Shown here: piece by piece, positions 1 to 41,792 of the stretch | Numbering within the stretch: position 1 is the first letter of the stretch | Layout of the letters: each line of letters opens with the position of its first letter | Source: a virus | Length of the DNA: 41,792 nucleotides | Strand: one strand, 5' to 3' | Virus record (IMG/VR): IMGVR_UViG_3300013137_000005 | Location: 1 to 41,792 of that record | Translations under genes and position numbers: made by a program | Notes under the pieces: model-generated | The model's input: only the letters and a program-made list of their open reading frames with translations | Told to the model about the DNA's origin: nothing | Database searches by the model: none

Positions 1-123
1 CGTCAGAGGTTGTGGCGGACTACGGCCACGACTGGCGGTGGATGAAATCCGCATTTAACGGTTGTGGGCGGGATTAGGCGGGTCTGTCTAATCCCGATTC
101 CGCATAATCACAAGTTAGGACGC
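1..123. repeat. Terminal direct repeat, left copy
   Basis: The first 123 bases are identical to the last 123 bases of the window (41670-41792). The copy holds the last 77 bases of the small coiled-coil gene that starts at 41525, including its TAG stop at 75-77, and then the attI/attC-like site in front of the first cassette. An exact repeat of this length at both ends of a phage contig most simply means that assembly went once round a circular or circularly permuted molecule. A true short terminal repeat is the alternative. Confidence 0.95.
53..120 (+). other. attI- or short attC-like site in front of the cassette array
   Basis: The site runs from ATTTAAC (53-59, fits RYYYAAC) to GTTAGGA (114-120, close to GTTRRRY). 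Between the boxes TTGTG (62-66) can pair with CACAA (109-113), and GGGATTAG (70-77) pairs with CTAATCCC (88-95), leaving an unpaired segment on one side. The right end resembles the entry point of the second cassette locus (TTCCGCATAA, a short gap, then AGTTAGG, at 38130-38151). It could be the primary insertion site (attI-like) or a short 68-bp attC; sequence alone does not decide. Confidence 0.55.
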
Positions 124-132
124 AACGGCAAC

Positions 133-966
133 ATGGATGACGTAACGCTGATTCACGGGGATTGTCTCGCAGAGATGCCAAAGCTGCCAAGCGCCAGCTT
201 TGACATGATCTGCGCCGATCTCCCGTATGGCACGACGGCCTGCTCGTGGGACGTGGTGCTACCCTTCGAGCCGCTATGGGCCGAGTACAAGCGGCTGATC
301 AAGCCCAGGGGCGCCATCGTGTTGTTCGGCTCGCAGCCGTTCACGAGTCTACTGGTATGCAGTAACCTGGCATGGTTTCGGTATGAGTGGATTTGGGATA
401 AAGCTATTTCTGGCAATCCGTTGACGGCAAAAAAACAGCCGTTGAAAATTCACGAGAATGTACTCGTGTTCGGGCGTCATCTACCAATCTATCACCCGAT
501 CATGTGGAAATCCAACGTTGCAAAACGCCGTGGCAATGGTGGCCGAAGCAATCTTTGGGCTGGCAAGGAGATATTAGGGGCTTTGACCCTTGAACGGTAT
601 CCAGTATCTGTCATTTTCTTCAGCCAGGGCGATAGAGCAAAGCCAGAAATGGGATACCATCCCACGCAGAAGCCCGTCGCCCTGCTGGAATACCTGATCC
701 TGACGTATACGAACGAGGGCGACGCCGTGCTTGATAACACGATGGGCAGCGGGACAACGATGGTCGCCTGCATCCAGACAGGACGCCAGGGAACGGGAAT
801 TGAGTTGAGGCGGGACTACTTTGAGACAGCGGAAGAACGCTGCCGGAAGGCTCGCCTGCAACCTCCGTTACGTCCTAACCAGGAAATCAAGCTGCCCCGA
901 ACAGGGTTGGCCGGTAGCGAAGTTGATTCCTCGGATGAGGCGCAGCCCGTCTTGCTGGTTGGGTGA
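133..966 (+). CDS. Class-beta DNA methyltransferase (N6-adenine or N4-cytosine), cassette 1
   Basis: This is a 277-residue SAM-dependent DNA amino-methyltransferase. The catalytic motif DLPY lies at residues 29-32 and the SAM-binding motif DNTMGSGTT at 201-209. Catalytic-before-SAM order, with HPTQKP between them (about 176-181), is typical of the beta class. The ATG at 133 is chosen because homologous 'MDDVTL' begins the next gene too; there is no clear Shine-Dalgarno. No restriction enzyme is nearby, so it is an orphan enzyme, probably protecting phage DNA from host restriction (inference). From about residue 248 the reading frame runs into attC site 1, so the last 30 residues are encoded by the recombination site. 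The target sequence cannot be read from the protein. Confidence 0.9.
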   Translation: MDDVTLIHGDCLAEMPKLPSASFDMICADLPYGTTACSWDVVLPFEPLWAEYKRLIKPRGAIVLFGSQPFTSLLVCSNLAWFRYEWIWDKAISGNPLTAKKQPLKIHENVLVFGRHLPIYHPIMWKSNVAKRRGNGGRSNLWAGKEILGALTLERYPVSVIFFSQGDRAKPEMGYHPTQKPVALLEYLILTYTNEGDAVLDNTMGSGTTMVACIQTGRQGTGIELRRDYFETAEERCRKARLQPPLRPNQEIKLPRTGLAGSEVDSSDEAQPVLLVG

Positions 967-994
967 TGGGCAGCTTATTTCCAGACCGTTAGAC
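873..994 (+). other. attC recombination site 1
   Basis: The left box TCCTAAC (873-879) and right box GTTAGAC (988-994) enclose imperfect inverted arms. AAATCAAGCTGCCC (884-897) reverse-complements to GGGCAGCTTGATTT, and the right arm reads GGGCAGCTTATTT (968-980). The arms match except for one unpaired G, the extrahelical base typical of attC sites. Length is about 122 bp. The methyltransferase stop codon (964-966) lies inside the site. Confidence 0.85.
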
Positions 995-1010
995 GGCTAA
1001 GAGGAAGAAC

Positions 1011-1739
1011 GTGGACGACGTGACACTGTACCTCGGTGACTGCCTGGACATCCTGCCGACGCTCGGCAGGGTGGATGCCGTCGTCACCGATCCGCCATAT
1101 GGGATTGATGAAAGTCGAAAGGCGTCTCGCCGTACCGCAAACGCTAAACCAGATGAACGCTGGCGTGGCCGAGTACCGACAAATTACACATTCGGCACAT
1201 GGGATGATGAACGGAAACAACAGCATGTCGATCTCGCACTTGTAATGACGCAGATGGCTATTGTTTGGGGCGGGAACTATTACGACCTTCCACCGGCATC
1301 GAAATGGCTGGTTTGGGATAAGTGCAATGGGGCGAGTGACTTTGCCGATTGTGAGCTTGCATGGACAAACATCGGTGGAGCTACTCGGTTATTCCGATGG
1401 CTTTGGAATGGTTTCCAGAAGGAAAAGCCAGAAGATAGAGTCCATCCAACACAGAAGCCCATAGCCCTTATGGAATGGTGTCTGAGCTTTCTTCCCGCCG
1501 ATATCACCGTACTCGATCCCTTCATGGGCAGCGGCACGACTGGCGTGGCCTGTGTGCGCACCGGGCGGCGCTTCATCGGCATCGAGATCGACCCCGGCTA
1601 TTTCGCCATTGCGGAGCGACGAATCCGGGAAGCTCAGCTACAACCGCCGTTGCTCCCTAACAACGGGATCAAGCTGACCCGAACAGAGGCTTTTCGTTTC
1701 GAGGATGATTCCTCGGATGTACCGCAGCCCGTAGCGTAA
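1011..1739 (+). CDS. Class-beta DNA methyltransferase, cassette 2
   Basis: This is a 242-residue DNA amino-methyltransferase with DPPY at residues 27-30, HPTQKP at about 145-150 and the SAM-binding motif DPFMGSGTT at 169-177, in the beta order. The GTG start at 1011 has a GAGG Shine-Dalgarno at 1001-1004. It is only distantly similar to the enzyme of cassette 1, so the two probably recognise different sites. From about residue 216 the protein is encoded by attC site 2. Its tail (LPNNGIKLTRT, then DDSSDVPQPV) parallels the tail of cassette 1 (RPNQEIKLPRT, then VDSSDEAQPV), because both are translated from the same attC family in the same frame. Likely role: modification of phage DNA against restriction. 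Confidence 0.9.
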   Translation: MDDVTLYLGDCLDILPTLGRVDAVVTDPPYGIDESRKASRRTANAKPDERWRGRVPTNYTFGTWDDERKQQHVDLALVMTQMAIVWGGNYYDLPPASKWLVWDKCNGASDFADCELAWTNIGGATRLFRWLWNGFQKEKPEDRVHPTQKPIALMEWCLSFLPADITVLDPFMGSGTTGVACVRTGRRFIGIEIDPGYFAIAERRIREAQLQPPLLPNNGIKLTRTEAFRFEDDSSDVPQPVA

Positions 1740-1774
1740 CTTGGGTTACGGGCAGCTTATCCCAATCGTTAGGA
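1655..1774 (+). other. attC recombination site 2
   Basis: The left box is CCCTAAC (1655-1661) and the right box GTTAGGA (1768-1774). The left arm GGGATCAAGCTGACCC (1665-1680) reverse-complements to GGGTCAGCTTGATCCC. The right arm is GGGCAGCTTATCCC (1750-1763), identical apart from an extra T and an extra G on one strand. Two extrahelical bases a few nucleotides apart are the known polarity signal for integron integrase. Length is 120 bp. Confidence 0.87.
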
Positions 1775-1780
1775 CGACCA

Positions 1781-2347
1781 ATGCAAGCGACCTTGTTTCC
1801 CATGACTAGCAATCCAAAGGACGTGGTCTTCACGCCCGACAACGTAGCTCAGGACATGGTGAACTTCTTTCAGCCATCGGGCCGCATACTCGAACCGTCG
1901 AAAGGTGACGGGGCGCTGCTCAAGCACCTGCCTGGGGCTGATTGGTGCGAAATCTCGGAAGGCGTTGACTTCTTCGCCTGTGCTCAGCGGTATGACTGGA
2001 TCGTCGGCAATCCACCCTATAGCATCTTTGCCGACTGGCTACGCCATAGCTTCACGTTGGCGGACGAGATCGTCTATCTGATCCCGATCATCCGATGTTG
2101 GGTTAGCTCGCGCATCATCAAGGACATTCAAGCCTTCGGCGGCATCAAGACGATAGCTGTCTACGATGAGAGTAACTTCCCCGACTGGACAATCAACTTT
2201 GCGATAGGGGCGGTGCATTTCTCACGGGGCTACACGGGCGGGGTTGCCGTGGCTCTGCGTGGCCGTCCTAACAACGGGTTCCACCTGACGCCCTCGGGCG
2301 GCGCGCTGCAACTGAATTTCGTAGAGACGGGCGCAGGTGAACCCTGA
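1781..2347 (+). CDS. Small adenine-specific DNA methyltransferase-like protein, cassette 3
   Basis: This is a 188-residue protein with a Rossmann-type methyltransferase core. The SAM motif ILEPSKGDGA lies at residues 36-45 and the catalytic NPPY at 77-80, the SAM-first order of gamma-type N6-adenine methyltransferases. It is short for that family and shows no separate target-recognition domain, so it may work on its own on a short site or be a reduced enzyme. ATG 1781 is used, with ATG 1802 (residue 8) as an alternative; neither has a convincing Shine-Dalgarno. From about residue 163 the protein is encoded by attC site 3 (tail RPNNGFHLTPSGG onward), and its TGA stop is part of the right arm GGTGAACCCTGA. 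Confidence 0.8.
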   Translation: MQATLFPMTSNPKDVVFTPDNVAQDMVNFFQPSGRILEPSKGDGALLKHLPGADWCEISEGVDFFACAQRYDWIVGNPPYSIFADWLRHSFTLADEIVYLIPIIRCWVSSRIIKDIQAFGGIKTIAVYDESNFPDWTINFAIGAVHFSRGYTGGVAVALRGRPNNGFHLTPSGGALQLNFVETGAGEP

Positions 2348-2356
2348 TCGTTAGAC
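2266..2356 (+). other. attC recombination site 3
   Basis: The left box TCCTAAC (2266-2272) pairs with right box GTTAGAC (2350-2356). The reverse complement of the left arm is GGGCGTCAGGTGGAACCC. The right arm is GGGCGCAGGTGAACCC (2329-2344), the same sequence minus one T and one G. This is a near-ideal 91-bp attC with two extrahelical bases. Confidence 0.9.
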
Positions 2357-2411
2357 CCTTGTGTGCTGATGCGAATCTCGAAAATTCGTTGAAAACCCGT
2401 CCCGAAAACTC

Positions 2412-2440
2412 TTGACATTTTTATGCTTTTGGTGTATACT
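2412..2440 (+). promoter_or_regulatory. Sigma70-type promoter inside cassette 4
   Basis: A consensus -35 TTGACA (2412-2417) is followed after exactly 17 bp by -10 TATACT (2435-2440). It lies in AT-rich DNA (2357-2474) directly after attC site 3, so the cassette brings its own promoter. The next ATG is at 2475, with AAGGA about 10 bases upstream. Confidence 0.85.
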
Positions 2441-2474
2441 GAAAACATAAAAGCCAAGAGAAAGGACAGCAACC

Positions 2475-2759
2475 ATGCAAACATTCACAGCGACATTCAG
2501 CAACGGGCATACAGCCAAGCGCAATTCCGAGCATACATACCGATGGGCGATTGGATACTTTGACAGAGTAACCGGCAAGTCCCGCGCTGTAATTTTTACA
2601 TCCTCAGAGGTGCCTCGTGTATCATGGCAGGCTATTGGGTTAGGAGATTGCTACCGAGGTTTTGGTAGCACTACTCAAAAAGCTAAATGGCAGAAACAGG
2701 TTGAGGCAAAGCGAGAGATGTACTTTTACGAAATCGTCGCCGTTACCGTCAAGGCATAG
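2475..2759 (+). CDS. Unknown 94-residue protein, cassette 4 first gene
   Basis: I do not recognise this protein. It has 94 residues, is basic and polar, has no membrane segment and no cysteine cluster, and shows short beta-like stretches at the start (TFTATFSNGHTA) and end (MYFYEIVAVTVKA). The start ATG 2475 follows an AAGGA ribosome-binding site and the strong promoter at 2412. Its DNA is more AT-rich than neighbouring genes, which fits recent arrival as part of a mobile cassette. It is the first gene of a two-gene cassette and is followed 8 bp later by the next ORF. Function unknown. Confidence 0.7.
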   Translation: MQTFTATFSNGHTAKRNSEHTYRWAIGYFDRVTGKSRAVIFTSSEVPRVSWQAIGLGDCYRGFGSTTQKAKWQKQVEAKREMYFYEIVAVTVKA

Positions 2760-2767
2760 GAGGTCGC

Positions 2768-2953
2768 ATGACACCACGAGGCGGCCCCAGGAAGAACCAG
2801 ACCGGCAGGCCCAAGCGCAACGAACCCAAGAGCAAGCCGGTCTGGTGTGGACAGATGAGCGAAGCTGATCGCAAGCTCATCATGTCATTGACGCCAGACG
2901 AGCGCCAAGCGGCTCTGTTGGAAGCGGCCCGGGTCAAGTTGGCACGGGTCTAA
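2768..2953 (+). CDS. Small basic protein, cassette 4 second gene
   Basis: A 61-residue protein with a highly basic, Gly/Pro-rich first third (PRGGPRKNQTGRPKRNEPKSK) and a helical C-terminal half containing LTPDERQAALLEAARVKLA. This layout suggests a small nucleic-acid-binding or regulatory protein, but no family can be named. A good Shine-Dalgarno (GGAGG, 2759-2763) precedes ATG 2768. It shares the transcript driven from 2412. The stop codon lies in the left box region of attC site 4. Confidence 0.6.
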   Translation: MTPRGGPRKNQTGRPKRNEPKSKPVWCGQMSEADRKLIMSLTPDERQAALLEAARVKLARV

Positions 2954-3043
2954 CCCTGCGTCCCCCTGACTCGCCACCGTGGCGAGATCGTGGACAACGA
3001 GAGTAACGGACGGTGGCGAGCAGGTGAACCCTGACCGTTAGAC
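2948..3043 (+). other. attC recombination site 4
   Basis: The left box GTCTAAC (2948-2954, full match to RYYYAAC) pairs with right box GTTAGAC (3037-3043, full match to GTTRRRY). The left inner arm ACTCGCCACCGT pairs with ACGGTGGCGAG in the right half, again with a single extrahelical T. The right arm continues CAGGTGAACCCTGACC as in sites 3 and 5. The centre holds an additional perfect hairpin around CTCGCCAC/GTGGCGAG. Length 96 bp. Confidence 0.88.
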
Positions 3044-3070
3044 CGGACTTCCGGCAATGGAGTGTGCTAT

Positions 3071-3436
3071 ATGCGGTGGTACGAAAAATACCAAGAAAAC
3101 CTACTGAACCTATTCCAGGAAGGCTACAAAATCGCAGACCGAATTAAAAAAGCTGCGATGATGTTTGAGGCACTGGAACATTTGCGCAAAATCAATCTGG
3201 ATCCAGGAGACATACTCATCCTTCGTTATCCCAGGCGTCTTTTATCTTCAGAGATGCACAGAATTCGGGAGTCAATGGAACGAGTATTCCCAGGACATGT
3301 AATGGTCGTTATAGACGAAGGCGCAGAGCTTTCTGTGCTGTCCTCCGGTCTAACGGTCAGGGGTAAGCGGCGGCGGCGCCGTCGAGATCATCGTCATTCC
3401 ACAGCCGGGCCGGCGCAGCCGTCTGGTGAACCCTGA
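3071..3436 (+). CDS. Unknown 121-residue protein, cassette 5
   Basis: Function is not recognised. The start ATG 3071 is preceded by GGAG at 3059-3062 with an 8-base spacer; an upstream in-frame GTG at 3062 is less likely. Residues 1-50 are mainly amphipathic helix (YQENLLNLFQEGYKIADRI). They are followed by an alpha/beta-looking stretch, PGDILILRYPRRLL, then VFPGHVMVVIDEGAELSVL. From about residue 93 the frame reads through attC site 5, producing an arginine-rich tail (GKRRRRRRDHRH). The TGA stop again comes from the attC right arm GGTGAACCCTGA. A small soluble protein is likely; its role cannot be inferred. Confidence 0.65.
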   Translation: MRWYEKYQENLLNLFQEGYKIADRIKKAAMMFEALEHLRKINLDPGDILILRYPRRLLSSEMHRIRESMERVFPGHVMVVIDEGAELSVLSSGLTVRGKRRRRRRDHRHSTAGPAQPSGEP

Positions 3437-3445
3437 CCGTTAGAC
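3348..3445 (+). other. attC recombination site 5
   Basis: The left box GTCTAAC (3348-3354) with GGTCAGGGGT pairs to ACCCTGACC next to the right box GTTAGAC (3439-3445). The right arm GTGAACCCTGACCGTTAGAC is the same as in site 4. The inner part (GCGGCGGCGGCGCC) is less regular than in sites 3 and 4. Length 98 bp. Confidence 0.8.
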
Positions 3446-3457
3446 GGAGGCTACATC

Positions 3458-3694
3458 ATGTTGTACATCATGTGCCCGAACGAGTGGTCAACTGTGTATC
3501 ACCTGGCCGAGTCAATGCCCAAGCACCCAGGGCGTTATCGGTCGTGGTGCGAAGTCGGCGGGTATTTGGTTGGAACCCAATTAGAACACTGGGGGAACGG
3601 CCACGGCGGAGAATCTTCCATCTTCCAACCAATCGCCGTCGAAGGGATTCCTGTTGGTCGGCGGTTGTGCAAGATGTGCGCCCGCTCCCTCTAA
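3458..3694 (+). CDS. Unknown 78-residue cysteine-containing protein, cassette 6
   Basis: I do not recognise this protein. It has 78 residues, with cysteines at the N-terminus (MCPNEW), in the middle (SWCEVGG) and near the C-terminus (CKMC). The widely spaced cysteines could hold one metal ion or disulfide. There is no membrane segment. ATG 3458 has a good Shine-Dalgarno (GGAGG, 3446-3450), starting right after attC site 5. It is the last cassette of the array: the stop codon lies in the left box (CTCTAAC) of a degenerate terminal site. Confidence 0.6.
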   Translation: MLYIMCPNEWSTVYHLAESMPKHPGRYRSWCEVGGYLVGTQLEHWGNGHGGESSIFQPIAVEGIPVGRRLCKMCARSL

Positions 3695-3750
3695 CAGGCT
3701 GTTCCACGCTGACCGGGCGGGCGGCCCGGCGAAACAGCCCCGTCCCGGTA
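3689..3750 (+). other. Degenerate terminal attC-like site (site 6)
   Basis: A left box CTCTAAC (3689-3695) is followed by GGCTGTT (3697-3703), which pairs with AACAGCC (3733-3739). The expected GTTRRRY right box is absent; the sequence there reads CCCGGTAGCG. The right half belongs to a block also found after the second cassette locus. It may be a decayed attC, or the pairing may be partly chance. Confidence 0.4.
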
Positions 3751-3770
3751 GCGCCGGGGGAGGGCAGGGG
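3725..3770 (+). repeat. Flank block A, shared with the second cassette locus
   Basis: The stretch GAAACAGCCCCGTCCCGGT (3731-3749) followed by GCCGGGG is nearly repeated at 38553-38597 (GAAACAGCCCCTTCCCGGT, then GCCGGGG). Each copy contains a short hairpin CCCGG/CCGGG and lies just upstream of a plus-strand gene (3776 and 38615). This makes it the common downstream border of both cassette loci. Confidence 0.7.
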
Positions 3771-3775
3771 AAAAC

Positions 3776-3970
3776 ATGGGGCTACAGACTGAAACCGCCC
3801 ACTGCGGAGCGTGCAGCGGGCCGATGGTGTTGCGCATGGGCATCGAGGGCGCTTGGTTCCGCTGCCTGGATTGCGGCGAGGAGACCCCGCCGCGCGAGAC
3901 CGTCAAGATCGCTGACCTGGATGTGGTGTGGACGCCGGTTGCAAGGTCGGCGCCGAAGGAGCAACGATGA
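3776..3970 (+). CDS. Small zinc-ribbon protein
   Basis: A 64-residue protein with two CxxC pairs (CGAC at residues 10-13 and CLDC at 30-33) in the typical spacing of a zinc ribbon, which is probably a nucleic-acid or protein contact module. No other domain is visible. It begins the plus-strand operon 3776-5985 right after flank block A. Its last codons overlap the next ATG (ATGA at 3967), so the two genes are translationally coupled. Regulatory or accessory role is likely; nothing more specific can be supported. Confidence 0.65.
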   Translation: MGLQTETAHCGACSGPMVLRMGIEGAWFRCLDCGEETPPRETVKIADLDVVWTPVARSAPKEQR

Positions 3971-4683
3971 CGAACATCATAGATGCGGCGCAGCCTGCTG
4001 TAACCATCGTTACGGCGCGTGCAGCCAGCGCCGACGAACTGAGCGCCGCCGACTACCGTGACATCTATGCCGAGCTGCGGTCGAAATGCCCCCTGCGCCA
4101 GTTCACCGACCTCATCCACAGCGCAGTATCGTTCGCCTGGTGGAGCAAATACGAGCGGGGCGAAGCCGACCTCAACCACGACCGCCGCAATGAGCTGCGC
4201 GCCGCCGTCGGCCTGCCGGCGCTTCCACCCGCCGTCAGCGCCGTTACCGCCGCCATCGATCCCGACGCCACGGTCTACCTGGTCGGCGCCGGCGCGCCCG
4301 ACCGGGTCGTCATGGTCGGCGCCGAGACGACCGAGCCGCTCACCATGCGGCTCAACGGCAACCTGCGCATCGTGGCCGATGAACCCGCCCCAACCCCACA
4401 TGTAACCGGAGTTACACGGCCCAGAGACCGCAGCAACTACTCCGGCCTATCCATTCGCCGTGAGACCAAAAACCGCCTCGCAGACGCCAGGCGGCGCTCC
4501 GGCCTGACCTGGGATGAGTTCGTCGCCCGCGCCGGCATCGTGGACGACCTGGTCGCCGCGCTGCGTGAGGTAGACCTCTATCTGGACATTGATCCTGATG
4601 TCGAGGACGCCCCGTGGGGCGATTACGAGCACCTGGCCGCCACGGTGCACCGGGCGCTGAAGGCAGTTCGCAAAGGAGCTTAG
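3967..4683 (+). CDS. Putative HTH DNA-binding protein
   Basis: A 238-residue protein. Residues about 30-80 (DIYAELRSKCPLRQFTDLIH, then WSKYERGEADLNHDRRNELR) look like a Cro/C1-like helix-turn-helix in which residues around FAWWSKYERG form the recognition part. The middle is Ala/Val/Thr-rich, and residues about 165-190 (SIRRETKNRLADARRRSGLTWDEF) resemble a ribbon-helix-helix or second small DNA-binding segment. ATG 3967 overlaps the upstream stop. I infer a transcription regulator or DNA-binding replication accessory. It does not look like a classical CI repressor because a peptidase domain is missing. Confidence 0.6.
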   Translation: MTNIIDAAQPAVTIVTARAASADELSAADYRDIYAELRSKCPLRQFTDLIHSAVSFAWWSKYERGEADLNHDRRNELRAAVGLPALPPAVSAVTAAIDPDATVYLVGAGAPDRVVMVGAETTEPLTMRLNGNLRIVADEPAPTPHVTGVTRPRDRSNYSGLSIRRETKNRLADARRRSGLTWDEFVARAGIVDDLVAALREVDLYLDIDPDVEDAPWGDYEHLAATVHRALKAVRKGA

Positions 4684-4685
4684 GC

Positions 4686-5207
4686 ATGGAGAATTGGAGA
4701 TCGGCAGAGATTACACTTCTGGACGAGGCAGAACGGGTACTTCTGGCCTCGCAGGATGAAGGCAGCGACCTGCCTCGTCTGCGAGAAGCGATCAATGTTG
4801 TGCGTCGGGTGCGGGGGCTTGGTCCACTGGCGCCGTTGAGCCGACCGCTGAAACTGACAGACGCAATACGGATCTGGGATTACGTTCACGGAGAAGATGT
4901 CGGCGCTTTGTGCTTTTCCGATCTGCTGGCGGCCATTCTCGGCACGGTTGGCGTGGTGAACGACTTGGCTCCCGGACGCACTCGGGAGGTTAGCGCGACC
5001 CTGCAACTGGATCCCAGGGAATCAGGAGTTTGGAAAGAGAAAAACCGGATGATCGAATCCTTGAATCAGCAGATCAGGGAGATGGCCGTCAGGTACGAAC
5101 GCCGGTTGGCCGAGAACGATGAAGAAATCGCCATCCTCAAGGCCGAAGAAGCAGGAGCGCGCTTACGGATTCAGGAGCTTGAGGGGTTGCTGGAGGAACA
5201 ATCATGA
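4686..5207 (+). CDS. Coiled-coil protein of unknown function
   Basis: A 173-residue protein. The first 110 residues are globular with no recognised motif. From about residue 118 onward it is a strong coiled coil (NRMIESLNQQIREMAVRYER and continuing heptads to the end). The ATG is at 4686, two bases after the previous TAG stop at 4681-4683, with AAAGGAG upstream at 4673-4679. The TGA stop overlaps the next ATG (ATGA). Together with the next gene it may form a coiled-coil heteromer (inference from neighbourhood only). Confidence 0.65.
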   Translation: MENWRSAEITLLDEAERVLLASQDEGSDLPRLREAINVVRRVRGLGPLAPLSRPLKLTDAIRIWDYVHGEDVGALCFSDLLAAILGTVGVVNDLAPGRTREVSATLQLDPRESGVWKEKNRMIESLNQQIREMAVRYERRLAENDEEIAILKAEEAGARLRIQELEGLLEEQS

Positions 5208-5476
5208 TCAGGATGAGTGAGGAGCAATTCGACTACTACGAGGGGAAGGCTGAGGAGTGCCGACGTTTGCGCGCAGAGTTAGACGTGGCAACCATCAAGC
5301 TCGAAGGTGCCGGCAAACTCGTTCAACTTCTGCGAGACGCGCAAGACTATTACGTCTCACACTGTGAGGAATGTCTAAGTCGGCGCCACAATGGCGTGGA
5401 TTGCGACTGCGGATATTCGGAGTGGTTTGCTCAAGTCAACTTGGCTATCGAATGGCCGAAGGAGGAAACAGCATGA
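5204..5476 (+). CDS. Small coiled-coil and cysteine protein
   Basis: A 90-residue protein. Residues 5-50 are helical and charged (EQFDYYEGKAEECRRLRAEL), like the end of the gene before it. Residues 50-72 hold a cysteine cluster, CEEC followed by CDCGY, that could bind zinc. It overlaps both neighbours by ATGA junctions (5204 and 5473), so the operon is tightly coupled. Similar helix-plus-CxxC layouts occur at 36034 in this genome. Function unknown. Confidence 0.6.
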   Translation: MIRMSEEQFDYYEGKAEECRRLRAELDVATIKLEGAGKLVQLLRDAQDYYVSHCEECLSRRHNGVDCDCGYSEWFAQVNLAIEWPKEETA

Positions 5477-5985
5477 ACATCACCACAATCACCGTCGGCT
5501 GGCAGGAGACCGTCTCCCTGCCGGAGTACAACAACGTGCGGCCGAGCGTCTCGCTGACTATTATCCCCGATGCTGTGGAGCCGGGCGAGGCTCCCTGGAC
5601 TGCCGATGCAGTCAATCTTTACGTGGGCGAGGAACTGATGCCACTGGTGAAGAAGATCGTCCAGGACGAGGTGGATGCTGCGCTTGAGGCGGCCGGCCGA
5701 CCGCCGAAATACTACCAGGGGACCCGCTACCAGGCCGTCAAATCGTGGGGCCAGCGGCGGGTGCTCATCATCCCGAACATCATCGAGATCAAGCCGTCGC
5801 ACGGCGACTGGGACCACGTCTTCGGCGTCGGCCGGGGCATGAGTCTGAATGGCCTCACCCGGTTTCTATCGGCCAGCCAGGCCGTTGAGCAGTTGGACGG
5901 GTACAGTCTGGAGACCTACATGACCCTGCTGGATGCGGAGAAGGCGCTGGCCGTGGTGCGGGTGCAAGGCGAGCTGCCGTACTGA
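5473..5985 (+). CDS. Conserved phage-type early protein, unknown function
   Basis: A 170-residue soluble protein. Its first 35 residues (TITVGWQETVSLPEYNNVRP, then SVSLTIIPDAVEPGE) recall small phage proteins that begin with a beta-rich 'INLGNY..VRVEVSL' unit and continue with a helix (here LYVGEELMPLVKKIVQDEVD). The similarity is remembered style, not a computed match. ATG 5473 overlaps the previous stop (ATGA) and GGAGG lies just upstream. It is the last gene of the plus-strand operon; a strong hairpin terminator follows 10 bp later. Confidence 0.6.
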   Translation: MNITTITVGWQETVSLPEYNNVRPSVSLTIIPDAVEPGEAPWTADAVNLYVGEELMPLVKKIVQDEVDAALEAAGRPPKYYQGTRYQAVKSWGQRRVLIIPNIIEIKPSHGDWDHVFGVGRGMSLNGLTRFLSASQAVEQLDGYSLETYMTLLDAEKALAVVRVQGELPY

Positions 5986-5994
5986 TCGTGTGCT

Positions 5995-6038
5995 CCCCCT
6001 GCTCATATGCGGTGAACTGTCGCATTTGAGCAGGGGGG
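5995..6038. terminator. Long bidirectional terminator hairpin
   Basis: CCCCCTGCTCATATGCG (5995-6011) pairs with CGCATTTGAGCAGGGGG (6021-6037), a 17-bp stem with one mismatch and a 9-base loop. It sits where the plus-strand operon (ending 5985) meets the minus-strand late operon (ending 6221-6265). There is no long U-tract, so it may act as a barrier rather than a classical intrinsic terminator. The remaining DNA to 6220 holds no gene I can support. Confidence 0.8.
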
Positions 6039-6220
6039 GTGTGGTCGCAATCGCGCCAATACCAGTCGCCCATCGAGCAGATAGCGGTCGCCACTCGTGC
6101 AAATGCGCTCCCCACGTGCAACCCAATCCCCCCGCCGATGCAGTCCAACAGCCGCCGCCATTGCACCGGCAGTCCCCGCTGGATGCGCCGCATCTCTCCC
6201 CGATGGTACGCGCACCACAT

Positions 6221-6248
6221 AACAAAACGCCCGGCTCATCACCGGGCG
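6221..6248 (-). terminator. Intrinsic terminator of the late operon
   Basis: Read on the minus strand, CGCCCGG, loop TGATGAG, CCGGGCG is followed at once by TTTTGTT. This is a textbook rho-independent terminator 16 bp beyond the stop of the SH3 gene. It closes the 25-kb leftward operon. Confidence 0.9.
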
Positions 6249-6264
6249 CTTAACCTCAACCTCG

Positions 6265-6570
6265 CTACACCGTGACCCACTTCGCGCTGACCCACCCAGG
6301 CGGCTCCCCGTCCACACAATACCAGTCGCCCGCCGGGGTGCTGCCCCACACCTCGACCTCATCCCCCAACCGCAGCTTGCCGACGATCGCCGCGCTCGTG
6401 CCCGGCTTGGCGCGCACGTTGACCGTATCGCCCTGTACTTTGCCGAGTTGCGGGAACGCCGGCGCGCCCAGGTTAATCAGGATCGCCTCGATGGCGGCGT
6501 ACTCGGCATGGGCCTGCGCCGCATCGCAGCACAGCGTCGCCATGATGATTAGCTCGGTCGGCGTCAACAT
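6265..6570 (-). CDS. Small bacterial SH3-domain protein
   Basis: A 101-residue protein. The first 40 residues are helical, and residues about 44-101 are a bacterial SH3 domain (VNVRAKPGTSAAIVGKLRLG, then VEVWGSTPAGDWYCVDG and GWVSAKWVTV). SH3b domains usually bind peptidoglycan or cell-wall peptides. No signal peptide or catalytic domain is present, so it may be a cell-wall-binding part of a lysis or fibre complex. The start ATG overlaps the preceding stop (TAATG at 6568-6572). It is the last gene before the terminator at 6221-6248. Confidence 0.8.
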   Translation of the reverse strand: MLTPTELIIMATLCCDAAQAHAEYAAIEAILINLGAPAFPQLGKVQGDTVNVRAKPGTSAAIVGKLRLGDEVEVWGSTPAGDWYCVDGEPPGWVSAKWVTV

Positions 6571-7169
6571 TACGCCCCCAGGTGATCCGCCAGCCGTTCG
6601 AGCGCGGCGGCGATCCGCGTCACCGCCGCCGTCAGATCGTCCCCCGCCTCCGGCTCAGGTTCGGGAACCGGTTCGGGAACCGCCGCCCGCTGCTGCCACG
6701 TTGCCAGATAACAGACGTGCCGATTCCACGGCAACCCCAGGCCGCCCACCACGTCGCTGGCGATGTTGCCCTGCGCATCCCGCAGACACAGCGCCAGCGG
6801 ACCCATTTCCGGCGGGTTGTAACCGTTCGTGATCGGGTGTTGCCCGTTCGGGTTGCCCGGCAGTGCGAACTCCGTCGGCTCCGGCCATGGCCAGGCCATG
6901 GAGACCTGATCCCCCAACGGCAACCCCTGCGCGTCAACTACCTGACAGGTCGCCACGGTGTTGCCCATCGCGTTGGCCTCGTCGATCAAAGCCACCCGCA
7001 ACAGGCGGAACGGCGTCAGGGTATTGACCTGCACGGCGAGCTCCACCCCGTCAACCTTGCCGTCCTCCCGCGTATGGAACGCCCGGCAGTTGGGCGCCCG
7101 CGGGTCGGGATCGGTCAGCAACGCGATCAGCGTCGCCCACTCCTTTACCTGCTCCTGCAACTGTGCCAT
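6570..7169 (-). CDS. Fibre- or lysis-associated accessory protein
   Basis: A 199-residue protein with a beta-rich body. The segment MAWPWPEPTEFALPGNPNGQ to PEMGPLALCLRD, then SDVVGGLGLPWNRHVCYLATWQ, resembles an accessory module found beside phage and Chloroflexota cell-wall enzymes; this is a remembered pattern, not a search. A repeated PEPEPE linker (about residues 160-175) leads to a short C-terminal helix (AAVTRIAAALERLADHL). It lies between the glycosidase-like lipoprotein and the SH3 protein, so a joint role at the cell surface is plausible. Confidence 0.55.
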   Translation of the reverse strand: MAQLQEQVKEWATLIALLTDPDPRAPNCRAFHTREDGKVDGVELAVQVNTLTPFRLLRVALIDEANAMGNTVATCQVVDAQGLPLGDQVSMAWPWPEPTEFALPGNPNGQHPITNGYNPPEMGPLALCLRDAQGNIASDVVGGLGLPWNRHVCYLATWQQRAAVPEPVPEPEPEAGDDLTAAVTRIAAALERLADHLGA

Positions 7170-7177
7170 GAGTCCCC

Positions 7178-9985
7178 CTATTGCATCACCATCTGGCGCT
7201 TGGCCGTCGTCAGTTTGGCCCGCCAGGACGCGCCGGCCGAAACCCGATCATAGTAGGTCCACGTCACGCCCGCCATGTCCCCGCTGCCCAGGCCGGGCAG
7301 ACCGTGCGCCGTGGCCGGGATGCGCAGCTCGAAGGCCCATGCCGCCGCGCCCACCGTGGTGGCCGTCTCCGCATCCAGCGGCCTGACGACGAAATCGTAA
7401 ACCCGACCGTCCGGCGCGATTGTGATGCTGTGATCATCCACCCCCGGCTGCCGGAAGCCGTCCGAGAGCATGTCAAGCGTGATCTCCGCCAGATCGCCGT
7501 CCAACAGCCAGCCGGTTGGCGTGACTATCGCCGTATCCGTGATCGCCCCGGCCAGGTACAGGTCGCCCGCTCCGTTGTAGGCGCAGTAGAAATCGGCGGT
7601 GAACTCGTCAACGGCCGGCGTCGGGGCAAAAATCCGGGTGGCCGTCGGCGCGGGCGTGAACGTCGGCGTGCCCGCGCCGCGCGTCGCGGTGGGCGTCGCC
7701 GTGGGCCCGCCCGGCGTCACCGTGATGAACGGCGACGTGACGGTGCCCGTATCGGCGTTCAGCGTGATCGGCGTCACCGCCGCCCATTCCGCCAGACTGC
7801 CGTCCACCGTCGGCTGCAACGTCGCGCAGTTCTGCACGGCCCAATTCGGTGTGGGGGTCGCCGTGCGGGTCGGCGTCGATGTGCGCGTCGGTGTGGCCGT
7901 GGCCGTGCTGGTCGCCGTCGCCGTGGCCGTCGGCGTCGCCGTCGCCGTGCTGGTTGCCGTCGCTGTGCTGGTCGCCGTGTGTTCCGACGTGCTCGTGGCC
8001 GTCGCCGTAGAGGTAGACGTGCTCGTGGCGGTCGGCGTCGGCGTGGCCTCTTCAGTGTCCACGTCCAACGTCAACGCGTGGACATAGACCGGATTGCTGG
8101 CGCCGGCCGCGATATAGGCCATCAGATAGCCCCGCCCGCTCAGGATACCGTTGCTCAGCACGGCGGTCGGGACCGTCCACGTCTCCGTGCGCCAGAGGCC
8201 CGTATTCGTCGGCGTGATGGTGTGTTGGTCCGTGCTGCCTGGGCCGGTGTAGACCACCACGTCGAACGCCTCCGTGCCGATGTCCAGGTAGTCCACGGTC
8301 AGATCCACGACCTGCGTCTCGCCGTAGTAAGGCCAGGCCGTCGCCGCCGCAATCGGCATGTAGTCCGCCGCCTCGATCCGCCGCGCCTGCCGGTCGAGCA
8401 TCCGCTGTTGCAGGTTGAAATCGCCGGTGGGGTCCGGCGAGGGCGTCGCCTGATAGGTCGCGGCCGGCGTCGGAAGCTTGAACGGCGTCGGCCCTGGCGT
8501 GGCGGGTAGGCCGCAGGGCCGATAGAACGGCGTCGCCGTCAGCAGCACGCTGTCATAGACCGTCGTCGCCGCCGCGCTGATCACCGCCGCGCTGCAATAC
8601 TGCGGGTTGGCCGTGGGGGTCAATACCGTCAGGTAGTGCTCGAAGTTGCCGAGTGACCCGGACTCCCCGATCAGCGAGCTGGAATTGTACGGCGGGTACT
8701 CCGCGTCGCGCTGGTAGGTGTAGGCGTGTTCCGGCTGGTCCCCCAGCTTGTGCAGGATCACGTCCCAGAGCCGGGCCGAGTAGTATGGCGCGTCGGCGTT
8801 GAACTTGCTCAGAAAATCCGCCCGGTTGCCGATCCCCGCCAGGGCCGTCCAATACTCCCACTGCCAGTAATCGGCGGCAGGGTAGTTATTCTCCTCAAGC
8901 ACGACCGGCAGGTCGTAGGCGTCGGCGGTCTGGCCGACTTCGATGATGTTCCAGCCGGCATAGGTGTTGCCCGGCCACTCCGCCGCGTCGTTGCGGTCGG
9001 GCAGCAGGCCATTCAGCGACATGCCGACCGGCGTCGCCAGCGCGGCCCAACCCGGTTGCCCAAAGTCGGTTGAGGTCCAGAAGTTCTTGCGGAACTTCTT
9101 GCCGGCGTTCCAACTCGAATCGGATGCGCCGCACGGCGTCAGGCCCGGCATGATCACGACCGGCTTCGTCGGGAAGGCGACCTGCGCGGCGTCGCCCAGC
9201 CGGTGGATGAAGCCCAGGTACTCCGCGCACGTCACGCCCAGCGCCGTCTGGTGTCGGTCGTTGATCGATGTCTGCGTGACGCCATTTTTTCCGGAAGGCG
9301 CCGTCTCGCCGTTGAAGCCGGTCGGCACGCGCACCAGCGCCACCTGGTCATTGTCCCCGTAGCGCGCGCCGGCCTCGGTGATCAGTTGCACCAGCCGATC
9401 CTGGAAGGTGTCATCGTCGTAGTGCACGCCGTTGTACCAGACGCCCGCCGTCAGGGTGAACGCCTCGCCCACATTCAGCCAGTCGGGCAGCGCCGAAACG
9501 GCGTATGGATCGCCCGAACTGCCCGCGCCGCCGCCGTACAACCACAGCGGCGGGATCTGGAGCACCACGGGCTGCGAGATGACCGCCCCGCTGCCGAGGG
9601 TGACGGTGAACGTCGCCGCGTTCGCCAGGCAGGTGTCGATCTCGCCCCAATTGATGTTGCTCGTGCTACAGGTGTCGCCGCTACATCCCGTAGGTTCCGT
9701 CCCCCAGATCACGTTGAGGTAGTTGCCGCACTCTACACCGAGCGGATAGCGCGCGCCCGTCGTGTACAGCGGCGCGTAGGTCGGCATGGCCGGCGGCGCG
9801 ACCGTCGAGCGGAAGGCGGAGACGAAGGCCAGCGGCGCGTTGGGCGTCGCCGCGGCCGGGATGTCCTGCGGCCCCACCAGCGGGCCGCGCACCGTGGGCG
9901 GCTCCGGCGCGGCGATACAGGCTGCCAGGATCGCCAGCAGCCCCGCGGCCAACAGCAGGCCGATGGTCACGTATGTTCGGCGCAT
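7178..9985 (-). CDS. Lipoprotein with glycoside-hydrolase-like and CBM9-like domains
   Basis: A 935-residue protein. Residues 1-23 are a lipoprotein signal peptide with the lipobox LAAC, predicted to be cut before Cys23. Residues about 60-520 look like a TIM-barrel glycoside hydrolase; RVPTGFNGETAPSG and DLPVVLEENN carry acidic residues that could be catalytic. Residues about 640-715 are a low-complexity Thr/Pro/Ala/Ser linker. The C-terminal 210 residues (VDGSLAEWAAVTPITLNADT, then DLYLAGAITD, GWLLDGDLAEI) resemble a CBM9-like carbohydrate-binding domain. It stands at the end of the tail genes where fibres or lysins are expected, yet carries an export and lipid-anchor signal, unusual for a virion protein. 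It could modify or mask the surface of the infected cell, or degrade sheath polysaccharide. Confidence 0.75.
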   Translation of the reverse strand: MRRTYVTIGLLLAAGLLAILAACIAAPEPPTVRGPLVGPQDIPAAATPNAPLAFVSAFRSTVAPPAMPTYAPLYTTGARYPLGVECGNYLNVIWGTEPTGCSGDTCSTSNINWGEIDTCLANAATFTVTLGSGAVISQPVVLQIPPLWLYGGGAGSSGDPYAVSALPDWLNVGEAFTLTAGVWYNGVHYDDDTFQDRLVQLITEAGARYGDNDQVALVRVPTGFNGETAPSGKNGVTQTSINDRHQTALGVTCAEYLGFIHRLGDAAQVAFPTKPVVIMPGLTPCGASDSSWNAGKKFRKNFWTSTDFGQPGWAALATPVGMSLNGLLPDRNDAAEWPGNTYAGWNIIEVGQTADAYDLPVVLEENNYPAADYWQWEYWTALAGIGNRADFLSKFNADAPYYSARLWDVILHKLGDQPEHAYTYQRDAEYPPYNSSSLIGESGSLGNFEHYLTVLTPTANPQYCSAAVISAAATTVYDSVLLTATPFYRPCGLPATPGPTPFKLPTPAATYQATPSPDPTGDFNLQQRMLDRQARRIEAADYMPIAAATAWPYYGETQVVDLTVDYLDIGTEAFDVVVYTGPGSTDQHTITPTNTGLWRTETWTVPTAVLSNGILSGRGYLMAYIAAGASNPVYVHALTLDVDTEEATPTPTATSTSTSTATATSTSEHTATSTATATSTATATPTATATATSTATATPTRTSTPTRTATPTPNWAVQNCATLQPTVDGSLAEWAAVTPITLNADTGTVTSPFITVTPGGPTATPTATRGAGTPTFTPAPTATRIFAPTPAVDEFTADFYCAYNGAGDLYLAGAITDTAIVTPTGWLLDGDLAEITLDMLSDGFRQPGVDDHSITIAPDGRVYDFVVRPLDAETATTVGAAAWAFELRIPATAHGLPGLGSGDMAGVTWTYYDRVSAGASWRAKLTTAKRQMVMQ
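7847..8051 (-). repeat. Low-complexity Thr/Pro/Ala/Ser-coding repeat
   Basis: About 205 bp of degenerate GTCGCC/GTGGCC-type hexamer repeats (plus-strand reading) encode a TPTATATST-type linker on the minus strand. Such linkers join domains in many secreted Chloroflexota proteins. The repeat is coding, not intergenic. Confidence 0.85.
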
Positions 9986-12163
9986 CTAGTAGCCCTCCGC
10001 CGAATTGTGTGCGCTCACGTCCCGCAAGCGGATCAGATTGCGCGCCAGCAGCAGGTTGTCGTTTTCCGCCGCCCGCGGCACGGTCGCCAGTTCGAGGCCC
10101 ACGACGTGCGCGCCCGCGTCGCTGACCGATTGCGTCACCGCCGTGATCCAGCAATCCCGCTCGATGTTGATGGCGTGCACCCCGTCCCGGAACCGGTGGT
10201 AGGACAGCCGCAGTGTGTAGCCGGGGAGCACGTCCCGTTCGACCTTGACGACCGACGCCCGATAGAAGCGCGGGATGTCGCCGTAGACGCGGTCGGTGTC
10301 CGTGGCGCTGTGCGTCTCAAGATAGTTCCACGCCTGCCACATCAGCGCGTTGGCGGCGTACTGCGCCTGCGTCGCGCTTTGATCCGCCGGCACGATGTCC
10401 GCCCATTGCTGCGCGGTCTCCACCACGCCCAGGGCCGCCACCGCTGCCGTCCGTTCCAGGTAGTTGTTCGTCCGGTCCAACACATAGCCGGCGGGGATGG
10501 GCTGCGTCACGTCGGCCAGCGTCACCCGGTTGGCCCCCATGCCGCCGCCGTACGCGTAGACGCGGGAGACGAGGCCGGCGGCGTCCTCCAGTTCGGTCAG
10601 GTCGGTCAGTAGCAGCGCGTTGGGGATCGAATAGCCGGCGACGGGATCGGCGGCCACCGCCCGCAGTTCGGAATCGCGCACGTCTGCCCCCAACCACAAC
10701 ACCTGCCGCCCCGCCGGGCTGCGAATGAAATTCTCGGAGGTCAGGGCCGCCACCCGGCGCAGCGCCTCCAGTACCGTCTCATCACGCAGTTGCAGGTAGA
10801 CCGATTCCCTGCCGCCCGCTTGCAGGGTCACATCGTCCAGGTACGCCGCGGCCGGGTCGGACGTGTTGTAATGCAGGTCGAAGCGCAGCGTCAGTGCGGT
10901 CAGGCCGGCAGGGATCAGCAGCGTCAGGCTGTGCTCAGCCCAGGCCGCCCCGGTCGTCTGGCTGTCATACGAGAGCAATTCCTGCCCGCTGCCGCCAGAC
11001 GTGGTATCGGTCAGGATACAGCGCATCTGCCCCACCCCGGCGTCGCCCTTGCACCAAAATTTGAGCGTGTACTGTTGGCCCGGCGTGACGGTCGCCTCCT
11101 GCGTCAGGTAGGCGTAGTTCGCCCCGCTGTCCGAGGTGAGCTTGACGGCATGGCCGCCGCCGTGGGCCGACGTGACCGCCAGGATGCTCCGCCCGGCCCC
11201 GTCGTTGGCGCCGTTGTTGGTCCAACCGGTGAAGGTGTCGGTCGTCGCGTCGTCGGCTGTGCCGGTATGCGTCTCGAAACCGCTGTTCGTCAGGATGTCC
11301 GCGCCGAGCGCCCGCTGCTCGGTGGCGCCGTATCCGTTGGCCGTGTCGAGGCTCCAGCCCGGCGGCGCATAGCTCAGGATGGTAGTCAGCGCGTCCGGCG
11401 TGCCGTCGAAATACCAGACGGTTATGTCGGCTACGGAGACGGCGGAGATCGCCCCGGTGTAGGTCAGTTTCAGCTCGTAGAGCGTCTTGCCCGGCTCGAT
11501 CCCCCACCCAGACGGCGGATCGAACGTGATCGCTCCGCTCTGGGCGAACGCGACGCCGGCCGCAGAGGTGCCGTCCACGATGTCGAGCGATGCCCAGGTT
11601 TCGCTCTGCGTGTCCCAATAGGTGGCCGCCGCGACGGAAGCGTTAGCATGGGGCGTGGAGACGACGAACGTGATCTTGTGAAAGATTTGGTTGGCGCGGA
11701 TGAAAATGTCGCCGCCATGGTCCAGCACATCAGCGGTGGTCGTGTCGCCGATGCCGTAATCATAGGTGCCCTGGTACAGATTGGCGCCCGACCCGTAGAC
11801 CTCCGCCGGGTGCGCCTGCACCTCCCGGCGCAGCGTCATGTTGTGACAGAGGCGATCCACCAGCAGTCCCAACTCGGTCACGCCGGTGACGTTGAGCTGC
11901 GGCCGGCCATCGGCGCCCATGACCGTGCTTACCCGCTCGATGCGCCCGTAGCCCACTTCCCGCCAGCCGGCGGGCGGCTCGCACTGCCAGGCGCGCGCGT
12001 ACGCTTTCGGGCGGACCAGCGCGGCCCGCGGGTCGAGCGCGGGCAGGCTGAACGCGAACTCCCCGGCGGCGTTCAGCCGGTCGGTCTGCGTCCACGAGGC
12101 CGCCGTGATCAGCGGCCCGCCGCCCTGCTTGACGCCCCCCGCGTCCTCGATCCAGATCTCCAT
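9986..12163 (-). CDS. Tail/baseplate protein of the siphovirus Gp37-like type
   Basis: A 725-residue virion protein. The N-terminus (EIWIEDAGG, then TAASWTQTDRLNAAGEFAFS and ERVSTVMGADGRPQLNVTGV) and the C-terminal third (ERTAAVAALGVVETAQQWAD, then LPGYTLRLSYHRF and DCWITAVTQSVSDAGAHVVG) match the pattern of siphovirus ReqiPepy6 Gp37-like tail proteins that follow the distal tail gene. About residues 290-450 look like an inserted carbohydrate-binding jelly roll (CBM4/9-like: NSGFETHTG, FTGWTNNG, PGQQYTLKFWCKG, AAYLDDVTLQAGG). I infer a tail-tip hub with sugar binding. It abuts the lipoprotein gene with no gap. Confidence 0.8.
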   Translation of the reverse strand: MEIWIEDAGGVKQGGGPLITAASWTQTDRLNAAGEFAFSLPALDPRAALVRPKAYARAWQCEPPAGWREVGYGRIERVSTVMGADGRPQLNVTGVTELGLLVDRLCHNMTLRREVQAHPAEVYGSGANLYQGTYDYGIGDTTTADVLDHGGDIFIRANQIFHKITFVVSTPHANASVAAATYWDTQSETWASLDIVDGTSAAGVAFAQSGAITFDPPSGWGIEPGKTLYELKLTYTGAISAVSVADITVWYFDGTPDALTTILSYAPPGWSLDTANGYGATEQRALGADILTNSGFETHTGTADDATTDTFTGWTNNGANDGAGRSILAVTSAHGGGHAVKLTSDSGANYAYLTQEATVTPGQQYTLKFWCKGDAGVGQMRCILTDTTSGGSGQELLSYDSQTTGAAWAEHSLTLLIPAGLTALTLRFDLHYNTSDPAAAYLDDVTLQAGGRESVYLQLRDETVLEALRRVAALTSENFIRSPAGRQVLWLGADVRDSELRAVAADPVAGYSIPNALLLTDLTELEDAAGLVSRVYAYGGGMGANRVTLADVTQPIPAGYVLDRTNNYLERTAAVAALGVVETAQQWADIVPADQSATQAQYAANALMWQAWNYLETHSATDTDRVYGDIPRFYRASVVKVERDVLPGYTLRLSYHRFRDGVHAINIERDCWITAVTQSVSDAGAHVVGLELATVPRAAENDNLLLARNLIRLRDVSAHNSAEGY

Positions 12164-12169
12164 GTCGCC

Positions 12170-14671
12170 TCAGTAGGCCGCGATGAAACGCGTGATGAGG
12201 TTCGCCACCAACCGCCGCCCGCCCTCGCCCAGGTGATGCGCCGGGTCATAGGCGTCGCGGGCATTGGCTGCGGCGTAGTCGCCCAGGTTCAGGTAGCTGT
12301 CGATACAGGCGCAGTTGAGGGAGACGGCGAGCGCCCGGATTTCGTTGACGTATTCCTGCACGGTATAGGTATAGGTGCCCTCCGGGTCGCCCGGCGCGAT
12401 CAGCAGGATGTCCGCCGTCGCGACGGCCGCACGGCAGCGGGCGATGATCTCGGTCAGGTTCGCCGCGTACGCGGCCGGTGTGACGGCCGGGGCACTCGCC
12501 ATGATGTCGTTGACGTGGCCGTGGATGATGATCAGGTGCGGAGCCAGCTCGGCCAATGCGTTCTGCCAGAGCGTTTCGTCCACCGCCGTCCAGTGGCCGG
12601 TCTTCGAGCCGTTGTTGCCGATGGCGTGGCAGATGACGCCCGCCCCGGTCTGGTTGCACTCCACCCCGCACAGCAGCACGCCCGCCGTCCCCGAGCCGGT
12701 CAGCTCGATGGTCAGGACGTGCGAGTTGCCGTCCAGCTCGGCGATGTCCACGTGCGCGAACGCCTCCGCGCCCGCCGCCGTGTCAACCGTCGTCCAACTG
12801 CCGGAATCGACTTTCCAGCGGAACGAGCCGCCGTTGACCTGTTGCATGTAGTGGATCTTGAAGGCGTGCACGGCGCTGGTGACGGTCTTGTAAGCCGGCG
12901 TCGCGTAGTCCGTTGAAACGACGTGCGAGATGTTGACGCCGCGGGCCGTGTCCGAGGTTGAGCCGTCCACCGCCGTCCAGGTGCCCGCCGTCGCCACCGT
13001 CGCGCCGGCCGCCAGCCCCTCCACGAAATTGACGTAGCCGTAGGCGCTGCCACCGTATACCGCTTGCAGCACGGGCCGCAGCTCGGTGTAGAGCAGCACG
13101 CTCCAACTGTCGCCGAGCACCGCCACGCGCGGCGTGGTATAGCCGGAGGATGCCGTCAACATGCGCGCCAGGGCCATCTGCCAGTCTTTGAGGTAGCAGC
13201 GGCCATAGGTGTCCGCGACCGCCGGGAAGGTGATCGCCGACGTGAGCAATGATCCATCGTCGGCCAAACTCACGGACAGCCGGGTATCCAGATCGGCAGC
13301 GCTCCCGCGGGCCGTGGTGATCTCGTCGCACCAGGCCGTCAGATTGCCGGAAGGCGGCGTCTGCGTGCGCGTCGCCGTGCCGGTGAGCTGCTGGATGCTC
13401 GTAGCGTAGATGTCGATGTCGTGTGAACCGCTCTCCTGGTAGACGAAGAAGAGCACTTCCGTCGTGCCGGCCGGGATCGTCAGTACCCCGGTCGTCAACG
13501 TCTGCGGCAACCCCGTGCCGGTCGCTATTGCCGAGTACGCCTGCGACCCCGTTGTGGCGTGCAGCGCCGTGCGGCACCAGATAGCGATGTGATAGGTTTC
13601 CCCATCCGCCGCCATGCACTGCGCCGTGGCGAAAAGCTGGTCGCCTTCTTTTAACCCCACGTCGGCGAACTGCAACACCTTGCCGCCCGTCGTGCCGGCC
13701 GCCGAAAAACGCAGCGTCCTGCCGCCCCAGGGGTTGGCGGCGTCGGGATCGATGATCGAAAGCAAACCATCCTGATACCAGCGGTTGGCGTCCGTGGCCG
13801 GCGTCTGATCCTCGTTATAGGCGTCCCACAACAGGTTGGGCCCGGCCTCCTCCAGCGCCCGGTAGGGCAGCCAGGCGTCCGCGCCTGTCGCCGCCGTGGG
13901 GATGTCCGAAATGAACGCGCTGCGCGTCGCCCACAGCGCATAGATGTCGATATTGCCGCTGCCAGCCGTCCGGGTCAGGAAGATGAGGAAGCCGTAAGCG
14001 TCGGCCGGCGCGATGGACGATACCGGCCCGCTGGATTGCACTTCCGCGCTGCCCGTGATCTTGGCGGAGTAGGCGTTCAGCCCCAGCAGGGCATAGTCCT
14101 TGTCGAAGAAGCGTAGCACCAGGTAGCAGTCGGTCCCGGCCGGAGACAGCAGCCGCGCCGCGGCCGTGATGGTATCCCCGGCGGCGATGCCGACGTCGTG
14201 GCAGTAAATGTACTTGCCGCCGTAGGCCAGCGCCGTGCCAACGCGCAGCGTGCGCGCCGCCCCCGCCGTGGCGTTGCCGCCGTAGGGGTTGGCGCTGTCC
14301 GGGTAGACGTAGCTCAGATTGCTGGCTCCGTACCAGCGGGCCTTGCCGCCCCAATCTGTACCGACCACGACCGGCGCGGCCGGGTGATTCAGCGCATCCC
14401 AGATCAGATTCGGCGTGGTCAGCGCGCCGCCGTCGATCTTGGCCCCGGTGACGACCTCCGCCCCCAGTACCGCGGCGTTATCCACCGCCCCGGCTTTCAG
14501 CGTGCCGTCCGTGTCGATAGCCGTGCCCAGCGTGCCGGATGAACCTGCCGCCGTGCCGATGCGCGCCCACACGTCGGCAATAGCATCGTCCAACTCACCC
14601 AGGGGTGCGTTGACAATCGCGGCGTTGGCCGCCGCCCCGGTCGTGATGTCGGTGTGATAGGATGTGGTCAT
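12170..14671 (-). CDS. Tail fibre with SGNH/GDSL esterase domain
   Basis: An 833-residue protein. The first 80 residues are an assembly region, and residues about 80-440 contain two related beta-rich repeats (NLIWDALNHPAAP and NLLWDAYNEDQTP, each followed by a similar YPDSANPYGG / DPDAANPWGG segment), probably sugar-binding jelly rolls. The C-terminal third is an SGNH hydrolase: block I GDSW near residue 520 (nucleophile about Ser522), block III GHVND near 718-722, and DPAHH near 809-813 as catalytic Asp/His. Such fibres deacetylate host surface polysaccharide during adsorption. It lies between the Dit-like and Gp37-like genes, as expected for a receptor-binding protein. Confidence 0.88.
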   Translation of the reverse strand: MTTSYHTDITTGAAANAAIVNAPLGELDDAIADVWARIGTAAGSSGTLGTAIDTDGTLKAGAVDNAAVLGAEVVTGAKIDGGALTTPNLIWDALNHPAAPVVVGTDWGGKARWYGASNLSYVYPDSANPYGGNATAGAARTLRVGTALAYGGKYIYCHDVGIAAGDTITAAARLLSPAGTDCYLVLRFFDKDYALLGLNAYSAKITGSAEVQSSGPVSSIAPADAYGFLIFLTRTAGSGNIDIYALWATRSAFISDIPTAATGADAWLPYRALEEAGPNLLWDAYNEDQTPATDANRWYQDGLLSIIDPDAANPWGGRTLRFSAAGTTGGKVLQFADVGLKEGDQLFATAQCMAADGETYHIAIWCRTALHATTGSQAYSAIATGTGLPQTLTTGVLTIPAGTTEVLFFVYQESGSHDIDIYATSIQQLTGTATRTQTPPSGNLTAWCDEITTARGSAADLDTRLSVSLADDGSLLTSAITFPAVADTYGRCYLKDWQMALARMLTASSGYTTPRVAVLGDSWSVLLYTELRPVLQAVYGGSAYGYVNFVEGLAAGATVATAGTWTAVDGSTSDTARGVNISHVVSTDYATPAYKTVTSAVHAFKIHYMQQVNGGSFRWKVDSGSWTTVDTAAGAEAFAHVDIAELDGNSHVLTIELTGSGTAGVLLCGVECNQTGAGVICHAIGNNGSKTGHWTAVDETLWQNALAELAPHLIIIHGHVNDIMASAPAVTPAAYAANLTEIIARCRAAVATADILLIAPGDPEGTYTYTVQEYVNEIRALAVSLNCACIDSYLNLGDYAAANARDAYDPAHHLGEGGRRLVANLITRFIAAY

Positions 14672-15519
14672 GCCCAGCCGTCCGAGTAGGTGAATTGCGC
14701 CGTGCAGGTCGTGCTAGCCGTGGTCGGCGTGACCACGACGCTGTTGGCCCCCGGCGCCAGCCGCAGCCACGGCTCGATGGTATGGGCGGCCGTCAGGGCG
14801 AAATAGCGCCAGGCGTCCAGCCCGTTGTTGAGCACCGTCTTATTGCCGCAATCGACCACCAGGCTCGTGCCCGCCGCGATCGTGCCGGTGAAGGTGAACT
14901 CACAGACGCCCGCGATGCCGATCTTCAGCGCCGTGATGGCGTTAGCCACTGCCGTGATCGTGATGCCGCAATTGTCCACGGCGACGTTGCCGTTGTTGGT
15001 GATCGTCAGCGTCTTGGGCAACGTGTTCAGCGTGTGCGCGCCTTCCGTGTCGAAATACAGGCCGTTGTCGAAATAATAGCCGTCGTCGAACGTCCAGGCG
15101 CCGCCATGGGCGGCCCCGTTCCACAGCGAGCGCACCTCGAAGCCCATGACGAACTGCACGGCCGCCCGATCCACGGCGCGCATCTCCGGTGAAACATTCA
15201 GCAGCCGCGCCCAGGCCCACCGGTCATAGCCGTCAGCCGTGCGCAGCCACAGCCGATCCAACTGCCCGCGCAGCGCCCGCAGCGCGTCCAACTCGGTCCT
15301 GATTTGCGTTGTGTCCGTGGCGTGCACGACCAACCCGGTGTAATTCAGCGCATAGGGCAATTCCGGGCTGAGGGTCAGCGCGCCGGCCCCGTCGAAATTG
15401 CCGCCCAGCGTGCGTTGGCTCGTGCTGCGCACCTGGGCGGGGAAGCCGAAGGCGCCCTGCGCGCCGGGTATTTCCGTCGTGCCGAACTGGTACAGGTAGA
15501 ACGGCGCCACAATCGTCAT
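14668..15519 (-). CDS. Distal tail (Dit-like) protein
   Basis: A 283-residue protein directly after the tape-measure gene, the standard Dit position. The N-terminal half has the Dit-like pattern of a beta barrel with a helix pair (TQIRTELDALRALRGQLDRL, then RTADGYDRWAWARLLNVS). The C-terminal half (LPKTLTITNNGNVAVDNCGI onwards) is a beta-sandwich like that in 'evolved' Dits, possibly carbohydrate-binding. It overlaps both neighbours by 4 bp (ATGA junctions), consistent with tightly coupled tail assembly. Confidence 0.8.
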   Translation of the reverse strand: MTIVAPFYLYQFGTTEIPGAQGAFGFPAQVRSTSQRTLGGNFDGAGALTLSPELPYALNYTGLVVHATDTTQIRTELDALRALRGQLDRLWLRTADGYDRWAWARLLNVSPEMRAVDRAAVQFVMGFEVRSLWNGAAHGGAWTFDDGYYFDNGLYFDTEGAHTLNTLPKTLTITNNGNVAVDNCGITITAVANAITALKIGIAGVCEFTFTGTIAAGTSLVVDCGNKTVLNNGLDAWRYFALTAAHTIEPWLRLAPGANSVVVTPTTASTTCTAQFTYSDGWA

Positions 15520-17702
15520 AGCCCGCTTGCTCCGGCGGCGCCCGCCGCCCCGCCCACGCCGTTGTTGCCGTAACTGGCGAACGCGCCGGCCACCATCGCG
15601 TCGATGGCCGACTGCAAAGCGCCGCTGGTTTTGGCCTTGTTGACCATGCCCGATTCGACGTAGCCGAAGATCGTCTCGCCGTAGCCCATGATCTGCCCGG
15701 CGAAGTCCTTCCCCTTGACCACCGTGCCGACGCTGCCAGCCAGCGCGTTCATGGCGTCCGCCGCGGCCGTGTCCGCCGGCTTATCCCCTTTGGCGTTCGG
15801 GTTGACGCCCAGGAGGTTTTTGACCACGCTGTCCGCCACCCCGGCCTTGCCGGCGATAGCTTTGGCGAACGCCTCCTGCGATTTGCCGGCGAGGTCCTGC
15901 ATGGCGGCCTGGTTGGCGAGCTGATCCACGTCGATCGCGCCGATCACCTCCGGCGAGAAGATGCCGTTCTGGAAATCCTGGACGATCTGCCGCGCCTTTT
16001 CCTTGTTGCCGCCGGCGAGGCGCTGCCCCACGTCGCCCCACGAGCTATCGTTCAGCCAGGCTTGCAACCGGAAGATGTCCTCGAACGCCCCGCCCGCGCC
16101 CGGCGCGTTGGCGCCCTTGCCGCCCCCGGCCCGCATATCGTTGAGGCCGATGGAAAAATTGCTGCCTTCGGTCAGATAGCCCTGGATGCGCGTCGCGACG
16201 GCCTTGCCCGCCGCCTCCATTTTCGTCTGCCAGTCGCGCGCCGCCGCGGTGTTCGCCTGCTCCTGCGCTTTGTAGAACGCCTCCGGCGCCTTGTTGTTCG
16301 CCGTCTGGTACTGGAAAGCCAGCGTGTTGCCGAAGCCGCCCTCGGCCTGGGCAATCGCGTCCTTCGACATGTTGCCCCAATTGATGGCCGTCACGCTGGG
16401 GGATAGCTCAGGCATCGTGGCGAGGTTGGCGGCCAAATCGCGATAGGCGCCCGCCAGACCGGCCGCAGCGCCGGCGGCCGCGTCCATGATCTGTCCGTGA
16501 TAGAGGGTCGCGGCTGCGGCGGAGAGTTCGGCCTGCGCGGCTTCATGTAGCACGGTGTAGCCGTTGACGAGATCGGCATAGTAGGCGGCGCTGGCGTCAT
16601 CGCCCCGCTGCACGGCATCAGTAAGCGCAGCCTGCGCATCGGCCAGCCGGCGTGTTGTGCCGTCCGCATTGCGTTGCGCTAACTCAAACAGCGCCTGTTC
16701 CTCGCTATAGGCCCGCATATTATCAGTCAGCGTATTGAGCATCTGCGTCAGGAATGATTGACCGCCGCTGACCTCTGGGGCGAGGGTTTTGCCGAACTCC
16801 GTTTTGAGGTTCGCCCAGGCCGCCGATAGCGTCTGGGCGCTCGTCGTCAGATTATCCAGGTTGCCGCCGGCCTGTTGCACCAGCCGGTCGGCGCCCTCCA
16901 TCGTGGCCTGGAGTAGCGCGAGTTTCTTTTCCTCCTCGGTCAGCGCCGCTGCCGTTTTACCGAGTTTCGCCGCGTACAGTTCGTTGGCCTCACCGAGTTT
17001 CAGGGTGATGCCGGTGTTGTCGATCAGCATCGGCGATCCGCGCTTGATGCCGGTCACGAGAGACTGAAACAGAAACTCCGTGTCGCCGAGCGCAGGATTC
17101 AACTGGTTGGCGGCCCTGGCGCCCTCGATGAGGCTCGGCAGCGCCGCGGCAAACGCCGCGCCCATCTCCTGCGATGACCCCGCCAGCGCCGTATTCGCCA
17201 GTTGCATGAGGCGCATGTCATCAATCGTGCCGCCGGCCGCCGCGTTCAATTTGTCCAGCAGTGCCGGCGTGCTCCCGATGGAGCGCATGACCGAGTTGAA
17301 TGATTTCTCGGTCACGAGCGCCTGCGCGCCCAGGTTGCCGAGTTCGACGGCGACCTTGCCAGCGGCAACCCCCGCCGCTACGAGGCCACCTGCTGTCAGA
17401 AGGCCGCCCAGGCCGCCCAGGCCGATCCCGCTCAGCACCCCGTCAAGCTGCCCGAACGCGTTCCGCAGATCGCCGGCCGCCTGCACGCCGGCCTTGCCGA
17501 CGCCGTTCAACCCGCGTTCGAGCGCGCCGGCCTCGCGGGTCAGCGCGTTGATGTTCTTCACATCGAGCGCGCTGATCTGGCTTTTCCCGCGCAGCATGTC
17601 TATTTCACTGCGCAGCCTTGCGAGCCGATCTTGTGCCCCTTGCAGGGCCAACGAGGCGTTATCCCGCGCATTGATGTCGATCGCGACCTTGGGGTTACTC
17701 AT
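15516..17702 (-). CDS. Tail tape-measure protein
   Basis: A 728-residue protein. Its first 60 residues are coiled coil (ASLALQGAQDRLARLRSEID), followed by Gly/Ala-rich hydrophobic segments (LGGLGGLLTAGGLVAAGVAA, about 95-115), long helices, and a Gly/Ala-rich C-terminus. This is the usual composition of a siphovirus tape measure, which sets tail length and delivers DNA. By the common rule of about 1.5 angstrom per residue the tail would be roughly 110 nm. I see no clear peptidase or lysozyme motif inside it. The start overlaps the end of the preceding chaperone frame by 8 bp. Confidence 0.9.
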   Translation of the reverse strand: MSNPKVAIDINARDNASLALQGAQDRLARLRSEIDMLRGKSQISALDVKNINALTREAGALERGLNGVGKAGVQAAGDLRNAFGQLDGVLSGIGLGGLGGLLTAGGLVAAGVAAGKVAVELGNLGAQALVTEKSFNSVMRSIGSTPALLDKLNAAAGGTIDDMRLMQLANTALAGSSQEMGAAFAAALPSLIEGARAANQLNPALGDTEFLFQSLVTGIKRGSPMLIDNTGITLKLGEANELYAAKLGKTAAALTEEEKKLALLQATMEGADRLVQQAGGNLDNLTTSAQTLSAAWANLKTEFGKTLAPEVSGGQSFLTQMLNTLTDNMRAYSEEQALFELAQRNADGTTRRLADAQAALTDAVQRGDDASAAYYADLVNGYTVLHEAAQAELSAAAATLYHGQIMDAAAGAAAGLAGAYRDLAANLATMPELSPSVTAINWGNMSKDAIAQAEGGFGNTLAFQYQTANNKAPEAFYKAQEQANTAAARDWQTKMEAAGKAVATRIQGYLTEGSNFSIGLNDMRAGGGKGANAPGAGGAFEDIFRLQAWLNDSSWGDVGQRLAGGNKEKARQIVQDFQNGIFSPEVIGAIDVDQLANQAAMQDLAGKSQEAFAKAIAGKAGVADSVVKNLLGVNPNAKGDKPADTAAADAMNALAGSVGTVVKGKDFAGQIMGYGETIFGYVESGMVNKAKTSGALQSAIDAMVAGAFASYGNNGVGGAAGAAGASGL

Positions 17703-17952
17703 AGAGCAGGCCGTCCATCATCGTGTGCCAGTCCCGATCCAGCAGGATGTCGCTGGCCGCTGCTTCGTCGTAGTCCCGGAACGTCCACCCGGAATGGTCG
17801 TGCACGAATTTCATCCGGTCGAACCATTTGACCGCCGCATCCGGCGCTGTCTTTTGCCAACCCTTCAGGGCGCAAAACAGCGCCTTCAGGCTTCCGGGCT
17901 TATCGTCTCGTCGCGCGCCGCGGCCCATATCTGGCGTTTCCACCAGTTCCAT
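17695..17952 (-). CDS. Tail assembly chaperone, downstream frame (GT-like)
   Basis: An 85-residue reading frame (LKALFCALKGWQKTAPDAAV, then DRMKFVHDHSGWTFRDYDEA) lying between the first chaperone frame and the tape measure. It overlaps the upstream frame by 67 bp, in the -1 frame relative to it. The only ATG (17950-17952) has no Shine-Dalgarno. In most siphoviruses the equivalent region is expressed as a frameshift extension of the first chaperone. Here the shift would have to occur between an in-frame stop shortly upstream and the TGA at 17886. No classical XXXYYYZ heptamer is visible in the right phase. Expression could be by a non-canonical -1 shift or by coupled re-initiation. Confidence 0.7.
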   Translation of the reverse strand: MELVETPDMGRGARRDDKPGSLKALFCALKGWQKTAPDAAVKWFDRMKFVHDHSGWTFRDYDEAAASDILLDRDWHTMMDGLLYE

Positions 17953-18161
17953 TGTGGCACGGTCATGCCGGTCACATCGGCGCGCCAGTCAACCACGTTG
18001 CCGGCCGGATCGATGAAATGCGCGTCGGTGGTCAGACGCACCGCCGTCTCGTGCGCCCGCGTCAGGCTATCGCCGTCGAGAACCATCAATTCCCGGATCG
18101 TATGCCGCGCCGCTTCCGGGCTGACCTCGATCCAGTCGTGGCCGTTATCGTACCGTGGCAT
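17886..18161 (-). CDS. Tail assembly chaperone, upstream frame (G-like)
   Basis: A 91-residue acidic protein (VDWRADVTGMTVPQWNWWKR near the C-terminus) encoded between the tail-tube genes and the tape measure, the fixed position of tail assembly chaperones. GGAGG lies just before ATG 18161. Chaperones of this kind coat the tape measure during tail building and are absent from the virion. Identification rests on position, size and the overlapping second frame, not on sequence similarity. Confidence 0.7.
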   Translation of the reverse strand: MPRYDNGHDWIEVSPEAARHTIRELMVLDGDSLTRAHETAVRLTTDAHFIDPAGNVVDWRADVTGMTVPQWNWWKRQIWAAARDETISPEA

Positions 18162-18207
18162 CCGCCCTCCTCGTTGTTCTCGGCCTCAGCCTCAACCTAA
18201 GCCTTAA

Positions 18208-18645
18208 TCAGGCCGGCGAGTCCCACGTCCCGACCCCGTTCGCCTCGAATACCAGCGTCGTCTGCGCGATGCCGGTCAGCGTGATCTCGGTCGTGCGCTC
18301 GGTCAGTTCCAGCGTGGCATGTGTCCACTCGTTCGCGTTCGCCGTGCCCGGCTCCATTGCAAACGTCGTTGACGCCGGAGTGTTGAACGGGATCTTCGTG
18401 GCCTTGCTGTCGGCGTAGGCGTTGACGCTGGCCTGGACGATCACGGTCAGTTTGACCTTTCCGCTGCCCTTCGCGCCCAACGGATCGGGCGTGTAGGTGT
18501 AGACGGTGTGCCCCGCGCGGGTGATGTCCTTCATCTCCGGCTCGGGGCCGCCCTGCTGGGCGACGTTGGCATCCAGGATGCCTTCCAGGGTGTAGGTGCC
18601 GTGCACAACCGTGTAGGTCGTGCCGAAAAACTCAGTCTGCGCCAT
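18208..18645 (-). CDS. Major tail tube protein, paralogue 1
   Basis: A 145-residue, Thr-rich beta protein (FFGTTYTVVHGTYTLEGILD, then AGHTVYTYTPDPLGAKGSG). It shares the stretch AG, four residues, then Y and DPLG.KGS with the gene directly before it in the operon, so the two are paralogues. Its size and position between tail-completion genes and chaperones point to the tail tube subunit. AGGA upstream of ATG 18645 gives a good start. Confidence 0.72.
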   Translation of the reverse strand: MAQTEFFGTTYTVVHGTYTLEGILDANVAQQGGPEPEMKDITRAGHTVYTYTPDPLGAKGSGKVKLTVIVQASVNAYADSKATKIPFNTPASTTFAMEPGTANANEWTHATLELTERTTEITLTGIAQTTLVFEANGVGTWDSPA

Positions 18646-18654
18646 CGCGTCCTC

Positions 18655-19089
18655 CTATGCGGCCGTGGACCAGGCGCCCGCGCTGGCCGGGTTGCTGAAC
18701 GTTGCCTTGAACGGCTGCACGGCCGCGAACGCACCGCCGGCATCGTGCGACTTGAACGCGGCGTCGGTCAGGGTGAACTTATCCTTACCTGACCCGAACG
18801 AAACTACCAGCGAGTCCTCAGCGTCGATGCTCTTGCTCAGCAGCCCGGTTTCCTGGTGATCCGTCACGCTCAGCAGCCCCTCGATGCTCACCGTGCAGCT
18901 CGCGCTGCCCTTGCCGCCCAACGGATCGTCCATGAAGGCATAGGCGGCGTCGCCCGCATGGGTTTTGTCGATCTGCTCGCGCAGAGGCTTGCCCTTTTCA
19001 GCGATCGTGATCTTCTGCCAGCCGGTCGGGATGCTCGCCCCGCCGTAGGTCACTGCCACGTTCAACCCCGTGGCCTCCTGGTGCGCCAT
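18655..19089 (-). CDS. Major tail tube protein, paralogue 2
   Basis: A 144-residue beta-rich protein (GLNVAVTYGGASIPTGWQKI, then HAGDAAYAFMDDPLGGKGSA) and a C-terminal beta segment rich in Phe and Ala. It aligns with the next gene over the DPLG.KGS core, and both end close to 145 residues. One may be the tube subunit and the other a tail-tube decoration or a special first or last ring. Which is the main tube protein cannot be told from sequence. Confidence 0.7.
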   Translation of the reverse strand: MAHQEATGLNVAVTYGGASIPTGWQKITIAEKGKPLREQIDKTHAGDAAYAFMDDPLGGKGSASCTVSIEGLLSVTDHQETGLLSKSIDAEDSLVVSFGSGKDKFTLTDAAFKSHDAGGAFAAVQPFKATFSNPASAGAWSTAA

Positions 19090-19099
19090 AGTTACCTCC

Positions 19100-19522
19100 T
19101 CAACTCAGGCCGCCGGTGGCGATCACGTCCACCTCGAACAGCCAGCCGAATTCTTCCTGTCCGCCCCACTGCAATTGTCCATAGGTGTAGCGCAGGGGAC
19201 GGATGATCTGCGCCTTGCCGCTCAGCGTCATGTCGCTCAGCAACGCCCTGGCAACCGTGTCCCCGAGGCCGATCACACGCGCCCAATCCGTGCGCAGGTT
19301 CGCCCGTGGCGTCAGGATGATCAGGTGCAGCGTGTGCGTGCCCTGTTCCCGGCCCTGGGTCAGCAACTCGAACTGCCCCGTGCCCGGATAGCAGAACGCC
19401 GCCACGCCCGACCCGGCCCCCTGTTCCGGCGGCACGTCGGGCGCCACCCGGATGCCGGAGATCGCCCCCACTACATCCTGCACGGCCTGGCACAGTTCGA
19501 CCAGCGTCGTCATCGTCGTCAT
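19100..19522 (-). CDS. Tail terminator-like protein
   Basis: A 140-residue protein: an N-terminal helix (VELCQAVQDVVGAISGI), then beta strands (THTLHLIILTPRANLRTDWA, GWLFEVDVIATGGL). This layout, size and position (after the gp10-like gene and before the tube genes) are typical of the tail terminator or neck protein that caps the tail tube and joins it to the head. Its ATG overlaps the previous stop (ATGA at 19519-19522). Confidence 0.65.
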   Translation of the reverse strand: MTTMTTLVELCQAVQDVVGAISGIRVAPDVPPEQGAGSGVAAFCYPGTGQFELLTQGREQGTHTLHLIILTPRANLRTDWARVIGLGDTVARALLSDMTLSGKAQIIRPLRYTYGQLQWGGQEEFGWLFEVDVIATGGLS

Positions 19523-19992
19523 TTGAAAGCCTCATCCGCCGCGTCCTGGGCGATTTTCACCAGGTTGTTGCGTACCGCGTTGAACGCCGGTTTGACGAAC
19601 GGCTGTGGCCGGTTGCCGCCGCGCTCATAGATAAATCGGGCGATCACGAATGCGGATTTGGGACCAACTCCCATTTGTTTGGCGATCCCAGTCCACGAGG
19701 GGAAATAGCCCTCGTTATGGTTGAAATCCGGCGATCCTAGTTTTCCCGTGCCGCCTTCCAGGAGGTGAGCGATCGGGCTTTTCACGTAGACGCGCGCCCA
19801 CTGCGGCGGCCGCCGCCCGTCGGTCAGGACAGAGACTTTCCCGCGCAGCGACGGCTTGGCCCGGCTGCGCACCTCGCTCTGGACTAATTTTGAGCCGCGC
19901 TCATACCAGAGGATCAGGGCGATCTCCGCCTGTTTCGGATCGAGCCGCTTCAGCGCCTCGTCAATCCCGGATGTCGTCACCGTGATTTCCAT
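19519..19992 (-). CDS. HK97 gp10-like tail completion protein
   Basis: A 157-residue basic protein with the pattern of the HK97 gp10 family: a helical start (SGIDEALKRLDPKQAEIALI), a beta region, and a C-terminal helix (KPAFNAVRNNLVKIAQDAAD) preceded by GNRPQPFVKPAF. The family acts in head-to-tail joining. The gene overlaps both neighbours (the connector stop at 19992 and the terminator start at 19519). Confidence 0.75.
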   Translation of the reverse strand: MEITVTTSGIDEALKRLDPKQAEIALILWYERGSKLVQSEVRSRAKPSLRGKVSVLTDGRRPPQWARVYVKSPIAHLLEGGTGKLGSPDFNHNEGYFPSWTGIAKQMGVGPKSAFVIARFIYERGGNRPQPFVKPAFNAVRNNLVKIAQDAADEAFK

Positions 19993-20627
19993 CAGCTCAC
20001 CACCGCCCGTCTATGCACCTGCGCAAATTTCTCGTAATCGCTGTCCCACCGCGCGACCCTCACCAACCCCATGTCGGCGCTGCCCATTACCCCAACCGGT
20101 GAATCTTTCCGCTTGAATATCCATGCCGCTTTGAGCACGCACTTCCGTCGCACAACAATCGGAATTTCCGGCCATCCCCATGTACCTGTAATCCGAATGC
20201 CCTTAGCCAATCCAACCGGAAACGCATAGCGTCCTATCGGTGCGACCGCAATCAACTCATACGGCATACTGTCAGTCGCTGCGTTGAATGGCTCCAGATC
20301 ATAATCGGACGCGGCCCACACAGTTGCATACGTCCGATCGCTATTGCCGTCCGTCGCCAGCTCCGTAAGGGTTACAAGATCGTCGATTAGCAGGCGGGAG
20401 TCACTTTTTGCCGTGTAGTACCGCACCACACCGACAGCCGACTGATAGAGCTTCCGCCCCAAGTCATCGTCAATTTGCCGGCTGGACTCATCCAGTACCT
20501 CATTGATCAGCGCATCGTCGGTCGTATCGGCGACGGGGATGCCGATCCACGCCTTGAACTCCGCCACCGTCGCGTAGCGCGTCGCTGACTCTGTGATCGT
20601 CGTGCCGGTCCCCGCCCAATCGCTCAT
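19992..20627 (-). CDS. Head-tail connector (gp6-like adaptor)
   Basis: A 211-residue protein. The N-terminal 75 residues (YATVAEFKAWIGIPVADTTD, then DALINEVLDESSRQIDDDLG) match the helical core of HK97 gp6/phage adaptor proteins that bind beneath the portal. The later part (PYELIAVAPIGRYAFPVG, GIRITGTWGWPEIPIVVRRK, CVLKAAWIFKRKDSP) is also the classic pattern in Gram-positive-type siphovirus connectors. TGATG overlap with the upstream gene gives the start. Confidence 0.85.
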   Translation of the reverse strand: MSDWAGTGTTITESATRYATVAEFKAWIGIPVADTTDDALINEVLDESSRQIDDDLGRKLYQSAVGVVRYYTAKSDSRLLIDDLVTLTELATDGNSDRTYATVWAASDYDLEPFNAATDSMPYELIAVAPIGRYAFPVGLAKGIRITGTWGWPEIPIVVRRKCVLKAAWIFKRKDSPVGVMGSADMGLVRVARWDSDYEKFAQVHRRAVVS

Positions 20628-21325
20628 CAGATCGTCTCCGTATCCGGGTCGCTGAATTCGACGCCGGTTTTCGAGCGCCAGATGTAGACCGTCGTTCCGG
20701 CCGCCAGGTCATGGTGGAACGTCACGTTCCCGGAACTGTCCGACGTGCCCGCGTCCACGTTCACCGACCCCGAAATATCCGAGGTCATCCGGCAATACAC
20801 CCCAGCCGCCGGCAGCCCATCCACCGTCACCGTGTAGACTTTGCTCGACGCCCCGCTGCTCGCCGCCTGCCGGCTGCTCACAGCCGCGTCCAGGTACGCC
20901 AGCCGGGCATCACCGAGATTGCCGTCTGCCGCCACATCCAGCGTGCGCCCGGTGACAGTGGGCCGCAGGTAGTCGTAGACATACCAGTCCACCCGTGTGT
21001 CCGGCGTTGCGGTGTCTCCGGCGAGACCGTCAACATAGATTTTGACGACATCGGTGTTGTCCACCGGGATGCCGATGCTCACGAACCCAATAGCCGTCAG
21101 GTCACTCGCAGCCGAGCCGGTCGTCTGTGGCAGGATGCGATAGGCCGAGCCGGAACCGCCGACCTGCAACGTGGCGTAGATGACGTAATCGCCGTTGCCA
21201 GCCACCTGATCGAGCAGGACACGCGCCACGACGAAGCGCGTTGCTGTCGCTGTGTAGCTGGCGATCTCGGTCACTGCCGAAATGTCAAGGTTGACGTTGG
21301 TATCTGTCTCGGCTTTGTACGCCAC
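20627..21325 (-). CDS. Virion-type beta-sandwich protein
   Basis: A 232-residue protein starting at GTG 21325. The first 130 residues are beta-rich (SAVTEIASYTATATRFVVAR, then NGDYVIYATLQVGGSGSAYR). The C-terminal 70 residues (KVYTVTVDGLPAAGVYCRMT, then AGTSDSSGNVTFHHDLAAGT) resemble a carboxypeptidase-regulatory or transthyretin-like Ig fold often used as a capsid or fibre decoration. It sits in the head operon just upstream of the connector. A head decoration or fibre role is an inference from fold style and position. Confidence 0.6.
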   Translation of the reverse strand: MAYKAETDTNVNLDISAVTEIASYTATATRFVVARVLLDQVAGNGDYVIYATLQVGGSGSAYRILPQTTGSAASDLTAIGFVSIGIPVDNTDVVKIYVDGLAGDTATPDTRVDWYVYDYLRPTVTGRTLDVAADGNLGDARLAYLDAAVSSRQAASSGASSKVYTVTVDGLPAAGVYCRMTSDISGSVNVDAGTSDSSGNVTFHHDLAAGTTVYIWRSKTGVEFSDPDTETI

Positions 21326-21335
21326 GGCTCACCGC

Positions 21336-21563
21336 CTACAGTTGCTGTTGCGCCTGCGCCTGCAACGTGTTGAGTTCGACAGTCAACGCCCGGATTTCGC
21401 CGTCGTACACGGCCAGCGCCGCGTCCCGCTCAGTCTGTTTTCTGGCGATTTCCGCCTCTTTGCTCTCGATGATCGCACTTTTCGAGAGCAGCGCCGTCAA
21501 CTGTTCAATCGTCACGCCGCTGGCGTTGATCGCCACCACGATCTCATCAACTGTCAGAGCCAT
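21336..21563 (-). CDS. Small helical coiled-coil protein
   Basis: A 75-residue protein (ALTVDEIVVAINASGVTIEQ, then helix KEAEIARKQTERDAALAVYD). The short N-terminal unit followed by one long amphipathic helix is typical of small oligomerising phage structural or scaffold-like proteins. The ATG at 21561-21563 lies inside the end of the upstream gene. Function unknown. Confidence 0.6.
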   Translation of the reverse strand: MALTVDEIVVAINASGVTIEQLTALLSKSAIIESKEAEIARKQTERDAALAVYDGEIRALTVELNTLQAQAQQQL

Positions 21564-22107
21564 AGTCACACCCCCACTTGCATTGCGCCGGCTGAAATGG
21601 CACCGGCAGGCTGAAACGGTAATCGTAGGTTTGCACGCCGCCCAACACTTCGGCTGGCGTCTCTCCGGCATTGCCTCCCACTTGATAGTGCACCAGGGGC
21701 GGATGCGCGACATCGGGCGCGGTTCCGGCCGGGATCGAAGGATAAATGGCAATCTCGAAATCGAATACCGGACCGCCCAGGCCGAACAGGATAGGATCGT
21801 AGCCGCCGCGCCACTGGATTTCGGTGACGGGCCGCGCCGCGTCGAGCGTGAAGTCATCCCAGACCCACTGGTCACTGCCGCTGCCGCCGGGGTCACGCAA
21901 TGACGACAGCAAGAGTCCACCGCTCGCGCGCGGCGGCTGACTGTACAAGACGACCGTGGCTGCATCACGGATATCCGTGCGTGCCGGAGGCTGGCGCAGC
22001 GGTACCGCTGTCTGTGCAGGCGCTGTCTGTGCAGACGTCGTCCGTCCTCCCCACAACATGGCGGCGACAACCGCCAGGATCGCAGCCGTTCGCCAGTCTG
22101 TATGCAA
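21547..22107 (-). CDS. Secreted protein with signal peptide, unknown
   Basis: A 186-residue protein. The N-terminus (RTAAILAVVAAMLWGGRTTSAQ) is a typical Sec signal peptide with cleavage probably after TSA. The mature part is beta-rich (WVWDDFTLDAARPVTEIQWR, then GGYDPILFGLGGPVFDFEIA), resembling a jelly-roll surface domain. Exported proteins are unexpected among head-assembly genes. It could be placed on the cell surface during infection. ATG 22107 is used. Confidence 0.65.
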   Translation of the reverse strand: MHTDWRTAAILAVVAAMLWGGRTTSAQTAPAQTAVPLRQPPARTDIRDAATVVLYSQPPRASGGLLLSSLRDPGGSGSDQWVWDDFTLDAARPVTEIQWRGGYDPILFGLGGPVFDFEIAIYPSIPAGTAPDVAHPPLVHYQVGGNAGETPAEVLGGVQTYDYRFSLPVPFQPAQCKWGCDYGSDS

Positions 22108-22186
22108 CTGAATACTCCTCTTCTCTTGACCGTGTTTCGGGGGCGAGAAGGTGCGCTCACCCCCGAAACGGTACGCAAAGCCGGTG

Positions 22187-23143
22187 TTACGGCGCTGCCA
22201 CTGGCCCCCAGATGTCGGACGGCGTATCCGCGGTCATGTTTCGCGCAACGACGCGGAAATACCAGACCTGCCGCGGAATGGCTGTGAACGTGTATTGCGT
22301 CGTGTTGGCTGCCACCACGGCAGTGCCCAACGGGTAGTAGTTTACACCGCCGGCCGCGCTGCGATAGACAATGTACTGAACCTCGTTGGTAGCGTTGTCC
22401 AGCCAGGTCACCGTCGCATTTTCATTCGTGCCATTGAGCGCGGTCGTCACGTTGGTGATCGTCGGCTTGCCCGGCACGGTCGGCACTGCGAAGCTGGCCG
22501 TGTTCGAGTAGGCGGACCTTACGGCTGCGTTGACGGCCGCCACCCGGTACGTGTACGTGTTCCCCGCCTGGACCGTCGTATCATCCCAGTAGATGTTGGG
22601 GCCGGTGCCAGCAAAGGCTGCGCGCGTGCCGATCTGGCTGAACGCACCGCCGTTGGTGGACCGTTCGATGCTAAACCCGGTCTCGTTCGTGGCGTTGTCC
22701 CTCCAGACGACACGGATGAACCCGAAGTACTGCGGCAACAGAGCCAAGGTTGTCGGCGCGTTCGGCGCAGCCGGCACGACCTGCTGGAAGGTGTTCGACC
22801 AGGCCGACGTCCCGAAGAAGTTCGTCGCCGCGACCCGATAGGTGTAGGTCGTATTCGCGGCCCCCGTCGTGTCCAGGTACGTGGTGACGTTTGCGGCGAC
22901 CGTGCCGATCTGGGTGAAGTTCACGCCGTTTGTCGCCCGCTGGATGACGAACCCGGACTCGTTATTGGCGTTGTCCGTCCACGTGAGGGTGATCTGCGGC
23001 CCGAAGGCGAGCGTGCCATTCAGATTGGACGGCGCGAAAAAACCGCCGCCCGCATCAAACGCCGGTCGCAGAATGCTTGGGAAAACTGAGCCGAAGACCA
23101 TATCAACCTGCATAAGGGCGGCCAGATGGCCGCCCACCCTCAT
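22187..23143 (-). CDS. Triple fibronectin-type-III protein
   Basis: An up to 318-residue protein with three fibronectin type III repeats, each showing the core W.D.A.NE and TYTYRVAA.N pattern (for example TWTDNANNESGFVIQR, VWRDNATNETGFSIER, TWLDNATNEVQYIVYR). FN3 modules in phages decorate capsids or tails and bind surface sugars. The ATG at 23143 overlaps the upstream stop (ATGA). An internal ATG at 23113, directly after a perfect hairpin, is an alternative start giving 308 residues. No signal peptide is evident from either start. Confidence 0.8.
   Translation of the reverse strand: MRVGGHLAALMQVDMVFGSVFPSILRPAFDAGGGFFAPSNLNGTLAFGPQITLTWTDNANNESGFVIQRATNGVNFTQIGTVAANVTTYLDTTGAANTTYTYRVAATNFFGTSAWSNTFQQVVPAAPNAPTTLALLPQYFGFIRVVWRDNATNETGFSIERSTNGGAFSQIGTRAAFAGTGPNIYWDDTTVQAGNTYTYRVAAVNAAVRSAYSNTASFAVPTVPGKPTITNVTTALNGTNENATVTWLDNATNEVQYIVYRSAAGGVNYYPLGTAVVAANTTQYTFTAIPRQVWYFRVVARNMTADTPSDIWGPVAAP
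23116..23135. terminator. Perfect GC hairpin at the FN3 gene start
   Basis: GGGCGGCC (23116-23123) and GGCCGCCC (23128-23135) form an 8-bp stem with a 4-base loop. It ends two bases before ATG 23113. It may cut back transcription or translation between the anchored protein and the FN3 gene; there is no U-tract. Confidence 0.5.
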
Positions 23144-23712
23144 TGATTCGCCGACTTCGCCAGGTGGATCCACTCCGTCGCCGACGAAACGAACTCAACC
23201 AGGTCATACTGCCCGAACGTCACCGCGTTGCCGTCGGTCGAGCGGATGTTCGTATCGTTCACTGTCACCGTGTTGGCGTCGTCCCCATAGAGATAGAGGA
23301 TCTGTCCCGCCGCGGCGGGTGCGGCCAGCGTCATGCTCACCGCCCCCGAACTGTTGACCACATACATCCCATAGGCCGGCGTGATCGTCTGCCCCGCCGT
23401 CGGCGTGATGTCCGCCGCCGTCAGCTTGAGGTTGCCCAGGCTCACCGTCGCGCCCGGCGAGGCGGTCAACGTGCCGCCCGAATCCACCACCAGCGCCGCC
23501 CCGGTGTTCACGTTGTACGACCCGCCCGAATCACACTCGAACGACGCGCCGCCCTCGGGCTTGTAGCACAGCGTCGCGTACAACCCCCGCGACTCCGCGT
23601 CGAGCGGATCCGGCATGGGCGGCGCCGGCAGCTTCACCCCCAGCCAGCCGAACACCAGCACGATCACCACCAGCAGCGCCCCGCCGATGTAGCCGAGTTT
23701 GCTCTTGTTCAT
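23140..23712 (-). CDS. Membrane-anchored beta protein, unknown
   Basis: A 190-residue protein with an N-terminal membrane anchor (YIGGALLVVIVLVFGWLGV, about residues 8-26) followed by a Pro-rich spacer and a beta-helix-like region (GGSYNVNTGAALVVDSGG, TLTASPGATVSLGNLKLTAA). The last 80 residues (AGQTITPAYGMYVVNSSGAV, then LYLYGDDANTVTVNDTNI) look like a phage head-decoration or fibre trimer unit. The chosen ATG (23712) has AGGAG upstream; a longer frame to 23796 lacks one. A membrane anchor on a protein within the head operon is odd. It may act in the host envelope rather than in the particle. Confidence 0.65.
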   Translation of the reverse strand: MNKSKLGYIGGALLVVIVLVFGWLGVKLPAPPMPDPLDAESRGLYATLCYKPEGGASFECDSGGSYNVNTGAALVVDSGGTLTASPGATVSLGNLKLTAADITPTAGQTITPAYGMYVVNSSGAVSMTLAAPAAAGQILYLYGDDANTVTVNDTNIRSTDGNAVTFGQYDLVEFVSSATEWIHLAKSANQ

Positions 23713-23797
23713 CGTCCCATCTCCTGCAGGGCCGGACCGCAGCGCCCCGGCGCCCGTCGCCCGGCCCCATCCCATTTTCGGTGATTGCGCGCGCAAT

Positions 23798-23830
23798 CAA
23801 ACTACGCCTACACCGCGTAGGCGTAGTTTG
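23798..23830. terminator. Perfect 14-bp hairpin over a stop codon, next to a 16-bp palindrome
   Basis: CAAACTACGCCTAC (23798-23811) pairs perfectly with GTAGGCGTAGTTTG (23817-23830) around a 5-base loop. It covers the end of the 145-residue gene, including its stop. Directly beside it, GATTGCGCGCGCAATC (23783-23798) is a perfect palindrome. Together they look like a strong transcript 3' end or RNA-processing barrier after the capsid genes. Confidence 0.7.
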
Positions 23831-24245
23831 CCGGCTGCGTCACCGGCAGTTTCTTCGATCCGAAACCCAGGGCGAACACGCAGGCGTAGTCGTTCCCGCC
23901 CGCCGGCCCGCTGGCCTTCAGCGTCACATAGCGGAAACTGTTCGTCCGGTCCAACGCATCGGCGCGCACCGTGATCGTCAGCCACTTGTTGTCGTCCGTG
24001 GCGGCCACTACCTGCGACGCGTCCGAAACCGCCTTGATCGAGCCGGTGGCGGTCGCACTCGTATCCTGGTACACGGCGAATGTCGTCTCCGTGTCCAGGG
24101 TTCCCATGCCGACCAGGAAAACTAGCTTGTCCAGGCCCGCCATATCCACGAACGAGCCGGACGCCGGCAGGTAGTCCCCATCGGAGAGGGCCGTCAGGAA
24201 GCTGTTTGCCTTCAGCACGTAGACGTTCTTATCGATCTGGTTCAT
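23808..24245 (-). CDS. Capsid-associated protein, probable head decoration
   Basis: A 145-residue beta-rich protein immediately after the major capsid gene (KANSFLTALSDGDYLPASGS, then DKLVFLVGMGTLDTETTFAV and DRTNSFRYVTLKASGPAGG). Size, position and composition suit a head decoration or cement protein, but no family is certain. GGAGG upstream of ATG 24245 gives a strong start, which follows a GC hairpin. Separate strong initiation and flanking hairpins suggest high, tuned expression, as expected for an abundant virion protein. Confidence 0.65.
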   Translation of the reverse strand: MNQIDKNVYVLKANSFLTALSDGDYLPASGSFVDMAGLDKLVFLVGMGTLDTETTFAVYQDTSATATGSIKAVSDASQVVAATDDNKWLTITVRADALDRTNSFRYVTLKASGPAGGNDYACVFALGFGSKKLPVTQPANYAYAV

Positions 24246-24258
24246 CGTTACCTCCGTA

Positions 24259-24279
24259 GGGGCGGGGTCCGCCCGCCCC
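24259..24279. terminator. GC-rich hairpin after the capsid gene
   Basis: GGGGCGGG (24259-24266) and CCCGCCCC (24272-24279) form a perfect 8-bp stem with a 5-base loop between the capsid stop (24306) and the next start (24245). There is no U-tract. It may attenuate transcription or protect the capsid mRNA 3' end. Confidence 0.6.
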
Positions 24280-24305
24280 CCAATCCCTACTCCCTAGCCC
24301 CCGTG

Positions 24306-25505
24306 CTACGCCAACTTCACGCGCACGAACGCCTCGGCCAGCACCGGCATCCCGTCGCATTCCAGGCGGCTGATGTACGCCACCTGGTTCGTCGCCGCGA
24401 ACAGTTCCACCAACCGCTGCAACTGCATGTCGAGCGCATCGGCGATCCAGTAGTAGCTGAAATCGCCCAGGATGCCGACGTACAGGCCCGTGGTGAACGT
24501 GTTCGGCATGTACTCGCTGGCGTAGTACGGGAACCCCAGCAGCCGGTCCGGTTCCCCGACCGTCAGGCCGGGCGACCAGATGTAGACGCCCCCGCCGTCC
24601 TTCAGCTTGGCGATCTGCTTGATCCCGTCCCGGTGGAACAACCACTTGGCCTTCGGCCAGTAGGCCGCCTTCAGCGTGTACTTCACATTGATCAGCCCAT
24701 CGGCGGTCATCTCTGTCGCAGCCATGTCCGTCGAAACGTCCCGGCTGGTCGAAATGCCCATGTTGCTGGCGACCATCACGCCCAACGGCCGCCCCACGCC
24801 GTCGCCGTTGAGGAAGTTGTTCTCCTGCGCGACCGCGTTTTTGTAGGCGAGCCGGGTCTGCACCAGCGTCTCGATGTCCGCCATCTGCCGGATCAGCTTG
24901 TTGCTCAGCTTGATGTATTTGGCGAGCGGGTTGGGTTTCAACTCGCGCCGCCCGAACGCCAGGCTGCTGTCCTCCGAGCCGATGAGCAGTTCGCTCGTCC
25001 ACGTCGGATCCGCCACATCGGTGTCCAGGCTCGGCGCGCCCAGGCTGTCCGCCGTCTCGTTCATGAAGCGAGTCGCCCATTGCCGGATGAACACCTGGTT
25101 GTCCACCGCCTGGATCATGTTGCGCACGAAATACTGCGGCGCCACCAGGAAGCCGCCCGCGGTGTCGGTGCCCACGCTCAGCGCACGCTGTTCCTCGCGG
25201 GTCAGCCCCTCGCGCCCGTTGCGCAGGAACCCCCGCCAGGCCGCCCGCCGTTCGTCCGGCGCCTGCTCGCTGCGCTCATCCGGCTGTTCCGCCGTCCGTT
25301 GCGCCAGCGCCGTGCGCTCAGCCGCCTCGATCTGCTCCTGCCGTTCGATCTGCCGGCCGAGCTTGTCGATCTCGCCCATCAGCGCCGTCCACTGGGTTTC
25401 ATCCTCGGCGCCCCATTCGCGCTTCTCCGCCTCCGGGCGAGCGTGCAGCGCCTTCGCCTGCTCCCACAAATTCGCCCGCTTCTGGCGCAATTCGATGCTC
25501 GTCAT
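24306..25505 (-). CDS. HK97-fold major capsid protein
   Basis: A 399-residue protein. Residues 1-105 are a charged coiled-coil delta domain (QKRANLWEQAKALHARPEAE) expected to be removed by the prohead protease. The mature fold begins near SVGTDTAGGFLVAPQYFVRN (about 110-129). Typical HK97 core signatures follow: AVAQENNFLNGDGVGRPLG (about 226-244) and KWLFHRDGIKQIAKLKD, then GFPYYASEYMP. It is preceded by protease and portal genes in the standard order. Only the HK97 family fits. Confidence 0.95.
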   Translation of the reverse strand: MTSIELRQKRANLWEQAKALHARPEAEKREWGAEDETQWTALMGEIDKLGRQIERQEQIEAAERTALAQRTAEQPDERSEQAPDERRAAWRGFLRNGREGLTREEQRALSVGTDTAGGFLVAPQYFVRNMIQAVDNQVFIRQWATRFMNETADSLGAPSLDTDVADPTWTSELLIGSEDSSLAFGRRELKPNPLAKYIKLSNKLIRQMADIETLVQTRLAYKNAVAQENNFLNGDGVGRPLGVMVASNMGISTSRDVSTDMAATEMTADGLINVKYTLKAAYWPKAKWLFHRDGIKQIAKLKDGGGVYIWSPGLTVGEPDRLLGFPYYASEYMPNTFTTGLYVGILGDFSYYWIADALDMQLQRLVELFAATNQVAYISRLECDGMPVLAEAFVRVKLA

Positions 25506-25506
25506 C

Positions 25507-26340
25507 TCACACCTCCAATTGTTTGCTCAGTAGTTCCAATATGCGCGCCCGCGTCGCCGGCGAGTGGTAGCGCAACTGTGCGACCCCTCGGTCGCCCCGC
25601 CCCGGCTCGTCGCCCTGCCCGTCCGAGTGGCCGGCATGATTGCCGCCGACCGGCTCGGCCGCCCAGGCCCGCAAAATCGTCATAGCCGCCCCGATCGCCT
25701 GCCGTTCATCCGCGGCCAACGGATACCCGTGCTCAGCCAACCGGATCAGCCGAAACGCTTGTCCGATCACGCCCATATTCCCGTCCCGCTCGCCGTGCTG
25801 CGGGTCATCGAACCGGGCGCTCACGCTCGTCTGCTCAAACGCCGGGAATGTCACCGGCCCCACGTCGAACAGCCGCGCCTCGATGATCGTCCGTTTCGCC
25901 AGGTCGCCCCGTTTCTGGGGACGCTCCCATTTTTCCTGAACCACCTGAAATTTGATCGACTGCCCGGTCACGTCGCCCCGTTGCACCGCGTCCAGCACCG
26001 GCCGGCCCCAGGCGTTATCCGGCGGGCGGATCACGTTGCGCAGCCCGGTGCCATCCTCCGTCAGTTCCAGCGTGCCCGCCCGGTTGCGCCCCAGAACGAT
26101 GTTCGGATCGTGATTGAACAGCGCCCGGATGTCCGCCTCCCCGATGGTTTTGGCATAGGCGCCCGGCGCCACGCACTCCAGCCAGGCTTCGCCCCACCAA
26201 TCCTGGATCGTCGTCCACTGGTTGAACACCGCGGCATACCCGGCTAACTCCGTTGGCTGCCCATCGGCCCCGGCCCGTACCTCCACCAGGGCGATGTCCG
26301 CGCTCAGGAAGCGCCGCTCAGTCTCCCGTCGTTTGCTCAT
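25507..26340 (-). CDS. HK97-type prohead maturation protease
   Basis: A 277-residue serine protease of the prohead (U35/S78-like) family: ELAGYAAVFNQWTTI, then VAPGAYAKTI and ALFNHDPNIVLGRNRAGTLE (the His of FNHD is catalytic). RGDVTGQSIKFQV follows (the Ser in GQSI is the expected nucleophile), then DVGPVTFPAFEQTSV. It cleaves the capsid delta domain and itself. ATG 26340 is preferred because GAGGATGG lies 9 bases upstream; the frame could extend to 26385. The C-terminal 90 residues, after the catalytic domain, are Arg/Ala-rich and may act as a scaffold. It overlaps the portal stop by about 23 bp. Confidence 0.92.
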   Translation of the reverse strand: MSKRRETERRFLSADIALVEVRAGADGQPTELAGYAAVFNQWTTIQDWWGEAWLECVAPGAYAKTIGEADIRALFNHDPNIVLGRNRAGTLELTEDGTGLRNVIRPPDNAWGRPVLDAVQRGDVTGQSIKFQVVQEKWERPQKRGDLAKRTIIEARLFDVGPVTFPAFEQTSVSARFDDPQHGERDGNMGVIGQAFRLIRLAEHGYPLAADERQAIGAAMTILRAWAAEPVGGNHAGHSDGQGDEPGRGDRGVAQLRYHSPATRARILELLSKQLEV

Positions 26341-27652
26341 CTTGCCCATCCTCGGCATTCCCATTTTGGGAACTATCGCTCGCATCGGTATTCCCGTTTG
26401 GGGAATCCGGTTCGCTGCCCAGCGGCGCCATATTCAGCGGTTGGAGATAGGTGTCGCCACCCTCCACCGGGTTCATCTCCATCATCTCCCGGATCTCGTT
26501 GACGCTGAACCAGCCGCCATTCCGCCCGGCCGTAAATGACGCATTCTGGGCCGCCGTATCGCCCCGCAACAATGCCGCCACCCGGAAGCGCAGTTTCAGT
26601 GCCTTGCGCTCGGCCGGCGTCATCAGATCCCGCCGCGCCGCTTGGCTCATAAATTCCAGGTACGGCAGCAGCGAGTAGGTCACAAACCCGATGGATTGCT
26701 GCTCGATCCCGGTCCCCCAGGACGTGCTTTTGCTGACGATCCCGATCATGTGCGGCGGCACCCGATAAATCTGGCACATCTGTTCTTCGGTGAACTGCAT
26801 GGCCTGGATGAACTGCGCATCCTGCGGCGGCACCCCGGTCTGCTGCCACTCCATGCCCTCCTCTAGGACGGCCACCCGATGCGCATTGTCCAACCCTCGG
26901 TGTGCGCTCTCCCAAGAATCTTTGAGGCGTTTGGCTGAGGTTTCGGTGAGTTTACCGGGGTGCTTCAGCAGACCGCCCGGCCGGCTGTCGTTGCCGAAAA
27001 AACGTCCGCCGTATTCCTCGATCGCCAGCGCCCGCGCGATGCTCTCACGCATCAGCGCAACGGGGCTTTTGCCGAGCCACGGATCGGTGCCCCAACCCCG
27101 GATATGCCACATCTGCCAGCGGCTCAGCCCCCGGCGTTCGCCGTTGGGCAGCGTCACAATGTATTCCCGCTGCCCCTGGTAGCTGTTCGTTGGCGGGATC
27201 ACCTCGACCCGATTCGCCGGCAACGGCCAGGCTGCCCGGCGGCGCCCCGCGCCGTCGTATTCGATCTCGAAATAGGCGTTGCCCCACAAACACAGCGCGA
27301 CCCCCGTGAGCATCTTCATTTCAGCCGGAGTTAGCTCCGGGTTCGGCATATCGTGGAGCAGGGTATACACGGGCGAATCGGTGGCCGGCGACCAGCCCTC
27401 CTGGTCGGATCCCCGGAACGCCGCCCAGGGCAACGTGCTCATTTGCTCAGACAGCAGGCGCACACAGGAGAGGAGCGTCACCTGCGACAGCGCACCCTCG
27501 GGCGTTAGCCAGCGGCCCGTGACAGTGCTCGCCCCATCGCCGCCGGCCAGCATCGCCGCCAGCGTCTCCTGCGACACCGGCAGACTGCTCGCCCGCTGTT
27601 CATCGTCACTGCGCGCCGCCCGCACGCCAAGCGCCTGCCCGATCCAGCTCAT
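26318..27652 (-). CDS. Portal protein
   Basis: A 444-residue HK97-type portal. Evidence: LLSCVRLLSEQMSTLPWAAF (about 60-79), ALCLWGNAYFEIEYD, and FGNDSRPGGLLKHPGKL. Next come EEQMCQIYRVPPHMIG and FVTYSLLPYLEFMSQA, all standard for the family that forms the 12-subunit DNA entry ring. ATG 27652 overlaps the stop of the tiny membrane protein (ATGA). The last 30 residues are acidic, with a tandem near-repeat (PNGNTD, QNGNAED). Confidence 0.94.
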   Translation of the reverse strand: MSWIGQALGVRAARSDDEQRASSLPVSQETLAAMLAGGDGASTVTGRWLTPEGALSQVTLLSCVRLLSEQMSTLPWAAFRGSDQEGWSPATDSPVYTLLHDMPNPELTPAEMKMLTGVALCLWGNAYFEIEYDGAGRRRAAWPLPANRVEVIPPTNSYQGQREYIVTLPNGERRGLSRWQMWHIRGWGTDPWLGKSPVALMRESIARALAIEEYGGRFFGNDSRPGGLLKHPGKLTETSAKRLKDSWESAHRGLDNAHRVAVLEEGMEWQQTGVPPQDAQFIQAMQFTEEQMCQIYRVPPHMIGIVSKSTSWGTGIEQQSIGFVTYSLLPYLEFMSQAARRDLMTPAERKALKLRFRVAALLRGDTAAQNASFTAGRNGGWFSVNEIREMMEMNPVEGGDTYLQPLNMAPLGSEPDSPNGNTDASDSSQNGNAEDGQDEQTTGD

Positions 27653-27801
27653 GCGCCCCTCACCATCCCTGCCACGCCGCCGGCCAGCAGCAGCGCCCCG
27701 CAGACGATCAACGCCAGCCGCCAATCAAACGCTGCGATCCCCCCGGCCAGCAGCGCCAGCCCCAGGACGATCAACACGTCGGAAAGCGTGATTTTCTTCA
27801 C
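27649..27801 (-). CDS. Tiny two-helix membrane protein between terminase and portal
   Basis: A 50-residue protein too short to be picked up by routine gene lists. It starts at GTG 27801, whose last bases overlap the terminase stop (GTGA), and ends in an ATGA junction with the portal start. It has two hydrophobic helices (DVLIVLGLALLAGGIAAF, about 8-25, and LALIVCGALLLAGGVAGMV, about 29-47) separated by a short WR turn. The double overlap strongly supports its being translated. Small membrane proteins at this position occur in other siphoviruses; a role in lysis, packaging at the membrane or exclusion is possible. Confidence 0.8.
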   Translation of the reverse strand: MKKITLSDVLIVLGLALLAGGIAAFDWRLALIVCGALLLAGGVAGMVRGA

Positions 27802-29480
27802 AGCGAGATGATCCCCCGCTCCTCGTACACTGACGGCCCGTTCTCGTTGCGCTCCCAGCGATCCAACGCCATCGCCGTCGCCACGATGCCGTCAATCCGG
27901 CCCTGTGATTGCGCCTTGTCCGGCTTCAGGTTGCCTGCCGGGTCCTGGCGCACCGCCACGTTGCCCGCCATCCAGCGCAGCACCGGATGATTGCCGTGAT
28001 TCAGTTGCTTGCTCAGCAGCAGCCGCTCGAACGTCTTCATCGGGGCCGCCATGCTCAAAAACCCCTGCCCCATCCCGATCACGTTCAGCCCCTCGTCGGC
28101 GAGTTCGATGCTCAGGCCATAGCCCTGGAACAGCCGGTCTACGTTCAGATCCACGATGCGGAACCGGCTCGCATCCTCCAGGATTTTGGCCTTGATATAC
28201 TGATAGTCGATGGCATCGCCCGGCGTCGTCTCCAGGAAGCCCGCCCGCGCCCACGCCTGATACTGTTCGGCGTAGCGGTTATCGCGATCCAGCACCCGCG
28301 CCTCCGGGCACCAGAACCGGCACCACAAATCCAGCACGCCGCTGCCGTCATCTCTCGGAAACGCCACCACCCAGGCCGACAGGTCACTGACCGCCGATAG
28401 GTCGAGGCCGCCGTAACCGGCCCGCCCCGCCAAATCCTCCGCTTTCACCCCACGGGTGAAATTGGCGTCCCACAAATCAAGATCGATCCAGCGGTCACTT
28501 TGCTGCGTCCACTCGTTCAGGTGCAAGCGGCGAAATCCGTTTTGCGCCGCCGGCATGTGCCGGGCTTTTTCGGCCTTGCGCTGGAGGTCATCCAGCTTGA
28601 CCGACACGCCCAGGTTCGGGTTGGCCTTCGCCCAGGTGCGTTCATCCTGCCAGTCGTCGCCATCGTCGATCTCCGCGATGTAGGCGAACCAGGCGTCGTC
28701 TCTGACCGTCCCCCGCAGCACATCCCGGCTATACTGGTAGTGCTGGTAGCAGATGCTCTCCCGGTCGAAGCCCGCCGTCGTGATCTCGAACGTGAGCGGC
28801 TGCCGCCGGGCGCCGGTCGCCGTATCCAGCACATCCACCACGGCGCTGGTGCGATGGGCGTGCAGCTCGTCGATGATCGCCCCGTGGATGTTCAGGCCGT
28901 CCATCGTATCGGCGTCGGCGCCCAACGGTTGAAACTTGCTCGCCGTGGCCGACACGCTCAGCGTGTCCGAGCTGCGCCAGTGTTCTACCATGCTCGCCAG
29001 CGCCGGCGATGCCCGGCTCATCCTGACCGCCTCATCCCATGTGATCTTGGCCTGGTCGCGCTTGGTTGCGGCGCTATAGATTTCCGCCCCCGGCTCGCCG
29101 TCCACGGTCAGCAGGTACAAACCCAGGCCGGCGGATATGGTGCTCTTGCCGTTCTTACGCGGAACCATCACGAACGCCGTGCGGAAGCGGCGCAACCCAT
29201 CGGCCCGTTTCCACCCGAACAGCGACCACACGATGAACTGCTGCCAGGGCGCCAGCTCGAACGCCTTGCCCGCCCATTCGCCCTTGCTATGTTTCAGCAG
29301 CCCGAAAAACTGCGCCGCGTACTCGGCTGCCTGCCTGTCAAAGTGCAATCCGCGTGCCCGGCCGTCCTGGAGATCGTCCAGATGCCGTTGCACCGCGGCC
29401 CGGATCATCTGCGAGGCGGGCACGGTGCCATCCAACACGCCCCGGCAATACGCCACCACCGGATGCCGGGCCGCCATCAC
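27798..29480 (-). CDS. Terminase large subunit
   Basis: A 560-residue ATP-driven DNA packaging motor. The ATPase domain has the Walker A variant VPRKNGKS (residues 106-113) and Walker B AIIDE (201-205). The C-terminal nuclease domain shows GGLDLSAVSDLSAWVVAFP (about residues 350-370) with the first metal-binding Asp. The family is the HK97/P27-partner type. The start is GTG 29480 (GTGA overlap with the small-subunit stop) or the adjacent ATG 29477. It forms one packaging unit with the gene before it. Confidence 0.95.
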   Translation of the reverse strand: MMAARHPVVAYCRGVLDGTVPASQMIRAAVQRHLDDLQDGRARGLHFDRQAAEYAAQFFGLLKHSKGEWAGKAFELAPWQQFIVWSLFGWKRADGLRRFRTAFVMVPRKNGKSTISAGLGLYLLTVDGEPGAEIYSAATKRDQAKITWDEAVRMSRASPALASMVEHWRSSDTLSVSATASKFQPLGADADTMDGLNIHGAIIDELHAHRTSAVVDVLDTATGARRQPLTFEITTAGFDRESICYQHYQYSRDVLRGTVRDDAWFAYIAEIDDGDDWQDERTWAKANPNLGVSVKLDDLQRKAEKARHMPAAQNGFRRLHLNEWTQQSDRWIDLDLWDANFTRGVKAEDLAGRAGYGGLDLSAVSDLSAWVVAFPRDDGSGVLDLWCRFWCPEARVLDRDNRYAEQYQAWARAGFLETTPGDAIDYQYIKAKILEDASRFRIVDLNVDRLFQGYGLSIELADEGLNVIGMGQGFLSMAAPMKTFERLLLSKQLNHGNHPVLRWMAGNVAVRQDPAGNLKPDKAQSQGRIDGIVATAMALDRWERNENGPSVYEERGIISL

Positions 29481-29980
29481 TCAAACTCCCGCAGGGGATC
29501 ATCCTCCTGAACCTGCGCGCGCTCCGCAGCCATGCGAAACAGTTCATCGGCCAGGGAAGGTTGTTCCTCCGTCGGCGCATGGATCTTCGAGCGGGAGGCC
29601 GGCGTCATGCCGAACTCGGTCAGCCAGCTCCGCAGCGCCGTCGAGTTGTCCCGCAGGATTTGCGTCAGCGGGTTTTTCTTCAGGCCGTCCCGCCCCTCGA
29701 CGGTCAGATCCTCATCATGCAACTGGTGCGCCGCCCGGATCGCCACCTCGTAGTGCTCGGCGGCCATCTCCAGCGCCGGTTCGTCCACCTGCGTCAACAC
29801 GCCCAACGCAGCCAGCGCCGGCGCGTACTTGTGCCAGAAACGCGACCCCTCCAGCCCCAAACCGCGCGGTGCGCGTGCCATCGAGGGCGCCGGCTGCGGC
29901 TCGCTGCCGTTCAGCGGCCGGTGGCCGGGGTTCCCCTGCAAATCCTTGACTGCCGTCGGTTTCGGTCGTCTTCCTGCCAT
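29477..29980 (-). CDS. Terminase small subunit (P27 family)
   Basis: A 167-residue protein beginning with the P27-type signature GRRPKPTAVKDLQGNPGHRP. It continues with FWHKYAPALAALGVLTQVDE, then LKKNPLTQILRDNSTALRSW and LTEFGMTPASRSKI, the latter two being highly characteristic of the family. It recognises phage DNA for packaging and loads it onto the large subunit. The start ATG (29978-29980) lies 84 bp after the HNH gene; the gap holds nothing I can name. Confidence 0.93.
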   Translation of the reverse strand: MAGRRPKPTAVKDLQGNPGHRPLNGSEPQPAPSMARAPRGLGLEGSRFWHKYAPALAALGVLTQVDEPALEMAAEHYEVAIRAAHQLHDEDLTVEGRDGLKKNPLTQILRDNSTALRSWLTEFGMTPASRSKIHAPTEEQPSLADELFRMAAERAQVQEDDPLREFE

Positions 29981-30063
29981 TATGTCTATCTATCGTTATG
30001 GTAAGTTGGCTTTTCGGGCCATTTCGCGGGCGTATGAGCTTGGTGCACAGGCCACGGTATACG

Positions 30064-30423
30064 TCACGAACTTGCAGACTTTTGACCCGCCCTACCCCAT
30101 CCGCCATCAATCGTCGCGGTTTTTCTCGAATGACACGCCTGACATAGCGCCTGTAGGTTGCTCGCATCGTGATCGCCGCCCAGCGCCAGCGGGATCATGT
30201 GATCCACCTGCGTTGCTGGCGCGCCACACATCACGCAGCCCGGATTATGTTTCAGGTACAGCGCCCGGATGCGCTGCCATGAACGGTCATAGCCCCGCGC
30301 CGACGGGCTGGGCCGGGCATCCTGTTGTCTCGCCACCTGATGCCGCTGACACCGGCTGCTGCCCTGCAACGCAATCGCCGGGCATCCCGGCTGGCTGCAC
30401 GGTCGATTCGGCAACTTCGGCAT
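30064..30423 (-). CDS. HNH endonuclease
   Basis: A 119-residue nuclease. The N-terminus (PKLPNRPCSQPGCPAIAL) is the common start of phage HNH proteins next to terminases. The body carries paired zinc cysteines (CVMCG, CQACH) and the catalytic core VDHMIPLALGGDHDASNLQA, with His in DHM and Asn/His downstream (SNLQALCQACHSRKT). In HK97-like phages the neighbouring HNH nuclease works with terminase during packaging. The ATG at 30423 is chosen from the family start; the frame is open to 30495. Confidence 0.93.
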   Translation of the reverse strand: MPKLPNRPCSQPGCPAIALQGSSRCQRHQVARQQDARPSPSARGYDRSWQRIRALYLKHNPGCVMCGAPATQVDHMIPLALGGDHDASNLQALCQACHSRKTATIDGGWGRAGQKSASS

Positions 30424-30517
30424 GATCATCTTTCCGTTTGCGGCTGCCGCGCGGATGGCACGCCTGACAGCACAGTCCTCGATACGTCTGTCCACACACG
30501 CGGCAGATGCGCGCCAT
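30287..30517 (-). CDS. Small zinc-ribbon protein overlapping the HNH gene
   Basis: A 76-residue frame starting in a TGATG overlap with the preceding membrane-protein stop (ATG 30515-30517). Only the first 30 residues look constrained (ARICRVCGQTYRGLCCQACH, two cysteine pairs as in a zinc ribbon). The last 45 residues lie in another frame over the start of the HNH gene and are low-complexity. It may be a genuine small protein with an unconstrained tail. Moderate to low certainty. Confidence 0.4.
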   Translation of the reverse strand: MARICRVCGQTYRGLCCQACHPRGSRKRKDDHAEVAESTVQPAGMPGDCVAGQQPVSAASGGETTGCPAQPVGAGL

Positions 30518-30795
30518 CACACGCCCTTCCGGTTGTGCCACACGTCCCACCAATACTGCCCGATCATCGCGGCCAGGGAGATACCATAGCCGATGAACCC
30601 GGCGCGGGTGATCGTCGCGTACTGTCCATGCTCGGTCACGCCCGCTGTGCCCAGTGCCAACATGCAGAAAGCTAGGGCCAGGGACAGGCTGCTCAGGCAC
30701 ATGGCCCACCGGCTGCAAATCATGCGCCGCCCGAACAGGGAGAGGATCGCCACATAGACCAGGGCCGCGCAGAGCACCGCATAGATCAACGGCAT
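30517..30795 (-). CDS. Three-helix membrane protein, holin-like
   Basis: A 92-residue protein with three predicted membrane helices (LIYAVLCAALVYVAILSLFG; WAMCLSSLSLALAFCMLALG; FIGYGISLAAMIGQYWWDV) and a short basic C-terminus (WHNRKG). Size and three-helix topology are holin-like, but many phage membrane proteins share them. ATG 30795 is preferred because GGGAG lies 7 bases upstream; the frame begins at 30810. It directly follows the CHAT-like protein gene, which is itself membrane-anchored, so the two may function together. Confidence 0.65.
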   Translation of the reverse strand: MPLIYAVLCAALVYVAILSLFGRRMICSRWAMCLSSLSLALAFCMLALGTAGVTEHGQYATITRAGFIGYGISLAAMIGQYWWDVWHNRKGV

Positions 30796-30796
30796 G

Positions 30797-31558
30797 TCAG
30801 GCTCCCGCATTTACCAGTAAATAGATGATCGCCAATGACACGAGCAGCCCGAACAGCAGCATGACCCAGGTCGGCACGGCGACGGGTGGCTTGACGATGC
30901 TCTCGATCTTCTCCAGCCGTTTGTCGATGCTGTCCGTGCGCTGCTTCATCACCTCAACGTCGGTCGAGATTTTGGAAACATCCCGGCGCAATTCGTCCAT
31001 CGTTGTCTGCAACCGATCCTGCATGGTCGGCGCCGGAAAAACCCCGGCCTGTTGGGTGACTGTCATCTCGCGCTGCCTGTAGTTCCCCAGATAGACATAG
31101 AGCCGGTTTCCGCCGGGCTTGCTGCGCTCATAGGCGGCCCGTGCCTCGTGCAGGTTCGCCAGTTGCCGGGCGAACAAAACCCCGGTGCGCATGGCATCGG
31201 GGTCGGGGTTGGCGGCCACTGTGCAAATGACATCGGCCGGCGTTTCGTCGATGATGCGCTGACCCAGGCCGATTGATTGACAGGTGTTCAGGAAGCACCA
31301 GCGCGCGCCGCTGGCCGCCACGTACGCGACGACCGCCGCCTCGCTCAGTATTTCCGCGCTCAGCAGCACCCGGTCGCAGTCCGTATGCGTCGCGAACCAG
31401 ATGCCCTCGAACCCGCCCTCGGCGGCGGCGTCGCGCACCATCGCCTCGGAGACGACGCCCTGCACCAGCCGGCCGCCCAGGGCGTTGACCACCGCTGCGG
31501 CTTCCGTCGCAACGTTGGGCAGATCGGCTCGTGTCGGGGCAATCATCAGGACTGACAT
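30797..31558 (-). CDS. Membrane-anchored CHAT/caspase-like protein
   Basis: A 253-residue protein. Residues 1-160 have the alpha/beta caspase-like CHAT pattern. A His in GIWFATHTD (His58) is followed by VLLSAEILSE, then a Cys in CFLNTCQSIG (Cys93), then VICTVAANPDPDAMRTGVLF and the A..Y helix. His58 and Cys93 are in the right places for the catalytic dyad. Residues about 180-222 are coiled coil (LQTTMDELRRDVSKISTDVE), and 229-249 form one membrane helix (TWVMLLFGLLVSLAIIYLLV). The protease domain should face the cytoplasm. CHAT domains elsewhere act as proteases in cell-death and defence systems. Here it is the first full gene of the late operon. Possible roles: superinfection immunity, host takeover or lysis timing. 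Substrate unknown. Confidence 0.75.
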   Translation of the reverse strand: MSVLMIAPTRADLPNVATEAAAVVNALGGRLVQGVVSEAMVRDAAAEGGFEGIWFATHTDCDRVLLSAEILSEAAVVAYVAASGARWCFLNTCQSIGLGQRIIDETPADVICTVAANPDPDAMRTGVLFARQLANLHEARAAYERSKPGGNRLYVYLGNYRQREMTVTQQAGVFPAPTMQDRLQTTMDELRRDVSKISTDVEVMKQRTDSIDKRLEKIESIVKPPVAVPTWVMLLFGLLVSLAIIYLLVNAGA

Positions 31559-31581
31559 TCATCGGACGCCTTAAACGCAAA

Positions 31582-31629
31582 CGGCCCCTGAGACAGCAGA
31601 CTTTATCAAGCCGGCTATCTAAGGGGCCG
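31582..31629 (-). promoter_or_regulatory. Long leader hairpin upstream of the CHAT-like gene
   Basis: CGGCCCCTGAGACAGC (31582-31597) and GCTATCTAAGGGGCCG (31614-31629) form a 16-bp stem with one mismatch and one wobble pair around a 16-base loop. In the minus-strand transcript it lies between the leader ORF and the CHAT start and is followed by TTTGCGTTT. It could be an attenuator, anti-termination site or processing signal that sets late-operon read-through. Confidence 0.65.
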
Positions 31630-31684
31630 CCCATCGCACGTTTTTCCTAGATCGGGTTTTCCCGGCTAGGCATGTCCAGTTGGG

Positions 31685-31753
31685 AGACCGTACTGTCGTT
31701 CAATCCAATGCACGTTTGATCGAAAGACCGTATTTCTGTTCAATCCAACGCAC
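31685..31753. repeat. Two imperfect 29-bp direct repeats, 40-bp period
   Basis: The copies at 31685-31713 and 31725-31753 both run AGACCGTA, then variable bases, then GTTCAATCCAA(T/C)GCAC, with 24 of 29 positions identical. The 40-bp period is not a multiple of three, so the second copy is out of frame with the leader ORF. This may be a protein-binding repeat or a past partial duplication. Confidence 0.75.
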
Positions 31754-31819
31754 AATCATCAGCAAGGCGGAGCGCAGTATGAGCAGAAATTCTCTGAGGG
31801 TATCTTCGTCCGCCTGCAT
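31700..31819 (-). CDS. Putative leaderless leader peptide (39 residues)
   Basis: A 39-residue frame begins at ATG 31817-31819, about where transcription should start from the promoter at 31826-31854, so its mRNA would be leaderless. The peptide (ADEDTLREFLLILRSALLMI, then VRWIEQKYGLSIKRALD) has an acidic start, a hydrophobic amphipathic helix and a basic end. It ends because the 40-bp repeat shifts the frame; the second repeat copy would encode a similar WIERQYGL. It could be a true micro-protein or a regulatory leader of the late operon. No ribosome-binding site is present. Confidence 0.45.
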   Translation of the reverse strand: MQADEDTLREFLLILRSALLMIVRWIEQKYGLSIKRALD

Positions 31820-31825
31820 GGGCAA

Positions 31826-31854
31826 AGATTATCACAAAACATAAGACGTGTCAA
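31826..31854 (-). promoter_or_regulatory. Sigma70-type promoter of the late (leftward) operon
   Basis: On the minus strand, -35 TTGACA (31849-31854) is followed after 17 bp by TAATCT (31826-31831), with an overlapping TGATAAT. It lies at the 3' end of the serine-recombinase remnant, in AT-rich DNA just upstream of the leader ORF. It is the only strong leftward promoter I see ahead of the 25-kb virion operon. Confidence 0.75.
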
Positions 31855-32344
31855 TAGGTACATGCCATTTTGCGGGTATCAGAATTCTGCCACTTGGGGG
31901 CACCTCTCCGATACCCGCAATGACCGCCAGATCCACCCCGGCGAACGTGATCCGCACGCGTTCGCGCCACACGTCCACGCGCTCGACCAGCCGGCCCAGC
32001 GCGTGACGCACGTCCGCCACTGATTCCCCTTCGACCTGCCCGCGCATCTCCGCGATGACCCGTTCGACAATCGCCGGATTGTCCAGCGCCGCGGCGAATT
32101 CCTCGCGCCGCGCCAGATCCTCGGCCTGTAGCTCCAGCCGCCGCAGATCGGCCTCGCGCACCCGCAGCCGTTCGATGACCGTTGGCCCGCCGCCCGCCTC
32201 GATCGCATCCACCAGCGCCGTGATCGAACGCCGCGTGGCGGTGATCGCGCGCCCCGTCGCCTCCTGCTCCGCCTGTGTCCCCGGATCGCGCAACTGGGCG
32301 AGCGCCGCCGCCAGCACCGCGGCCAGGTTGCCCGGCGTCAACAC
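31832..32344 (-). pseudogene. 3' remnant of a large serine recombinase
   Basis: 170 codons that resemble only the C-terminal part of a large serine integrase: helices with LTPGNLAAVLAAALAQLRDP, the coiled-coil region (ADLRRLELQAEDLARREEFA) and the closing beta strands (LVERVDVWRERVRITFAGVD, then PPSGRILIPAKWH). The catalytic N-terminal resolvase domain and zinc domain are missing. Upstream the frame runs directly into the truncated XRE gene. The only start is GTG 32344. It probably marks an older integration module replaced by the tyrosine integrase at 33294. A separate function for the coiled-coil fragment cannot be excluded. Confidence 0.75.
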
Positions 32345-32502
32345 CTGATCTTGCGGTAGGTATCCAACCCGGCGTTTGCCTGACCGTTGATTAGTGCGTT
32401 GATCATCTGAGATGATAGCTCGCTTTTACGAGCCATCACGCTCTGATTCCATCCCCGCGCGTCTATCTCTCGCTGAAGCCAAACCCCAAATGCCTCATTC
32501 AT
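32338..32502 (-). CDS. XRE-family (Cro/C1) regulator, probably truncated
   Basis: A 54-residue protein (NEAFGVWLQREIDARGWNQS, then VMARKSELSSQMINALINGQ and ANAGLDTYRKI) with a clear lambda-repressor-like helix-turn-helix. It stops after YRKIRC, where the family usually continues for at least another helix. At that exact point the DNA changes from AT-rich to GC-rich serine-recombinase sequence, so the 3' end was probably cut by recombination. It is divergent from the promoter and operator-like repeats at 32552-32601, as expected for a lysogeny repressor or Cro. ATG 32502 is used. Confidence 0.75.
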   Translation of the reverse strand: MNEAFGVWLQREIDARGWNQSVMARKSELSSQMINALINGQANAGLDTYRKIRC

Positions 32503-32557
32503 GCATCCCATCATACAGGAAATTTCTACCAATTTCATAGAAAAAATTCCCAACCTA

Positions 32558-32586
32558 TTGACAGACTATAACAACCTATGTTATAT
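32558..32586 (+). promoter_or_regulatory. Sigma70 promoter with operator-like repeats at the lysogeny switch
   Basis: -35 TTGACA (32558-32563), a 17-bp spacer and -10 TTATAT (32581-32586) drive the plus-strand genes from 32630. The spacer holds the inverted repeat TATAAC-N7-GTTATA (32567-32585). AACCTAT occurs twice, 21 bp apart (32552-32558 and 32573-32579), which is two helical turns. A further palindrome CCTAA-TCAG-TTAGG (32588-32601) and CAATCTGATTG (32610-32620) follow. Binding by the neighbouring XRE protein is likely. Confidence 0.8.
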
Positions 32587-32629
32587 TCCTAATCAGTTAG
32601 GAGAAGCATCAATCTGATTGGAGATAAAC

Positions 32630-32800
32630 ATGCAGGATGAACCGCAGGTCGTGGTCATAAACGCCACGGTCTACCCGTGGCAACGCCAAGCCCTCGAAAC
32701 TTATCAGCAGAGGATCGGCGTGCGAACGCTCTCCGAGGCGCTCCGCTCCGTCCTCTCCCAGGTGCTCCCCAAACCTGAAGAAACGGAACAGCCGGCATGA
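32630..32800 (+). CDS. Ribbon-helix-helix-like regulator
   Basis: A 56-residue protein: a short beta strand (QVVVINATVY) followed by two helices (WQRQALETYQQRIGV and TLSEALRSVLSQVL), the size and layout of a ribbon-helix-helix DNA-binding protein. GGAG (32620-32623) precedes ATG 32630. It is the first gene transcribed from the promoter at 32558 and overlaps the next ATG (ATGA at 32797-32800). It probably controls the integrase operon or the switch itself. Confidence 0.7.
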   Translation: MQDEPQVVVINATVYPWQRQALETYQQRIGVRTLSEALRSVLSQVLPKPEETEQPA

Positions 32801-33036
32801 GACGCCGCGACCAGAACGCCACCGACGTGCGGCGCGACCTCGCCGCCTACCACGGCAATGACGAACGCCTCCATGCCGCCATCGCGACCCTGAGCCGCGA
32901 GCCGGAGGAACGGCAGGCCGTCATCCTGGATGCCACGGCCCGGCTGGCCAACGCCGGGCTGCGCAACTTCGGCAACCTGTTGGCCTTCGAGGTCATTCTC
33001 GCCATCGGCATCCATGCCGCCGAGGAGGGTGTCTGA
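32797..33036 (+). CDS. Small helical protein of the integrase operon, unknown
   Basis: A 79-residue, mostly helical, Ala/Arg-rich protein (DVRRDLAAYHGNDERLHAAI, then LANAGLRNFGNLLAFEVILA). No membrane segment is certain, although the C-terminus is hydrophobic. It is coupled to the upstream gene by ATGA and directly followed by the next ATG. Its position between a regulator and the integrase would suit an excisionase or accessory factor, but there is no recognisable winged-helix motif. Confidence 0.55.
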   Translation: MRRRDQNATDVRRDLAAYHGNDERLHAAIATLSREPEERQAVILDATARLANAGLRNFGNLLAFEVILAIGIHAAEEGV

Positions 33037-33294
33037 ATGTCCGACCGCGCGGCGACGGCCCCAGCAGGGGAACAACAACCAGGAAGGCTCGAATCGGAAA
33101 TTCAGAACGCCCTCGCTGGGACCGCCACCGGACGGTCTGAACAGCCGTCCTCCTCTCCGTCCTCCTTTGCAAAGCCTGCTGAGGGTCTGGGCAACTCTCA
33201 GCAGGCCGGGGAGATCCCGCTCGACTGGATCACCACGGCGATCCTGGGCGGCATGTTCGTCCGGGCCGCGCGCAAGCTCGGGGTGATCCCCTGA
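33037..33294 (+). CDS. Unknown protein upstream of integrase
   Basis: An 85-residue protein. The first 60 residues are polar and Ser/Gln/Pro-rich (PSSSPSSFAKPAEGLGNSQQ), probably disordered. The last 25 form one hydrophobic helix (DWITTAILGGMFVRAARKLG), amphipathic or membrane-associated. ATG 33037 directly follows the preceding TGA stop; its own stop overlaps the integrase ATG (TGATG). Function unknown. Confidence 0.5.
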   Translation: MSDRAATAPAGEQQPGRLESEIQNALAGTATGRSEQPSSSPSSFAKPAEGLGNSQQAGEIPLDWITTAILGGMFVRAARKLGVIP

Positions 33295-34232
33295 TGATGA
33301 CCTGGGCGGAGTGTATCGACGCATGGCTGGCCGCCGTGCGCAGTCGGAGCGGCTCGGAGCACAGCGTGCGAGCCTATCGGGATGATGTCAGGCTGTTTGA
33401 ACTCTGGCATGGAGGGTGGGAAGACGTGGACGGTGCCACGTGTCATGCCTGGGTGCGGCTGTTGCGGACGGTCGGCAACGGCCCGGCGACGATCAATCGC
33501 CGGGTGGCGGCCCTGCGCTCGCTCTATCGTTTCGCAGCCACAGAGACCGGGCGTAACCCGTTGTGGCCGTGGCCCAACCCGTGGGCCAGCCGGACCCTGA
33601 TTCAGCGGGTGGATCGTCGGCTGCGGCTGCCGACTGCCGACCAGATCACCCGGCTGCTCGGCGCGATTGACCGGGATACGATCATCGGCAAACGGGATTA
33701 CGCCATGATCGGCGGCCTGTTCCTGACCGCCCGCCGCCTCTCGGAATGGAGTGCGCTGCGGTGGGGTGACGTGCACGTCACCCCAGACGGCTGGTGGATC
33801 GAATACGTCGGAAAGGGCCACCGCAACGGACAGCAGGCGCTCCCGCCCGCGCTCGCCGCGGCGATCGAGGAATGGCTGCGGGCCGCCGGCCACTGGCCGC
33901 CGCAGCCTGACGACTATATTTTCGTCTCCTGCCGGCCCGCGCCTCGGTGGGAGCGGCATCTTCACCCGGGCCAGGTGTGGCGCCGCCTGGTTCTCTACAA
34001 CGAACGCAGCGGCGTGCCGTGTCACCCGCACACCCTGCGCCACATCGGGGCCCGCGTGCGCAGGGCGGCCGGCGCCGACGTGTGGGAGTTGCAAAAACTA
34101 TTGAATCACTCCCACCTGAACACGACCGAAATCTACACGGCGAGCGTGCTCGACGTGCCCGATCCCGACCGCTACGCCGCGGCCGTGGAAGCCTTTTTAC
34201 CCCCCGTGCGGGCCGAAACTCACGCGATATAG
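33294..34232 (+). CDS. int: Tyrosine recombinase (phage integrase)
   Basis: A 312-residue XerC/D-like tyrosine recombinase. Residues 1-85 are the SAM-like core-binding domain (SEHSVRAYRDDVRLFELWHG). The catalytic domain carries Arg148 (ARRLSEW), Lys174 (GKGHRNG), His246 and Arg249 (HPHTLRH), His272 (LNHSHLNTTEIY) and nucleophile Tyr281, so the full active set is present. It has no arm-binding N-terminal domain. The segment between the conserved lysine and the HxLR box is short, without the extra helix that integron integrases (IntI) carry, so it is the phage's own integrase rather than the enzyme for the attC cassettes. It is transcribed with the three small genes upstream. Confidence 0.93.
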   Translation: MMTWAECIDAWLAAVRSRSGSEHSVRAYRDDVRLFELWHGGWEDVDGATCHAWVRLLRTVGNGPATINRRVAALRSLYRFAATETGRNPLWPWPNPWASRTLIQRVDRRLRLPTADQITRLLGAIDRDTIIGKRDYAMIGGLFLTARRLSEWSALRWGDVHVTPDGWWIEYVGKGHRNGQQALPPALAAAIEEWLRAAGHWPPQPDDYIFVSCRPAPRWERHLHPGQVWRRLVLYNERSGVPCHPHTLRHIGARVRRAAGADVWELQKLLNHSHLNTTEIYTASVLDVPDPDRYAAAVEAFLPPVRAETHAI

Positions 34233-34246
34233 GTATAGCTATCGCG
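34223..34246. other. Inverted repeat over the integrase stop
   Basis: CGCGATA (34223-34229) and TATCGCG (34240-34246) form a perfect 7-bp inverted repeat around TAGGTATAGC, with the integrase TAG stop inside. The AT-rich core flanked by inverted arms beside an integrase gene makes it a weak candidate attP core, or simply a terminator. Confidence 0.35.
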
Positions 34247-34267
34247 CGGTGCCCAGGAGAACGAGCG

Positions 34268-34675
34268 ATGAACCCCTACGACGAACCCACCATCATCCGT
34301 CGCACCCGGCGCATGATCGTGTCAGTGCCGGTGCACACGCCGGAACCAGCCGAACAACCTTCGTTGCTGGCGGAGCGCCCGGAGCCGGACGCCGATGCCA
34401 TCACCATCGCCCAACGGTTCGCTGCGTTTCACGCCAGCAACCCGCATGTCTATCGCCTCCTTCGGGAGATGACCCTGTCGGATGCCGAGCGGGGCGTCCG
34501 CCGCATCTCCCCGAAGCTGCTCGTTGAACGGCTGCGCGCCGCCGGTCTCACGACCGCCGCCGCCGATGATGAGTACAGGATCAACAACATCTATACCAGC
34601 CACTACGCCCGGCTGCTGGCCGCCGAGCCGGGGCTGGCCGGGCGCATCCCCATGCGCAAACTGGTCGCTGAATAG
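34268..34675 (+). CDS. Unknown soluble protein after integrase
   Basis: A 135-residue protein with a polar N-terminal third (NPYDEPTIIRRTRRMIVSVP), a Pro/Glu-rich linker, and a helical C-terminal domain (FAAFHASNPHVYRLLREMTL, then RISPKLLVERLRAAGLTTAA and NIYTSHYARLLAAEPGLAGR). The C-terminal region resembles a small winged-helix-like DNA-binding fold seen in various phage and prophage proteins (weak recall). AGGAG (34255-34259) gives a good start at 34268. It opens the accessory region downstream of the integrase. Confidence 0.6.
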   Translation: MNPYDEPTIIRRTRRMIVSVPVHTPEPAEQPSLLAERPEPDADAITIAQRFAAFHASNPHVYRLLREMTLSDAERGVRRISPKLLVERLRAAGLTTAAADDEYRINNIYTSHYARLLAAEPGLAGRIPMRKLVAE

Positions 34676-34684
34676 GAGGGTATC

Positions 34685-35167
34685 ATGCGTAATCCCGACG
34701 AAGGTTCTATGACGGTCGTGTTGTATGTCATTTTGATCACGGCGGCGCTGTTCCTGGCGATCTTTCTCGCTATCATCCTGCCCGCCGACGCATCCGCCGC
34801 CCCGTCACAACCCGACCTGTGCACGAAGTGGGTGATCACCCCCCCGTGCTGCAGGACGATCCTGGGCGTGCGCATCTGCTCCTGTTTCTCCTGGCGCTGT
34901 GCGGCCCCGACCGCCGGCCGGGTTGACGGCCTGGCCTCCCCGCTGCCCGGAAACAAGGGTGGTTGCGGCCGCAACAACTGGTGGACGGGCCTCTCCTGCA
35001 CCGTCACCGACGCCGGCAACGGCTTCGTTTCGGCCCACTGCGAGCACGGCCTCTGGTTCAGCCGCCAGAACACGGCCCGCTCGTTCCGCCTTCAGCAAAA
35101 CATCCGGGTGGCCGGCTGCGAAAATGAGGGCGGTGAGTTGGCGCCCGTGCGGATCGCATTCCGATGA
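34685..35167 (+). CDS. Secreted or anchored cysteine-rich protein
   Basis: A 160-residue protein with one hydrophobic N-terminal segment (VVLYVILITAALFLAIFLAI, about 11-30) that ends in ADASAAP, compatible with a signal peptide cleaved near residue 39 or with a membrane anchor. The exported part holds about ten cysteines (CTK, PCC, ICSCFSWRC, GGCG, LSC, AHC, AGC), suggesting several disulfides and a compact surface domain. GGAGG lies before ATG 34685. Exported, disulfide-rich products near integrase genes are good candidates for lysogenic conversion or superinfection exclusion (inference). Confidence 0.65.
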   Translation: MRNPDEGSMTVVLYVILITAALFLAIFLAIILPADASAAPSQPDLCTKWVITPPCCRTILGVRICSCFSWRCAAPTAGRVDGLASPLPGNKGGCGRNNWWTGLSCTVTDAGNGFVSAHCEHGLWFSRQNTARSFRLQQNIRVAGCENEGGELAPVRIAFR

Positions 35168-35475
35168 CGGCGACGAAGCTCGAACAGATCGCCGGCGGGA
35201 TGCGCAAGGCGATTGTCGAACGGCCCTACGGCTGGACCCGGCACACCCTGCCGGGGGGCCTCGACCTGGTGCTCTCCCACGTCGGTGAACGTTGGCGGCT
35301 CGCGCTCCGCCGTGAACGGGTCTACCCGTCCGATACGGAGGCGGAGATCCTCAGCCGGGCCTTCGCCGTGGCGGAGGGCACGGAACCGGAGCGCCGGAAA
35401 CACATGGAAAAGCATCCGAGTTCCGAACGCCAAATCGACTGGCGCATCATCGAATACAACTGGATCGAATCGTAG
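35164..35475 (+). CDS. Unknown protein, accessory region
   Basis: A 103-residue soluble alpha+beta protein (WTRHTLPGGLDLVLSHVGER, then WRLALRRERVYPSDTEAEIL and SRAFAVAEGTEPERR) with a charged end. The pattern of strand pairs followed by helices resembles small conserved Chloroflexota or phage hypotheticals that bind partners, but I cannot name a family. ATG 35164 overlaps the stop of the cysteine-rich exported protein (ATGA), so the two are made together. Confidence 0.6.
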   Translation: MTATKLEQIAGGMRKAIVERPYGWTRHTLPGGLDLVLSHVGERWRLALRRERVYPSDTEAEILSRAFAVAEGTEPERRKHMEKHPSSERQIDWRIIEYNWIES

Positions 35476-35494
35476 CACAGGGGAGGGCAGGCGG

Positions 35495-35812
35495 ATGATC
35501 GGGGACGTTTCGGGCACTATTCCGGTTCTGCCGGTCGTGTTGGCCGGGCTGCTGTTGTTCGGCATCGGCTACAACCTCCTCGTGGCGTGGCTCATCCGCC
35601 ACGGCTATGCGGAGGGGTACACCTGGGCGCTGGTGGCCGGCGGGGTGACCTTTACCCTGGGCGGACTGGCGATCCTGGACCCGCAGGCGGCCATGCTCGC
35701 CATGCTGGCCTTCGCCTGTTCCGGTGCGCCGATGTCGATAGGGGCCTGGTGGCGGCACGTCCGGCAGCGCAAAACCGGGCAGGATGCGCAGCGGCACGAG
35801 GCGCTCCGATGA
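35495..35812 (+). CDS. Three-helix membrane protein
   Basis: A 105-residue protein with three membrane helices (IPVLPVVLAGLLLFGIGYNL; TWALVAGGVTFTLGGLAIL; AMLAMLAFACSGAPMSIGAW) and a basic cytoplasmic tail (RHVRQRKTGQDAQRHEAL). GGGAGGG lies before ATG 35495. It is similar in layout to the holin-like protein at 30517, without clear sequence identity. It could be a holin or an envelope accessory; the operon gives no decisive hint. Confidence 0.6.
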   Translation: MIGDVSGTIPVLPVVLAGLLLFGIGYNLLVAWLIRHGYAEGYTWALVAGGVTFTLGGLAILDPQAAMLAMLAFACSGAPMSIGAWWRHVRQRKTGQDAQRHEALR

Positions 35813-36024
35813 CCGAGCAGCGGCCCTGGCCGAACCTGGCGAAGGAGGCCCGCGACCGGGCCGCCGAAGAGGCGATTCGGGGGCAGCGAGCTCTCCGGCC
35901 GCTGGTGGCCGGCGAGGCGTTCGATAGGACAGAGACGTTGCGGCGGCTGGCGGTCGCGCTGGATGCGTTCCAGCAGATCGCCCGTTTCATGGAGACGTCC
36001 GGCGCGCCGACCCGGCCGGAGTGA
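35809..36024 (+). CDS. Small helical protein, unknown
   Basis: A 71-residue, charged, helical protein (PNLAKEARDRAAEEAIRGQR, then ETLRRLAVALDAFQQIARFM). ATG 35809 overlaps the previous stop (ATGA). No motif is recognised; it may be a soluble partner of the membrane protein before it. Confidence 0.55.
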   Translation: MTEQRPWPNLAKEARDRAAEEAIRGQRALRPLVAGEAFDRTETLRRLAVALDAFQQIARFMETSGAPTRPE

Positions 36025-36033
36025 GGGGGGACA

Positions 36034-36417
36034 GTGAGCGAACACACCGTCTATGCGGCAATGGTGACACAGGTCAACGGTCTGACCGCCGAACGTGACA
36101 CCATGCGCGAGCAGATCGCCGGCCTCGTAGCGGAGCGGAATGCGCTGCGGGGCCTACTCGACTACTGGCGCGCTCGCGCGTGGTACTGGCGCGCTCGCGT
36201 CTACAGCGGGCAGCAAGAGGCAGAGTCAACAGAAATCTCCGATGCGCCCCGCTATCAAATCATGGGCGTTACGAACAGTTTTTGCCCAGATTGCGGAATG
36301 GGGGCGTATCTGCTTGCGCCGGAGAACTGGAATATATCCATGCCAGCCTTTTATCTGTGTGGCGGGTGTGGCTATATCGGGCAGATCGGTGTTGGGCCGG
36401 TCATTGACAATCACTAG
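36034..36417 (+). CDS. Coiled-coil plus zinc-ribbon protein
   Basis: A 127-residue protein starting at GTG 36034 (a GGAG-containing G-rich stretch lies just upstream). Residues 5-60 are coiled coil (NGLTAERDTMREQIAGLVAE) with an internal duplication of YWRARxWYWRARV, caused by a 16-bp tandem repeat (TACTGGCGCGCTCGCG twice). Residues about 83-115 are a zinc ribbon (CPDCG and CGGCG). The second half is more AT-rich and uses different codons from the first, so the gene may be a recent fusion. Confidence 0.6.
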   Translation: MSEHTVYAAMVTQVNGLTAERDTMREQIAGLVAERNALRGLLDYWRARAWYWRARVYSGQQEAESTEISDAPRYQIMGVTNSFCPDCGMGAYLLAPENWNISMPAFYLCGGCGYIGQIGVGPVIDNH

Positions 36418-36419
36418 AT

Positions 36420-36640
36420 AGCGCCAGCCAGGGCGCTGCGGGGCCGCCCGTTGCGGCACAGAGTGGATGGATAAATCAGTGGGGAGTCCGGTCGGGTAGT
36501 CCCCCGGTGGGCCGCTAAACCCCTGGGTGTCGCTGCAAATGCGGCACGACCGGCATGAGACGAAAAAGCCGAGTGGTGCGAACACTCGGCGCCGGGCGGA
36601 GCGCCGACCCGGTGAACGGATGATACCACAAGGAGCGTCA
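36420..36640 (+). ncRNA. Hairpin-rich non-coding stretch, candidate structured RNA or terminator array
   Basis: About 220 bp without a convincing gene. It contains AGCGCC/GGCGCT near its start, GGGGA/TCCCC in the middle, and a perfect GCCGAGTG (36568-36575) with CACTCGGC (36583-36590) around a 7-base loop. The last hairpin is preceded by AAAAA, so read on the minus strand it has a U-tract. It does not fold as a tRNA. Either a structured RNA or a set of transcription barriers ahead of the next operon. Confidence 0.4.
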
Positions 36641-36641
36641 C

Positions 36642-36821
36642 ATGGCCGAACTACCTTCGGAATTTACCGGTAAATTTTATTGGCTGGCCTTCACGAAGGC
36701 CACGACCGAGGCGGAGGCCCGCGCCGGCTTCCGTGCCCGCTACGGCCGGGAGCCTGAACACGTCGGCTACGCCGGCGGCAACGTGCTGGCCGGGCCCGTG
36801 CCGGAAGGCTCGCACCGATGA
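36642..36821 (+). CDS. Small soluble protein (59 residues), unknown
   Basis: A 59-residue protein below common length cut-offs. It has AGGAG (36631-36635) before ATG 36642 and an ATGA overlap with the next gene, both strong signs of translation. The sequence (SEFTGKFYWLAFTKATTEAE, then FRARYGREPEHVGYAGGNVL) suggests a small alpha/beta unit with a strand-helix-strand arrangement. No family is recognised. It opens the membrane-protein operon 36642-38090. Confidence 0.7.
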   Translation: MAELPSEFTGKFYWLAFTKATTEAEARAGFRARYGREPEHVGYAGGNVLAGPVPEGSHR

Positions 36822-37219
36822 ACGCCGACACCGAAAACGAAACTGAAACCGGCAACGGCGCCACGGGCTGGATGATCCTATCGGCGCTGCTCGCCCTCGT
36901 AGTGATCGTCGGCAGCCTGCTGTACCTGGTCAACGGGCAGGCGGCCCGCATGGAGGATGCACGGGCCGAACAGTGGAACGCCCGTGCCCAAGTCGAACAG
37001 GCGCGCGCCTACGGACAAACGCAGATCGCCCAGGCGCAGGTCGAGATCGCCCGCGCGCACGAAGAGGGCAGCACGGAGCGCGCCCAGGTGTTCGCCCTGA
37101 CGCTGCGATCCTTCACCGCCGACAACCACCTCGAACTGACGCTCGTCTCCGTCGGGGTCGTGCTGCTGGCGATCCTCCAGGTCGTGCAGGTGCTCACCCG
37201 GAGAGGAGGGGACGCATGA
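36818..37219 (+). CDS. Two-helix membrane protein with central coiled coil
   Basis: A 133-residue protein. An acidic N-terminus is followed by membrane helix 1 (WMILSALLALVVIVGSLLYL, about 18-37), a long Ala/Gln/Glu-rich coiled coil (EQWNARAQVEQARAYGQTQI, about 45-95), and membrane helix 2 (LTLVSVGVVLLAILQVVQVL, about 108-127). A coiled coil spanning between two membrane helices suggests an oligomer on one face of the membrane. ATGA overlaps link it to genes on both sides. Unknown role; an envelope or exclusion function is plausible. Confidence 0.65.
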   Translation: MNADTENETETGNGATGWMILSALLALVVIVGSLLYLVNGQAARMEDARAEQWNARAQVEQARAYGQTQIAQAQVEIARAHEEGSTERAQVFALTLRSFTADNHLELTLVSVGVVLLAILQVVQVLTRRGGDA

Positions 37220-37410
37220 ACCGCTACGTATATCAGGTCTCCAACCGTGCCAGCCTGCTGGTGCTGCTGGCGCTCGACGTGCTGATCGGTTCCGTCATCA
37301 TCCGGGCGCTACTCCCGGAAGGCTACGAGTGGGTGCTGCCCCGTGTGGCGTGGCCGCTGTGGGGCATCGGCTGGACGCTCATCGCCCTGCGGCTGCGGCG
37401 GAGGGGGTGA
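37216..37410 (+). CDS. Small two-helix membrane protein
   Basis: A 64-residue protein with two hydrophobic helices (SLLVLLALDVLIGSVIIRAL and VAWPLWGIGWTLIALRL) and a basic C-terminus (RLRRRG). ATG 37216 overlaps the previous stop, with GAGGGG upstream. It is encoded between two larger membrane proteins and probably belongs to the same membrane complex. Confidence 0.6.
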   Translation: MNRYVYQVSNRASLLVLLALDVLIGSVIIRALLPEGYEWVLPRVAWPLWGIGWTLIALRLRRRG

Positions 37411-37412
37411 CG

Positions 37413-38090
37413 ATGAAAACGAACTCCGCCCCGCTCACATCGGGCATGGAACAGAGCGCCGAAGCCGCCGCCTCAATCTGGATGTCCAACGTCGTGTCAC
37501 CCGTCGCGCAGAACGTGGTCGGCGGGGTGGGCGTGGCCGTCGTCGCCGGGCTGCTCGGCGCGCTGGCGTGGCCCGACGACCTGGCGCTGATCGCCAAGAT
37601 CGCCGGGGTCGCCGGGCTGATCGTCTTCGGCGCATCGTGCGCGGTGCGCGCCTTCCGCGACGAGATCGGGATGCTCGCCGCGGCCTACGCCGCCGGGCAG
37701 CGGGACGAAACCGTGCTGGCGCTGCGGGCGGAGAACGACCGGCTGATCCAGGAGATCGAGCGGCTGAAGTCCGAGGGCATGGTCGCCCACGCCTGGGGCG
37801 CGCGCGAGGCCGCCGAACGCCTCGCGCAGGACTACTACCGGATCATGGCGACGGGCGGCAACCTGGATACCTGCCTCTCCCGTGAGCAGGCGATGCTCCG
37901 GGGCTACAGCCGGGCACAGTGGGAGCAGGGCGTGCAATTCCTGCGCAATGCCGGCGTGCTGGCGAAGGGCAACCGGGGCGGCGTGTGGACGGCGGCGGGG
38001 GAGGAAGCGGCGCTGGCCGCCATCGCCCGCCACGCGGCGACGACGCGCGTCAGTGTGCGCGCGGCGAACGGGGAAATGAGCAAGCTGTAA
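37413..38090 (+). CDS. Membrane protein with cytoplasmic coiled coil and winged-helix-like tail
   Basis: A 225-residue protein. Two membrane helices (VVGGVGVAVVAGLLGALAW, about 35-53, and IAKIAGVAGLIVFGASCAV, about 60-79) are followed by a short coiled coil (LALRAENDRLIQEIERLKSE, about 103-122) and a helical C-terminal domain. The last part (REQAMLRGYSRAQWEQGVQF, then LRNAGVLAKGNRGGVWTAAG) resembles a winged-helix end. A membrane-tethered DNA-binding or sensor protein is possible. It is the last gene of this operon; two short hairpins with T-tracts follow the stop. Confidence 0.6.
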   Translation: MKTNSAPLTSGMEQSAEAAASIWMSNVVSPVAQNVVGGVGVAVVAGLLGALAWPDDLALIAKIAGVAGLIVFGASCAVRAFRDEIGMLAAAYAAGQRDETVLALRAENDRLIQEIERLKSEGMVAHAWGAREAAERLAQDYYRIMATGGNLDTCLSREQAMLRGYSRAQWEQGVQFLRNAGVLAKGNRGGVWTAAGEEAALAAIARHAATTRVSVRAANGEMSKL

Positions 38091-38118
38091 GCAGCTTTTC
38101 ATCCCCCACCGGGGTTTT
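38082..38118 (+). terminator. Tandem intrinsic terminators
   Basis: AAGCTG-TAAG-CAGCTT followed by TT (38082-38099), then CCCC-ACC-GGGG followed by TTTT (38104-38118). Both stems are short, but the U-tracts are properly placed. They end the operon before the second cassette locus. Confidence 0.6.
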
Positions 38119-38152
38119 ATGCAGAAACTTTCCGCATAAATCGTAGTTAGGC
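38114..38152 (+). other. attI-like entry site of the second cassette locus
   Basis: The site contains TTTATGC (38117-38123) and GCATAAA (38134-38140) as an inverted pair and ends in GTTAGGC (38146-38152), a full GTTRRRY box. The stretch TTCCGCATAA, a short gap, then AGTTAGG also occurs in front of the first array (98-119). There is no matching RYYYAAC close by, so it resembles an attI-type simple site more than an attC. Confidence 0.55.
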
Positions 38153-38175
38153 CGGACTTCCGGCAAGAGGCAACC

Positions 38176-38424
38176 ATGAACGCCAAAACCTACAATCAGG
38201 CGATGACCAAGTTGTTCTTCGGCGGCGACCCGCTCGCCATGACGATGCGCGACGGGTTGCGCCAAATTGATGAATTGGTTCAGGAACGCCGCGAGACGCG
38301 GCGATTGCGAGCGCCAGAATGGTACTCGCATGAACTGCCTTGCCCGTGCGGATGTGGTCTAATCGGCGTTTGCGACGCGCAGTTGGCGCGCACGGCTGAC
38401 GCAGACGAGGACATCCCGTTCTAG
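38176..38424 (+). CDS. Unknown small protein, cassette 7 (second locus)
   Basis: An 82-residue protein. The N-terminal 45 residues are helical and charged (DGLRQIDELVQERRETRRLR), followed by a tight cysteine cluster CPCGCG and a further Cys (IGVCDAQL) that could bind zinc, then an acidic end. ATG 38176 follows GAGGCAACC. It is enclosed by an attI-like site (38114-38152) and a well-formed attC (38433-38522), so it is a one-gene cassette. The leader GGCCGGACTTCCGGCAA (38150-38166) nearly repeats that of cassette 5 (GACCGGACTTCCGGCAA, 3041-3057). Function unknown. Confidence 0.65.
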   Translation: MNAKTYNQAMTKLFFGGDPLAMTMRDGLRQIDELVQERRETRRLRAPEWYSHELPCPCGCGLIGVCDAQLARTADADEDIPF

Positions 38425-38432
38425 GCCGTCCG

Positions 38433-38522
38433 GCCTAACACCAGTTCCAGCCGACTCGCCTACGCTCGCCGATGCGGACGGCTCAGGATGACACGGCGAG
38501 CGGCTGAACATCACCGTTAGAC
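38433..38522 (+). other. attC recombination site 7 (second locus)
   Basis: GCCTAAC (38433-38439, full RYYYAAC) pairs with GTTAGAC (38516-38522, full GTTRRRY). The left arm (38444-38460) reverse-complements to GGCGAGTCGGCTGGAAC. The right arm is GGCGAGCGGCTGAAC (38495-38509), the same minus one T and one G. The two extrahelical bases fall in the same relative positions as in attC site 3, so both sites belong to one attC family. Length 90 bp. Confidence 0.92.
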
Positions 38523-38552
38523 GACCCGGAACCCGGAACGGGATCGTCCCGG

Positions 38553-38597
38553 CCCGATGAAACAGCCCCTTCCCGGTGAAGCCGGGGTGGGGGAGTG
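38553..38597 (+). repeat. Flank block B, copy of the block after the first array
   Basis: GAAACAGCCCCTTCCCGGT followed by GCCGGGG nearly repeats 3731-3757. It contains the hairpin CCCGG-TGAAG-CCGGG and lies 18 bp upstream of ATG 38615. Between attC site 7 and this block (38523-38552) is another inverted pair, ACGACCCG / CGGGATCGT. Confidence 0.7.
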
Positions 38598-38614
38598 CTA
38601 CAGGAGAGGACATA

Positions 38615-38977
38615 ATGAACGATCTACTCAACCAACTTCAGGCCGTCATCGAGACCGCCGAAACCAACCGGATCGACGCCGAGCGATGGCACAACCTGGT
38701 CACCATGCTGGGTGATCTGGGTTACGGGCCGCGCATCGAGCCGGCGCAGATCGCCGAGCTCGTGCCGAATCTCCGTGGCCTCCAGGAACTCGCGTCCTCG
38801 ACGCAGGAGGTCGGGCCGGCGTCCGCCGGCCCGAAAATGCCCCGCCGCAAACTCACCCTCGCGGACGAACACAACATCATGGCGCTCGAATCCAAGGGCT
38901 GGTCGCCGGAGCAAATCGCCGACGACCTCGGCCTCGCCAAAAGCGCCGTCCGCCAATACATCGCCGACCATGCGTAA
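38615..38977 (+). CDS. HTH DNA-binding protein upstream of the replication genes
   Basis: A 120-residue protein. The N-terminal 60 residues are helical (LLNQLQAVIETAETNRIDAE). The C-terminal 45 (LTLADEHNIMALESKGWSPE, then QIADDLGLAKSAVRQYIADH) are a clear resolvase/sigma-type helix-turn-helix. AGGAGAGG precedes ATG 38615. It is followed within the same operon by a zinc-ribbon gene and the RepA-like helicase, so it may be an initiator or regulator of replication. Confidence 0.7.
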   Translation: MNDLLNQLQAVIETAETNRIDAERWHNLVTMLGDLGYGPRIEPAQIAELVPNLRGLQELASSTQEVGPASAGPKMPRRKLTLADEHNIMALESKGWSPEQIADDLGLAKSAVRQYIADHA

Positions 38978-39257
38978 CCTGGCCCACGCCATCACCCGGG
39001 CAGCGGCCCGGGTCCCCGGCCCGGTGGCCGAGCGCAGCGTCGCCGCCGTGACAGCCTGGCGCACGCGCACCGTCGCCGACGTCCGGATCCCGGCCCCGCA
39101 GCCCACGACGCGCCTGCTGCGCATCGCGCCGGGTGAAATGTGGTGCGCCCGCTGCGCGGAGACCGTCGCCGGCGATCACTGTATGCGCTGCGGGAGTAAT
39201 CGCTTCTACCCGGCCACGCTGGTGCTGCGGCCGGACGAATACTACATCGCGACGTAA
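38970..39257 (+). CDS. Zinc-ribbon protein, replication region
   Basis: A 95-residue protein. The first 50 residues are Ala/Arg/Pro-rich. Residues about 57-75 hold CARC and CMRCG, a zinc ribbon, followed by a short beta end (NRFYPATLVLRPDEYYI). ATG 38970 overlaps the preceding gene by 8 bp. It lies 100 bp before the helicase gene. Possibly a small DNA-binding factor of the replication operon. Confidence 0.6.
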   Translation: MRNLAHAITRAAARVPGPVAERSVAAVTAWRTRTVADVRIPAPQPTTRLLRIAPGEMWCARCAETVAGDHCMRCGSNRFYPATLVLRPDEYYIAT

Positions 39258-39359
39258 TCCGTCGGGGCGACCCTCGCTGTCGCCCCACTGTACCAATAAA
39301 CTGATCTTATCACCACACGCGACCGCCAACGTCGCGCGAAGATTCGACAGGAGACCAGC

Positions 39360-40676
39360 ATGGCCCGCCGCCTCAGCCAGCAGATCCAGAATATCGCCGA
39401 CTGGATCAACGGCATCGAACTCCAGCCGTACCCCGAACCCGACGACTTTGCCGCCGGCGCCCTCCGCACCGCCTGGCGCGCCATCTGCGCGTCAGACCCC
39501 GGCGACGAGGGCATCGCCTCCTATCGGGAGAAATGCCTGGGCCTGATCGCCCCCATCATGAAGGGCTTCCCTAACGGCGAGGCCCTCTACAATCGCATCC
39601 GGTCCACCATCCCATCGACCGTCAAACGGCCGTTCCCCTCGCTGCGGGACATCGCCGCCGATCTGCTGCCCATCCAATGGGCCTGGCCCAACTGGCTGCC
39701 CATCGGGATGCTCACTCTGCTGGCGGCCCGGCCCGGCTCCGGCAAATCCATGCTGGCGCTCGATCTGGCCCATCGCATCATTGCCGGCCAACCCTGGCCC
39801 GACGGCCAGCCCATGCACCGCCCCGGCGCCAGCGTGATCTACGTGGACGGCGAGAACGTACCGCAGATACTCAACGAGCGCGCCGAGAAATGGCAGATGG
39901 ATCGCAACAACCTCTATCTGCTCCTGCCCGACGAGGATGATGTCATTCTCGATCTGTCCACGGCGCGCTACCAGGACAAACTCGCTCAGATGGCCTACCG
40001 CCTCGCGCCCGGCCTGATCGTGGTGGATTCGCTCGGCTCGGTCATGGGCAAGGGCGAAAACGCCATCGAGGACGTCCGTGCACTCCTGGCCTACCTCGCC
40101 GGCCTCGCCAATCAGAACGATTGTGGGCTGCTCCTCATCCACCATCTGCGGAAGGCCAGCAACGGCCAGATGAGCCTCCTCGATACCGTTGACCCGGATA
40201 TGATCCGGGGATCCTCCCACATCACAGCCATGGCCCGCGTCGCCTGGGGCCTGGCCACCGTCCAGACCGGCCCCGATCCGAACCGCAACGGGCCGCGCAA
40301 GCTGGAGGTGATCAAGTCGAACCTCTCCCGCTACCCCGATGCCCTGGGCATCACCCTGGAACCGTTGCCCGATGGCGATGCGGTGAAAATGGTCTACGCC
40401 CTCACCGCACCGGAGCCGTTCCGGGAAGCGACCACCGGCGACGAAGCGGCCGCCTGGCTGCTCGGCTATCTGGCGGACGCCGGCAAGCCGGTCAAGCCCG
40501 CCGAGGTGATCGCGGCCGCGGCCGAGGCGGGCTTCAGCCGGGCGATGGTCTACCGGGCACGCGAGGCGCAACAGAGCGAGATCATCAACACCATTGGGCG
40601 CAAAAGTCCGGCCAACTGTTGGGCGCTGCCTACCACTGTAAACGCCGGCGCCGACGACGAGGAACCAGCCGAATGA
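39360..40676 (+). CDS. RepA-like replicative helicase (RecA-fold AAA ATPase)
   Basis: A 438-residue protein of the RepA/AAA_25 type. Walker A is ARPGSGKS (residues 123-130) and Walker B LIVVDS (220-225). The motif LLLIHHLRK (258-266) and SHITAMARVAWGLATVQTG (about 285-305) are hallmarks of this hexameric family. The C-terminal 80 residues (EAAAWLLGYLADAGKPVKPA, then EVIAAAAEAGFSRAMVYRAR) form a winged helix. It should unwind the origin for theta-type replication. AGGAG precedes ATG 39360. Repeats that may be the origin lie 20 bp after its stop. No phage primase or DNA polymerase was found, so the host replisome is presumably recruited. Confidence 0.92.
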   Translation: MARRLSQQIQNIADWINGIELQPYPEPDDFAAGALRTAWRAICASDPGDEGIASYREKCLGLIAPIMKGFPNGEALYNRIRSTIPSTVKRPFPSLRDIAADLLPIQWAWPNWLPIGMLTLLAARPGSGKSMLALDLAHRIIAGQPWPDGQPMHRPGASVIYVDGENVPQILNERAEKWQMDRNNLYLLLPDEDDVILDLSTARYQDKLAQMAYRLAPGLIVVDSLGSVMGKGENAIEDVRALLAYLAGLANQNDCGLLLIHHLRKASNGQMSLLDTVDPDMIRGSSHITAMARVAWGLATVQTGPDPNRNGPRKLEVIKSNLSRYPDALGITLEPLPDGDAVKMVYALTAPEPFREATTGDEAAAWLLGYLADAGKPVKPAEVIAAAAEAGFSRAMVYRAREAQQSEIINTIGRKSPANCWALPTTVNAGADDEEPAE

Positions 40677-40698
40677 GCGAAAATCGCCCCAAAAACCG

Positions 40699-40792
40699 TA
40701 ACTGTCTCAAGAGTCTCAAGAGTCCACTGTTTTAACACACCCCTATACGTGAGACAGTTAGACCGCTAAGACAGTGAGACAGTGAGACAGTT
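40699..40792. repeat. Clustered short repeats after the helicase gene, candidate origin or iterons
   Basis: TAACTGTCTCA (40699-40709) and TGAGACAGTTA (40750-40760) are a perfect 11-bp inverted pair. AGACAGT occurs at 40752, 40769, 40777 and 40785, the last three in an 8-bp tandem. TCTCAAGAG is also tandemly repeated (40705-40722). The stretch is AT-richer than its surroundings and lies between the helicase and the next gene. This is an iteron-like arrangement, or alternatively an operator cluster. Confidence 0.6.
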
Positions 40793-40815
40793 GCAAAATG
40801 GAGGCCCATGCGACG

Positions 40816-41349
40816 ATGACCGCCATCTCCTACCTGGTGATCCTGACCCTGACCGGATGCCTGATCTACATCCTACTCGCCGGGTTGCGGCCCGGCCTCA
40901 CGGAGGCTCTGACCGATGACAATCAACTGGAGCGACCTGCAACTCAACGGGATGCCCGCGACCCTGCGGGCACTGGAACAACTCGACAAACGCCTGGACA
41001 GCCTGGCGTCACAGCACAACCTGCTGGCGCACCAGGTGGATCAACTCCACCCGGACAACCTGAAAGCGCGCATCGCTGCCCTGGAGACCCTCGTCTCTGC
41101 CCTCTCCGCTCGGCTGGACGAGCAGGAATACCGGCGGAGATCCGGGAGATAGTGGCCGATCTGGGTCACGGCTGGCGCATCGAACGGGCGGAGGGAGCGC
41201 CGTCAATGGTGTCCCCGCTGCTGCCACCGGACGCGCCGCCGTCCGAGCCAGCCACGCCGTCCGAGCCGGCCACAACCACACCGACCGCCCCGGCGTTGAC
41301 CGGCCCCCGTCCCGTGGCGGCGTTGCTGCCGGGAGTGATCGGGCGATGA
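40816..41349 (+). CDS. Short membrane protein frame overlapping a coiled-coil gene, copy 1
   Basis: Only the first 35-40 residues look real: a single membrane helix (ISYLVILTLTGCLIYILLAG) with a short tail. GGAGG at 40800-40804 lies 11 bases before ATG 40816; another ATG in frame is at 40798. The frame stays open to 41349 without a stop, but from 40916 a coiled-coil protein is encoded in another frame. From about 41145 this frame encodes EIREIVADLGHGWRIERAEG, which matches the C-terminus of the related protein at 41525. So the frame contains two meaningful ends with a low-complexity middle. See the finding on the frameshifted paralogue. Confidence 0.45.
   Translation: MTAISYLVILTLTGCLIYILLAGLRPGLTEALTDDNQLERPATQRDARDPAGTGTTRQTPGQPGVTAQPAGAPGGSTPPGQPESAHRCPGDPRLCPLRSAGRAGIPAEIREIVADLGHGWRIERAEGAPSMVSPLLPPDAPPSEPATPSEPATTTPTAPALTGPRPVAALLPGVIGR
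40916..41152 (+). CDS. Coiled-coil protein, copy 1, apparently frameshifted
   Basis: A 79-residue coiled-coil protein (TLRALEQLDKRLDSLASQHN, LLAHQVDQLHPDNLKARIAA, LETLVSALSARLDEQEY). It ends with RRRSGR. In the -1 frame the DNA then continues with a segment closely resembling the C-terminal part of the protein at 41525 (VADLGHGWR versus VADYGHDWR). The gene probably lost its tail by a one-base indel, or the sequence carries an error, or ribosomes shift frame. The long, Pro/Ala/Thr-rich extension to 41349 would then be its true C-terminus. Confidence 0.6.
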   Translation: MTINWSDLQLNGMPATLRALEQLDKRLDSLASQHNLLAHQVDQLHPDNLKARIAALETLVSALSARLDEQEYRRRSGR

Positions 41350-41531
41350 AACATTGGCGACAGATCATGCCGGACGTCTACGGCCCGGCGCTGCAACCCT
41401 GGCAACCGCAGCGGAGCGGGAGGCGCAATGTTGGTAATCTCCTACGTGGTGATCGTGATTATCGCCGGGGCGCTGGCGTACATCGTCGTGGCGGGCACCT
41501 TAGGTCTCGCCGAGGAGCAACGACATGCTGA
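41346..41531 (+). CDS. Possible small protein, weak evidence
   Basis: A 61-residue frame whose ATG (41346) overlaps the preceding TGA (ATGA). Only the first 27 residues (KHWRQIMPDVYGPALQPWQP) look protein-like. The remainder is Arg/Gly-rich and overlaps the membrane-protein frame at 41428. It may be a short coupled gene or a chance frame. Confidence 0.3.
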   Translation: MKHWRQIMPDVYGPALQPWQPQRSGRRNVGNLLRGDRDYRRGAGVHRRGGHLRSRRGATTC

Positions 41532-41727
41532 CGAGACAGCAGATCGAGAAAGCGGGCTACCGGGAACTGGTAGCGGATCACTGCGAACTGGTGGAGCGCG
41601 TGACGAAGTTGGAGCAACTGTTTGCCGAGATGGCCCAACGACTCGCGCCGCAACCCGAGCCGCGCACCACGTCAGAGGTTGTGGCGGACTACGGCCACGA
41701 CTGGCGGTGGATGAAATCCGCATTTAA
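41428..41727 (+). CDS. Short membrane protein frame, copy 2
   Basis: The N-terminus (LVISYVVIVIIAGALAYIVV) is a single membrane helix closely similar to that of the frame at 40816 (ISYLVILTLTGCLIYILLAG). GGGAGG lies just upstream of ATG 41428. As in copy 1, the frame lacks a stop where the coiled-coil gene starts (41525) and runs on, in low-complexity sequence, to 41727. The functional product may be only the helix plus a short tail, or may join the coiled-coil frame by a frameshift. Confidence 0.45.
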   Translation: MLVISYVVIVIIAGALAYIVVAGTLGLAEEQRHADETADRESGLPGTGSGSLRTGGARDEVGATVCRDGPTTRAATRAAHHVRGCGGLRPRLAVDEIRI

Positions 41728-41746
41728 CGGTTGTGGGCGGGATTAG
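41525..41746 (+). CDS. Coiled-coil protein, copy 2, next to the cassette array
   Basis: A 73-residue protein with a helical, coiled-coil body (LTRQQIEKAGYRELVADHCE, LVERVTKLEQLFAEMAQRL) and a C-terminal motif SEVVADYGHDWRWMKSAF shared with the frameshifted copy 1. The gene crosses the contig junction: its last 77 bases are repeated at 1-77. Its final residues (NGCGRD) and stop lie within the attI/attC-like site at 53-120, so the cassette array begins inside the 3' end of this gene. Confidence 0.65.
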   Translation: MLTRQQIEKAGYRELVADHCELVERVTKLEQLFAEMAQRLAPQPEPRTTSEVVADYGHDWRWMKSAFNGCGRD

Positions 41747-41792
41747 GCGGGTCTGTCTAATCCCGATTCCGCATAATCACAAGTTAGGACGC
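41670..41792. repeat. Terminal direct repeat, right copy
   Basis: Identical to bases 1-123. In the circular molecule only one copy should exist. The unit length is therefore 41,669 bp, and 41746 is followed directly by the array starting at position 78 of this window. Confidence 0.95.

Follow-up and report, generated by a model that had tools for sequence, protein, structure and literature searches.

The window, the whole stretch of DNA analysed (41,792 bp, an IMG/VR virus record), had a 123-bp direct terminal repeat (1-123 = 41670-41792). It thus represents a circular genome with 41,669 bp of unique sequence, and carried the tailed-phage genes for terminase, portal and major head protein. 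Gene cassettes were located at two loci, six at locus 1 and one at locus 2. As the window is circular, just a few kb separate the loci once the contig ends are joined, and this interval contains phage genes. At locus 2 the first-pass annotation had placed an ORF (38176-38424) between a GTTAGGC box (38146-38152) and an attC site (38433-38522), and all of these coordinates were confirmed. The features were as follows.

69-96, + strand: strong hairpin directly upstream of the locus-1 attI (-18.4 kcal/mol, z -3.6)
98-120, + strand: predicted attI of locus 1, best of 158 GTTRG boxes by a bacterial attI profile (11.9 bits)
115-3750, + strand: locus-1 array of six cassettes (starts 115, 989, 1769, 2351, 3038, 3440)
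133-2347, + strand: three DNA methyltransferase genes in cassettes 1-3 (133-966, 1011-1739, 1781-2347)
875-994, 1657-1774, 2268-2356, 2950-3043 and 3350-3445, + strand: five locus-1 attC sites (descriptor scores 11.7-16.2)
3722-3767, + strand: locus-1 downstream border, before the ORF at 3776
33294-34232, + strand: Xer-like phage tyrosine recombinase (XerD 103 bits; TIGR02249 40 bits, cut-off 265)
38104-38152, + strand: predicted attI of locus 2, second of the 158 boxes, arms paired at 9 of 10 positions
38147-38516, + strand: locus-2 gene cassette of 370 bp, its start TTAGGCCGGAC pairing with its own R'
38176-38424, + strand: locus-2 cassette ORF, 82 aa, an orphan with a Cys-rich patch (PCPCGCGLIGVC)
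38433-38522, + strand: locus-2 attC (structural descriptor score 14.2)
38550-38595, + strand: locus-2 downstream border of 46 bp with a possible hairpin, before the ORF at 38615

Gene cassettes and attC sites at the two loci

The locus-2 attI comprised a CCCC/GGGG hairpin (38104-38114), inverted arms TTATGCAGAA (38117-38126) and TTCCGCATAA (38130-38139), a spacer (38140-38145) and the R box G/TTAGGC (38146-38152), where the slash marks the crossover point 3' of 38146. The cassette start TTAGGCCGGAC paired over 12 nt, including GTT, with its own R' and over only 5 nt with the following box. When the whole genome was shuffled 200 times with dinucleotides preserved, no site equalled the score of the locus-2 attC, whose folded bottom strand contained the R'/R'' and L'/L'' pairs and extrahelical bases. 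For the 82-aa protein no known family, phage relative or credible PDB match was found, and it was absent from 298 sampled genomes. A simple scan of locus 2 for a sigma-70-like promoter (Pc), which is blind to other promoter types, returned none.

The locus-1 attI consisted of the L box TTCCGCATAA (98-107), a spacer (108-113) and the R box G/TTAGGAC (114-120), with a poorly preserved left inverted arm; owing to the circle overlap it is present again at 41767-41789. No R'' could be recognised in the attC of the last cassette, the end of which is therefore approximate. The methyltransferases were assigned to Pfam N6_N4_Mtase (first two) and phrog_799 (third), and by PADLOC as type II MTase; such cassettes would fit an anti-restriction role against host restriction. 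The 123-bp circle overlap stops 9 bp beyond the crossover of the locus-1 attI. A branch in the assembly graph, if that is why the assembler cut there, would be a hint that the population varies in its cassettes; the cut is possibly arbitrary. A CCGGACTTCCGG-like start was common to locus-1 cassette 5 (3038-3057), the locus-2 cassette (38147-38166) and a cassette of a second phage, G019 (site B; L178 reverse strand, ~7484), which suggests one cassette pool.

attC sites were located with a descriptor requiring paired R' and R'' and paired L arms, small bulges being allowed. Six sites scored at least 11 in the window (five at locus 1, one at locus 2), where shuffles gave a mean of 0.06 per genome, and the seven cassettes and six attC sites were all in one orientation (+). 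In a cassette made by an integron integrase (IntI), the first bases (TTRRRY...) pair with its own R', since both meet in the circular form. Across the seven window cassettes, the reverse complement of R' and the start of the same cassette agreed at 57 of 77 positions. With starts exchanged the mean was 38.9, and the observed value was reached by 1 of 5040 orderings. For eleven cassettes of three phages, 92 own-start matches were counted against 55 with starts exchanged. The cassette ends are formed as IntI makes them. DNA patterns for the attC arms and the downstream border returned no matches in the viral and genome collections searched.

Upstream borders and the attI sites of Chloroflexota

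A shared upstream border had been proposed in the first-pass annotation. Between 98-119 and 38130-38151, 17 of 22 positions were identical (10 in TTCCGCATAA, 1 of 6 in the spacer and 6 in GTTAGG). Pairwise alignment of the two upstream flanks was marginal, with 5% of shuffles scoring equally well, but the shared border was upheld by two other results: CGCATAA occurred only twice in the unique genome (101 and 38133), each time exactly 6 bp 5' of GTTAGG, and the two sites were ranked first and second by a profile of bacterial attI sites.

For this profile, 70 intI loci were fetched and the intI frame was recovered in 68. Among 151 relatives of G355, a Chloroflexota genome, 77 encoded IntI at a score above the curated cut-off. 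Many of the intI loci carried TTATACAG..CTGTATAA-N6-GTTRGGC ~115-250 bp upstream of intI and directed away from it, often preceded by a GGGG-type hairpin. The profile was prepared from 37 intI-adjacent Chloroflexota sites picked by TAGTTRG and distance alone, and those bases were left out of the scoring. When it was applied to the window, the boxes at 114 (11.9 bits) and 38146 (11.4 bits) headed the 158 GTTRG boxes, the next scoring 3.5. In G019 two sites headed 179 boxes with 13.0 bits each (next 2.9), and in control phage loci, gathered by methyltransferase or terminase and excluding G019, three boxes reached 9 bits or more, with a maximum of 9.7.

Individual bacterial sites were then compared with those of the window. 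The locus-2 attI (38110-38150) was identical to the intI-adjacent attI of L228 at 33 of 41 positions without gaps, giving a score of 50 against a shuffle maximum of 30; in the same test the locus-1 attI was weaker (score 28, p ~0.03). Among 400 Chloroflexota genomes the sole exact match was TTCCGCATAAATCATAGTTAGGC in G355, with one mismatch to locus 2. In genome G666, arms TTATGCGGAA/TTCCGCATAA, as in G019, adjoined an intact intI (L320), and two more copies of that attI had no intI nearby. Taking the Chloroflexota type as inverted arms ending TATAA/CATAA, a 6-nt spacer and GTTRG, locus 2 was a full match (arms 9/10) and locus 1 matched in the right arm and box only. On these sequence features, the upstream borders of both loci are attI sites of Chloroflexota type.

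Two or three dispersed attI copies were observed in each of the genomes G360 (L314-L316), G666 (L319-L321), G355 (L200, L317, L318) and G649 (L323, L324). The DNA upstream of the copies was nearly identical, their first cassettes differed, and several had no adjacent intact intI. In G360 the three copies were identical over 82 bp or more of upstream DNA and differed in their first cassettes; an intact intI adjoined one of them and intI remnants a second, and the third had no intI. Several attI copies in one host chromosome, as in G360, make it plausible that a single IntI serves several attI sites there. On the reverse strand of L200 (9652-10930, G355), an attI one mismatch from that of locus 2 was followed by a TIR-domain-like ORF, then by a second attI-like end and a chloramphenicol acetyltransferase-like ORF, both ORFs being recognised by eye.

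The host phylum of the window phage is probably Chloroflexota. A Dehalococcoidia MAG (Chloroflexota) holds a 65% relative of its terminase; the closest terminase relatives came from Nitrospira as well as Chloroflexota genomes. The region 34700-41669 had no DNA relative among 50,697 published phage records. An 11.5-kb record (L083) was 100% identical to the window and ends short of both loci.

Other phages and the origin of the two loci

The pattern TTCCGCATAA-N6-GTTAGG gave six matches in IMG/VR, one of them in G019 (IMGVR_UViG_3300037486_000437), a phage record of 54 kb that has a terminal repeat of 127 bp and encodes a portal protein. The same record was found independently by way of its methyltransferase, which has 67% identity to the cassette-1 enzyme; beyond the methyltransferase cassettes it shared three weakly similar proteins only with the window. 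Of the two attI copies in G019 (ATTCCGCATAAATACAAGTTAG), one preceded a pair of methyltransferase cassettes with attC and the other a single ORF with a truncated attC. The commonest bacterial attI form, CTGTATAAANNRTAGTTRGG, used as a pattern, led to a third phage and a likely fourth. In the third (L277/G549; terminase, RecT, endolysin) the attI was followed by cassettes with attC (reverse strand from ~6440); in the other (L276/G550; terminase, portal) an attI and an ORF lay on the reverse strand at ~1020, with weak evidence for attC. Viral pattern matches L173-L177, L187-L198, L272-L275 and L278-L280 came mostly from AT-rich phages lacking attC and arms and were taken as chance. A CGCATAA-N6-GTTAG match in G018 (L179), with no cassettes beside it and apparently in coding sequence, was also taken as chance.

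The first-pass annotation had proposed a comparison of related phages at the two loci. One relative (L005/G018; AAA protein 77% identical) has kept relatives of the locus-1 neighbours on both sides (45% and 54%), with a few hundred bases between them in which no attI and no attC were found. Exchange of cassettes was not observed in the window phage or in a close relative.

Chance resemblance, or a chimeric assembly, is an explanation to which we attach almost no weight. The marginal pairwise similarity of the upstream borders, taken alone, would speak for it. Against it stand the independent profile, the shuffles and the control phages, together with the circular contig, the related and collinear locus-1 neighbours in L005 and the recurrence of the arrangement in other virus records.

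The downstream borders were ~80% identical over 46 bp, and none of 500 shuffles was as good. Both can form the hairpin described in the first-pass annotation (-22.3 and -21.0 kcal/mol), though not significantly better than shuffles (z -1.6 and -1.4). The core pattern of this border was found in none of the other loci fetched. A border unique to the window among these loci and placed directly before phage genes reads as a repeated phage leader, and the shared border looks like such a leader, outside the recombination site.

The two loci had been read as a duplicated insertion platform rather than one chance capture. The recurrence of the platform, twice in G019 and at least once in the third phage, agrees with the second part of this reading. 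Duplication fared less well. Over 22 bp, the attI core of locus 1 shared 20 positions with G019 and that of locus 2 shared 21 with G355, while the two shared 17 with each other. Each core is therefore closer to an outside site than to its partner, and two acquisitions fit as well or better. On core similarity, duplication of the whole platform is possible but not favoured.

The loci could instead be frozen relics, that is, host integron stretches (attI plus first cassettes) gained by ordinary recombination and carried passively with no action of IntI. No cassette turnover was seen, the only relative sharing the neighbourhood (L005) being distant and having no platform, and the last locus-1 attC and the attC of G019 site B are degenerate, as a relic would have it. 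This origin is nevertheless unlikely, given that attI occurs in four independent contexts in a pair of phages with little else in common, and in one or two more elsewhere, all without intI and at differing genome positions. The attI and attC cores are moreover preserved, and near-identical attI sites carry different cassettes.

Proposed recombination in trans and comparison with known systems

No integron integrase was found above the cut-off in the circular window genome, where the best score (40 of 265 bits) belonged to a Xer-like protein, and none was found in G019, G549 or G550. An inverted repeat (GCGATATAGGTATAGCTATCGC, 34223-34250) lies directly 3' of the phage recombinase gene and is a candidate attP core or terminator.

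Movement of the genes by this Xer-like recombinase, or by host XerC/D as in pdif modules, was considered. The phage does encode such a recombinase, and the left box TTCCGCATAA resembles the XerC arm of dif. However, a XerD-like arm is missing, the gene has no second dif-like site near it, and an attC forms the other border. The arrangement is the same in G019 and G549, which gave no match to a Xer-family profile that was positive in 14 of 14 control genomes, and the homologous bacterial site adjoins intI rather than standing alone. A Xer-based mechanism is accordingly very improbable.

We consider it highly probable that both loci are intI-less attI platforms on a probable Chloroflexota phage, loaded in trans by the IntI of the host. 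That both loci hold cassettes, yet the phage has no IntI, suggests that the host enzyme is borrowed to acquire genes such as DNA methyltransferases. In the proposed mechanism, a host-type attI would sit in the phage genome and attC-bearing cassettes would be inserted at its G/TT by the host integron integrase, acting in trans while the phage is inside the cell. The substrates of IntI would be the attC of a free circular cassette, as a folded bottom strand, and the attI of the phage in double-stranded form; the phage would contribute the site only. Cassettes would join the array at its front, and recombination of attI with attC, or of one attC with another, could release them. The trans action of host IntI, the host phylum and the benefit to the phage are what we infer from these features. 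More broadly, Chloroflexota phages may keep several intI-less host-type attI sites as docking ports and trade genes with the host cassette pool through host IntI during each stay, a tentative generalisation that we rate at slightly less than even.

Entry of cassettes into phages has so far been ascribed to illegitimate or off-target recombination, and a phage attI would be a direct entry point. Two circular phages with little else in common each carried two such sites, and a third phage carried one. With active IntI in the host, any of its cassettes could then board a virus and reach another cell. The idea predicts that the cassettes at 114 and 38146 turn over within the population.

A literature search, with preprints and most subscription papers outside its scope, returned no report of intI-less phages with host-type attI, nor of two such sites per genome, a weak indication that two host-type attI sites on an intI-less phage are new. 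Integrons and CALINs (attC clusters lacking an integron integrase) have been reported in phages (Qi et al., 2023; PMC9892861). In the accessible part of that report, five of six tested phage attC sites were usable by IntI1, methyltransferase cassettes were noted in phages, attI was described with complete integrons and in the IntI1 assay, and CALIN entry was put down to illegitimate recombination. As far as that part goes, the phage CALINs share with the window attC cassettes without intI and methyltransferase cassettes, whereas each array of the window starts at a host-type attI, with two per genome. Under the CALIN rule (at least two attC, no nearby intI), locus 1 with five clear attC sites would be counted and locus 2 with a single attC would escape.

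Of the features of a complete integron, the window has an attI and a one-orientation attC array and no intI gene. The sedentary chromosomal integrons of Chloroflexota are like the window in attI architecture and core and in their one-way attC cassettes, but the window arrays have no intI, hold one to six cassettes and are virus-borne. pdif modules are alike in the XerC-like left box and in a gene moved as a module. They are defined by two dif-like sites, whereas each locus of the window has one CGCATAA, followed by GTTAGG with no XerD arm, and an attC at the other border.
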